Positions 1 to 64,000 of a stretch of DNA of 64,000 nt are shown here, piece by piece. Source of the stretch: Owenia fusiformis (lineage: Eukaryota > Annelida > Polychaeta > Sabellida > Oweniidae). Position numbers and translations under genes: made by a program. Position 1 is the first letter of the stretch. Every line of letters starts with the position of its first letter. Below the pieces are notes generated by a model. The model saw only the letters and a program-made list of their open reading frames with translations. It did no database searches and was not told the DNA's origin. The stretch lies in assembly GCA_903813345.2 (NCBI GenBank), contig CAIIXF020000005.1:9305375-9369374 (forward strand). The letters are read 5' to 3'.

Positions 1-3000
1 TATATGGTCCCTGGGCCTGGGCCAAAAGACATGGAATATATGTGAAATAGATGTATTCTATGAATGTACTTCCAAAAATTATTTGAATTATTTATTTGTA
101 TGATTTTTAGCAATTTTTAATCTTAAGTCATCAATTTTTGATGCAATTGTGCATAATTATATCCTGTAAAGGGTCTGAGTTATATAGCCGCAATTTTTCA
201 ATCTAGATAATAGAATTGTTCTAGTCAAGCCAGGATGAGGCACATGGGGCACTTTATTTTTATTGAACCCTATTCATAGTGTCAAACAGTTTTCAACATG
301 ATTTCGTTATTTAGGGTGGTAAAAGGGATACAGAAATATTACCTATAAATTTGGTGAGTAACAAAACAACGGAGTAATATCAAGCGATTATGAGTCTCTA
401 GTACATACACTAAGTGCAGGCCCGTAGCCAGCTTTTGTAAAGGGGGTTCAATCACTTTTCAGAAAAATTGTAGGGATTTCGCTTTGACAAATTTGGATCA
501 AATCAAATGAAAAATGCTCAGAATCACGAAAAACTGCATTATTTTGAAATAATTTTTGGCTATTGGGGTTTACCCCAATTCCTTGAATTCTGATAGTTAA
601 ATAGTCTCACCTTTTCTTATAATATGTTTTACTTTGATTCATTAATGTAATTTACCATTCATAAAATGTTGTAAATCTTCAATATGAAGGAAATAAAATA
701 AGTACTACTGTCAAGTGCACAATCATGCTTAATGGTAAGCTTGTGATCTATCAAAAATTCACGCCTTTATGCCAAATTAAAGTTCAGCTTCTAAAATGTT
801 TATTTGATAAATTATTCAATACACTCAAAAGAGAGACTGTATTCTTCAATACATATTGTGCATTAATATTTCTAATTATTAGATAATTATATTGATTTCT
901 CATAATGACATTTACTTAGTTTAGAAGTTATCAAAAGACGAATTTGTCCTAAGCAAGGTTAATTACTCAAACGCGAGTAGGTAGTTACCAGTTTCGCCAC
1001 CAGGTGGCTGATTTGGGGGAAATAACATGGCAGGGTATTACAAAATTCCCTTAAACTTGAATATGCATCAGTTTTAGTGGTTCACTTGTCTTATTACCTT
1101 TATGTATCTTATAGTTATACAAAATAAAATATGTCCAGTAAAAGCAAATATTATCTGCCCAACATATATGATATTACAACATGGGGTCTATGGAGAATCT
1201 CCCCGACCTAGAAGTGACATTTTCAAAGAAAATTAAATTTTCAAAGTTGATAAACTCTTTTCAAAACCACATTTCCAATGTAATTTTACATGTAGATTCC
1301 AAATATGACATCAGTTTGACTGAATTGTGAATTTTTGATGAGTAAATCAAGATTATTTCTACTCTCATCTGGGATATTGGTCAAAGAAATCCCAAGTTGA
1401 TGTATTTTCAAATAAATAAATTGTTTGTAATTCAACTGAAATGTGATATCTCATGTAAACAATAGTACAATGTACATGTTTTACTTGTGCTTCTTTAGAA
1501 AAATGAAACATATAAACAAAGGTTAAAATTGGACAATAGGTCTCTTAGATAAGAATGTATATTCTTGACTTCATATTTATACGCTTATCTATTTTTCTAT
1601 TGCTAAATGCTTAATCCATGTTAAATGTACACATTACATGAATTATATTCATCGAATAACTGAGCTATGGCAACACGAGTAAATTCTTCCTCTAACCACT
1701 ACCCCCCCCCCTCTTCAAATATTTCAAAAGGCAAACAAAATATAGAATTCATAGAATGAAAATAACAACCTTTACGAACTGAGCATTGCATCGCATGACA
1801 TGGTTTATGTTTTTTTAAAGAAATGTGAGAAAACAATCATTAATTAACAAAAGAATATTCAAAAGCACAATATCGACTTAGATTGTAATAACTTGTTCTC
1901 AACACTCCCACGCAAAAGAATTGTGAAACATCTGACATAATTACGATACTTTAAATGTACAAAAATCTTTGAGGTCCATAATAAGAGTTCCAGGAACAAT
2001 ATTTGAGGTACTTTGAATTTTATAATTTTGCACTTAAATGTAATGCTGATTAACACAAAAAGACAAAATTTTAAACTTAATATCCTTTAGTTTTATTCTT
2101 TGAAAGAAGGATGAGGATGTTTATTTTTTATAAGAATCATCATACATTACAAACGTCTAGTTACGGTTTGTGATTCTGAGGAAATAACAATTCAAAAAGG
2201 TGAGAAATGACTGAACTTTCCTATTTGATATTATAAGATATATTTATGCGACTAATGTAATCATGCAATGATACAATATGTCAATAAATGTTATACATTA
2301 TACACTTGTTAACTTAAATATATTTGGTTGGATTTAATTGGGTCAAAAATAAAATTCTAAATAAATAAAAAGGTGCCAATAAAAATGCCAATACATATGT
2401 AGCTTTACATATCTCGTACAGTTGAAATACGATGTTAATTTGAGTAAACTAAGAATATTCAAAGTTTGAAAATACCATTTTCAGTGATTTCCCTAGCATT
2501 AAAGCAAGTGGGCGCAACACCTACCCGAGATTTCAAAAAAGGCTTGCACCCACCTGAAAATCCATTTGCACCCACTTGAAAATTGAAAATGAGAAAAATC
2601 ATGAAAAAAATAGGAATATTTAGACCAATTTTGGACTGATTTGTGAAAATTTGAATTTTGCACCCACTTGAGAAAAAATCTTATGGAGAACACTGATTTT
2701 GCTTTAACTGTCTGGCACCTTGGTAATCTCAAGGTCACTGATGCAATCCTCAGATTGAGCCAATCGTAAATGACAACCCTAGCACTCGTTAAAATGAAAA
2801 ATTCTTCATTATCAAATCACCTAAGATTCAAAGTAAGCATTCAAAGATGCAATTCATGTGTACTTGATAAATTTTACTTTGGTAAACACACTTATCTTGA
2901 AAACTTAAGTCTGGGAGCACAGGACTTCTTACTGTTATCTACTCTTTCACTTAAAATTCTCTTGAAGTTAAAATCTGAAGGAGTTTAAAATATCAAATAC

Positions 3001-3124
3001 ACATTAAAATTAAGAAAAATGTAAACAGTCACAACTGTTATCATGTTTCAAAAGTCTTAGCCAAGTCTTCAAGATATTAAATGTAAGTGTAATTACATGA
3101 TCCTGTAAAAGGATAGTAATTACC

Positions 3125-3440
3125 CCCCCCTCCCCTTCCAGACATATGACTCTGTGATACAGTAAGGAGACTTATGTCACATTATCCTCGTCATGCCCTG
3201 TGATTGATACAGTTACAGAGAGAGATTAGTAGATACCCCTCCCAGCTGACTTTTGATTCTGTGATACAGTAATAGATAAGGATCTCTCTCCCTACTGACT
3301 TATAACTTATGATCCAGTGATACAGTAACAGAGATCCTTCTCCCAGCTGACATATGAAGCATTTGATCCTGACACTGGAGAGTGATTGCCCTCTCCCCCA
3401 TGACATAAAAGGAGAGAACTCCTTCTGAGCTGATATAATA
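3125..3440. repeat. Degenerate minisatellite, ~55-60-bp unit
   Basis: The motif 'tgatacagtaa..agaga' followed by 'ctcccagctgac' and 'atatga' recurs at about 3152, 3209, 3261 and 3320 with variable spacing. It looks like an old tandem array. Overlapping short frames on the minus strand are products of the repeat and are not called as genes. Confidence 0.55.
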
Positions 3441-4240
3441 TAATTTGACAACCGGAGCTAGAATTTTTTGTTTCAATGAACCATGGGGTAATAAATCCCT
3501 TTAAAAAACAATTTGCAGTTTGTGCACCTACATAGTTGTAATAGTACTTATTGAAATATATTTGCCATGGATAATTCAGAGCTTCAAAGAACAAATGTTA
3601 CCCATTGCAAGAGCTGAACTTCAGATACACTCTTTAGATTAGAGACAATTCATTGAGCAAGCCTACATCCAATCAGATTACATACTGAGTAAATCATAAA
3701 CATTATGTTTTCTGCCTATTAGTCGCAAATTTTATTTTTACATTCAAACTCCCATGAAAGTTGACAAGATTGAGAATTGGTGTAGTTTTATTGGTATCAT
3801 AAATGAAAAATCATCTGTTATAGCCAGTGGGTAAGTTTGCTAACTATTTGGGTATTCAATGAAAGTAAATGTTTGCATGCCTGAAGGACATGCATGCAGT
3901 CTCTCTTACTGACAAGTGTTTACTATTCAGATATTGGAAATTTAAACAATCTCATTTTACTGCTATTGTAGAGTCCTCCAGGGGATTTTTATATATGAAC
4001 TGATCACATTGATTACATTTATAATTGTGTCATACAAAATTCTGAACAGTCCTTTGCAACAAAAAAATCATTTTGTCAAGACAGTCATAAAACCGCAAAG
4101 TGTAAATTCGATCAGATCTGAGAATTTTTTTAGGCCCGTATGTATTTTAAGTAAAATATTCTTCATTCAACTTTACACCTTCCTTAAAATTTTGAGTAAG
4201 GTGAAATGCCTCAGTCAGACTTATACCAAGCAACTCATAT

Positions 4241-4393
4241 GCAGTAAAACCTGTCAAGTGGAAGACCTACATAAGTGGAACACCTTTGTTTCTAGAACAT
4301 TTTTCAGTCTATATATATTCTACACAGGTTTTACTGTACTAAGGGTAAGGGTGTTCCACTTACCACATATTATGATATACATGTTTTACTGTA
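4241..4393. mobile_element. MITE-like element, TIR ACAGTAAAACCTGT family
   Basis: It starts with GCAGTAAAACCTGTCAAGTGG and ends with a matching inverted end (...ATGTTTTACTGTAC). A second inverted end, ACAGGTTTTACTGT, lies inside at about 4325-4338. The internal text 'gtggaacacctttg' and 'gtgttccactta' is shared with other copies in this window (34826-35020, 56366-56540, 61588-61753). It has no coding capacity. Confidence 0.6.
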
Positions 4394-5298
4394 CTACTAC
4401 AACTGGCAGTGGCAGCAACTATTAACTCATTCTATAGAAACATATTCTATAACAAAATGAAAGAACTACAGTGAAAACACATCCAGGGACTTTCATTGAG
4501 TATTATGTCATGATGACCTTCTAATGTTGGTATTTTTAAAACACAATAGGTTCAAAGGTGGAGATATAAATGATGTTTCCCTTGGGGCTTAAAGTGTTTA
4601 TCACATAGAATTTCCTGATAATATAAACAGATAGATCATGTTTAATTGTCAAAATACATTCATCTACATAACTCATACTACAGTCATTACCTTGGCTATT
4701 TATTTGATATGGGACATTTCAAATGAGGTTAAGGGGGTGGGAGAGATTTGTTATTGTTTTTCTTCGAGTCATTATAATTTTGAGCTCATTTTGACAGCTG
4801 GTATATGAATTTTTATATTCATTATTTATTCTATTAACCTGCTTCAATGTAGAGCATCTTACCATATATCTAACTATCGAATCACTCACTAAGAGCCTAG
4901 AACTGACTAAGTAGATTAGATTGAACTTTTGAAAAAGGGTGTCGATCCTCTATTCTCTGAGTGAGAGGTGTTTGACATCCAATAAATATTGTGGCCAAGG
5001 TTGCCAAGTTCAAGATCATACTGGATCTATGATGATTCAAGAGTCAAACTGTATGCATGTCAACAGGACATATAACTCACAGACCTACATTATATTCAAG
5101 CTATTATCTCTTAAACATTCTTAAACACATGGTAAACAATATTGTATCTAAAAAGAAAAATGGCTGCCTTAAAAGCTACCCAGCATGCCCAAAAAGTGAT
5201 AATTTCTAGAATTTCATCCTAAAAAATATCACAAAATTTTTTTAAATCAATCTCCAGTTGTCTATGAGAGGCATGACACAATAAATTTAAGTACTGAC

Positions 5299-5456
5299 CC
5301 TTTTTGAACTCCTCCAGCATGGCATCCAGTTTCTGATCCTCAAAGCAAAAGTTGACAGGATGGTTGTAGAACTTGCAAACAGATCTCAATGGTGTATTAT
5401 CATCAGGGTCAACAAACGCAAGATCTTTGATATTCAAGATCTGGACAATGTTACGT
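5299..5456 (-). CDS. CNNM: CNNM exon 3: CBS domain continuation
   Basis: This 158-base exon codes for [19 protein letters not shown] followed by a segment ending [11 protein letters not shown]. The acceptor is ...TTGTAG and the donor GTCAGT. The next conserved CNNM exon (SHLAIVQ-like) was not found between 1 and 5298, so it probably lies beyond the left edge. Confidence 0.92.
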
Positions 5457-8137
5457 CTACAATTAAAATGATAATTTTTAGCCTTCCAGGCCACAGGTCT
5501 TTTTCCGAATACATATTTAAATATTCTGGATTCTAATTTGTATATATTTGGCCATTTTGATCATAAATCAGAGAGTAAAATGCATGCATATTAGGCCAAT
5601 AGCTAGGCTCATACTGAAAAATTCCCTCCACAGTGCTATACCATTATACCCAGGATTTCATTAATGTAGTGTGTTACTGGGTCAGTTTATTTAATTATCT
5701 TTAACATGTACTATATTGTAGATTATCACATGGTTAGGAGTTTCTAAGCATTTTGATTGGTCAATTGTGACAACGTATATTCCATATCAAATGACACGTG
5801 ACTAATTTTCATGTGATACGGTGGGCTGTATCACTACGGAGTCAATAGTAACGATATGACGTCGATGGTTATATCACATCCAAGCTAAAGAAAACAGTAT
5901 GACGTCATATTATTTCACTAAAAAGTACGAATACAACAGTATGACGTCATATCATTTCAAAGCGAAATTTCAAAACAAAAATTATAATAGCTACCGGGAG
6001 TACAGAGCACTAAACACAATCATAATTGACCAAATCAAAATGCCCCAAAATTCATTGACATGTGATAAAATCGTCATCACACGTTTCAGCTTATGTGAAA
6101 CAGGAAATATTTCACTTGGGTAACAATGTATCACCACTCAAGCTTCGCTTTCGTGGATGATACAGTATTACCTTTCGTGGAATATTTCCTGTATCACATG
6201 CTGAAACGTGTGATAACTGATAGTATTATACATCAAGTACAAAGTATGTATATATACAATGTTTGTATGGTATATACCTGTCATCATCAAAGACTGGAAT
6301 CCTAGTGTAGCCCTTCTTCATTATATTTGACATGGTATCAAAGTCTAGAACAGCAGAAATCTGAAGACTGTACACGTCTTCTATTCTTGTCATCACATCT
6401 TTCACTGTCTTCTTAGAAAGCTCAAGTGCTCCTAGTCAACAAACAATATGTGTTGATAAGGAATACAACATGAAACTCAAAAAATGATTGGAGAAGCCAG
6501 AGCAAGTCTTATTCTTTGAAAGAATTTTGTGAATTTGGGAAGTTGGTTATTAAAGTTAGTTTGAAACATTGCTAACAGTGCAGGGGAGTAGATGATTCAG
6601 TTTTAGTTTCGACTGAATATCTCAATGCTGAACATCAACAGTTTTCAAAACAACAATGATGCTGATTAACCTCTTGAATCGCAGGTTCTAAAATAGGTTG
6701 AAACCAGATTATTTTTCATTTTTGCCAGCTTTTGACATTTTACTACATACATATACAAGAGATGATGTTCAATTTCATAAAATTAAACTGAAGAGATCAT
6801 TTCTAGACATTTTAAAACAATTTTTGTGTAAATTGGATAAAAATTCAAATAAGAGCAATTTTAGTGAAATATTTTGTGACAGATTATCTCTTCACTCAAG
6901 TTCAAAGGTCATTTCTGAAATCTCGTCACTCTGGGTAGTCAAGAGGTTAAGAAAAAGCATTATGATTTAATATTGCAGGATTTATGTTCAAACAAAACTG
7001 TCAATCCTATATTGAATTTTAAATGTTTGACTGGTTGTTGCATCTAGTTGCTTCAATTTAAACTGGGGATAATTGCATCTTCATATACGTACCTGTAATA
7101 ATATTGAGTTCGTCCTTCTGAAGATCATTGTACTCTTGGGTAACTGTGAGTAGTTCTCGTAATCTGGTACGATTATAAACTGTCCCTATTTCCTCCCCAA
7201 GCAAGCAATCTAACAGTTTACTGATTGGAAAAGATATTGGAAATGTTAAAATCATGAAAATATATGTTACCCAAATAGTCTTTGCTCCAATAGCTAAACC
7301 ATGACGTGAACACACTGCCTGTGGAATAATCTCACCAAATATCACAATACCCATTGTAGCAATTATAACGGCAATAAACCCACTTCCAGTCAAATCGTCC
7401 ATCAATATTGTTAATGTGTTGTTTACCAGGACGTTTCCAAGTAAGATTGTACACAATAAAAAGTTGCCTCTTTGTCTCACAGGGGATATGGCCTTAGCAT
7501 ATTTTTTCTCCTGTTCACTTCCAACATTTTGTATGATTTTCAGTTCTGTACAGTCAATGGCCATGAGGCCCAGATTAAGACCACTACATAGTCCGGAGAG
7601 GCATAATAACACACCAACCATAAGGATCTGAACGGGTAGTGGGAGCAACGTTGTTTTCTTTGGGGCTGGAAATGAAGACAATCGAAGCCATGGTTTATCA
7701 CCTTGATGTATCCACCTGGAGACAGTTTCATTCGTTTTCGTTTGAAGGACTTCCTTGACGCAAATAAGAAAATATTCTGCACCATCATATACCAGGGGAA
7801 TGTTGATGTCAAATATAGCTGATGTGTCATATATTTCGTTTTCGACTACATGGTACACATCAGTGCTTCTCAAATCATCACAATCATCGCTTCTGTTTGC
7901 TAGCTTAGTGGTAAATGATAATTCGGTTTTGCTGGAAAAATCTGATCCAAAAAGTCGAACTTTCGTGTTGGTTCCTGCGACCACAAATGGCACACCATCT
8001 TTAACGATACCGGATTCATCTTCCAGACGTATACCCTCAACACTTGCTGCGAGAACTTTTGATCCTACTACTCTCTGAACGCTTACAACGAGGAAAATGA
8101 GACACGCGCTGGATATTTGGAAATAGCCATTCGCCAT
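5299..8137 (-). CDS. CNNM: CNNM-family (cyclin M / ancient conserved domain) metal transporter, 5' part, 3 exons
   Basis: Three exons join in phase: 7093-8137 (348 codons plus 1 base), 6278-6431 (154 b) and 5299-5456 (158 b), giving 452 codons before the gene leaves the window on the left. CNNM proteins are membrane proteins linked to Mg2+ efflux and homeostasis. The order is a signal peptide (about residues 1-25), an extracellular domain with N-glycosylation sequons near 81 and 136, a DUF21 transmembrane domain (about 165-320), then the start of the CBS pair. Family landmarks seen are [88 protein letters not shown] and [12 protein letters not shown]. The start at 8137 is the first ATG and opens directly into the signal peptide. 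The second CBS domain and cyclic-nucleotide-binding-like domain are not in the window. The vertebrate paralogue (CNNM1-4) it is closest to cannot be decided here. Confidence 0.95.
5748..6220. repeat. Foldback/MITE-like repeat block with TGACGTCA motifs
   Basis: The segment at about 5748-5771 (...TTTTGATTGGTCAATTGTGAC) is the inverted complement of about 6017-6045. Between them are two near-direct repeats with TATGACGTCAT (octamers at 5900-5907 and 5942-5949). Next to this is a second hairpin (about 6061-6220), whose arms read CACACGTTTCAGC / GCTGAAACGTGTG and share GGAAATATTTC / GGAATATTTCC. It lies in CNNM intron 2 to intron 3 territory, upstream of exon 3 in gene orientation. Confidence 0.6.
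6278..6431 (-). CDS. CNNM: CNNM exon 2: start of CBS domain
   Basis: The acceptor (...GACTAG) and donor (GTATAT) flank 154 bases coding for [14 protein letters not shown] through [10 protein letters not shown]. This matches the first CBS motif block of CNNM proteins. The phase is 2+150+2, continuing from exon 1 and into exon 3. Confidence 0.93.
7093..8137 (-). CDS. CNNM: CNNM exon 1: signal peptide, extracellular domain, DUF21 domain
   Basis: This long first coding exon is read from ATG at 8137 to a GTACGT donor whose GT is at 7092-7091. It carries the whole extracellular part and the complete DUF21 core. Hydrophobic segments lie near residues 165-185, 226-247, 253-276 and 287-312. The exon ends in NIITG, with the glycine codon split after its first base. 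The open frame runs ten residues past the donor, and those residues are intronic. Confidence 0.94.
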
Positions 8138-8639
8138 ATTAGTTTACTCTGATGAATTGTGGGATAGCAAGTGCTATTAGGGGATCGATCATTTTGATTT
8201 TATAAGAACTCACATGGACTTTGGATTGCTATTTATGTCTGGGTTGTGTGTTTACTGATAATAAATCACTCTACTGTGTTCAGTTGAATATGATAATCTA
8301 GCAGTGCACTTTATTTACAAATGCTGAAAAAGAAAAGTCATATAATTTGCTCGGGCGTGAAATACACTGGAGTAAAATAAACTCAATTTTCATTGCAGAA
8401 GGGGTAACTCCACTATTACATGATGGCACAATAAACAATTTTAGCGAACTCCAATGCAGTGTCTCGGTATAGACACTCCGGCGGGTAGATGAAGCAAATC
8501 CCCAAAAGTTGGGGAAAATAGTTCCCATTTTCATCGCATATGTGGTCAATTTTCACACAACTTATAAAATATGTATTCATGAATGTTCCCCAAACATTAT
8601 TTTGTTAAAATATTTCAAAATTATTGAAATATGAGAAGA

Positions 8640-8830
8640 AATCACCGCGGAAGGAATTCTGAGTAGAAGTTTTGTTGATAATAGTTTACCGCACGTGTTG
8701 TTTATTAGTTAATACGCGCAATTCAACCAATGAAATTGTCTAAATTCTACAATCACGCGACCTGAGCATGGGACTAGAACCAATCACGTCAGTTGTTTAT
8801 TACGAAGTTACCATGCTTACGGTGAGATAC
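8640..8830 (-). promoter_or_regulatory. Possible CNNM promoter-proximal region
   Basis: This lies 500-700 bases upstream of the CNNM start codon. Two CCAAT boxes (8727-8731 and 8780-8784) and an adjacent CACGTCAG occur in a locally more GC-rich, CpG-containing patch. I see no TATA box and cannot place the transcription start. Confidence 0.2.
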
Positions 8831-9699
8831 CTGCCCGCCGCAGTGATATATCACTGCACGGGAGTTCGCAATTTTAGGTCAGAGAAAAAAACTTCCGTCT
8901 TGGGCCCCTAAAAGCCAAAAGTGGGCCCAAATTTTGAGGCCCATTTTCTTCAAAATTTGACCTGAATTTAAATATTAGACCTTAGAAGGCCCAAATGACC
9001 AAAAGGCCCACTTTTGGCCCAAACATTTTTAAGGCCCAATTTTTTTCATATCAGCCCTTAGCATAGGGTTTGATTCTATTATATGTTTTCAAATTAACTT
9101 CCTTACAATTTTTTTATTTTAACATGAAATAACACGCTCTAATATTATTCTTAGCGTTTTAGATTGTTGAATTCAAAATTTGTTAATGTCACTTCCTGTC
9201 AAATAATCAATCAGTGATTCTGAGTCAGATATATTCAGATTCGGATCTTCTCTAAACCCTGGGGTATTCCTCCTCTTCTTTTAAACAGTGACATCTGTGG
9301 AGTACCACTGACCTACAAGTTAAAGCAATTTTGTTAGTAAAAAGTATCTTATACATTTCAAGGTTTCTTTGTGTGATTCAATAGGAGTAGGAAAATAATT
9401 TAGGCCTGTCCATTGCCCAGCAAAGCAAGTGTAAGTGCCGAAAGCTAACTGTAGGAGGGCCCGGGTAAGAGGGTCCCGAGAAAAGTTAGAGTTTGAAAAG
9501 GGTTACTCCCCTAATGCCCCCCCCCCCCTCTTCGAACAGGTTTGTAATACAATAAAAAGTATTAATACTATAGAATAAAAAATGTTCATGTTATACTGCT
9601 AAGCATTGTATAATGAGGCATTATTATAGAGCGTGCTAAATTCAATGCCCGTCTGTGATTGTTTTATCGTCAAATATAAGCAACAGGTTTACTCCATCT

Positions 9700-9880
9700 A
9701 CATCTACATCAATAATCTGCAAAAGGCTAACAAGCCCATAGCAGATATACAGTTTAACAGTGATAGAATTTGAATAGAATACAATATAAACCTAACATTT
9801 AAAAAATAGATCTATGGTTTACAACTCATTTCAAAATTGAAAGGAAACTCCCTGGTTAGCCCATGTACCCCCCCCCCCCC
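9700..9880. repeat. Dispersed repeat, inverted partner at 22500-22680
   Basis: Shared text includes 'aataatctgcaaaag', 'aagccca' and 'ccatagatcta' with 'acatgggcta'. The partner copy at about 22500-22680 reads in the opposite direction. No coding potential was seen. Confidence 0.6.
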
Positions 9881-10612
9881 CCTAGTGAGTCCTTTTGTTG
9901 AAATACCCTGGAACGACTGTAAGGCTACCACGTTGACATCGCCCCTCCTTACCAGTAGTGCAGGCTTGTTGCCATGCACAGGGACTCCCATTGTCACTGC
10001 TCAGTGCTGCCATCTGTAAGTAACTGTTCCATTGCATTAGATCTAATCTTGACAGATGGCAACCCTGACAACTTGAATTTTGAAAGATAACGACCCAGAG
10101 TTATGTTTGGGCCAAGTTTGGCAAAAAGTGGACCTGGGGTCTATTTCTCCAAACTCCGTAAAGTTACGGACCCGTAGAGTTACAATTTCCATAAAATTTA
10201 AAAAGTTACGAGAAAGATGCGGAGTTTCAAATTGCATTTCTCCAAACTCCGTATCGTAATCGTATCTTTGTCCGCAAAGTTACGGAGATATGACGTCACT
10301 GTGCATTGTAAAAGGCCCAAAATATTTTGATTCCGAATAAAATTATTTCAACTTCAAACAGTTAATGTGAACCTCAGTTATTTTATCAGCAGGTATTTAA
10401 TTGTTTGAAGTTATATTATTTCAACATTTGAATTACATCTTCTATAGAATACAATAAATGAAGGTTTTGTTTTTAACTTTTTTTCACTTCGATTACTCCA
10501 AAAGTTTGGCCTCTCAGCAGGACGTTAAACTTATTATGAACTTTTCAAGGCCCCGGACTTGAATCAGAGAAATTCCAATTATGACTGGACATCTCTACAC
10601 CCAAAATTTTGT

Positions 10613-10880
10613 ATAGAGTTTGGTCGGATCTGTGAATAAGACATCTACTTCGAAGTTTGACACTTGCAATAATGATTTACTTGATGAAAAAAAATCCAAG
10701 ATTTACTCAATAGCAATGTAAACACATTCTATTTAAAAACAATATCTTCATAAAAAATCAAAATGGAGTTGCAACATCCAGCACTGAGTTAGCTGAAACC
10801 TCTTCTTTGCGTTGTATATTATAGGGTTTCTAGATCATTCGTCTGTGAATATATTCTGTCGTCCATTTTTGGACGTTCTA
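10613..10880. repeat. Direct repeat copy 1 (partner 12357-12715)
   Basis: The two copies share 'gagtttggtcggatctgtg', 'aataatgatttacttgatg', 'aaaatggagttgcaacatcc' and 'cctcttctttgcgttgtata'. The two copies flank the TIR transposon at 10959-12169, and the LTR element is inserted at the far end of copy 2. Confidence 0.7.
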
Positions 10881-10958
10881 TGCGTTACACTTAATTTCTC
10901 AGTATGTGGACGTTCATATAGGGTAAAATACGAAGAAAAACAAGTAAAATAATTAAAC

Positions 10959-12169
10959 CACGATGCCCATGTCAAGCTGCGTGCCTACTAGGCACGCAGT
11001 TTGAAACTCTGACAAACTGCGCGCATATTTCAAAATGTGAGACGGGGAGGACACGACTCCCAAAAAGAGCCAAAATACGAAAAATACAAGGTTAGTCTCG
11101 TTCTAAAGATAGTACCATTCTGTGAAGATGAACTTAATTTACTCATAGTACTCAATGTTTTTCCCGATGTAAACCTAGTTATCTCAATATAAGGGTCTTA
11201 AGTAACTTCTGTGTTCAAAATTTACAGTGTAAAGTTATGTCTATGTCTTTTTATCGTCATTTGCCGTTTATTCAGCCATTGTGTCTGTGTATGCTAGAAT
11301 ATATAGGATCACTCCATCTGATTAAATCAGCAAAGTTTGTGTTCATAACGATAATACACCATAAACGTGATTTAAACATTTTTCTTGTCATACTGCGCGC
11401 CTCTATGCACATGTATTTCCCAAACTCCGTGCCTAATATTTCCAAAACTGCTTGCCTATCCAAGCTTGTTTTGTATTATTAGAAAATATATAATTGAAAC
11501 ACAATGAGAGTCCATCCACCAAGATGGTGATCTGAAAATAAACGTTTTTTTCGTTCCCAAATTAATTGTCACTTCTATTATACATTTTGACTTTCAATAT
11601 GAAAATCTCATAAAATCTGACGATAAAGCAAAATTTCCAAAGCTACATGAAAAACACCTACACATGCCTCTGTAGAAATTCCAATGATAATATGTAGTTT
11701 TAATAGTGTATGCGCACAGTTTGTAATTTCTGGCTAAAATAGGCGCGCAGTTTGTGATTTATTTCTTTTTAATCTCCTGATTATCAGTTTTATTTCGAAA
11801 TATTTTGAATTATACATGATAAATGTGTAAGGAATTAAATATAAAACGAGTCTCAAGTATTTGTCATTTATGTTTAAAGTGCTAGATCGATTTACGTATA
11901 AATTCCCGTTAAATCAGTGACGAAAATGCCATTAATCTGCTTATGTTTTAAAACTTAGATTCATTTGCACATAGTTTTTGCTAGTATTTGCAAGATTCGT
12001 ATATTCGCCACAGAATGAACGCATGGAACAAGAAAACAATGCAGGATAAATGTCTTTAAATTACGTTTCAAAATACAGACTCCAATGATGCAGTGTTCTT
12101 AGGCATGCAGTTTGTGATCGAAACAAACTGAGCGCCTAAGTAGGCGCGCAGCTTGACATGGGCACCGTG
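10959..12169. mobile_element. Non-autonomous TIR DNA transposon, TSD TAAAC
   Basis: The ends are terminal inverted repeats of about 42 bp beginning CACGRTGCCCATGTCAAGC. They are flanked by the direct 5-bp duplication TAAAC (10954-10958 and 12170-12174). The interior has several copies of GCGCGCAGTTTG-like text in both directions (about 10978-11030, 11394, 11450, 11715-11757 and 12098-12150), as expected of subterminal binding repeats. No transposase is visible. The 81- and 63-residue open frames inside lack family features. Confidence 0.8.
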
Positions 12170-12356
12170 TAAACGTAATTAGTGAAATCATTGAATCTTG
12201 GTGAGTATAAAAACTCTAAAAATGAAAAAGACAATGAATTCTCGCGTCGGTGATATCCTCCTCCAGCTCCCCCTGGGAATAATTGATCCTATTCGCTATT
12301 GAATAATACAAATGCTGTTTTGAATAAGTTTCAGTTGTATGCCAATAATTTCTCAA

Positions 12357-12715
12357 ATTTTGTATGGAGTTTGGTCGGATCTGTGAATAAGATGTCTACT
12401 TTGAAGTTTGAAACACTAGTAATAATGATTTACTTGATGAAAAAATTCAGACTTTACTCAGTAGCAATGTAAAGAAATTTTATAAAAAATAGAAATATTT
12501 TCATCAAAATGGAGTTGCAACATCCAGCAGTTAGTAGAAACCTCTTCTTTGCGTTGTATATTATGGTATTTCTAGATCATTTAAATATAATACATGGAAG
12601 ATACGTTAGTTTTCCAGTGGTGTCTGGAATTAAACCTTTTTCAAGTCAGAACACAACTGTGGCGCGTTATATTGATTGCTATTCTATGAACATATTCTGT
12701 CGTCAATTTTGACGT
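12357..12715. repeat. Direct repeat copy 2 (partner 10613-10880)
   Basis: This is an imperfect copy of 10613-10880 with extra sequence in its distal part (about 12575-12670). It ends about 20 bases before the LTR retrotransposon insertion site. Confidence 0.7.
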
Positions 12716-12736
12716 TAAATCAATTTTAATACATAC

Positions 12737-14354
12737 TGTCGCGCGCCAGACCTCTGCCAAGAACCCGTACCCTCTCGGAGAAAGTCTGGTGGCGATGTTT
12801 AGGGATTCGGAGGTGTTTTTCACGGGCGCCGAGCTTGTTTGGTGCTTCAGCTGTCACTGGGACTCAGAGATGGCATTTACATGTACAAAACAATGTTATA
12901 CGGGATTTTTATACTCTATTTCAACACACATTTAATAACAGTAAACTTCAAAATGTCTTTCAGCTCAGCTCCGGAATGTATTACAGCTCTTCTGGAGTAT
13001 CCCTGCTCTGGGATGTAATACACCTCTTCTGAAGTATCCCTGCTCTGGGATGTAATACACCTCTTCTGAAGTATCCCTGCTCTGGGATGTATAACGCCTC
13101 TTCTGGAGTATCTCTGCTTTGGGATGTAATACGCCTCTTCTGGAGTATCCCTGCTCTGGGATGTATAACGCCTCTTCTGGAGTATCCCTGCTCTGGGATG
13201 TATAACGCCTCTTCTGGAGTATCCCTGCTCTGGGATGTATAACGCCTCTTCTGGAGTATCCCTGCTCTAGGATGTATAACACCTCTTCTGGAGTATCCCT
13301 GCTCTAGGATGTATAACACCTCTTCTGGAGTTCCTCTACTCGGAGATATAAAACTCGGGAATGTCAATCCCTAAGGAGATTAGACCGGAGTTGAATACCT
13401 CTTCGGGAGTATCTCTGCTCCGAAAGGAATAATGGACACACCTTCTAGAGTATTTATGCTCTGAGATATAAAACTCGGGAATGTCAATCCCTAAGGAGAT
13501 TAGACCAGAGTTAAATAACTCACTGAAGTAATCCAAGATGGCGGATCAAGGGGAATTCTGGGTAGCAGAAGGGTGAAGTCACAAAATGGCTACTCAAAAC
13601 TGTATGATCCAATATGGCGATCAACAGAGACGAAAGCAGGACCATAAATTTCAGTTATAAATGATGTAAATGTCTATAACAATTGGAAATGTCAATCCCT
13701 AAGGAGATTAGATCCCACGTTAATAGACCATAAAAAAAACTCTCTGGAGATCAAAGTGTAAACAGTAAATTATAACTCACCAACACTTTGGCCATACAAG
13801 CGCAACAAATATAATCCAAATACTTTATACTGTACATAAATCCTATCGCTACACGATCATCAACTGCTCCTTGTATTCTATTAAATACACACCAACAAAA
13901 TAATCCAATAAAGTCCTTTACACATGTGTCTGCTATATTCCAATGTCCACACTGCGCGAGGTCTTGTCCATTCAACTTCCCAAGATCAACTGCGCACATG
14001 GGCCAGATTCTATGCTATCTCTCCTGTCTGATGATATGCAGCGGGAAACCCTCTGATTGGCTGAACTAGTTTGTTTATCCCATTTGGTGCTGCATTCTGG
14101 GTAACTTGCCTCTGACTGTCTGGCAAATATTCAAATTTCGTACAGGTTGAACAATTCTAATTGCAAGGGTTCCTCCAGCAACCAGAGCAAAGGACATCTT
14201 TACATCGTACATATATGAGCAATTTAACTCCACAAATGAGTCAATTGACTCTACATATAAAAAATGGCAAAATTAATAAATGCAATGATACAACATCTTC
14301 AGAATGACATAGTCCATGTAACATAAAATCACTAGCGAAACAAATTTCGTCACA
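12737..14354 (-). repeat. LTR (3' LTR in element orientation)
   Basis: 1618 bp. It contains nine 37-bp repeats (12994-13326) and then an imperfect ~109-bp duplication around 13337-13512 with 'aatgtcaatccctaaggag'. Relative to the other LTR it lacks a 99-base segment at 12962/12963. The 82-residue open frame at 13751-13999 exists in both LTRs only because they are copies, so it is not called as a gene. Confidence 0.9.
12994..13326. repeat. 37-bp minisatellite in LTR, 9 units
   Basis: Nine contiguous 37-bp units of the type GGAGTATCCCTGCTCTGGGA followed by TGTATAACGCCTCTTCT. Because 37 is not divisible by 3, the minus-strand frames show a 37-residue peptide period. These frames are repeat artefacts unless shown to be expressed. 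Confidence 0.95.
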
Positions 14355-15594
14355 CATCCCCCTCCCTGGATTGATCGCCCTCGATCAATGACGGAGCTAG
14401 TTATCTTTTACTCCACTCTGGGTTGGACATGCAACTGTCTTGTGAACTCTCTTCATGGGTCCTCTACTTGAGAAATATAACTCCTCAGGTTCCGGAGTAG
14501 GGTTATCTCGTCTCTGCCTATGTATATCTGGACCTCTCTCCACGTTCCATTGTCTCCTGCCTCCTCCATCAAATTTTTCTTTTCTCCAGTTACATTGAGG
14601 TTTAACCCTTCCTCTTCTCTGGTTATCGTTCACTGGAGTCCAGAATCTCGGTCTCTCCTACCATCTAACCATGCATGGTCCTCTCACAGGAGGCCACTGG
14701 TAGAGTCCTGTCTTCTGAGCATCAACGTTCTCCACCATTAAGACATCCTCTTGGAGTTGGGGAAAGGGAGCACTTGCAACTCTCTTGGTATTCCACTTCT
14801 TTCTAGACCTCTGTGAGTCTCGGACAATCCTAGGTTCAGTCTTAGATTCTATTCCCTTTGTTTCACTATCAGTCTCTGGTACACATGTAGTACAGTCTTC
14901 ATCCAATCTCTTCTTCGTCACCTTATGGAAATCACTCTTGTCACGAGTCTTCTGTCTCATTTTTGCGAAACAAATTTCGTCACACATCCCCCTCCCTGGA
15001 TTGATCGCCCTCGATCAATGACGGAGCTAGTTATCTTTTACTCCACTCTGGGTTGGACATGCAACTGTCTTGTGAAATCTCTTCATGGGTCCTCTACTTG
15101 AGAAATATAACTCCTCAGGTTCCGGAGTAGGGTTATCTCGTCTCTGCCTATGTATATCTGGACCTCTCTCCACGTTCCATTGTCTCCTGCCTCCTCCATC
15201 AAATTTTTCTTTTCTCCAGTTACATTGAGGTTTAACCCTTCCTCTTCTCTGGTTATCGTTCACTGGAGTCCAGAATCTCGGTCTCTCCTACCATCTAACC
15301 ATGCATGGTCCTCTCACAGGAGGCCACTGGTAGAGTCCTGTCTTCTGAGCATCAACGTTCTCCACCATTAAGACATCCTCTTGGAGTTGGGGAAAGGGAG
15401 CACTTGCAACTCTCTTGGTATTCCACTTCTTTCTAGACCTCTGTGAGTCTCGGACAATCCTAGGTTCAGTCTTAGATTCTATTCCCTTTGTTTCACTATC
15501 AGTCTCTGGTACACATGTAGTACAGTCTTCATCCAATCTCTTCTTCGTCACCTTATGGAAATCACTCTTGTCACGAGTCTTCTGTCTCATTTTT
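14335..15594 (-). repeat. 630-bp tandem duplication inside the LTR element
   Basis: 14335-14964 and 14965-15594 are near-identical, differing for example at 14447/15077. The unit runs from the last 20 bases of the LTR through the purine tract into the 3' end of the Gag-PR ORF. As a result, a second internal copy of the LTR tip and purine tract (about 14985-14999) follows the ORF, and the ORF's C-terminal ~100 codons are repeated at 14658-14987. The duplicated frame on the minus strand begins in LTR-tip sequence. Confidence 0.92.
14355..14369 (-). other. Polypurine tract of the LTR element
   Basis: On the minus strand this reads CCAGGGAGGGGGATG immediately before the LTR start TGTGACG. This is the expected place and composition for second-strand priming. 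A duplicate occurs at 14985-14999. Confidence 0.8.
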
Positions 15595-18476
15595 GCTTGT
15601 CTGGCTCTCTGTCTCGTGCCTTGGGAATCTCTTTGTCTTTTCTTCTTGATGCCCCTTGGTCTCTGGTCTGCTGCAGCATCTCCATCTGAGTCTGACTGTT
15701 CCTGCTTCTCAGGAAACTGTATCGCCAGTTTGCCATAGTCAATGACTGCTTTACTTGTAGTAAGGAACTCCGAGCCAAGTATCCCATCCTGCATTATATC
15801 TGCTACTATTACATCTAAAGGCATTCGTCTCCCATTAACCTCTGCCTCACAAACAACTGTTCCATACACTTCCAACCTAGAGCCATCTGCTTGTGACAGA
15901 ACTGGTCTAGAGGGTTTAAGAGTAGGGCGTCTCCTATATGGGATGCGGTTGAAGGCATGTAGTGACATCAATGTACAACATGAGCCAGAATCCACCACAA
16001 AGAACATGGGACTACTCTTGATCCGGACATGTGCAAGGATCTTCTTACTATGAGAATCAGTCCTCTCCCTTCCATGCTCATTCACCATCTGCACTGAGGA
16101 GACATCGATCACATTACTGTTTCCCCTTAATGCAGGAACAGGAGCTTCTCTGACTCGCTGAGGTCTTGGACAATCATAAGAAAAATGACCAGCCTGATTG
16201 CAATTACAACAGGTAACAGTTGGACAAAACCTAACAAGATGCCCCTCAACTCCGCATCTCTTACAAAGCAAAGATTTAGGAGCTTGACTTCTCTGCTCCA
16301 TGGCAGTAATTCTACCCTGCAATCCTCGAACTTCATCCTCTATGGTGTGCATCATGGAGAGCAACTCGTCTCTTTCAGGTTCCTCCTTAACAGCCAGAAT
16401 TTGATGGTCCTTCTGCTTTGGCTTCAGCCCCCGTCGAATTCTTTCAGACTCTTGATAAGACTCTTCCCTCAAAGCTTCCTCAATCGCTTTATCCAAAGTC
16501 TCTGGTTTTCCACTATGAACTGCATGCCTCAATTCCTCATCTGGGATTGCTTGCTCAAAGCTCCGCCGAGCTAACCTGTCTTGAGCGGGCCTATTCATTT
16601 CTGGGTAGGCTAAGGAGGTCAGTCGGCGAATGCTCTGCCCCAAACTCTGCAATGATTCACTTGGTTTTCTCCGCCTGCTACATAACTCAGCTTCATAGAC
16701 CTCTGCTTTACCCCCAGGTCCAAATCTATTATCCAGTGCCTGTAGGAGATCCTCGTAGGTATATCCTTTGGCAAGCTCCAGTACAATTTGCTGAGCATCA
16801 CCCCTCAGGTTAGTTGCCAAATACTGTCGTTTCTCATCTGAAGTCCAGTTGTTGTTTTCAACACAAGTATCAAAGTAAGCTTTGTAATCTAACCATGGTG
16901 AACTACCATCGAATGTCTGTGTGGGTTTTATTCTTGCCTTTCTCTCTGAGTGATTGGAACTCAGAGCCTTCTCACACATCTTCATAGCTTGCTCAGCAAT
17001 TAGTAGAGCTCTATTATTCTCCCCTGTTGTCGAATCTTCTGTCTTCACGACTTCTTTTCCAGGCCCTTTTCCGGAGATATCCTGCTCTGGAATATTTGGA
17101 GCTGGCCTTCTCTCCTGTGGAACGACCCCCAAGAAACTCTTTTGTCTCACTGAGGGTGAAAACACTCCTTCCTGTGTAAGGCCACTCTTCTGTTTGGCAT
17201 CTTGAAATACCTCCATAGAAGCTGCACAGGGCACGTTTGAAGGGGAACTCTTTGACAATCTCACATTTACCTCCTGATTATCTCTAGGCACTCGCCTATG
17301 AGACGAAAGCTCCTGGTGCTCCACCCACTGAGCAATCCCCGGCACCCTCGAGTTCGCCAAAACCCTTCTTTCTACTTCTGGGAAAGGAACTGGACTTCTT
17401 GTTTCATCATGTGTCCACCTGCTCTTCTGGGACATCCCTTCAATAGTCATCATTGGTCTAAAAGGGGAGAGCCTCTCATCTCTAAGGTTCCTCCCTGTTT
17501 CAGTGGTGAGCCTTTGCTCTTGACTCCCTAATAGCTGGACAGTCTCCCTATGAGCATCTGGACTCGGTCGACTTCCTCTCTCTGTTTCCATATCTCTCTC
17601 AATTCCAGCAGTGCATCTCTTGCTGGACATTCGGTTTGGAGTGGAGAACCGGGAAGAAACACCCGAAGACACCAACCTTGCTAATGTTTCATTTATCTGT
17701 CCCATCCCTTCCTTCATCTCCTGTCTTATTTCATCTTTCATCTCATGTTGATTTTGTTGAGCCTCATATTGGCTTTGACGCATCTCCAGTTTCATCGCAT
17801 CTTGATTTTGTCGCAACTCTAATTTCAACTCATTTTGACTCTGCTTCACTGCAAACTTCATCTCATCTCTCATTTCATCCTGGTGTTGAAACTGTAATCT
17901 CATATGATAACTCTGGGAAGCGAATCCATCCTTAATCACCTGCACATCTTGCTTCAGAGAGTCCACATCCTGACCCATCTTAGAAATCTCAAACTTGGTC
18001 TTCTTTCGTGCCTCATCAATCGATGGGAGTTTCTGGGGCAATCCAAGATCACTTTTGATCCCGGTTGAAGTAACTGGACACTCTTGGTCGTGTCTACCTC
18101 GTGCTCCTGGGGTTTGAAATCGGGAGGGAGCAAACTCACTCTCTACCTGTGACATGGTCCAATACCCTGTACTGTCTCTGGCCTCCCTCCTCACTGGTAT
18201 CGGCGCAGGCAGCTGGGATGCTGTTTCTCTTCCACCCACAGCTCCATGTCTCTCTTGCTCAGGAAAGGAATCCTTCGACTCCAAAGGCAGAGTATCCTGA
18301 GCTTCCAACTGAAGATCTCTTGGACCACCCTTGAAGACTACGGTATCATCTGATTCAGGTGTCCTTCTGATTGTCCCCTTTGGGTCAACCACAGGATCCT
18401 CAATCAACTTACTATGCTCCAAAGTTCGAGGACTTCCCTCGGATTCTCTTATCTCCATCTTCTGCTCCATCTTCAA
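15288..18476 (-). CDS. Gag-protease polyprotein of the LTR retrotransposon
   Basis: 1062 codons, from ATG at 18476, 13 bases inside the primer-binding site, to the stop at 15288. A charged N-terminal third with a Q/M/E-rich coiled-coil-like stretch (about 205-265) is followed by a retrotransposon Gag/capsid-like helical region (about 510-690). Two CX2CX4HX4C zinc knuckles follow (near residues 738-751 and 757-770). A retropepsin has the catalytic DSG near 830 and the partner ILG near 900. The C-terminal tail is Arg/Lys/Asp/Glu-rich and unassigned. RT, RNase H and integrase, which normally follow, are absent, and the ORF runs directly into the tail and the 630-bp duplication. It is open throughout, which fits a young copy. 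Confidence 0.93.
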   Translation of the reverse strand: MKMEQKMEIRESEGSPRTLEHSKLIEDPVVDPKGTIRRTPESDDTVVFKGGPRDLQLEAQDTLPLESKDSFPEQERHGAVGGRETASQLPAPIPVRREARDSTGYWTMSQVESEFAPSRFQTPGARGRHDQECPVTSTGIKSDLGLPQKLPSIDEARKKTKFEISKMGQDVDSLKQDVQVIKDGFASQSYHMRLQFQHQDEMRDEMKFAVKQSQNELKLELRQNQDAMKLEMRQSQYEAQQNQHEMKDEIRQEMKEGMGQINETLARLVSSGVSSRFSTPNRMSSKRCTAGIERDMETERGSRPSPDAHRETVQLLGSQEQRLTTETGRNLRDERLSPFRPMMTIEGMSQKSRWTHDETRSPVPFPEVERRVLANSRVPGIAQWVEHQELSSHRRVPRDNQEVNVRLSKSSPSNVPCAASMEVFQDAKQKSGLTQEGVFSPSVRQKSFLGVVPQERRPAPNIPEQDISGKGPGKEVVKTEDSTTGENNRALLIAEQAMKMCEKALSSNHSERKARIKPTQTFDGSSPWLDYKAYFDTCVENNNWTSDEKRQYLATNLRGDAQQIVLELAKGYTYEDLLQALDNRFGPGGKAEVYEAELCSRRRKPSESLQSLGQSIRRLTSLAYPEMNRPAQDRLARRSFEQAIPDEELRHAVHSGKPETLDKAIEEALREESYQESERIRRGLKPKQKDHQILAVKEEPERDELLSMMHTIEDEVRGLQGRITAMEQRSQAPKSLLCKRCGVEGHLVRFCPTVTCCNCNQAGHFSYDCPRPQRVREAPVPALRGNSNVIDVSSVQMVNEHGRERTDSHSKKILAHVRIKSSPMFFVVDSGSCCTLMSLHAFNRIPYRRRPTLKPSRPVLSQADGSRLEVYGTVVCEAEVNGRRMPLDVIVADIMQDGILGSEFLTTSKAVIDYGKLAIQFPEKQEQSDSDGDAAADQRPRGIKKKRQRDSQGTRQRARQAKMRQKTRDKSDFHKVTKKRLDEDCTTCVPETDSETKGIESKTEPRIVRDSQRSRKKWNTKRVASAPFPQLQEDVLMVENVDAQKTGLYQWPPVRGPCMVRW

Positions 18477-18488
18477 ATCTCAGTGAAA

Positions 18489-18506
18489 ATCCCACCGCTG
18501 CCACCA
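18489..18506 (-). other. Primer-binding site of the LTR element
   Basis: On the minus strand this reads TGGTGGCAGCGGTGGGAT, one base after the end of the 5' LTR. It begins TGG as expected for pairing to a tRNA 3' CCA end. The matching tRNA cannot be named without a tRNA set. Confidence 0.75.
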
Positions 18507-18507
18507 A

Positions 18508-20187
18508 TGTCGCGCGCCAGACCTCTGCCAAGAACCCGTACCCTCTCGGAGAAAGTCTGGTGGCGATGTTTAGGGATTCGGAGGTGTTTTTCACGGGCGC
18601 CGAGCTTGTTTGGTGCTTCAGCTGTCACTGGGACTCAGAGATGGCATTTACATGTACAAAACAATGTTATACGGGATTTTTATACTCTATTTCAACACAC
18701 ATTTAATAACAGTAAACTTCAAAATGTCTTTCATGCCTTTATGGCTTACAAATATTAAAAAAATGTCTATAATGGGGTCAGCTATCTCAAAGATTCACTC
18801 AGCTCCGAAAACAAATCACACCCTCTGGAGTAGCTCAGCTCCGGAATGTATTACAGCTCTTCTGAAGTATCCCTGCTCTGGGATGTATAACGCCTCTTCT
18901 GGAGTATCTCTGCTTTGGGATGTAATACGCCTCTTCTGGAGTATCCCTGCTCTGGGATGTATAACGCCTCTTCTGGAGTATCCCTGCTCTGGGATGTATA
19001 ACGCCTCTTCTGGAGTATCCCTGCTCTGGGATGTATAACGCCTCTTCTGGAGTATCCCTGCTCTGGGATGTATAACGCCTCTTCTGGAGTATCCCTGCTC
19101 TAGGATGTATAACACCTCTTCTGGAGTATCCCTGCTCTAGGATGTATAACACCTCTTCTGGAGTTCCTCTACTCGGAGATATAAAACTCGGGAATGTCAA
19201 TCCCTAAGGAGATTAGACCGGAGTTGAATACCTCTTCGGGAGTATCTCTGCTCCGAAAGGAATAATGGACACACCTTCTAGAGTATTTATGCTCTGAGAT
19301 ATAAAACTCGGGAATGTCAATCCCTAAGGAGATTAGACCAGAGTTAAATAACTCACGGAAGTAATCCAAGATGGCGGATCAAGGGGAATTCTGGGTAGCA
19401 GAAGGGTGAAGTCACAAAATGGCTACTCAAAACTGTATGATCCAATATGGCGATCAACAGAGACGAAAGCAGGACCATAAATTTCAGTTATAAATGATGT
19501 AAATGTCTATAACAATTGGAAATGTCAATCCCTAAGGAGATTAGATCCCACGTTAATAGACCATAAAAAAAACTCTCTGGAGATCAAAGTGTAAATAGTA
19601 AATTATAACTCACCAACACTTTGGCCATACAAGCGCAACAAATATAATCCAAATACTTTATACTGTACATAAATCCTATCGCTACACGATCATCAACTGC
19701 TCCTTGTATTCTATTAAATACACACCAACAAAATAATCCAATAAAGTCCTTTACACATGTGTCTGCTATATTCCAATGTCCACACTGCGCGAGGTCTTGT
19801 CCATTCAACTTCCCAAGATCAACTGCGCACATGGGCCAGATTCTATGCTATCTCTCCTGTCTGATGATATGCAGCGGGAAACCCTCTGATTGGCTGAACT
19901 AGTTTGTTTATCCCATTTGGTGCTGCATTCTGGGTAACTTGCCTCTGACTGTCTGGCAAATATTCAAATTTCGTACAGGTTGAACAATTCTAATTGCAAG
20001 GGTTCCTCCAGCAACCAGAGCAAAGGACATCTTTACATCGTACATATATGAGCAATTTAACTCCACAAATGAGTCAATTGACTCTACATATAAAAAATGG
20101 CTAAATTAATAAATGCAATGATACAACATCTTCAGAATGACATAGTCCATGTAACATAAAATCACTAGCGAAACAAATTTTGTCACA
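18508..20187 (-). repeat. LTR (5' LTR in element orientation)
   Basis: 1680 bp. It carries eight 37-bp units (18864-19159) and a 99-base segment (18734-18832) that is missing from the other LTR. Elsewhere it is almost identical to 12737-14354, including the 82-residue open frame (19584-19832). Promoter elements should lie here by homology of function, but I could not pick out a TATA box with confidence. Confidence 0.9.
18864..19159. repeat. 37-bp minisatellite in second LTR, 8 units
   Basis: This is the same 37-bp unit as 12994-13326, with eight copies (296 b) against nine. The order of variant units matches at the right-hand end, so the copy-number change lies at the left side of the array. 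Confidence 0.95.
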
Positions 20188-20191
20188 ATAC

Positions 20192-23025
20192 AGTTCCAAT
20201 TTTTGACTAAATTTCAAACATCTTGAAGTTTGGATTTTATTCTGGTATGCATGGATTAAAGAATAATGAAAGAAAGAAAATGAAGTGCTGATTATGCATC
20301 CAGCTATTTAATATTCACAAATATATACGTTGCCGTAATGCCGTCAATCTGGGAAAATATTTTGTCATCTGTCATTAAAATTAAATTCAATGCGTTCTGA
20401 GACCCCGAAAGATTTGGTTCAAGGAGAAACACTGTAATTGAGATTTTCAAGTTGACGTTATCAAAATAAGTAGTAAAATCCCTGCGACCTGAAAGTTATA
20501 TTTTACATTTGGTGCAGCTCGAAGGGATTTTACTACCATCATCCGACCTCCCTGCCTCAAGTTGAAGGCTTGACCCAATTAGTTTGTCTACTTCCACATG
20601 CGTTTTCGGAGACGGCTCCCAATTACCCACAGATATTATAGCGATTCGCGAACTCTTCTCACCCTTCTTAATCGGTTTTGATTTCTATATACCTCCCATA
20701 TACCTCCCAAGAGCTGCCATATAGCAGGTAAGTGGTACTGATGCAGGTAACCATAGTAATCATTATGCAATAGAATGGAAATTCCTCCGTAAATAGTTAT
20801 GGACAGGGTCTGAGGTGCCTATAAAGTTACGGAAAAAGAAGGCTATGACGTCATGAATATCGTAAACTTACGGAAATCCCACAAAATCCCGTGAATTTGC
20901 GATTTTTCGAGAAATGCAATCTCTCCGTAAGTTTGAGAAAGAACAATGGACTTACGGATCCGTAATTTTACGGAGTTTGGAGAAATAGACCCCTGGTTAG
21001 TAGTGAGGTTAGGTTTATGGTGAATGGTAAATTCTATACGGCATATGGTATATTATTGATGTTTGACCAATCACAAAATGTTTCTCTGACAAGGGCTGAA
21101 CCAAATGCTGAAATCTGATTGGTCAAAGTGAAACATCAATAATATACCATATGCCATATAGGATTTACAGGCGTCCTTAGGTTTATTGCAGCGAGGAAGG
21201 CATATCAATGGTGGAGTGATACCCCGATTCATTATATTTGGCGCGAATAATTTGAAAAAAATAATCTGGTGAGTAAATTTAGATCCTGGAGCTAATTTGT
21301 TAATTTATTTAACAATTAGCTTTATTGTAATGTGAAAATATCATCGAACTACAAAAGAAAGCTTAGTTTGTACTCATTGATTGTGTAAATTGAACTTTTA
21401 CTCTTGAATTATGTTATTATGACAATATCTGAACCATATTATCACCCACCATTTCACTTTGACTTTGACAAATGTGTAGGCCTGAGCTGCATTTTGAGGG
21501 TAACTAGCCTAGTTGGAGACTACCATCGCATATGATAATCATTCTGATCCTCAGACCATCCCTGCCTCATAGTGAACACCATCTAGTAATGATCTCTATA
21601 TTGAAAGAAGATGCAAGAGAGATCAATAGATGGTGTTCACTGTGCCCTGCCTACTAGAAAAGAACTGCTATGAGGCTGTCTCATGTATCTATCACAATTC
21701 GTCAGGCCATCCAACTGTCCTGCAAATTGCGCATTTGTCACGCATTTGCTGGAAAAGTTGAAGTCACGCCAGTTACTTTTGTGTGACCTTAGATCTATGT
21801 CACGCAAACACAGATTTTACCTGATTATTGTAAGCAAAAATATTTTTGTAGAAAAACTTCAAAAAAGTGATTGCCGATACAGCAAAAAAAACGAGAGCCA
21901 AAAAACCAACGCATTTCATTCGACTTTTCACGCAGATACCATATATGTCACGCATTTTCATCAAAATATTTTCGTACCTACCCAGATTTGGACCAAGGTG
22001 TCCACAATTTGAAGAAAGGTGTTCGACATTTGTAAATCACTCATGTTGGGTGGTCCCAAGTTGACATGCCTGTACAGTCCAAATAGCATTCATTCAAACC
22101 TAATAAAATAAGCAAACAAAGGACCTCAGTGCAATAATTTGACCACAGTGTAATAATATTCTGTAGGAAAAAGGTCCTGGGACTGGATAAGCCTCTTGTA
22201 TTGTTTGTATTTCTATGCTTCTCCAACATGTTGTTTACGAAAAATTCACAAGGCTGAAAATCACAGATGGTATAGCATATTTTTTTTTCGGGGGGGGGGG
22301 GGGGTACAATATATAGAATAGAAAAGTGTGGCAGTAGAGATCGCCCAGAGCTCGCAAAAATTGACTTCTGGGTTTTGGAAGTAGGATCATCTCTCCTTTT
22401 GAAACCTGCACCACTGTCTTTCACCAAAGTGCGCTACTGGTATGCAGTGTCATTGGCCTTTAACAGTCATCTCCAGTGTCTCTTAACATAGAGAGACTTC
22501 CATGGGGGTACATGGGCCAACCGAGAAGTTTCCTCCCAAATTTTAAATGATTTGATACCAAAAACCATAGATCTACGTTGAAACGTTAAGGTTCGAATCA
22601 TAATCTATTCAAATTCTACTATCAAATTATATATCTGCTTTAAATGGGCTTATTAGGCTTTTGCAGATTATTGACATGGTCGGCTGTATTTTTGGTTTGT
22701 CTGCCAATCCGTCCATTTGAGTGTCTAGGTGGGTTGGTAGCTGATTGATCAAACTTTTTCATCAAAATTCTTCCAAAATGTTCAATTTCAAATTTTTACA
22801 CATGGGGAAACAGACTTGTGCCAAAATTTGCTATGTTTTTGGCATGCATGATAAACTACTTGGTGGCCAATTTGAATTTTCAGTGCAATATTTATCACTG
22901 TGTATCTTGTTTAATTTTTCAGGTCCACAAGGGTCTAAAACACTGTATATAGTACTATAGACTAAATGCAGGGACTACATACTTTTATACTACTGTATTT
23001 GATAGAAATACACTGAAAGACAAAG
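20192..23025. other. Intergenic region upstream of FANCD2, no gene seen
   Basis: It contains an 'aaactccgtaaag' dispersed repeat (about 20770-21000) and a hairpin element (21029-21166). A short palindrome at about 21571-21642 has arms of the GTGAACACCATCTA type. A copy of the 9700-9880 repeat (22500-22680) and a long poly-G tract near 22290 are also present. Open frames at 21683-22012 and 22041-22427 have no recognisable family. Confidence 0.5.
21029..21166. repeat. Hairpin (foldback) element
   Basis: The left arm (about 21029-21073, with GGCATATGGTATATTATTGA) is the inverted complement of the right arm (about 21117-21166, with TCAATAATATACCATATGCC). The loop is about 45 bases. It has no coding capacity. 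Confidence 0.75.
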
Positions 23026-26000
23026 ATGGTGAAGGCACGATCAAAACGCAGGACAGCTTCATCAGATACAGGTAAGTTATTAACAATTTTATATATACAA
23101 TGTGTCTCAAAAAAATGTTACACTTACAAAAAGTTCAATATCTTTCATAATTTTGACTTTTCCCCTAACATATAATTTGGATACCAAAAGACAAATCTTT
23201 CTCAAACAATTTGACACCATCAGATTCCAAATCTGTCCTTGATTGGCTCCACAGGACAGCTTTTAGTGTCCCATGGTAAAATCTGACTTGCGCCAACTTC
23301 TAAGTGATTGGATGGACCAAATGACAAAGAAGGAACAGTTTCTTTCTTCTGAGTAGAAGCTTGACCTTTAACTGAGTCATTCTGTAATTTTTTTCCTATT
23401 TGTCTTACATATCATCATTGCGTCTATCCACATAAACATGTGGTCCCCTCAACATGTTCTCCAAAGCAAATCTGAGGTACCCTTGCGCACATGCATTGAA
23501 ATATCACAATGATTCCATAAATTATTTTTGCAGAATTTCATTTAGGTCAGTTTGTGATGCTGTAAAGTGCTTTCAGAGGCCCTTCAAAAAATCAAGGGTG
23601 TAAAGTGGGATGACCCTAGGGCCAATCCATTGGGTAATTCAATGCTATCTTCTGATTTCCAAAGAGTTCTATCAAACGATCTGCCACAGGCCTTTGCACC
23701 ATCCCGTTGCCATCATACGCAACAAAATTAAATTGAACACTCTGACCATGAAATCTTGTATTTCTATCCAGGATTGAAACAACTGGATCATTGATCATAT
23801 CAAGATATCACTGTCCACAGCATTCACACCAAAAAGGAATTTATCACCACATGTCCAACCACTGAGAAGTTGGCGCAAATCAGATTTCACACGTGTCTTT
23901 GAAATCTGTCCTGTTCAGCCAATCATGGACGGATTTTGAATCTGATGGTGTGGATTTATTCGAGAAAGACTGGTCTTTTGGTATCTAAGTATATTTTAGA
24001 GGAAAAGTCAAAATCATGAAAGAAATTGAACTTTTTGTAAGTGTAACATTTTTTTGAAACACACTGTAGAATGATGTTAGTTGAATTATTTACAACATAA
24101 ATTCAATAGACCTTTCCAATAAAGCCTGGCCTCTTTTGGTGGACCAAGGAACTATGGAATATTCACTATCATTATTTCATACTCTGAAGTAAGCAATGTT
24201 TGTAACAAAATTGTAAAAAGTTTTGAAGTTGATCCTATTTCCGCTGGCCATGAAACTGTAAGAATGACATCAGAACAAGTGCTGTAATTTACTTGATTGG
24301 TTTATTCTAGTCATGTCTACAGTGTACATATGTATAAGGCAGCATAAATTGTAATTATCACAGATTTTCTGCAAGTCCATTTAATTATAGACTTAATATG
24401 TTTTTAAATATTGAAACTAAAGCAGAAACTGCAGTTGTGAATTTTGTTTTTGCTACAGTGATCCATGACAGTTATGTCCTTGCTTGCAGTTTGGTGGGTA
24501 AGATTCCCAAATAAGCAAATTTTGACAATTTTCACTTTCATTTATTTATGCAATGTCTTACAGTAAATCAAATGTTTGTTTTATCTTAACCAGTTGGAGG
24601 TTCCCCGAGAAAAAAGGCTGCATCGGGAGATGACCAACATGACAGAAGTGTGTTTGGCCAACTTATCTCTGAAGCAGGATACTGCCTTAAGAAGGGAAAC
24701 AGACAAAATGAAATCAGTAAGATTTTAGATGATGTGATAAGATATTGCTAACACACCACCGAAGTTACTTTTTTAACATTTTATGACTAGATATATGTAA
24801 TTTGATGTGTAAACAGAGTTTATATATTCAGTGAAATCTGAATTGCAACCATAAAAGATTAATGATCACATTCAGGCCCATAGCCAGGGGTTTACTCTGC
24901 TCCCCCCACCCTGGCCAAAAATCCTTTCAAAATCATGCAGTCTTTAACAATTCTGAGCACTTTTCAAGTGATTTTGACCCTTTTTGGGGCAAAGCAGTCA
25001 TAAATGAACCCTCCTGGAATTCTTTATAAAGTGCCCCCCTTGGCAAATCCTGGCTACAGGCCTGACATTCATTTACCTGACATGGTTGTCCATAATGCTT
25101 TGCTTTAATTGCAGAAGTGGATCAGGTGATGTTCCAGAGGAATTTAACTGCTGCAATAAAAGATCATGGGAATTACCCTTCTGTAGTGGAGGAGTTTGCA
25201 GAGGCATTCAGAACACATATTGAAGATCAAAATAGGTAATGTTTCCCCAACTACTGATAGATTTGTGCTTCATCTATGAATTATGAACTTTTGATCTGAA
25301 ATCCCATCATGCTCCTTGTTCAAATATAGTTTCTACAAACTTGTTGCATTTTAAACAAAACACCAGAACCAGTTCATTGTTTTCAGATAGAGAGTACTTT
25401 ATTTTATGTGGTGACATTGATGTGCCTTGCTGGCGAAGGACACTTCAAGTTAAATTCTTGGATGTCTACCACTTTTACTATGGTAGAACTCTTCAAACTG
25501 GTTTTGAAAATCCGTCTTGGTAACAAAATGTTGCAGCCTTTGAGGTACTTTTTTCTTTGTACTGTGCATGATTTCACGAGATGTAGGCAGAGTCTTCGTG
25601 AAAAGGTTGTGAAGATTCTGCCTGCATCTCGTGAAATCGTGGAAAAAGAAAAATTGTACCTTCAAGGCCACGGCATTTTGTTATCGAAATTGATCTATTT
25701 TCTGAGACACTTTGAAGAGTTCTACCAAAGTGACTATACATTATGAAACATATAATCCTTGACATCTGGTAGCCTTTATATGCCTTGTTTTATATCTTTC
25801 AAATGAGTAAGTACTGTTTGAGTTTTATTCTTAATGGATTATTCTCTATCTATTTAGATTGAAATGGTGTTTGATGCCTACGCTTACAGCAAGCAATTGT
25901 GAAGAAAGGTAATTGTTTTGACAATCTAAAATGGGTATACCACAACACTTACGAACAACTCAGTCTCAGTTTAAATTAGCGCCACCTATTTTTATAATAA

Positions 26001-29000
26001 TCAACTTATGTGTTATAATGGAATTAGCAGCACCATTTACATACTTTGAGCATCTGTGATGGAACACTTCAATATGTCAAGATCATAAAGTCAAGATTTG
26101 ACAACATATCATTTCAGAGTTCTATTATATGACCCATTGGCCCATTTAGATTGTTAATTAACTTCTGTAACGTCTTCCTTGTGGAACATTTTGCAGAGTC
26201 CCTTGACCCATTTCCTTTATTTTAAGTCAACCTCTGGAAAGTAAATGACACATCTCCAAAGAGGAGCACTTTTTCGAGGTACCAAAGGTGTTCCACTTAA
26301 GAAGAGAACTTTTTAGAGGAACCAAAGGTGTTTCACTTAAGAGTAGCACTTTTTAGAGGTACCAAATGTGTTCCACTTAAGAGGAGAACTTTTTAGATGT
26401 ACCAAAGGTGTTTCACTTAAGAGTAGCACTTTTTAGAGGTACCAAATGTGTTCCACTTAAGAGGAGCAATTTGAGAGGTACCAAAGGTGTTTCACTTAAG
26501 AGGAGCACTTTTTAGAGGTACCAAAGGTGTTCCACTTAAGAGGAGCACTTTTTAGAGGTACCAATAGTGTTCCACTTAAGAGCAGCACTTTTTAGAGGTA
26601 CCAAATGTGTTCCACTTAAGAGACACAATTTTTAGAGAAACAAAGGTGTTCCACTTAAAAAGGTGTTCCACTTAAGAGGCGCAATTTTTAGACAAACAAA
26701 GGTGTTCCACTTGAGAGGAGCACTCTTTAGAGGTACTAAAGGTGCTCCACTTAAAAGGAGCACTTTTTACTAGAGGTACCAAAGGTGTTCCAATTTTAAA
26801 AAATGTTATTTTTGTGTTAATTTTTCTCTATATATTTCTAGCGCCAGGGGAGGGAACCAAGACAGCCTTGTTAGAATGATCTTCCACATAGATTCCCTTC
26901 AGGTATGTATTTTGTCAAATAGACATAAATAATGATTAGCATGCATGTTTCCTTTCATATAGAACAATTTATTGCTAGTATTGCTTATATTCATTAATTG
27001 ATGTCCAAGAATAAATTATATGGAATATAGAATGAAAAAAATTCTAGATCAACAGTAGAACATATATTTTCATGTTTTTTTCAGACTTCGATGATGCACG
27101 TTCTTCTTGAGAAGCTGGCAGAGTTCAGCGCAGATGATTCTAATGTGTTGGAGGGTACAGAAACATTTAATCTACCACGTCTTATCCTCAACCAGTTCAG
27201 GTGGCTTGATAGAATTGTCAACTGCCAGGTATGTCATAATGTATATAATACATGTTATATCATATTTAGAGATGCCATTGATCTCCTTAGCTTTGATGCA
27301 GCTTTTAGAAATATAACTTGTATTCACTTCAAAACCCATTTTTGCCCACTTGAAAGTGATATGAATTATGAAACTTTTAATTTGCATAGTTTGACCGTTT
27401 TTGGACAGAATTGTGAAAATGCGAAAGGATGGGGAGTTGTTTGTCAAATGAATCAGGGTCGTTTTTTCATGCATTTCGCTTATGTTTTCATCCTAAAAAC
27501 ATCAATACACTTTAAAACATTTTATTGACTATAAGATTGCACCATATATCCCCATATGCCCCCCCCCCCTTTGCACTTCATGTAAAGGACATAGGATTCT
27601 CTATGAGGTAAAAAAGTAATACTGTATGTATATGTAGGAGTAGAGCTGTTTAAGCAGTTTATGGCTTCATAGGTAGCTGGCATTTATTTATTTCATCAAG
27701 TCTTAGAAATATATTTTTTTTAGATTTTTCCATTTTTTATGTCACCGCCAGAAGTGGTGACATATTGTTATACTCTCCAACTTTTTTATGGACAGTGTTC
27801 AGCGTTCAGAGTTCCGCGTCTGTAACAAGTTCTTACAACTTCCAATAACTTAGTAGTATTATTCAACCATCTGCAATAACTTACAAGGTGGTGACATTTT
27901 GTCATGTTTTAATATGCCTTGTTATATTTCAACTAACTGATATATATAACACATGTACAGTATTTATTTATCTTGTAAAGGAATTAGAAAGGATAGAGAG
28001 AGAGTAAAAGCATGCTAATATTTTATTTCAATGTGTAAAAGGATTTACCTTGAAATATAGTCAGAACTGTTGGACATTTCAGAAAATAGGCATTACATGG
28101 AATGATGAAAGCAAAAAATGGTATTATGAAATTTGACAATTTTTGAAACATTCAACCCATTTTTATCCCTTCTATTCCCTTTGAGATCTGAAAGTTTTTG
28201 ATTTTGTAAAAAGTACTTATATTATGCTCCCATCTTTTGATCATTATTGAACATTTTCCTTTAGTTGTTTCTTTTCTGTCAAGTTCAGTCTGATGATGAA
28301 CTGTTACTTTTTTGCATTCTTTGAACACATTTTTAAGTGGTGGAAATTCATTGAGCTTAGTAGTGTTATATTTGGTGATTATCTTAGTATGAGCCCCATT
28401 ATCATGACATCATCAATCATGGGTAGAATATTGTTTATACATTTTTGGCTCACACAGTCAGCCTATGGAATCGACCAGGCGTCCATCCGTCCGTTGGTCT
28501 GTCTGTCCATCCGTCCGTTGGTCCGTCCGTCCATCCGTTGGTCTGTCCATCAAAGGTCATCAAACTAGGTCACACAACTGTTCTATCTAAGTTTCTCAAA
28601 GTTCGAGACTACAAATCCAAATCAATTTTTTTTTTGTCAGGATATGCATTCTTCTGAAGGTTCCAAACTGTGTGAGCACAGGACCATGTGTCCTTCATTT
28701 TGTAACTGGCATTTGGTGCTCAGTGTCCAGGCCTGAAGCCAACTTTTGTCAAGGGGTTCACTTTTCAAAAAATTCCAGGTGGGTTCAGGTTTAACAAATT
28801 TAGCCCAAAATCACAGGAAAAGTGCTCAGAACGGTGAGAAGCTGCATGATTTTGAAAGAATTTTTAACCCTGAACCCCCCTGGCTACGGGTCCGGTGTTT
28901 GCATTGATGTTGATGACAAATTGCTATAATGTTTGTCATTGCTACTGGTGGCCTTTGTCATGTTATGATGTCTAATGTGTTCATTTTGATATCATAGGAC

Positions 29001-32000
29001 ATGTCATTTATGGGTTATATTATGTCCAGTTAACCAATTTAATTAATCTCATTTCTGATATCAAGATCGAATAGCTGAAATACTGTGAATTCATCTTCCA
29101 TTGTATTAGAAAGTCTCCTGAAACACACTTTGCTTTGGTCTTGTTCAATGCAATTTGGATCACACGACAGGTAGAGATCTTTATTCATAAAAGAGGCCAA
29201 TCGCACTCTTCCAGCATCACCCTCTATTGATTTAACAATGAAAAGCCGCGGATCTTCGTCCACACGATGGGCATCTTTAGGGGGTGGTTTGCTCTCAATT
29301 AATGTAACAGATGGAGTTGGGATTTCTTTGTAGTTTTCCTGAAGTCGCAGGAAAATCTCCTTTTGATAAAGCATCATAATTCTCATGACCTCACCATCAG
29401 GCTCATCCATACCGCTGAATGTCAAACACATGAATTGGAAAGACGCTTCATCTTTTTTACGATTTGGAGCCAGCCAGACATTGTCCCCATCAATCTTCAT
29501 AAACTTTCCAGTTTTGATGTGCTTCAGCTCAATCTGGATTGGGCCATTGAACTCAATCCCATCTATGTAATCAAAAGTGATAATCATTTGGTTAGTCCTA
29601 TTCACCTCTTCTACTTTTTCCACTTCAACATCGCCACTAGCTGTAGCTTGAATTGTAATCTTAAGTTGTATATACTTCTCGTTAATTTCAAACACTGGAT
29701 CTTCTCTGTTGATGGTTTTTCTGTAAACGAGAATATCTAGTTGCGTTTGGTTGAAGTTTTTCAGTGTATTCATCAAATTCTCATGACTGAAAAACTTCAG
29801 TGGCACTCCCATGAATTCACACAAAGCGTCACCCTCTTGAAGTTTCATCTTGTTAGCAAAAGCACCATCTTCAATCTTTGCAATTTCATGGATGTACATT
29901 TTGCCCTCCTTTTTGGTTAAAAGTTCTGCTTGTATGTTCAATCTTCTCTTGTTAGATGAAGGCATGGTACCATCAGTGGAGGTTAGGTCATTGGTAGAAT
30001 GTTGTACTGGGTGGTACAGAAAGATATTCCCACTTCGAGTTGTCATTTTGTGAAAGTTCTTGGTATCTGAAACAAACATAGGAGTAAGTTATATGTGTAA
30101 AATACCAGTCTACATGTACTACTTGAGGTCTATTTTTAATGGCTTTTATTTTATAGCATGACTGGCTTTAATGTAAATGATGAAATGAAAGAAAAAAGTT
30201 GAATGCATCAATAACAAAATAAAGAAATTGTTGAACAGAACATTTTTTAGAGCTGTTCAGAACATTTAATAAATTCGACCTAGGTCATCATAGCACGTCT
30301 ATCCAAGATATCGTGATCGATTTTTATTTCAAAAAGGCACTCTGTCTATGAAAGAGCAATAAAACAGACAAATCAGACATTAAAATGTTTATACCAATGA
30401 GAACAATTTTTGTTATAATTCTAAGTCTGAACATAGATTCTCTCTTTAAGCAACCTGAGTCTATGTGGAACAAAATAGCAAAAATAAATAAGTATTTTAT
30501 AGTGTTTCAATGCATGCAGCTTTTACTAGCCCAATGATGACAGTATGTGAATTAAACCTGTTATCGCCCATTTTTTTCCAAATTTTTATTTTTGCTTAAT
30601 TTTTGTTTCTCAGGCTATCAGGTCGTGTAAACCTGGAAACAGGTCAATGGTAGCTCCTGTGTTGTCTGGAAACTTTGAAAGAAAATTTGGAAAAATAGAA
30701 GGTGTGAAATATCAGAATTTCCTGGAGTGCCCATTGGACTATTACCAGATATTCTAAAAGAAGACAATGTAATGATACTTTCCTGAAAAAAGCAAGGAAA
30801 TCAACACATGCCTTCATACTTTATTTTGTACCAGAAAATAACATGTGCAGCTATAGCAATTTTTTGCCAAAATGTTATTTTCCAGCTGTACCTTAATGCC
30901 TTGTATGAAACTGAAATGATTTTTGAATAGATTTTAACAATAAAAGTGTGTGTCACCATATAGCCTCCCTTTTAAATATAATAATTATGAACCTACTTAC
31001 CAAAATTGGTCTTGTTTGTCAGTTGTATATCTTATTAGCCAGAGTTCTATAGTTCCATCTGAAAACAGGATGTTCATATATACGGGATGTTTAACTTAAA
31101 CACACTGTGACTTCTATTGCCTTTACATGATGCTGTTATTTTTTACATTTACATATGTCAATACATTTATTTAGGTGTAATGTGGTTACTTTGTATACAC
31201 ACTTTTTATACAAGTTCACAGAGATTTACTTCACTTAGGGGAGGCATCAAAAGTTCGATGTCGGATAGAAAAATAAATAAATCTAGTTAGGGGGGAGGGG
31301 TTCAAACCCATTTCAGTTTGCTATCCGACAAATTTCAACATTTCAAATTTTTGGCAATTTGGACTCAGAATGCCTTGGAATGGTTTAAAAATAAAGATTT
31401 TACCTGATGGTTTCTTCGTCAATATCATTTCAATGGATTATATTCTATCAATAGTTATAAAAAGCCGCAAATTACGTTAGGAATTAGCATAAACTAGATT
31501 GTGTTTAGCAATAATTTTTCAAATTCTCAAACCGGAAGTCAGCAATCACTTTCATGGTATTTAGTTTTTGGGGGAGGGGGGGGGGGTCAGAGTCAAAACT
31601 AGATTTATTTAGTTTCCGATCTGACATCGAACTTCTGATGCCTCCCCTTAGGGAAGGTATCAGTTATCAATTTTACAGCAAAAACAGGTGTACAGTTAAA
31701 CCTGTATATCTGAACACTTGAAATGTGAACACCTGTCAATCTTAATACTTTTGACAGTTCCCAGTGGTGTTTGGATTTAATTAGGCAGGTTTTACTTTAA
31801 TTGCTTAAAGGCAAAAAATATGCACAAACTGCACATTATAAAGTACTGTATAAAAGACCAGAGTGATTCTTATGTGTATCAATAGAATCAATGCAGAATC
31901 CCATAAATTTGTGACTTTAGTTCTCATCACTTTTGTTTAAGAGGGATGAGTCAATGATTGTACAGATCACTTTCATTTTTTATTGTAAGTCATTATATTG

Positions 32001-35000
32001 ATATAAAAAACAAAACCATCCTTAACAATAATAAGTGTAGACGCCACTAAATTGAATCTTCCTAACTGGAGGACATACGCATGGGACAATATTGTATCAA
32101 TGTAGGCCCAAAGATTTGATTATGTTTAGGGGAGTGAAAAATCCATTAAGTTTTGTCAACTTGCATTAATTTTAAAAGCCCCCATATAAAGTTTAAACCA
32201 TTTTGGCTTATATTGTAGTCTTAAGCAATGTTATCAATATGATAGTGATATACATGTTTTAATTTTTCAAAAAGTGGTTCTTGTAGAACCTTTTGCTAAA
32301 AAAATAATGACTTTAATTCCATAAAATCAATGTTCAGGTATGTTTTTGGGGAGGGGGGTCAATAGTACACTTTATCCCTGAGTTTTAGGACAACATCTTA
32401 ACATTGACTGAGTCCCTAAAGATAAGGTTTCAAAGATACATGCAGTATGTGTCATTTGATATCTTATAGAGTTTATTATTGTTTACTTTACAGTTTTTTG
32501 TATTGAATTTCCTATTTTTTAAAGCAAACAGCACATGTATTTGAGTTTGACTGTATCTTATGCTATTAAAAGCAATGGCATTAGTTGTGTAAATTATTGT
32601 CTTATCTTAATCTATTAATTCTTAGGGGGGAAAAGGAAACATATTAAAAGGGAGCAGTCCGTTGCAACGTAGACAATACAATCCTAGTTAATGTAGTTGT
32701 TTACAAGCGATAAATGGCTCAAAGCTATAGCATAGGAGCAATGATTTTAAAAATGAAGCATAAGTATGTCATGGTCATTTGTATGGTCATGTACATGTAT
32801 CCACTTTATTGTAAAGTAATTTTGGGCCCTTGGGTGAACAACTACCTTAATAATAGAAAGAGAGTTTAAAAACTGAATGTAGTCCCGATACAAGTCAGAT
32901 CACAATGACCCGTCAGTCAATATGGAACGGATACTTCTTTGTACAGTTCCATGTTTTAACTGTTTGTAACATTACATTTTCTTCCCTTTTATTCTCTTTA
33001 ACATTCGCATTTTCTCAGTGACTTCTCCCCGACCTTATGTGCATGTAATAAAGTCCCGAGTAATTTTATTAGGCCAGTACAATATTGCTAAAAAACATTC
33101 TTCCCTCATATTCTTGGTCAGCTTAGCCATGGTACCATAGTACCAATCTTGTATTTGATAATTAAGCTATGGGTCTTTCTGAAGACAGTTGGAGGTTTTA
33201 GTCACTCTTTTTTGTTTTGAATTTGTCAGAAATAGCATAAGTTACATTTATCTCCCAAGGATTAAAGATGTTTATTCGTTATGATAATTATTCATTTCAT
33301 AATAATTAAAGATGCTGTTAATTCATTAAAATTGTACACTTTGAAATATCAAGTCTACAAAAAATGAAAATACATTGCTTAAAAATATCTTGGAACATAT
33401 GCAACTGTTTGTCAACAGCCTGTAGAGACATGTACATGTACATCATAGTTTGAGGTCAAATGGTACACCATGACCTGATATACTCACGTCTTATCGCTGC
33501 AAATTGTGGGGAAATGTCTGTCAGTATATACCATCTTTTCTTTTCACTTTTCATTCTTTTCACTGTTTTTTATCATATACGTATGTTAGTTGTTCTTCTT
33601 GGCTATAAAGATATCTTAAGAAATTAAAAAAGTCTCACCTTCTTATTGGCTTAAGATCAGTATGATACACCATCTTCTTCGATCAATATTTACTCAATAT
33701 TGTTTAAACTGTTTATTCTCTAATCCCTATTATTAAGTTGTATTGTAAGAATGCTGTTCAAAGTGCTTACCTATGTTCATATGGTTTTGGCAGCTCTATT
33801 TCTTGACACGGAGCTTTTGAAGTTGCTTTTTGTTGTTTTACTCGCTAGATTGATAGTAATGACTGAATAAATGACATTTACAATACATCCGTCGTATTTG
33901 TTTCATTTTTCATCTGAAACTGCCGAGAAATTCACCAACATTTTTGAGGAATTGGTCTATTTCAATTTCAGAATTCACAAGTTTTACTTGCAGAATCAAT
34001 CATTTCAACTTTATGATTCATATTATAATTTTGTTGTTCAGTGTGACAAATACAAAAATTGATATCATTGTGTGCTGCCATCTTTCCAACAATTGAAAAC
34101 ATTTACAGACCTGAGGTTGCCCTTCTAAAATCTCAAAATTGTAAGACTCAGTGGAAAGAAGATACATAAAAACAGCCTGTTTTAAGGACTTATAAACCCA
34201 ATATAGAATCCCTCCCCAGGTATAACCTGTATATATAAATATGAGAAATTAAATGATTTTTGCAGGAACTGACTGAAAAGCTGATAGAAATGATCGGGTT
34301 AACAAATATTGACATTCAGCGGGACATCATTGCTTGCATACCAGAGGTGCTGGATGATAGTGAACACAGTAATGTCGCCCGTCAGCTCAGGTATGTAAAT
34401 ATAGCATAGAATGTATCCTCAGCTTAGTCTTGGCAGCTACTCCCAGTTTTAGGTATGAACTTGCAGTGGATCTTTAAAATTATCTTTTGAAAATTTATTC
34501 CCACTCAGAGAGTTCCCACTCTAAGATTTTCAGAAAGCCTCTTTTTCCAAAAATGGTCCAATTTTCCTAAAACGACAATTGACAATTGCTAATGTCAGCT
34601 GATAGATATCATTCAGGTATAGACTTTGTTTAACCATTCTTGAGTAGGTAACCAGAAGAGTTTCTTGAACTATGACATCACAATTTCCATGGTAACAAGT
34701 AACATCAATGGATAAAGGAATCTTCATATCAAAGAAGGTTTTGGCAATGTCCCAATGTTCCATGTTGAGTCCTCCATTTCTATGGAAAGCATAGAATACT
34801 GTAGATAAGAGCCGACTGTTTAACATACAGTAAAACCTGTCTAATCTGAATGCCTCTGTGACCAACTAAAAACGTCTGGATAAGCAGTTGTTCACATTTC
34901 AAGTTATTTCCAACAAGTAGGTAAAAGGAAGATAATTTACATAATCGGGACCAAGAAAAAAAATTCACATTGAGAAGTGTTTGGACTAGAGAGGTGTTCG

Positions 35001-38000
35001 GATATACAGGTTTCACTGTATTATGCGCTGTATTATTTTCCAGGGACTTGCTTCTGGAGAGCAATGAGTTGACTGTTCCCATATTAGATGCTCTTACAAA
35101 CCTTAACATACCAGCTGATCTTTTATCAGAGGTAATGAACATTTTTAATTTTAAGCAATTTGTTAAATATGGCACCAGAGATGTTTACCTCAAATACATT
35201 TTGTCACATTGATGCCCTTTGTTTCTATGGGAGAGTGATTGTTGGTAATTTGTAATGGACAAGGACATATTACAAGTTAATGAACAACAATTTATGTCTC
35301 AGGTATCCGTGTCTTCGATATCTTACTGGGCGATAATTTATTTAAATACTGGAAGAATTAATTTTCAAGATAACTGCCACCATTTTTTCATGAAAAATTG
35401 CTCCAATTTCGAGAACTTGAATGGATGTCATATCATGGATGTAGAATATGCCAAAAGGAGACAATTACTTCTCCTGGTATTATCATTAGACTGATGAGTG
35501 ATTTGATGAAATGTCTTATGTTTGGTTGGATTCATTTCTTAGCGGAGTTACCATCTTTTCTAGTTCTGATAGGTTCTGTATTTTCCTTTTCCAGATGCAG
35601 GGCACTGTGTTACGAACTCTCAAATCTGTAGCTCTAGACGACCTGCCAGTTGTTGTGAAATTCTTACTTCAGACAGCAACAAGCAAGGATGTGGCGCAGG
35701 TATGTAGCTATTTGCCAAATCCAGACACAAGTTATTGAAACAGATATTGTATACAGAGCTTATTAACTTATATCTATCGTATATAAATAATAGATATAAA
35801 AGAAATCATCTTCATCCAATAAACAATCTCAGACAATTAAATATGTTTTATGCAATGTCAGGAATAATGTGATTTTGTTACATACATTTTTACTTTACAT
35901 TTGTTTGTAAATCTCAGATTGGCATGCTTTTGCAATTCTGTATTCATAACTACTTAGAAATTTTCAAGTGGATCACCTCGTTAAGAGGAACATGCGGTAT
36001 GCATGTGGAAGGTTTTTAGGTCTTATCGCCAATTAACTGAACTGTATATGAATGATGTATTGACTGTTTCATACTTATAGGTAGTCTCTGAGCTACGTCA
36101 GAATTTAGATTTTGAGTCCAGTTTTCCTCCAGTCTCTTCCTCAACTCCACATACTAACAGAAGGTCGAAGATTGTGTAAGAACTTTTTAGATTTTTTGAG
36201 CAAAAGGTTTTCGTAAATTTGTGTTTTGAAAGAACAACAGGAAAGGAATACCATTTAATGCTGACATGTGATTTTTTGATATATGTGTAAATTATTGAAT
36301 GAATAATGACAAAACCATGAAAATTAAACAAAAGACATGTAAATGTTTTCAGTATACCACAGATTCAATTTAGACATGAGTTTACAAAGAAACCACATGG
36401 TTTTAAAATATACTTGAAATAAATTTAAAGGCTGCGATAAAACCCTGTGTATATGCATGTAAAAATATTTACAATTCCAGTAAAGAAAATAGCAAGCAGG
36501 GTGTAGAGGCTTTGATCCTTGATGCTATGCGCTCTGCAGTGCGGTTCCAGAAGAGTTTGGCAGATACATGGATCAAGGTATTCCCACTTATTATATTCCC
36601 ACTTATTATATTCTCTCTTATTATACTCTCATTCCATTTGGTCACTCATGAATATATCATATACTCACTTGAGCATTAACATGATATACAGAATCAACAA
36701 TATATAAATGTAACCTCATAGTATACTGTATACTGAAAAAGCAAAACCAGCTGGTTTAATATACAATATTCCCTATTTTAAAGCACGCAGTGAAACTAAA
36801 GAGAAATATGATATGAATTATGCAACTTTTTGAATAGTGTAAACTCCAGATATATGGCATGGCTATTTCTAAAATTTACTGAAAACTGCTCTCTCATTGT
36901 TGATTCTCACTATTTTAGAATGAAAAGTGCTCGGAATGTTGAAAAATTGAAAAGATTTTGGCTACTGGGGCCCGGGATTCACCCGAAACCTCTGAATCCT
37001 CTGGCTACAAGAACTATAGCTGTTTCTAAAATCGTCTTGAAATTGTTCTTATATTATTGATTCTCAATATTTAAAATAATGATCTAATCTAATATTGTAG
37101 GTGATAGAGACAGTGAAGACACCATCAGACCATAAAGTGATCGACATCTTCCTATTGATCATAATCCATAGCTCCACATCACGCAAGAAACCTGTGGAGA
37201 GTCTTCTCCGTAATAAAGTCAGGAAAGGTGCCATCACAGAGATGCTCCTTCAGGTCACATTTGGGGGACATGCTGAGGTGTGTAAACAGTTTACTGAGAG
37301 ATGAAAGAATCCACTCGTTTACTAGTTTGATTTTTAGCAGTTTAAATGTCACTACCAGAGGTGGTGACATATCGTTATAGTCTTCAGCTTTTTTGTGGAC
37401 AATGTTCATTGGTCGGAGTTTAACATCTGTAACAAACTTCCAATAACTGGTAGATGGTGCCTTGTTTAATTGAAATTGAAAATGTCATTCTTTGAGATCC
37501 AACCTCAGAACATATCTGAGAATAACTCATGTTGACCCAAAGACATGTTTCACATGCTATTTATCTTCCAGGCTGTCTCAGACCAAGTCATGTTAAATCA
37601 AATAAAGATATTATGTGACTTCAACTTATACTTTGCAGGTATTACGTGACTACTTTCCATCCATTTTACACCTGGCTGAGGTGCTACTGAGGTCCCCTGA
37701 ACCACAAGTCAGCAGTTTTGCAGGTTCCATGTATAAACACGCATTCTCATCATTCGACTCATATTGTCAACAGGTTAGGTCGTTTTACTTTCTATTATAC
37801 AATGACTGTCTCTACTAATAGGACCTCAGTATAATTGTAAAGTACAAATTGTATAGTGGTTGAATTTGAAAATATAATCACCATGGAGATAGAAGACAAA
37901 CATATTGATACAAGATGATGAAATTGACTTGATTCAAACTGATTTAATTTCTTAATATAAACGGCAAATTCTCTACAAGAAAACAAACATATGTAATGTT

Positions 38001-38792
38001 TTTCAAAAAGATTACGTATTGATGTAATACAATAATTATTCCATCAAATACATGTAATATACATGTATTATCAAAATATTTCTGTTCTCTTGATCAATGC
38101 ACTGTACAGGGTGTCAAATAAATATGTTCTCCCCCTAAACTTTAACATCCACAAAATGTTGCACAACATTTTAGTCTGTATGATATCTGCATTGTTCTTT
38201 AGCACCTTAAACTAGGCTCCATGAAGCAACTCTTAAAGTAGTCTCAGATGACTTGCTCAACTTTGTGCACTTTTATGCACAAAAGTTAATACTCTTGAAA
38301 TCAAGGGGAGAACATATTTATTTGTACATGTACATGTTGGTGTGTATAACATTGTTTTACTTTGCTTGCTGTATTATAGCCTTTCTTCTATTGCTTCTAT
38401 TTGACTTCAAAGAAACATTAAAATACAAAGAAACATTAAAATACAAACGATGACATGATCTGTCAAAATCATTATTCATTTGTTCCCCCCAACATAAATT
38501 TTATTATATGCCTTCTAACATTATGATACATGATCCATCAAAATTTTTCATTCGTTCCCCCAACATAAATTTTATTTTATTTGCCGTCTAAAATAATGAT
38601 ACAAATGTACTTAGATAAATGTTTACATCATAAAGATTGTGTATTACTAACTTTTCTCAGGAAATAGTTGGCCAGCTGGTAACTCACATTGGGAGTGGTA
38701 TGACAGCTGAAGTAGATGCCTCTTTAGCCATCCTAGCAGACCTTGTTAATACAAACTTACAGCGGATGGCACCATTTGCCATATTTGTTAAG
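23026..38792 (+). CDS. FANCD2: FANCD2 exons 1-14 (codons 1-500)
   Basis: Exons are 23026-23071, 24594-24716, 25115-25235, 25858-25908, 26842-26902, 27085-27228, 34266-34390, 35044-35131, 35595-35699, 36081-36175, 36481-36577, 37101-37277, 37639-37773 and 38661-38792. They sum to exactly 1500 bases, ending on the lysine codon. Every boundary is AG/GT and every phase matches. Weaker donors are GTGTGT after exon 12 and GTTAGG after exon 13. The part encoded is the N-terminal helical-repeat solenoid. Confidence 0.95.
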
Positions 38793-41700
38793 GTAAGAGT
38801 ATAATTAATTTAAGTAATGAATAAACATATTTTCAAGTATAAGATGAGAGGCTATACAGCAAAACCCTTTTAGAGTAAGAGTTTAATTAATTTAAGTAAT
38901 GAATAAACATATTTTCAAGTATTACATACCCAGAGAAGCATTTGTATTGAAGTCAATGGAGCTGAAGGTCGGCTATATATTCCTGTATAGCCGCCAAACC
39001 TTTTACCATGACAATCTTATGACGTCATCGGGACGTCATGTTTCATTTCTTCCTAATTTCACTCGCACACAGACACGTGGCGTCATTGATATAACGTAGC
39101 CATGATATAAAAGTATGTAATACAACAGTTATGTCCGTATCATTGAATATATGCCTTCGGTCTGTCGTAATATAACCCTCGCAAGCTCGGGCTATATTGG
39201 TGACAGACCTTAGGCATATATTCAATGATAGGGACATAACTGCTAAGTATAAGATGAGAGGCTATACAGCAAAACCCTTTTAGAGTAAGAGTTTAATTAA
39301 TTTAAGTAATGAATAAACATATTTTCAAGTATAAGATGAGAGGCTATACAGCAAAACCTGTCTTAGTGCAAAACCCTTTTTATAGTGAACCCTTCTTCAA
39401 GAAACATTTTACATTGGATTCTGTATAACATTTCTTCTCTATAGTGATCACCTACCTACAGTGAACATATTTTCAAGTATAAGATGAGAGGCTATACAGC
39501 AAAACCTGTCTAAGTGCAAAACCCCTTTTCTAGTGAACCCTTCTTCAAGAAACATTTTACATTGGATTCTGTATAACATTTCCTCTCTATAGTGATCACC
39601 TACCTACAGTGAACACTTTTTTGTGGCTCCATAGATGTTCACTGTGTACAGGTTTAATCAACATTACTGTCATTAGCATGGACTCTTATCAACATTAACT
39701 TAATGGACTTCATATCAGCATGGGCATAATCATCAAATATCGTCAGCACGCATCATATTTTTAACATGAACTTTATTGCCTGAATTATTTATTTGTAAAT
39801 AATTGACTCTGTATATATCATGATATATGTCATGATTGTTTGTCTGTCTGTCTGCATGCAACAGTTGCAAGTTTTATAACATCTGATTTTATAAGCTCTT
39901 TTTGCTCTATTATAGAAAAAAGCACCATGTGAGGATCCCTTAATTTCAAAACAGACCCCAGTTTTGTCAACAAAAAATTTGAAAATGAGTCTGTCTAAAC
40001 AATGGGGGGTGATTTTCCTTCAAACTGATTGTTTAAAGATATCGGGGTTTTGACTAAAAATAAGCATTAAGCAGTATAAAATTCTTTTTTTCAAAATACA
40101 ATCTCCCTAACTTTTCATTTCACTCCAAATTTTCTTATCTCTCAAATTCTCCCAAAATTCATAACTCCAGAAATAACCTGTAGTCCATTTTCAGTAATCA
40201 GATCAATACTTTGAAAAATAACATGAACACATTGTTAGAGAAATCGAAGTTCAATTTATTAGACATTCATTTATCAACCTTATTTCCATTTTTCAAATAC
40301 TACATATTACATAGGAACAAGTGCTACTAATCATTAGCCTGTGAATAAATATAGTACTGGAACTTCTTTTCCTGCCTTGTGCTATTCAACACATAAGGTA
40401 TGGTCATTAAGATCTAATTTGACAGATCCATGCAGCATCACTTTGGTCTGCATGCCTGTAATCTTGGCTAGACTCAAAGTGATAATGCATGAAACTTTAG
40501 TGTCCTTGGAAACACATCTAATCTACTCACAAAATACTAGGCTATAGGTATGGCCATTAACATCTAATTTGACAGATTCATGCAGCTTCACTTTGGTCTG
40601 CATGCCTGTAATCTTGGCTAGACTCAAAGTGATAATGCATGAAACTTTAGTGTCCTTGGATACACATCTAATCTACTCACAAAATACTAGGCTATAGGTA
40701 TGGCCATTAACATCTAATTTGACAGATTCATGCAGCTTCACTTTGGTCTGCATGCCTGTAATCTTGGCTAGACTCAAAGTGATAATGCATGAAACTTTAG
40801 TGTCCTTGGATACACATCTAATCTACTCACAAAATACTAGGCTATAGGTATGGTCATAAGGATCTAATTTGACAGATTCATGCAGCTTCACTTTGGTCTG
40901 CATGCCTGTAATCTAGGCTAGACTCAAAGTGATAATGCATGAAACTTTAGCGTCCTTGGAAACACATCTAATCAACTCACAAAATACTAGGCTATAGGTA
41001 TGGTCATTAGGATCTAATTCGACAGATTCATGTAGCATCACTTTGGTCTGCATGCCTGTAATCTAGGCTAGACTCAAAGTGATAATGCATGAAACTTTAG
41101 CGTCCTTGGAAACACATCTAATCAACTCACAAATACTAGGCTATAACAAATAATGCGAATAAATAACGATACAGACTTACAAATATCTTCTTATTGCATT
41201 TTATAAGACAGATCTTAATTCAACAGATTCATGCATCATCACTTTGATGTCTGTATGCCTGTATTCATGGTATACAATTTATATGTACCAGATCATTGCA
41301 CTTACATAACTCTTACATAATTCTCATTTCAATACTGACAGAGTTACAATATGCGTGTGGGCATGACATGTACATCATCTGTGGCAAACAGAGCCTATGA
41401 ATATTACCAAAGTATGGCTCAATATCTGTTGCATTGTTAGTACAAGGTGCACAGTCACTGAACCACCACCCAACACCGCCCATTTCTTCTGCACAGTGCC
41501 TTGTTGTAGAGGCATCGTTATCCATGTCATTGGCTGAGAATTTCATACCTCTGATTCCAAGGAGGGGATCATATGATTGACTCTCGGACAGAAGGTAGTC
41601 TTGGTCTGTTAAACAAGCTTCAGTATTTAGTTTACTTAAACAAGTGACTTTTAACAGTTCCCCCAATGTTATTTTGTATTGTTCTTGTTCATTAGCAACA

Positions 41701-44700
41701 TGGATATAATTGTACTCAAATTTATACTTTGTTTCAGGGAAACCTGAGTTTATTTTCGATTCCACCGCTAAAGAAAGGGAGTGTGACCTAGTACTTGTGA
41801 TATTATGTAACTTATCAAGTCCAATGAAATAATTTGAGCGGGTAGCATCTGGATTGTTTATGAATCCAGTCTTGTAGTCTTGCCATGGCCTTACAAATGT
41901 ACTCTCAGCAAAATTATAATATTCCAGTATTTTCGTTTTTGTTTGACTACATCGGGCTTGCATAGGGGTTGAAAGACCAGCTGGCCATGTAGGTAGATTC
42001 TTTACTCCTGGAACAGGCCATCTACTTTGAGCCTCAACACAGTCTGCAAAGTAGATTGACTCTATAACCATGACATATAAATGATATATCATTCACTACA
42101 TTTTGGTTTGAAAACTGTTTGGTTCATTTTTATCCCAATGAACAAAGTTCCGTAGGGATATAGTGAAACCCTTCGTCCGTCAGTCAGTCTGTCTGTCTGT
42201 CCGGAAGATAACTTGAATACTAGTAGACTGATTTTCTTCATATTTGGTGGAAAGTTTATATCAGTGATTAATTTTACGCAAAAACAATTTTTTAAGATGG
42301 CCAACACTTAAAAATGGCAGGACTTTTTCGCAAAAATCATAAATTTTTCATTTTAAACCAAAGTTATAAATATTATTGTTTGAAATTTTAAAAGTTTATT
42401 CACAACATCTTACTATTTCACATATATTCAATGTATTGCACCTTTGACCCCCCAGGGGCCATGAATGGGGGGTCGGGAAAACAGGAATTTGCATTAATTT
42501 TTAGATCTTTCTGAAGTATAGCTTTGTTGTACTCAAATGAAAGGCAATTTAGAGTAGATTGCAAATATTGTATCTTTGTCTGATTTGGCCCTTGTAAAAT
42601 TCAAAATGGCTGCCTAATATGAGATTTTTCAATAATTTTTGACACATTTAAAGAATGGCTTTATTATACTCAAATTGAAGGAAATTTAGAGTAGAGGTTT
42701 TTCTGATTTGTGCCTCAGAAAATTCAAAACGGGACCTAGCAGTGTGTGAGTGGTCTGACATGTCTCAGAGCAAAACAGGAATTTGCATTAATTTTGAGAT
42801 CTTTCTGAAGTATACCTTTATTATACTCAAATGAAAGGCAATTTAGAGTAGATTGCAAATATTGTATCGTTTTTCTGATTCGGGCCTCGTAAAATTCAAA
42901 ATGGCTGCCTAATGTGGGATTTCGCAATTGTTTTTTGATCTCTTAAAGTATTGCTATATTATACACAAGACAAAATCGTATGAAATAACTTGCGATAAGC
43001 TAGTTATTAAGCTTGTTATTATGGTCTTACTAGTGGTTATTATTGAGTAATGGTACAGGTATTCGATATGGTATTGCAGCTTACACTTAAGTAATGGTAC
43101 ACGTATCCTTGGATTTTAGGCCCGAATACCGAGGTTTATTTTTTTAATTATCGTGTATTATTATTTTGTGTTAATATTAGTTAACCATCTAACTATTGGC
43201 ATCATATGATAACCTTGTTATATTAATATAGCGCATAGGCGTAGCCAGGGGGATGTGATGTGTGCGATCGCACCCCCCCCCCCTCCATAACCAATGAAAA
43301 TAGAACCATTAGATAGAAGAAAAAAGTCTTAAAATGCTTTTTATTTGAAGCTTCTAGCTCGATTTTGAACGAAGTTGCACCAATTTTTGTAAAATTCAAA
43401 ACAAATCTTCAAAAACATTTTTTTATGCCACGATCGCACCCCCCTCCCTCCCCCCGACTGAAAGCTGGCTACGCCACTGTAACGTGTCATCAATACGCTA
43501 CATTTTGTATGTTCAATTTGTATACTAAAAACTGTTATTAATCCACAAATTTAGATGAAGACAAGATAAAAATTCGAATCAAGAATGAAAAGTTGTCTAA
43601 GTATATAAATCTTAAGGGTAATGCATATTTGAATTAAACAGAGGCGGGTTAATTTATATTGTGCTATGAATTACGCTATTATTCAAAATTGCAGCTAAGA
43701 TGCCTGTTTTATGATACCCTGCGTGCAGAGTCTAGTTAAACTACACTAAGACGAAGGTCTCTTTTAAGAAGTGAAGTCAAATGAATGCAAAGGGTAGTTT
43801 TATGAAAAATATCACGGAAGATGTATTCTAGATATCAGTAGTATTCTCAGAAATTTATTATTCGAAACGGATAACATCTGGCCACTCAGACAAACAATCG
43901 CAGACATAGGCTAAGCTTGTTTATTTAACAGTTAGATTTGTTGACTTACCGATCCGTATTTCAGTCTCCGGGAAGACGTTCTTTTCACTTTGTATTTGCG
44001 TGCAGTGTAATATAAGTTGATACTTTTGTTCAAAAAAATGTACTTTTAATGGCCATTTTATTTTCAAATTATGTTTTGTTTTGATGTCAGTGTGAAAAGA
44101 CAAGAAACTTCAACCCCGACTTTTAATTAAAAAATGTTGGCTAATCACTTATGGCAAATCACAAGGTTGATTATGTCAACGGACCATGATCGTGGAAGGC
44201 TATCAATATCAGGTGTTTATCGCATAGAAAATAAATATAGCTAATTTTTCGCACTGATATGATGATGACTATTCTGGCGAATCGGGTAGATATTTCTCAG
44301 TTTTTTCCGATAATAAAACTATTCATTTCTATCAATTTTACAAACGGGGTCCTTTGACTGCACATTAAAACTATAAAAGTATTTATTGGGCGTACATACT
44401 CGTTCTGTCATGTTACTTACATTTCATTTGCAAGTTGTCAACAAATTAATCCGGCGTTTTGTTTAATCAAATTTCCTGCCCCTTGGGGTTTCCGACTGTA
44501 AAACTTTTAATACTAACCAATGCTTCAGTTAATATTTTCAGAATACAAATTTTCCATTTTTATTTCTCTGATAGATAAAGTCTCATTTTGAATCTGTTCG
44601 TGTATTAAAGAGTATGCTTTTATAATGCCGTGGTCACATTTGCTCAGATTTTCAGCACCGGCGCCCGGCCGATGAGTATTTTGTTCAAAATTGTATTCAA

Positions 44701-47700
44701 TTCTGAACAAAATACTCAATCGGCCGGGCGCCGTAATGAAAATCGGAGCAAATGTTACCAGGTCATAACTGATGAAAAATCAAATGAGAACATGAACATG
44801 GATAATAGGGGCACTATTACGCTGCGTGCAGACTCTGCAGTGCAGAGTCTAATTATAAACTACGAGAAGACGAAACTCTCATTTAAGAAGTGAAGTCGAA
44901 CAAATGCAAAGGGTAGGGTACTATAGAAGGGGATCATATAAAAGCACGATCTATTTCACAACGCCTTTAACTTTTGTTCTTCAACTGTTGCCCTTTGTGC
45001 ATTTCAAAAATAAAATATCTTAATCTGATTTGTTCCACTTTTCTTTTCGCTCAGTTCTGCAATATTATGTCCATATGTTGTTTAGCATTATGTCATTTGC
45101 GAAATAGCTGTAAGACATTATGAGAATGAATATGGGAGTTTCCACGATAATGTTGTTCACATGATTTTATACACATACCTGCATAACAATCGGAGACAGA
45201 AGTCTTAATATTGTCCAATAAAAAATAAGAATCTAACATTTAATGATAACAAAAGGATTAATTGCTTAGTTCTCTTTGTTTTAGTCTTTGTTTTCTTAAA
45301 TGCGGAAGTGTACCAACATCACCTAGATTACATAAGAGATCATCTAACAGTCTAAAATTGCTTTTAATTGCAAGTTAATGCATTCCGACCAAAATTTGTA
45401 TACCTGTAATTTGGGGGGGCGATGTTACATCACATAACTACAACGTTCATATAGAAATATACAATAAGCATGTCCGTATAAAAGCTAAAATTATAAAAAC
45501 TCATTTCAAAGTCATTCTGTTCATGGAAGCGTCAAGTTATGAAAAACAATGCTAAACACTAAAACAAATCGACTTGATTAACCTTTAAAAACTTCTTGAG
45601 AGGAAATGGACAAATGTATTTTTCTAACTCATTAGAACGTCTGTCTGATTGAAATACTATTTTTTAAATACAAACATAAATGATTTAATCTTGGTCAGAA
45701 GTCTGAACATTGTCCAACAAAATAATAAGAATCTAACATTTAATGATTACAAAAGGATTAATTGCCATATAGTCTTTGTCTTAGTCTTTGTTTTTCTAAC
45801 GGCGGAAGTGTACCAACATCACCTTGATTACAGAAGAGATCATCTAACAGTCTAAAATTGCTTTTAATTCCCGGGTTTTAATTACATTTTATGTATAGAC
45901 TTTTTTGCCTCTATTCTCATTTTTAAACCTATTTCTGTTTGCGTATTTAACAATTGTGATAAATTATTCAGTTAGTGTCGAAATCAAAACAATTTTCTAC
46001 ATTATAGTCCCCTCCTCTTGCACTGACTAAATATTAAAATAAGCCAGTCTGATTGCGAATTTACAAATCCTGTAAAAGTAGCTTCAAACCGCCTTTTAAT
46101 CAGAGAAAACAATAAGTTAATTCATCTGATTGCGAAAATACGAATCAACCTGATTATCTGATCTCCATGCTATTTGATTCGTGCATTATCTACAAGTCAG
46201 TTGGGCAAGGGTGAAATTATTTCATTTGAAAACAGAAATAAATATCAGAACCCCTCTAGCATAACTATTCGGAAGAAATTCATACAAAAAATAAGGTACA
46301 CAACTGATGAAGGGTCGCACACAATGCACGCACCCCTCTCCTACTCCTCCGTGTTTGCCCACACACGACCATATTTGACAATTTTTCTAAAAGCGTTTTC
46401 CCCGGGAATATAGGTGTAGCGGTTGCCAGAAGTCACAGCTTGGGAGTCAGGGTATCCTGATCCATGCCTCAACGCCTGACGGGTCTGATATTTAGAGGGG
46501 GCGCAAGAATTATTAGGGGGCGAGGTAAACGTGAAAGTTGCCAAAATATCCATAGGCGTAGCCAGGAGGGGGGGGGGTGCGATGGGTGCGATAACAATAG
46601 GCTTTATATATGCTTTAATGTTTTATTTATCATGATGCTTTTATGTAGGCTATTAATTACAGTTCTTTTTGCAATATAAAACTGGTATGTTTATGCAAAT
46701 TCCGATTGGACTAATATAAAGGGATATTGTTTCATTATGTGGACTTGAGAAAGTCCGACATACTCATTGCTTTCAACCCAAAACTTAAAATAGGAAGTTA
46801 TCAAGATCCCAAGAACACGATCGCTACTTAAACAATACGTTTGTAAAATCCCGGCGATCGAAATGCAATCAAACTTTCGCAATCAGGTGCCTAATTAGTC
46901 TTTTGATCTCTAAAGTTTTACGACTGAATGTTTCAATGAACTCGTGAGAAGCAAACGCAATCATCATATAAACATTTTTCTAGTAAATCTAAAATAGAGT
47001 AAAACCCAGGGAAAAAGATCGCGTGTTCATAGGAATTAGGCATATTTCAATTTTGAAATAACAAAAGTCAGTCTCGGAAGAATTTTCCAAGCATTCACTG
47101 CTTCGATGCGTTTTTATTGCAAGGGCCGTTTAGCGCCGATATGAATTCATTATAGGGCATTAGGGTTGTGCTTTATTTGTTTTATTTATATAAATGTTAT
47201 AAAATGTGTTCGACACTTTAATGAATTATTTTTAGGGTTACAATGCTTATTTGACTTTTCCCTCTAAAGGTTTAAAATTCATCTTTATATTTTTCTTAGT
47301 TTGCTTCAATAAAATTAACATTGGATCCCAGACAGTTATCAAATTCTCAGACATTTGATTAATATAGATATTTGTACTTCCTTTGACCAGTGGTGCTGGT
47401 GTGACTGAGATTCGAATCTAATCTGTTTCATTTTTATGTAAATTGAGAGGAATAAAGTTTTATTTTAAGCGTTTTAACGTTTGGCGTGCAGCTCAACTTA
47501 ATACACAATCAAAGGTCAGAATACAAAAATAAGAACATGCCTTTTATTTGTTATTCAAGCTCGAGCAATATCCCCGTTATAAAACCAAAATAACTGCGGT
47601 TAGGTACCACATCTTGATTACAGTAAAGACAGGCCATCTCATTCTGGTATGCCAGAGCCACTCTTATCTGCCGATTGTGGAAGGATAAAGACAAAGGGGT

Positions 47701-50700
47701 CGCGGCTATCGCGATGAGGCCATCTTATTTCTAGGAATTATTTCTGCCTCTCATTCCTTAAACCGGCTTCGTTAAACAGTGCCAAAATATATAAGTCGGG
47801 GCCAAAAACAAGACTATTTTTATATTTAAATCCCCTGACCTTGTCAATGTCTATGCCTGCATCTGGTTTTCCCACCTTTGGGAGGGAGCCAATATACACA
47901 TAGATTACTTACTGGCCATGGACAGGGGGGGGGGGGCACAGAAACGAACATTCTGGGGTCATAAGGGATACTTGGGGAAGGGGGAGGGGTGGTGGTGAAT
48001 AGTGAAGTCCGGGAGTGAAGTTAAGGGGTACTGAAATCTTTCTTTTGATATTTAGTGCTTGAATGGAGACTTGTTTCCACTCCCCGCATTCTAGTAGAAT
48101 TTAAATATTTGATCCAAAGGAGTTATTTTAAATCAAACTTGCATTCCGATTAAATAACACTCCAATGATTGTGCCGCTTCACTATTGTCTAAGATAATTA
48201 TAATGAATTCACGGGACACTATAGTCTTCCTTTTAAACTTTAGTGGTTGGATGGAGACTTGTTTCCCCACCCCGTACACTTGTAAATTTGTAAATTTTAA
48301 ATATTTGATTTAGGGAGGTATTTGCAATCCAACTCTGATGATGCAAGACTAGTCAGCCAAGACTAAATTATGAACTTATTATCATTTGGACTATTGAGTT
48401 CATTAAATTATAATTCCATAGATATCATATTTAATCCTGTCAACACAATAATGGTATTAATTGGCATGATTTGTAGTTACCCTGCGTGCAGAGTCTAGTT
48501 AAACTACAAGACGAAGCTCTCTTTTAAGAAGTGAAGTCAAACGATTGCAAAGGGTAATTTGTAGTCAGAGACAGTTTAAAAAGTTGTTTAGATTAATGAT
48601 AGTATTAGGAAAAATCCTAACTCAAAGTTTTTGTTCTCTCGCAATCCAGAGCAAACCACTCGCCGGGCAAGCATTCTTTAAAAACGTGAAGTTTTCACCA
48701 TGTTGAGCAGTTTTGAAAATTGTCCAATTTGAACCATCGCCTTGTATATTTCTGTAACAGCCCCCCCCCCCTTTGACACTCGAGTGTAAGAATCCTTTCC
48801 ACACTGTCAATGGTTTTACAAAATAGTTCATGTCAGGAAGGGGGAGGGGTGAGTGTGGAGAACAATCACTGACTGCGATTTGTATGATTGAACATTATAC
48901 ACTTATCATAAATTCGTTAAGAATAGTTTTAAAATAAACAGCTTGTTTTATGTTATGATTGGAGTGATGTATGCATAGAAGAACGACACTGGTTTTGAAA
49001 TATCTTTATTATCCCATTGAATGAAGCCATCCGTCCCTCTTTTCATTCTTAACTCATACTAGTGGACTGATTTGATTTAAAGGAGAAGTCTCGATGTAGA
49101 ACGTGTACACACTAATGGGAACGAATTTTACTCATTTCTATTTAGGATTCGTTCATATACTAGCGGGGCTTTAGAGCATTTACAAACGCACGAATTGTAT
49201 TGTTTTAAGGCAACTTTTATGACATATAATGTATTTAAAGCTGATTAATTTTAGATTATATTCGGTTCAATTTTACAAATAATGAATAGTTTTACAGTAT
49301 ATCGAAAAATATACAATGATTTACATTAAATCGCGCAGACTGCAAACAATGTACATGGTTGGCGAATTTGCATGCGCGTTCTTGATAATAAGAATTAAAG
49401 GTTGAACTTAAAAATCAAACATTTTCTTTTTTAAACATAATAAATCTTTAAATCAAGAAAATAAAAATAAGATTGATGATTGAACTTTTCATAGTCAACT
49501 GCGACTGTGTCGACGCATGTTTATTTACTTAGCTAATTAGATATGTAAAATTGTTAATGGCCGCAACGGATAATACGTACATGTAAGCTGTTCGGATAAG
49601 ACATTTCTATATGATTAATAACAAATCCCGGGCAGAATGTTATTCAACAGTACTTGATCTTATTAGTTATTATTCAATTTGGATAATAAATCTATTATCT
49701 TGTCGTATTGATGTTTATTATATAGTGTTTCTCGTTGTGATACTCAAATTGAAGGAATTTTAGAGTAGATCACAATTACATTTATGGTACTGTTTTTTTG
49801 ATTTGCGCCTCAGAAAATACCAAATGGCTGCCTTGCCTCTTAATTTTTCATTTCTTAACAAAGTACTGAATATTACTAATTGTAATTTTGGTAATTGATA
49901 TATTGTTCATTGGGATTTGCTACTCCATGGAGTGGCAGTTTTCTAGTTTATAGAACATTAATTACTGTATGATATATCGTATGATCTGTAAAATGAAGCC
50001 TTCTAATTGGTCAGTTCTTGTGCTGTACCAATCTGTATTGCTACTGAGATTTCCCCCATTGATTATCTCCGTCGCAATACAGAAAATATTGATACGGAGG
50101 GGACATTCTCAGTAGCAATACAGAGCATCACACGATAAAAAAGGTTATAGAATAATTTGAAGTGCAATACAGGATATATTCTGCTCTCAATATTCTGTAT
50201 TGGCACTCGACTTTGTCTCCTGCCAATACTGAATTTCTCGAGCAGAATATATCCTGTATTGCACTTCAAATCATTCAATAACTTATAGTATTGTCATGTG
50301 TACGTACAATTTATGTTTGAATATCCATTGAATTTTGGTATATTGTAAAAGCATGATATTCTTCTATACAGGGGAATAGTAAAATCCTGTATATGGAAAT
50401 AATTCATCGCTTTTATAATATCAATGACACATAAGTGAACCAGTTATAATTTCTGCATTATTCTTACCAGTAACAATATGTTCACAGACATCACCATAGT
50501 AACCCATAGCACACACGCAGGTGTCATACCATTTGGTGCCTCCATTTTTACAGTCTGGCAACACTGAAAACAAGACAGGATGCTTTATTTTTTACATTCA
50601 ACCATGGCCCCTATACTAATCAAATTGTGTTTTGTTGTTCATTATTATAAGAGACTTTGAATAAGGGTTGGAGCCCAAAGTAAAAAATTACCGTACAAGA

Positions 50701-53700
50701 TACAACTAGTCATATACTTAAATTCATTTCATTTAAGGATTTAAGTCCTGGACTCAGTGAAATGTATAATGACCATTCCTTGAAGGTGTTGCTTTTACAA
50801 AATTTGCACAAGTTGCGCCAGCATCGAGTATTGATTTTAGGAAAAAATGCCCGAAAGGAATGGTCATTCCACAATTCATTGAGTTCAGGGGTTAAATTAT
50901 TATCACACATTGCACAATATTTATACAATACCACTAAAAAGATATGAAATGACCTAAAAGAATATGTTTTCAAGTAATCTTTTTGCAAGGGTCAATTTGT
51001 CACTTCTGTTTGTCGGTATCATGGATTGTCACCATGACAACCATACAACAATTAACATTTGACCTGCATAAGCACATAGCTTGTTATTCCCTATGGTACT
51101 ATTTATAGAATTTTACTCAAATGTGAACTTATCAGCTTCTCTGTTTCATAAGTTTCAATAGAATCGAGAATGAGCGACCTAGGGTGAATTCTTGGTTATA
51201 TAATTGCACGCAGTTATTTAAAATAGAGTTTTCAGATTGGCTGGAATATTACATACATGTACCTTGCCTAGCTATGTGTGAATATATTTTATACCTTACC
51301 TATGTAATAGTGATCAATTCCTTGCACAGGGGTAGGTGGGGTCAATGAGATGCTTGGCCCATTCAGTTGACACAGCTTCTTGTTTGAGCCACGGGATGTT
51401 TCTATATTGAATGTTTTGCAGCTTTCTCCAATCTTGCTGCATGCCAGACTGCATCGTAATGTGCTTCTAACCATCAACTCACTTATTAGTGTCTCTGTTT
51501 TTTGAGCATTTTTGATGTTCACATATGATCTTTGTTGAAACTGACCGGCATTAGTAACTTTTATTTCCCCGATAACAAGTATGAGAACTTTTAGAAAAGA
51601 AAGCCATATTCCTCTCATTTTGCCAACAACCTTTTCATTTAGACAAAGCGTTCATAGTTTACAGTTGTTATTAGGACGACATTTGCTTTTCTCAAAAAAC
51701 AGAATCGTGCGATTTGCTGAGATATTGAAATATGAAACGTCAATGCATATGATTAAAGAGAATAGAACATGCAAATGACTTTATTTTATTTTATATAATA
51801 TTATAAAAATATGTATTGATTAACTATGTGTTGAAAGTATCAAATGCACTAGCTGCACTTTCATTAACAATACTAATCTTCACAACCTAGATGAATAGAA
51901 AATATTGTTTTTTTTAATTATATGTCATGATATCTCTCCTGACGCTTGGTGCATTCTGTACTCTTTCGATTGTTTGACTAGGATAAAAGCAGTACAAATT
52001 GGAAATAGACTAAAAATAATCATTTGAGCTAAAAAATATGTTAAGCAAATATCATGGTAAAGCAGAGACATATAAAACATTTATATGTCTCTGGGTAGTT
52101 AATAAAAAATCAATGTTTATCAGGGACCATGGGTAACATATATTGTCTGTTTTAATGATTGGCATGGCAACCTGTAGTACATGATAAAACAATTCGTGTC
52201 AACTGAACACATGTACAGGTACACTGTATATGCCAGTGTGATTCCAGCCAAGTTAGATGAATACTGTGGTTCATCAATCAAAACCAATGAACTGATCATT
52301 ATTATATTTATGTATGATTTTTATACTATATTTATGGAATTGCCATTTTTGGTAGTATTTATTGAATTATTGGCCCCTTTATGTACAAAAACCCATTATC
52401 CAAGCATTGGGTTTTAATCAGCAAACAATGAAACAAGTCAGAACTTCAAACTTTAACATCATTGTCAGTTACTCTTGATACTTTATGTATTGTCCATATC
52501 ATACTGTAGTCTTGTGTCATTCATAATAGGTGGCCTGGGCTACCTAGATAACCCATGTATTGTTTGTATATCTACAGAGTTGTGCTGTAATACCTAGAAA
52601 ACATATATATTGTATGTACCACCCTTAAAATACTGAGGCAACCTGTATATTGTATGTATATCTACGGGTTGAACTTGAATACATAGAAAACCTATATACA
52701 TATTGTGTGTATATCTATCTACAGGGTGTTCTTAACTTCATATACAACCTGTATGGTGTATGTTTATCTACAGGGTGTCCTGGACTACCTAGACAACCTA
52801 TATATTGTATGTACATCTACAGGGTGATCTTAACTTAATATACAACCTGTATGGTGTATGTGTATTAACAGGGTGTGCTGGACTACATAGACAACTTATA
52901 TATTGTATGTACATCTACAGGGTTTTCTTAACTTAATATACAACCTGTATGGTGTATGTGTATTAACAGGGTGTGCTGGACTACATAGACAACTTATATA
53001 TTGTATGTACATCTACAGGGTTTTCTTAACTTAATATACAACCTGTATGGTGTATGTGTATTAACAGGGTGTCCTGGACTACCTAGACAACCTATATATT
53101 GTATGTACATCTACAGGGTGATCTTAACTTAATATACAACCTGTATGGTGTATGTTTATTAACAGGGTGTGCTTGACTACCTAGACAGCCTAAATATTGT
53201 ATGTACATCTACAGGGTGTCCTTAACTTCATATATAATCTGTATGGTGTATGTTTATCTACAGGGTGTGCTGGACTACCTAGACAGCCTAAATATTGTAT
53301 GTACATCTACAGGGTGTTCTTAACTTCATATACAACCTGTATGGTGTTTGTTTATTTACAGGGTGTGCTGGACTACCTAGACAACCTATCTATGAGTCAG
53401 ATCAGAAAGCTCTACTCCATGCTCAGTATGCTAGCCTTCCAACCTGGTGAGGAAGGGGGCCTCATACAAGATGACCTACACATTGTCATTAGAAAACAAC
53501 TCTCCAATAACAACACAAGGTTTGTACAAAAACATTTCAAAATGTTAAATTGAGGTTATTATGTCACCACCAAAAGTAGTGACATATTGATATGGTGTCC
53601 GTTTTCTGTGACAGCAGTTTACGAGCTTTAGATTTGAGATTTCACCTTCAATGACCTCTCAAGGTCAAAAAAGGTCAAAAGGTCATTTTTCAACTTGCTT

Positions 53701-56700
53701 CAAATTGACCAAATTTTTTTCAAATTAACAAGGTCTCAGAAATTCAAATCTGACTTTAGATTTTGAGATTTGACCTTCAATGACCCTCTCAAGGTCAAAA
53801 ACGTAAAAAAATCAACTTGCTTCAAATTGATCAAATTTTTTTTCAAAATCATTTTTAAGTTCCCAGAATTTAAAATCTGGCTTGATATTTCAGTTTTCAC
53901 CTTCAAGGTCAAAAAAGGGTTAAAAGATCTTTTTTTTAAAAGAACTTCTTCTAATTGACCAAATTTTTATTTCAAATTGAAATCTGATTTTTAGATTTAA
54001 GACTTGACCTTTATTGACCTTCTCAAGGTAAAAGGTAAAAAAGGTCAACCTTTCAACTTGCTTCAAATTGACCAAATTTTTTTCAAAATCATCTACAAGT
54101 TCTCAGAAGTTCAAATCAGACTAAGATTGAACTTATAATATTGTGAGCAATTATGTGGTGACATTTTGTCATGTTAATGCCTTGTGATGATATGTGTTTG
54201 GGAGTTCAAGGTTATTTTATATTGATTATAGAGTGAATACTGGAAATTATGCATATCACCTGTATTGAGCGAATAAGGAGGACAGGGTGGGATGAATTTG
54301 AGACCTGTAAATATGAGACCCCTTAAATATATTAAAAAAATTCCCTTGATAACCTTGAGGACTTTAGTACTTAACCTGTCTTCAAAATAAAGTAAAACAT
54401 GCATTTGTTTCAGATACAAGAGGATGGGTATTATAGGTGCTCTTATGGTGGTTAAGTGTATGGCCAGTACAAAGTAAGTTCTATACAGTTACTATAGTTA
54501 CTTCAGTTACAGTTACGTTATCACAATATCAAGTTCCTTTAGTGGCTCAATATTGTAAATGTGTAAGCCAAAAAAGGCCAAAGAGCAACATTTTGAACTT
54601 TTTGTGTCGCCACTACAAGTGGTGACATTGTTATAGTCTCTAATTGTTTTGTGAATGGTGTTTAGTGATTGGTGTTCAGCATCTGTAACAAATGTCAGTT
54701 GGTGACATTTTGCATGTTTTTGCCTTGTCTATAAAGAATTGATTGATTTTAGGCCTGATTCAAGTCTTGACAACTCCTCAACTTTAGACACGGGGGTATC
54801 AGAAGACATCTATAATCAAGTAGTTAACCTGCTGCAACTGGTACGTGCCAGTAGTGACTCAGTACCAGAGACTTCTGCTCTCTTCATGGATGAACTTGCC
54901 TGTATTGTGGAACAAGGGAACTTGGACACTAAGGTTGAGGTAGGGTGTCACTTCTTTCTTTTCCAACATATTGTTGCCTAGGTATTTTATGGTACCATCT
55001 GGCCTTTTCCAAAGAGGATTGGATCCCAGGGTTCTAACTCAATATTTTTAATCTCCAAGCAAATTGTTCAGTGCTGATTTCTACATCAAAGAATGCACGA
55101 ATGAACTGCAAGGAGAGTGACTGATATTCTAGGGATATCCGCCACAACAATCAAAATGTTGCTAATGTCTGACTTAAAACTGGCAATAAGTTCATAATCA
55201 GCCATTCAAAAGATTTGAACTAGATAGAATCTTGATCACTTCTTGTGTGTTTTGAAATTTTTTGTTGGAAATAAGACCAAAACTCGCGATTCAAATTCTG
55301 AAGAGAAAAAATGACGGCTGTTTAATTTTGAATTTTGAAATCATGTCATGACTCCATACATATTACAGTTGGGACCATGGGAGCCAATCCTCCCGGGTCT
55401 TACCTTGACACTTGACATCAAATTATTGTGAACCCTTTTACTTGCAACCATTTGAAACATGTTGCATCATGGGCCTTCAACTAATTGAAAGCCCATGGTT
55501 GCATCAAGTAGCCATGAAATTACGTATGAACTCATTCCAACAATACCAATGAAAAAATTGATAAGGATAGCTTCGGGAATGAATGCCTACAGTACATAAC
55601 ACTCTTCTAAATGATACTTGACATGTTTTAATGTACATTGTCTTTCATTTTCAGACATGGATCAGTGAGAATGTAATTAGTGATTTCCAGGACGATTATG
55701 TGGTTGATATAGACAAATCACCCAATACAAGGTTTGTGGATAATATCTCTAACATACATTGAAATGGGACATATAACAGTCCTTCTACGCATCTGAATTT
55801 AAATGTTGGTTTATGTTTTTGTTGGTTTTGCAAACATGTGTGACATACATATCCAATGAATTTGAAAATGAAATAAAATAGCTTTAAGGTGATTAGGTTT
55901 CTCATGGTCTTGCCTATGTTGCCTCAGTAATAAAGAAAACTATCTGATAAAATTTGCCCAGTTTTTGTTTGCAGCATTTTTATAGAAAATCTGTATATTT
56001 ATTTATAGTAAATAATAAAAGAGAGAGAATGCACAGCATTTTTTCACATATTGGCTAAAACTACCTGGATATTATTTGAGGCCTACATTACTCCTTGTAC
56101 ATTTCTATAATTTCCACATTCTTTTCTTCAGAAACAGTCTTCTAGAATGGGAGTCTCTACTTGGCTTAGATGATGAAGAGGAGGGAGGTATAGCAATCAA
56201 CCTGCTCCCACTTCTCATGCAGAATATGAAACAAAAACAAACACTTACTAATCACAGTAAATCGAAACAAAGGTATATATCTAAAGGATAGCTACATGTA
56301 CGTGAAACAAATATTAATTAATCATAGTAAATCAAAACAAAGGTAAACATCTAAAGGATAGCTACGTGAAACCTGTAAACTGGAACGCCTCCTGAAGTGA
56401 AACACCTCTTTTAGTGGAACACTTCAGAGTCCTAAGACCAACTGACTTAATGTTAAATGAACCTCTATAAATGGAACACCTCCCAAATGAAACACTTTTT
56501 AGAGGTACTTAAGGTGTTCCACGTAGACAGGTTTTACTGTGCGTATCATGAAAGTATGCCTGATACTGTTTCACAAAACTTTGAAAGACATTTTTGCTAA
56601 CAATATACTAGGCAAACGAAGGAAGTTCTGTAGGAATGTATGTAATGAAATGCTTGTTTGTAGGTTAGTGTCTCCAGCTGGTCTAGCCCCACACTTTAGA

Positions 56701-59700
56701 CTGTTGCATTTAATGAAATGCTTGTTTGTAGGTTAGTGTCTCCAGCTGGTCTAGCCCCACACTTTAGACTGTTGCATGTAATGAAATGCTTGTTTGTAGG
56801 TTAGTCTCTCCAGCTGGTCTAGCCCCACACTTTAGACTGTTGCATTTAATGAAATGCTTGTTTGTAGGTTAGTCTCTCCAGCTGGTCTAGCCCCACACTT
56901 TAGACTGTTGTATGTAATGAAATGCTTGTTTGTAGGTTAGTGTCTCCAGCTGGTCTAGCCCCACACTTTAGACTGTTGCATTTAATGAAATGCTTGTTTG
57001 TAGGTTAGTGTCTCCAGCTGGTCTAGCCCCACACTTTAGACTGTTCATTTAATGAAATGCTTGTTTGTAGGTTAGTGTCTCCAGCTGGTCTAGCCCCACA
57101 CTTTAGACTGTTGTATGTAATGAAATGCTTGTTTGTAGGTTAGTCTCTCCAGCTGGTCTAGCCCCACACTTTAGACTGTTACGTGTGTGTGAGCAGAAAC
57201 AACGCAATGGCAATCTGGAAGAGATAGATGCACTGCTAGGTAAGGCCAAAGAACTTGTTTCTGTTCATAATATCACAAACAAGACATTATTTAGAGCATG
57301 TTACAGATAGTTACGATTGGTAAGTGAGTAAGAAATTGATCTCTGCTAAAAATTTATAGAAAGTGTCGATTTCGATGGAGCGAGTCTCATACTGGTTATA
57401 CATACATTCATACTTAAATATCATATAATATATAACAGTTCTTCCATTTGTTGGAAATATGATTTAATCATAGTTAATAGTTGGTTTTAAGTAGAGACAA
57501 ATGCAAAAACATACTGTTATGATTTCTTGCAGGGTGTCCTGTGAATATGTTCAAGATGGAAATATTAAGCAAGGTTGAATCTCTGTCATCCACAGAGAAA
57601 GAACTCATCTGTTCATCTATGTTCTATCTGGTCAACTGGTTTAGAGAGGTAGGTAATAACATTGTACCCATGCATCTTAAGAAAAGACACACCAGTTGTA
57701 AGATAATCCTCATGCACAAACATCTCTTTGTGCTGTGAACATTGAATTGAATTGACAAAATAGAAAATAAGAAAAATAGCAGAGTCTTATTAATAATGTC
57801 AATCAATGAAAAGCACAATGTATGATATTATAAGTACTGTTAATAAGTATGAACACAGGAAGTCACAAAATCAGTCTAAGTATATATTATGTTAAATCAC
57901 ATTACAGGTTGTAAATGCCTTTGCCAGTCAGGATGACCCAGAAATGAAGGGCAAAGTTATCTCTCGACTCCAGGCCATCACAACTATTCACAAACAACTC
58001 GAGAAATGTCTTTCAGGTATTTCCCCATCTTTGATAATTATTGTTTTATTTTAATCTATGTCACCACAAGAAGTGATGACATATTTTGTAAGTATGAGTG
58101 ATGCCATATTGTTATAGACTCCAACATTTTTGTGGATGATGGTGTTCGATGGTCAGCGACTGCCTTTTAACATTGAGAGTTTGGTGTCTGTAACAAATGG
58201 TGGTGGCACTTTGCATGTTAATGCCTTGTTTAAAAAGTCCAATGCAGCTAGACCTAAAATGATTAAAATTGACTTAATTGAAATATCAATTGGGATAAAA
58301 ATGAAAGTAATATGTGTTTTGAATTGCATTATGATTATAGTTGTCGGGAAATATGTTCCCCCTGTGTGTCACTTTGCTGCCGAAGATTCACTTCTACCCA
58401 CAGTTAGTAAACCTCCTCAAGCTGCACGAAATCCAAAGAAAGCTTTGAATAAAAGGTAACACTACAAAGTGATCTGTCCTGCATTGGAGCATGGGGGTGC
58501 AGTACCCATTTAAGATTTTGTAAATGTGCTTGCACCCACCTGACAACATTTGGCAATTTAAAAGAATGCGTAGTGTAGTCACCTCACATGGCCTTTTGAG
58601 CTAATTATTTTGATGTATATCCACTTATGTGATATTATGGTATATCAATAAATAGATAAATGCCCATACATGAGTAAAAGTAATGTAAATTCATAAATTA
58701 AAATCTATGTACAAATTCATAAATTGAAATCCATGTACGAAGTTACATCTAGGTTCATGATTTGTAGGAAGCGGGATAGCCCTGACACCACCATTGACAG
58801 CCAAACTAGTCAAGTAAGTGAAAGGCTGAATGGCAAATTATTAGAATATCAATTGTCCCAGTAGATGTAATGTACAAAGCCAAATATGATACACTTGAAG
58901 GTAAGGCTGATAATGCCTTCACCAAAACCACTACAAGTGTATGTACTTTATGTATTTGTAAAATAAATTCTATGAATGAAAAATAAAAAAAAGGTAACAG
59001 AGATACACAAAGACACAACTATGTAATGTAAATGTTATTAGCCATGAGGAAACACATCCCAACAACTCTTCCATAGAAGAGATTTATCTATAATTTGGTT
59101 TTGCTAAAATATACAAAAACCATGTGCCTGCAGAATCATAATTTTTGTTTCAGACAACCCAGTTAAACAAGTCAACAGAAGATGATAAAGTTCCTTCAAA
59201 TGGACCTTCCATCAGTATAGCCAACTATAAATATTATTTTAGGTAAAGTATACTTGAGGTGGTTTATACACACGCAATGCTAATAAATAGTTTTAAAGTT
59301 TTATACCTTCTTTGCATGGTGCTTGATTTAATATTCAGAGATGAAATATAGAGTGTTTTCTCCAAAACTGCTACAGATATCACCTTCAAATTTTCAGGGA
59401 TAACTTATGAGTGCCTATTGTAGATGTGGATGAAAAAAATTTAACTAGAAACCTACTTCCTGTCTGCCATTTTGAAGTCAAATGCTAAAATCCTTGTCTG
59501 CAAACTTTAAGAAAAACTGCTTCACAGTTGCTTTTAAAACTTTAATATCTTGTTCAGCTCACTTCATTCTAGATCCGGTTAGGTTTTGGACCTGTTAGCT
59601 CAGTCATGTCCGCCATTTTGAATGTCTTTTTACAAGGGTTAGAAAAGTTAGAGCGCGATAATACTTTTTATCATATTGAATGGTGTTTTTGAGTTTTCAT

Positions 59701-62700
59701 ACTTTAACTATTTAGTTACAGCTTTATAAATAATTTCAGATGTACTTTGTTGTAAAAGCCTATGTTATTGTTAACAGTAGTTATATGTGATAATTTTGTA
59801 AAAAGAAATCAGCAAAAACTTTTTTATTGTCTGCCATTTTGGATTTTTCGGTCCTAAAATCTTGTCTGTGAAGTCTTGTCTGCGCATTTTCAGGTGAACC
59901 GTTTGGTGGATCAATTTCAAATTTTCAGGGATGATTCTTAGTATGAAAATCTAGAACTGATTAGTTTTTTTGGCATTCTGGGTAAATGTCAAGGCAGCCA
60001 TTTTGGATTTTCCGTCCTAAAATCTTGTCTGTAAAGTCTTGTCTACTCGTTTTCAGGTGAACTGTTTTGTAGATCAATTTCAAATTTTCAGGGATAATTC
60101 TTAGTATGAAAATCTAGAACTGATTAGTTTTTTGGCATTCTGGGTAAATGTCAAGGCAGCCATTTTGGATTTTCCGTCCTAAAATCTTGTCTGTAAAGTC
60201 TTGTCTACTCATTTCCAGGTGACAATTTGTAGATCAATTTCAAATTTTCAGGGATGATTCTCAGAATGAAAATCTAGATCTGATTAGTTTTTTGGCATTC
60301 TGGATAAATGTCAAGGCAGCCATTTTGGATTTTCCGTCTTAAAATCTTGCCTGTAAAGTCTTGTCTACGCGTTTTTAGGTGAACCGTTTGATAGATCAAT
60401 TTCAAATTTTCAGGGATGATTCTTTGTATGAAAATCTACATCTGATTAGTTTTTTGCATTCTGCATAAATGTTAAGGCAGCCATTTTGGATTTTCTGTCC
60501 TAAAATCTTGTCTGTAAAGTCTTGTCTACCCGTTTTCAGGTGAACCGTTTGGTAGATCAATTTCATATTTTCAGGGATGATTCTTAGTATGAAAATCTAC
60601 AAACAGATTAGTTTTTTGACATTCTGGGTAAATGTCAAGGCAGCCATTTTGGATTTTCCATCCTGAAATCTTGTCTGTCAAGTCTTGTTTACATGTTTCT
60701 GGTTAACTGTGTGACGGATCAATTTTCAGGGGTGCTTCTTAGTATGAAAATCTAGAACTGACTTAATTTTTGGCATTCTGGGTAAATTTTAAGGTGGCCA
60801 CTTTGGATTTTCCATCCTCAAATTGTGTTGGTAAAGTCTTGTCTACTCATTTTCAGGATAACCATTTGACAGGATCACCCATTGGTGGGGACATTTTGCA
60901 CACATTTGTGTTCTTGTTTTGTCATGTAAATGCAATGTTCAAAAATCTTGTTTATACGAGTATAATTTACATGTATTTGTATTTTCCTGCAGTTAATTTG
61001 TATTTAGGAGTAAATACATTATATTCTTGTGAATTGTGTCACATATTGTGAATTCACACATTGCTGTGTATTTCTGTTACAGAGAGTTGGACATGAGTGT
61101 GTTCAGTATACTGTCTACTACTTTCATTACAAAGGCTGCACTGGACACCAATATGAACACTGAAGTAAGGAGGCTTAAATCATTTATGTAAAAAAGAATA
61201 TAATGATTGTATCCCAAGGTTTTTTCTCAAAAAGGTGTTAAATCCTAATTAACCATTCATAGTTTTCAATACGGTATCATGTTATTTTCAACTTTTCCGA
61301 AATAAATCCATTTTATGAGGTTTCATGCAGTTCATCATACCATTGGATCCAGGCCCTACTTCTAGATTGAGAATCTGTCTTTTTGTTATCTGTTAAAGTA
61401 CATCTTTAAAACATTAAATGGTACATTTATTGTTTGTTGCATTCATATTAAAGGAGAGTACAACATTGAGGCTCCAACCAGAACAACTAGAGTTTCTATT
61501 AGAAGACCTCTCTAGTAAACTAGACCACTCCCTGATTGCATCTGCTAACAAACGCAGGACATTCCTTAAAGTAAGCTACTTTTTATATACAGTAAAACCT
61601 GTCTAATTGAAACACCTTTGTTACCTCTAAAAAGTGTTCCACTTGGGAGGTGTTCAATTCATAGAGGCTCATTTAACATTAAGTCAGTTGGTCTTTGAAC
61701 TCTGTTCAAAGTGTTCCATGAACAGAGGTGTTCCACTTTACAGGTTTTGCTGTCCATGTATATAATTTTGTCTCCCCTTTATGACAGACTTGTTATGAAA
61801 AGATTTTCATGGTCTGTATTTGATAATGAGGATTTTTTGCATACGACAGATTATCTCAAACATACACCGTAAATGACATAATTGTCACAGTGAAAATTGC
61901 AGATAGATTCAAGCATGATGTTATGGAATTGATTAACAAATACGCTTTAATTACTACTGTGGTAAATGGTCTTGATTCCTTTGTTGAAACATTTTCTTTG
62001 TCAGATCCTACTTGGCCATGGAGGGATTCATTTTTAAATTGTACTCTGCGCATTCTCATTTAATGGAATTTAAAATCTATAATAACATTCAATTCAAAAA
62101 GGTTTTTACATGTTATGTTCTATATTTTACAGACAAAGAATGATAAATCTGTTGGTCACTTCCACCTTGACCAGTTCACTCCAACAGATGTCTGTCAAAA
62201 ACTTACAGAACTCTTGCCCTCACTGTGTGCTCACCTAGAGGGCGCCAGTGCATTCTTTCAAGTAAGTGAAAACTTTTAAAAAGAAAGCATGAGCCATTTT
62301 CTTTTGTAATGTTATTCTCAAACAATGCACAATCGCATTAAGCTATTAAATATACATTTATGACACTCGTTTTGAAGTTGTGATTTGTGCGCATATTTTT
62401 TATTCGCCAAATGATCAAAAATCGTTATTAATGTATCAGTTTTGGAATATGTGATATAAAAACTTTTGGACTGATTTTTATTTAGTTTATGAATTCAAAA
62501 ACTTGTGATATCATACAGGAATGACTTATACAATTTTAGATATTTTCTGAATAAAGCCTTAATGGCTTAGTTTTAGTGATGATTCTTTTCAACATATTTC
62601 ATAGACGATGATAGCTGAGAATGATGGTGTATTAGATGGTCCCGGTTGTCATAGTGATGAAGCAAACACAATGGCCCGTTGCTATCATCATATTCTACAA

Positions 62701-63244
62701 ATAATGCTTTCTCTTCTTTCATGGTAAGTTCAATTTTTTACCTATATGTTTAAAGCTCCATTCAGAATAAATCAACAACAAAGCGAGTTATTTCTTTACA
62801 TGTGCTAGAAATATTTAACCTCATTCGAATAAAACCGATGACATATGATATCTAACTGTGGCTCTAAGCAAATTCCCTTACAGTGAACATACATGTACAA
62901 TATATACACTTTGCTATCAGACCTCATTTATAATATGGGCCTGTTTTTATGACTAGATGGGGAAAATATGACAATAGAATATGGGATATAATTGCTTACC
63001 TCCATTGTAAAGTAAATAAACAAGGCCCATATAATGGAATCCATACTCACACCATCTCTGCATTGCAAAGAATGGAGTGAACTGATAGGAGGATGAGATA
63101 TCTCACAATGCACGTAATGCCATTTTATAGGTGTGGTCATCAGTTGCCTGAGAATAGAGTCAGGTTGAAGGAACTATTGGGTGTCCTTGCATCAAGAACC
63201 AAAACATTTAGTCAGTCGCAACTTCCTATATTAGACCTGTACAG
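23026..63244 (+). CDS. FANCD2: FANCD2, Fanconi anemia group D2 protein (3'-truncated by window edge), 30 exons seen
   Basis: Thirty GT/AG exons join in phase into 1086 codons plus 2 bases, about three quarters of the ~1450-residue vertebrate protein. FANCD2 pairs with FANCI as a nuclear clamp on DNA. It is monoubiquitinated by the FA core complex (FANCL with UBE2T) in interstrand crosslink repair. Conserved blocks seen include [128 protein letters not shown] and NDGVLDGPG. The start codon at 23026 opens a short basic N-terminus (MVKARSKRR). The ubiquitinated lysine is K500. Introns 6 (27229-34265) and 14 (38793-53361) contain other genes on the minus strand. Transcript support was not available. 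Confidence 0.97.
23098..24066 (-). mobile_element. Mariner/Tc1-like DNA transposon remnant with long TIRs
   Basis: 969 bp between TA dinucleotides (23096-23097 and 24067-24068). The ends are CARTGTGTYTCAAAAAAATG and its complement. The inverted repeats extend about 230 bp inward (23098 to about 23330 against about 23850 to 24066), with shared 'gataccaaaagac' and 'cttgcgccaacttct'-type text. It lies in FANCD2 intron 1. Confidence 0.75.
23390..23800 (-). pseudogene. Degenerate transposase fragment
   Basis: On the minus strand the frame reads ...[19 protein letters not shown] then MDWP. It continues after stops and shifts with TLDFLKG and ALENMLRG. This order resembles the C-terminal half of mariner/IS630-type transposases (RLxELFG..., WPPRSPDLTPLDFFLWG, then a C-terminal ALENxxRR). 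The catalytic region is degraded and the open piece (23616-23798) ends at a stop. The family assignment is by eye. Confidence 0.5.
24870..25065. repeat. Dispersed 'gtagccagg' element
   Basis: Bounded by AGGCCCATAGCCAGG and the inverted CCTGGCTACAGGCCT, with poly-C tracts and 'aatcatgcag..tttgaa'-type internal text. Related copies lie at about 416-590, 28733-28895, 36875-37020, 43235-43485 and 46548-46600. It is a MITE-like family without coding capacity. Confidence 0.55.
25470..25735. repeat. Large foldback (inverted repeat) element in FANCD2 intron 3
   Basis: An imperfect palindrome centred near 25604. TGGTAGAACTCTTCAAA at 25481 pairs with TTTGAAGAGTTCTACCA ending 25727. ATTTCACGAGATG.AGGCAGA at 25570 pairs with TCTGCCTGCATCTCGTGAAAT ahead of 25640. 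Both strands therefore give similar peptides (HDFTRCRQ), which explains the open frames on both strands. It is not a gene. Confidence 0.8.
26240..26805. repeat. ~40-bp minisatellite in FANCD2 intron 4
   Basis: About 13 units of CACTTTTTAGAGGTACCAAA plus GGTGTTCCACTTAAGAGGAG, with small indels. The array ends about 36 bases before the exon 5 acceptor at 26841. The unit wording matches the interior of the ACAGTAAAACCTGT MITE family (for example 56480-56530). Confidence 0.9.
27740..27930. repeat. Dispersed 'gtggtgacat' intronic element
   Basis: It starts TGTCACCGCCAGAAGTGGTG and ends GGTGACATTTTGTCATG...GCCTTGT, with 'ttttatggacagtgttc' inside. Related copies occur at about 37347-37460, 53562-54180 (with an expanded interior of 'caaggtcaaaa' repeats), 54606-54729, 58060-58235 and 63271-63386. 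All lie in FANCD2 introns. No coding capacity. Confidence 0.7.
28443..28700. repeat. Dispersed element beginning TTTGGCTCACACAGTSAGCC
   Basis: Text 'cctatggaatcgaccaggcgt' is followed by CCGT/CCAT-rich simple repeats. A second copy starts at about 63752 near the right edge. It lies in FANCD2 intron 6. Confidence 0.65.
29039..30046 (-). CDS. PDZ-domain protein with beta-trefoil-like C-terminal half, nested in FANCD2 intron 6
   Basis: 335 codons starting [13 protein letters not shown]. The frame is open 11 codons further upstream (ATG at 30079), but that stretch is a splice acceptor (TATGTTTGTTTCAG ending at about 30071), so the start is placed at 30046 and a 5' non-coding exon is expected. 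A minus-strand donor (GTAAGTAG, exon edge 31001) is a candidate for it. Residues about 37-107 form a PDZ domain ([43 protein letters not shown]). Residues about 155-335 show repeating strand patterns typical of IL-1/FGF-type beta-trefoils ([53 protein letters not shown]). No signal peptide. The trefoil call is inference from pattern; the PDZ call is firmer. Role unknown; signalling or scaffold function is possible. Confidence 0.75.
   Translation of the reverse strand: MTTRSGNIFLYHPVQHSTNDLTSTDGTMPSSNKRRLNIQAELLTKKEGKMYIHEIAKIEDGAFANKMKLQEGDALCEFMGVPLKFFSHENLMNTLKNFNQTQLDILVYRKTINREDPVFEINEKYIQLKITIQATASGDVEVEKVEEVNRTNQMIITFDYIDGIEFNGPIQIELKHIKTGKFMKIDGDNVWLAPNRKKDEASFQFMCLTFSGMDEPDGEVMRIMMLYQKEIFLRLQENYKEIPTPSVTLIESKPPPKDAHRVDEDPRLFIVKSIEGDAGRVRLASFMNKDLYLSCDPNCIEQDQSKVCFRRLSNTMEDEFTVFQLFDLDIRNEIN
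31239..31650. repeat. Inverted-repeat element in FANCD2 intron 6
   Basis: GGGGAGGCATCAAAAGTTCG at about 31239 and its inverted counterpart CGAACTTCTGATGCCTCCCC ending near 31648 bound a non-coding ~410-bp element with poly-G tracts. No open frame of note lies between. Confidence 0.65.
34826..35020. mobile_element. MITE-like element, ACAGTAAAACCTGT family
   Basis: TACAGTAAAACCTGTCTAATC at the left end and ...GGATATACAGGTTTCACTGTA at the right end are inverted repeats. It lies in FANCD2 intron 7, ending just before the exon 8 acceptor (35043). The minus-strand open frames across it continue through non-coding flanks and are not genes. Confidence 0.7.
38661..38792 (+). CDS. FANCD2: FANCD2 exon 14, ends on the ubiquitin-acceptor lysine codon
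   Basis: 44 codons ending in PFAIFVK, with AAG at 38790-38792 followed by donor GTAAGA. Vertebrate FANCD2 has its monoubiquitinated lysine (human K561) in the same context, ...FVK then GILDYLDN, so this is residue 500 here. The next exon (53362) starts with the matching GVLDYLDN. A 14.6-kb intron therefore separates the modified lysine from its C-terminal neighbours. Confidence 0.94.
38830..39660. repeat. Repeat cluster in FANCD2 intron 14 with inserted hairpin element
   Basis: The text 'aagtataagatgagaggcta' / 'tacagcaaaaccc' recurs at about 38836, 39245, 39331 and 39478. A ~325-bp element is inserted at about 38921-39245. It contains TGACGTCA (39020-39027) and a hairpin (39129-39242, arms GTTATGTCC...CATTGAATATATGCCTT and the inverse). 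Confidence 0.7.
40397..41146. repeat. 150-bp tandem repeat, 5 copies
   Basis: Units begin GGTATGGTCATTAAGATCTA at 40397, 40547, 40697, 40847 and 40997, exactly 150 bp apart and nearly identical. It lies in FANCD2 intron 14, just downstream of the 3' end of the fibrinogen-related gene. A plus-strand frame through it has no homology signals. Part of the unit (GCATGCCTGTAATC...) is echoed at 41215-41265. Confidence 0.95.
41313..42043 (-). CDS. Fibrinogen-related domain exon (exon 3)
   Basis: The acceptor TTTGCAG is followed by ACTGTGTTGAGG, and the first two bases complete an aspartate codon from exon 2. It has 243 codons plus stop. The open frame continues upstream to an ATG at 42092, but that part is intron: it runs into the pyrimidine tract and breaks the DC start typical of fibrinogen domains. 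Confidence 0.88.
41313..51618 (-). CDS. Secreted PAN/EGF/fibrinogen-related protein, 3 exons, nested in FANCD2 intron 14
   Basis: Exons 51300-51618 (319 b), 50468-50563 (96 b) and 41313-42043 (731 b with stop) join in phase to 381 residues. Exon 1 has a signal peptide (about residues 1-24) and a PAN/apple-like cysteine region ([20 protein letters not shown]). Exon 2 is EGF-like ([20 protein letters not shown] then GDVC). Exon 3 is a fibrinogen-related domain: [43 protein letters not shown] (calcium-site-like) and [19 protein letters not shown]. The usual N-terminal YCDM...GGGWTVFQRR stretch is replaced by divergent sequence. Such proteins are secreted lectin-like recognition molecules, common and diversified in molluscs; an immune role is family-based inference. 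An 8.4-kb intron separates exons 2 and 3 and could hide another exon, though the phases already fit. Confidence 0.88.
42100..42960. repeat. Dispersed element with internal ~300-bp duplication
   Basis: It begins TATCCCAATGAACAAAGTTC and holds a tandem duplication. 'aacaggaatttgcattaatt' with 'aattcaaaatggctgcctaat' occurs at 42480-42625 and again at 42775-42915. Related text lies at 49735-49950 and about 63475-63570. Located in FANCD2 intron 14, upstream of the fibrinogen exon in its own orientation. Confidence 0.65.
43718..43796. repeat. ~80-bp repeat, copy 1 of 3
   Basis: CCCTGCGTGCAGAGTCTAG ... TTAAGAAGTGAAGTC ... GCAAAGGGTA. The other copies are at about 44821-44915 and 48481-48560. All three lie in the same intron and orientation. 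Confidence 0.75.
44628..44765. repeat. Hairpin element with GC-rich arms
   Basis: The left arm (GTGGTCACATTTGCTC...GGCGCCCGGCCGATGAGTAT) pairs with the right arm (ATACTCAATCGGCCGGGCGCC...GAGCAAATGTTACCA), with about 60 bp per arm and centre near 44697. The GC-rich tip stands out from AT-rich surroundings. Confidence 0.8.
45198..45870. repeat. Direct duplication of ~170 bp, 500 bp apart
   Basis: 45198-45370 and 45698-45870 share 'ataagaatctaacatttaat', 'acaaaaggattaattgc', 'ggaagtgtaccaacatcacc' and 'gagatcatctaacagtctaa'. No coding potential was found in common. Confidence 0.8.
49985..50290. repeat. Double hairpin element
   Basis: An outer short inverted pair (CTACTGAG...ATCTCCGT at 50041, inverse ending near 50112) is followed by a longer hairpin. 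In the longer one, TTTGAAGTGCAATACAGGAT (from about 50157) pairs with its inverse (to about 50272), with 43-bp arms. It lies in FANCD2 intron 14 and in the 8.4-kb intron of the nested gene. Confidence 0.75.
50468..50563 (-). CDS. EGF-like exon (exon 2)
   Basis: 96 bases between TTTTCAG and GTAAGA, phase 2+93+1. The cysteine pattern C...C.C......C matches a single compact EGF-like module. Too short for a frame-only scan, it was found by following the flanking exons. Confidence 0.82.
50740..50895. repeat. Inverted-repeat element (~35-bp ends)
   Basis: CCTGGACTCAGTGAA...AATGACCATTCC is inverted at ...GGAATGGTCATTCC...TTCATTGAGTTCAGG. Open frames on both strands mirror each other for this reason. 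Confidence 0.65.
51300..51618 (-). CDS. Signal peptide and PAN/apple-like exon (exon 1)
   Basis: It starts [20 protein letters not shown]. The donor GTAAGG follows HYYI plus one base. Two cysteine pairs in the [14 protein letters not shown] segment, and a later LCQL, resemble molluscan PAN/apple modules upstream of fibrinogen domains. Confidence 0.8.
52529..53361 (+). repeat. 49/98-bp exon-junction minisatellite before FANCD2 exon 15
   Basis: From 52724 onward, GGG-starts recur every 49 bp (52724, 52773, 52822 ... 53312, 53361), with two alternating half-units A and B, so the full period is 98 bp. The A half reads acag/GGTGTGCTGGACTACC..., the first 26 coding bases of exon 15. The B half is a diverged version (GGGTGTTCTTAACTTC...). 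Degenerate units extend back to about 52529. The last A unit is the true exon start. Confidence 0.95.
53362..53519 (+). CDS. FANCD2: FANCD2 exon 15, start embedded in a 49/98-bp tandem array
   Basis: It begins [16 protein letters not shown] and ends QLSNNNTR with donor GTTTGT. The first 26 coding bases and the acceptor are the last unit of the array at 52724-53361. The choice of 53362 rather than an upstream copy rests on the phase from exon 14 and on conservation of the residues that follow. Confidence 0.93.
53362..63244 (+). CDS. FANCD2: FANCD2 exons 15-30 (codons 501-1086+)
   Basis: Exons are 53362-53519, 54414-54473, 54753-54939, 55655-55731, 56132-56272, 57139-57239, 57533-57648, 57908-58016, 58341-58455, 58768-58813, 59154-59242, 61083-61164, 61454-61570, 62133-62261, 62605-62723 and 63131-63244. 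All phases agree, and exon 30 ends two bases into an arginine codon with donor GTAAGA. Donors after exons 15 and 18 are the weak GTTTGT. Exons 23-25 encode a poorly conserved, polar linker (S/T/K-rich), as at the same place in vertebrate FANCD2. The remaining C-terminal exons and the acidic tail are beyond the window. Confidence 0.94.
56366..56540. mobile_element. MITE-like element, ACAGTAAAACCTGT family
   Basis: GTGAAACCTGTAAACTGGAAC at the left and ...GTAGACAGGTTTTACTGT at the right. The internal text 'cactttttagaggtac' and 'aaggtgttccac' matches the unit of the array at 26240-26805. It lies in FANCD2 intron 19. Confidence 0.7.
56664..57138 (+). repeat. 68-bp exon-junction minisatellite before FANCD2 exon 20
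   Basis: Units start at 56664, 56732, 56800, 56868, 56936, 57004 and 57071 (one unit lost a base), and the eighth copy is the exon start at 57139. Each holds 42 bases of exon 20 (GTTAGTGTCTCCAGCTGG...) and 26 bases of intron ending TTTGTTTGTAG. The main exon-part variation (GTG/GTC) is synonymous. Confidence 0.97.
57139..57239 (+). CDS. FANCD2: FANCD2 exon 20, start embedded in a 68-bp tandem array
   Basis: It codes for [20 protein letters not shown], with the leucine preceded by the split arginine codon, then [13 protein letters not shown]. The first 42 exon bases are present seven more times upstream, each behind TTTGTAG. Only the last copy continues into RVCEQK and reaches a donor (GTAAGG), so it is the functional exon. 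Confidence 0.94.
59833..60900. repeat. ~160-bp tandem repeat, ~7 copies, FANCD2 intron 25
   Basis: Units begin near 59833, 59997, 60159, 60319, 60479, 60643 and 60797 with GCCATTTTGGATTTTCCGTC. They contain 'aaatcttgtctgtaaagtct', 'cgttttcaggtgaaccg' and 'aaattttcagggatgattct'. They are imperfect, with about 10% differences by eye. No open frame spans the array. Confidence 0.9.
61588..61753. mobile_element. MITE-like element, ACAGTAAAACCTGT family
   Basis: TACAGTAAAACCTGTCTAATT and ...CACTTTACAGGTTTTGCTGT are inverted ends. It begins only 17 bases after the exon 27 donor of FANCD2 (61571). Internal 'tgttccact' text is shared with the other copies. Confidence 0.7.
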
Positions 63245-64000
63245 GTAAGAATAATTATTACCCAGAGTTTATGTCACCAAAACAAGTGGTGACATATTGT
63301 TATGATCTCCGACTTTTTTGTGGATGGTGTTCTGTGGTTGGTGTTTGGCATCTGTAACAAATGGCAGGTGGTGACATTTTGCATGCATGTATGCATGTGT
63401 TTTCATCATAATTATTGTCTCTCATGTTAGGGGTGTAGTATATTTAAAAAGTTTAAAAAGTGTAATTTATTATCCCAGCGAACAAAGTTAGAGGGGGATA
63501 TATTTTGTGCTGATGCCTAGAGACAAAGGAGCTTTGCTTTTACTTCTCTTATTAGTTGCTGTTTTCTAGTTTCAATAAGCAAAGTAGGAATATATGTAAT
63601 ACAATACAAGATTAAAAAATATATAGCACAGATTTTTATGCACAAAAACATTATTGGCAGAATGATTTGACAACCATGCATTTTGTATCACATTTTGACT
63701 GACTGAAGGGTGGTATTAAAGGAACTGTCTATTCTGTATGCCCCATTTTTTTGGCTCACACAGTGAGCCTATGGGATCGACCAGGCGTCAGTCCATTGGT
63801 CCGTCCATCCTTCAACATTGGCCGCACAAATTAAAACTGCTATTTTGATTGAGTCATATCCACATTCATTTTATGCATATCCACAATGCCTATTTGACCT
63901 ATCATCGCCATTTCCCAAGTTTGCCCGGTTTCCAAGAAATTGCTGATTTTGACGTCAAAAGTAGAACTTTCAAATAACTTGTAGTAGTAGTTGCTGTATA
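63245..64000. other. FANCD2 intron 30 (partial)
   Basis: No exon was seen to the window edge. It holds a 'gtggtgacat' element (63271-63386), a 'tatcccagcgaacaaag' fragment (about 63473) and the start of a TTTGGCTCACACAGTGAGCC element (about 63752). Confidence 0.6.

Follow-up and report, generated by a model that had tools for sequence, protein, structure and literature searches.

Minisatellites that repeat the junction between an intron and an exon have been named mirages in cephalochordates. The consulted parts of the amphioxus papers place them in Adh3, in the globin genes BflGb6 and BflGb9 and in troponin C, and liken repeats in PGBD5 to them (PMC3087553, PMC3902484). The same sources report copy-number differences between haplotypes and somatic instability of the arrays, and they propose a role in intron gain (PMC3087553, PMC3902484); regular splicing is reported as undisturbed (PMC3087553). 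According to the part of a further paper that we consulted, human genes in segmental duplications carry minisatellite-type repeats at exon-intron boundaries, with 27 intron modifications described (PMC2812944). There too gene structure is altered by the repeats, as in the locus described below, and novel introns result, many of them with an alternative transcript in which the repeat is retained; unlike the present arrays, the human ones have an average unit of 30 bp in about four copies and lie in recently duplicated primate genes (PMC2812944). In Caenorhabditis elegans, according to the part of a study that we consulted, minisatellites are enriched in introns near alternative exons and do not span a splice site.

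The arrays described here share tandem units, a homogenised core and a worn edge with ordinary intronic minisatellites or VNTRs, but their unit holds a live splice site together with coding sequence. Tandem acceptors of the NAGNAG kind also compete for one exon, and there the sites lie 3 nt apart and both are used; the acceptors here are 42–159 nt apart, and the FANCD2 decoys mostly break the frame.

The window that we analysed is a stretch of 64,000 nucleotides in a 42-Mb contig (C5) of a 498-Mb animal assembly. Matches to the Pfam families that we searched for in this assembly are confined to contigs C1–C12, except for five on C124. Whereas mirages were named in cephalochordates, this host has matches to annelid haemoglobin linkers: three matches to the erythrocruorin linker family PF16915 exceed the cut-off, and the best PDB match is Hemoglobin linker 1 (E 0.0025). 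The genome of the annelid Owenia fusiformis is given as 505.8 Mb with 12 chromosome-scale scaffolds in the part of its description that we consulted (PMC9977687). The linker matches and the dozen large contigs make an annelid host probable and amphioxus improbable.

A Pfam search found one FANCD2 locus in the 498-Mb assembly, as 24 stretches matching PF14631 that are ordered on a single strand of C5. Sixteen of them score over the Pfam cut-off, and parts of model positions 69–1398 (of 1418) are covered. Within the window the gene extends from about 25.1 kb to beyond the right end. It looks intact; the idea of a pseudogene or gene fragment was rejected once the upstream exons that phmmer had missed (E up to 0.001) were recovered by the Pfam search. 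The features around the first array are as follows.

38661..38792, + strand: upstream FANCD2 exon, ending in ...AIFVK, donor AAG/GTAAGA, phase 0 (Pfam match, open frame, splice signals)
38793..53361, + strand: intron of 14,569 bp that ends in array 1 (exon model)
52529..52724, + strand: worn 5′ copies of the unit, 30–42 of 49 positions identical to a unit
52725..53361, + strand: array 1, 13 units of 49 bp that alternate between types B and A (TRF and register reading)
53360..53361, + strand: genuine acceptor AG, the 14th and last (FANCD2 coding continues from it; top generic score of the 14)
53362..53519, + strand: FANCD2 exon of 158 nt, donor AAG/GTTTGT (PF14631, model)
53494..53496, + strand: lysine codon equivalent to human K561 (PDB FANCD2 alignment, counted by hand)

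The upstream exon corresponds to a Pfam match at C5:9344020-9344169 (model positions 469–518), the exon behind array 1 matches PF14631 over 54 residues (53362–53523, E 1.8e-17), and the joined exon translations match PDB FANCD2 chains. In the PDB chain of 1451 residues GILDYLDN begins at 516, and counting on from there makes the K of IRKQLSS residue 561, which we take to be the ubiquitinated residue of FANCD2. Its codon belongs to the exon opened by the genuine acceptor of array 1, 132 bp downstream of the exon start, so the array lies 5′ of it; the earlier note had placed the array immediately 3′ of this codon.

The 14.5-kb intron has a probable occupant of its own, a nested gene on the minus strand (window 41313–51651) with a Fibrinogen_C match at 2.9e-16 and with EGF and PAN matches under the Pfam cut-off.

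Array 1 was called by TRF at 52717–53393 with period 98, 6.9 copies and 93% match. Each 49-bp unit follows an intact decoy AG, and the final unit closes with the genuine one, such that 14 AGs stand in register at 52723, 52772 and so on to 53360 (52723 + 49n). A unit comprises about 28 nt of exon start and about 21 nt of intron end. The six A-type units are identical to the first 28 exon bases at 25–27 positions and the seven B-type units at 19–21; mean identity is 94% among A units, 91% among B units and 71% between the types. The tail just before the genuine exon is of type B, with 18–21 of 21 positions identical to B tails and 15 to A tails. TRF, unit register, Pfam and PDB thus agree with the earlier description of a minisatellite that combines a splice acceptor with the start of a FANCD2 exon, its genuine site last, as do the period (49 bp, or 98 bp with alternation) and the run of 14 acceptors.

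The extent proposed before, 52724–53361, is too short on the 5′ side. Worn copies start at 52529 (42 of 49 positions identical to a unit), 52579 (36), 52619 (34) and 52668 (30); among 3000 49-mers sampled at random from the first 50 kb of the window, the top value was 27 of 49. The array therefore begins earlier than had been thought.

As read from the sequence, the anatomy of array 1 is that of a mirage. In the consulted parts of the amphioxus reports, mirage units measure 10–160 bp and sit at 5′ or 3′ exon boundaries, AG or GT is found in many copies though missing from others, edge copies escape homogenisation and several genes per genome are affected; the arrays described here resemble them in all these respects.

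Acceptors and donors were scored with a generic matrix not trained on the host species, which gives 6.5 for the genuine acceptor of array 1 and 2.0–4.6 for its 13 decoys. Joining the upstream exon to a decoy leads in 12 of 13 cases to a stop 17–45 codons past the junction; the decoy at 53215, which adds 147 nt, stays open.

FANCD2 contains a second array of this kind.

56643..57180, + strand: array 2, 7.9 copies at 97% of a 68-bp unit that combines the final 26 nt of the intron with the opening 42 nt of the exon
57137..57138, + strand: genuine acceptor of array 2, the 8th and last
57139..57239, + strand: FANCD2 exon after array 2, donor TAG/GTAAGG (Pfam match 724–759, PDB alignment, phase with the preceding exon)

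The intron that ends in array 2 is 866 bp long in the exon model. Use of any of its seven decoys leads to a stop 16–24 codons on. All eight acceptors, decoys and genuine, share the same last 20 nt and score equally; site strength therefore cannot explain the choice among them. Joining the upstream exon to any of the eight creates AAG/GTTAGT, a donor-like sequence from which a further splicing step could in principle take place.

Two other kinds of explanation were tried for these arrays and rejected. One was a dispersed repeat family inserted at the exon: DNA searches of the assembly with both arrays matched only their own places (common words were skipped and the best candidates alone were scored). 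The other was an RNA structure concealing the decoys: shuffle tests showed no unusual fold, with z 0.81 for array 1 (20 shuffles) and z −0.01 for array 2 (100 shuffles).

Our main reading, to which we give a probability of about three in four, is that array 1 is a near-neutral mirage minisatellite that arose by tandem duplication over an intron-exon junction of an intact-looking FANCD2. Duplication of 49 bp, roughly the last 21 nt of the intron together with the first 28 nt of the exon, would have produced two versions, A and B, that diverged; the 98-bp pair would then have multiplied and been homogenised, and the outermost copies on the 5′ side would have decayed meanwhile. This is the simplest history. 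Growth would be by slippage or unequal exchange and close to neutral. The array copies would be spliced out because they fall on the intron side, and only the last copy would join the rest of the exon; in the reading of the DNA alone, FANCD2 exon sequence follows the terminal copy only.

How the last acceptor comes to be chosen we can only infer. The spliceosome may pick it by exon definition, pairing it with the donor 158 nt downstream, and in array 1 the better pyrimidine tract of the genuine site may help; wrong choices would be removed as premature-stop transcripts. Against such an exon-proximal choice, a first-come model predicts use of the 5′-most acceptor, and the sites of array 2 are equal in strength. 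Human boundary repeats are often kept in alternative transcripts; leaky site choice is therefore a real possibility, and our confidence that FANCD2 splicing is undisturbed is lowered accordingly. Were a wrong acceptor taken in FANCD2, the protein would in most cases end short of the ubiquitination site.

The genome was sampled at 60 loci surrounding the top-scoring exons for kinesin and for UCH (ubiquitin hydrolase), 170,569 distinct bases in all. The loci thus represent the highest matches and therefore conserved exons; several of them overlap. TRF arrays with a period of at least 20 and at least 2.4 copies cover 7.1% of these bases and number 32 distinct arrays. Judged by reading frame, at least 11 of these extend across a coding splice junction, eight at an acceptor and three at a donor. 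Junction arrays were recognised from the reading frames of ten loci picked by unit sequence, and 11 is a lower bound: among the 21 arrays left out, four were frame-checked (one in L012, two in L058, one in L043) and 17 were judged by unit only. By side, they are distributed over the loci as follows.

Acceptor side: L008 (two arrays), L020, L028, L035, L043, L051, L056
Donor side: L029, L056, L058

Nine of the 11 have a family match or PDB evidence, either overlapping the array or with E of at most 0.0033, three of them below the Pfam cut-off. Overlap is seen for L043, L051 and the donor array of L056. Pfam Kinesin matches accompany the 42-bp array of L008 (1e-7) and the array of L028 (2e-9), and L029 matches a PDB kinesin heavy chain (4e-11). 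The matches below Pfam cut-offs are Kinesin_assoc for the 93-bp array of L008 (0.0033), Microtub_bd for L020 (0.0019) and UCH for L058 (0.0018). L035 matches UCH weakly (E 0.039), and no Pfam match was obtained for the acceptor array of L056; both presumably belong to USP genes, to judge by their resemblance to USP sequences.

The earlier note had considered a tandem array of this kind unusual. A second array in the same gene, the at least 11 of 32 sampled arrays on coding junctions and a class known from amphioxus and human genes speak otherwise for this genome. Mirage-type arrays are apparently frequent in the host genome and are probably a known kind in a new phylum. The literature that we searched, mostly by title and the start of the abstract, yielded no description of such arrays in annelids, which is not proof of absence.

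Several further observations concern similar arrays. Locus L064 (C2:23265700-23270500, minus strand), fetched since its copies showed in the kinesin search and kept outside the sample counts, repeats a kinesin exon start with its acceptor in a 159-bp unit of 17.9 copies. With up to 18 copies it differs from the amphioxus mirages, where the consulted parts of the reports give six and three for the BflGb6 haplotypes. A USP gene at L065 (C9:8170700-8174600, minus strand) has a 150-bp acceptor array of about 11 copies in which one frame runs open for 666 codons; splicing to an early acceptor could therefore add 50-residue repeats in frame. At C2:4915297-4916006 (minus strand) five SNF2 matches to about the same part of the model (from 143) follow one another about 140 bp apart, probably another array of this kind.

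We compared the placement of arrays at exon edges with chance. Loci L061–L063 proved to be additional copies of the array in L051 and were left out when exons were counted, leaving 57 of 60. Among these 57 stretches an array includes the acceptor side in two and the donor side in one; among the 24 FANCD2 stretches the counts are two and none. Edge rules differ between the sets, an array having to cover the match edge in the loci and, in FANCD2, to lie no more than 10 nt away from it. Arrays cover 7.8% of the FANCD2 gene and 7.1% of the loci, and about six edges per side are expected by chance; the pooled counts are four of 81 for acceptors and one of 81 for donors. Over these 81 stretches there is no enrichment of arrays at exon edges over coverage, and therefore no call for a function. 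The junction arrays look like that share of a heavy minisatellite load which by chance lies on junctions and is tolerated. The low donor-edge count is a hint only. By side, 10 of the 13 junction arrays are at acceptors and three at donors (11 to three with L064), and since they were partly judged by eye a bias towards acceptors is suggestive only.

The placement bears on the alternative that decoys are functional, acting as poison acceptors that set or regulate the FANCD2 level through premature-stop transcripts. A stop does follow from 19 of the 20 register decoys of the two FANCD2 arrays, and AG is kept in 84 of 89 decoys over 11 acceptor arrays (both FANCD2 arrays and L064 included); over three donor arrays GT is kept in 15 of 16. 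Decoys thus give no sign of being purged, but homogenisation alone can retain AGs and could preserve decoys generally. The same structure recurs in unrelated genes (kinesins and USPs), and exon edges are not enriched in arrays over coverage. We consider regulation by poison acceptors unlikely.

A function of another sort, for which we hold out rather less hope, would be help for a distant acceptor: with many branch points and pyrimidine tracts closing a 14.5-kb intron, inclusion of the exon could become more likely. The length of the array 1 intron (14,569 bp) suits this idea, but array 2 closes an intron of 866 bp, and arrays at acceptors are no more frequent than coverage predicts.

It is slightly less probable again that array 1 is an assembly artefact, with a differing copy number or an error of collapse or expansion. 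One amphioxus mirage appeared aberrantly assembled in a draft genome, according to the part of the report that we consulted (PMC3087553), and the copy number of array 1 may be off. Graded divergence of the units, worn 5′ copies and two unit types argue for a real array, as do its position in a 42-Mb contig and similar arrays elsewhere in the genome.

Least probable by our estimate is that the units are 33-nt in-frame microexons (AG ... GTATGT) which add 11-residue repeats to FANCD2: GTATGT does stand 33 nt past the AG in 12 of 13 units (GTTTGT in the last) and the first 17 codons after every decoy are stop-free, but the donors of the units come out at −0.1 (B) and −0.8 (A), against at least 1.6 for the top donor in 13 of the 16 FANCD2 stretches with a candidate, and only 16 nt separate each from the next AG.

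A wider proposition goes beyond FANCD2. Splice-site minisatellites would be pervasive in this probably annelid genome, with about one in 20 acceptors accompanied by a tandem row of near-identical intact decoys (thousands by extrapolation), exon-proximal choice among identical acceptors would be general and robust, and the arrays would serve as natural tests of exon definition versus first-come choice and as a source of new introns; our belief in this wider proposition is evenly balanced. Were the last of eight acceptors with the same final 20 bases reliably used, array 2 and its likes would provide such tests. Minisatellites that duplicate exon boundaries would also be frequent beyond chordates, as raw material for intron gain and for shifts of splice sites.

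The window holds other arrays as well. Two, at 12968–13331 and 18824–19164, have a nearly identical 37-bp unit and lie 5.5 kb apart. The 40-bp unit of a third (26259–26792, with AGAGGTACCAAAGGTGTTCCACTT in it) resembles a lone stretch at about 56490–56525, as if it were a dispersed repeat.
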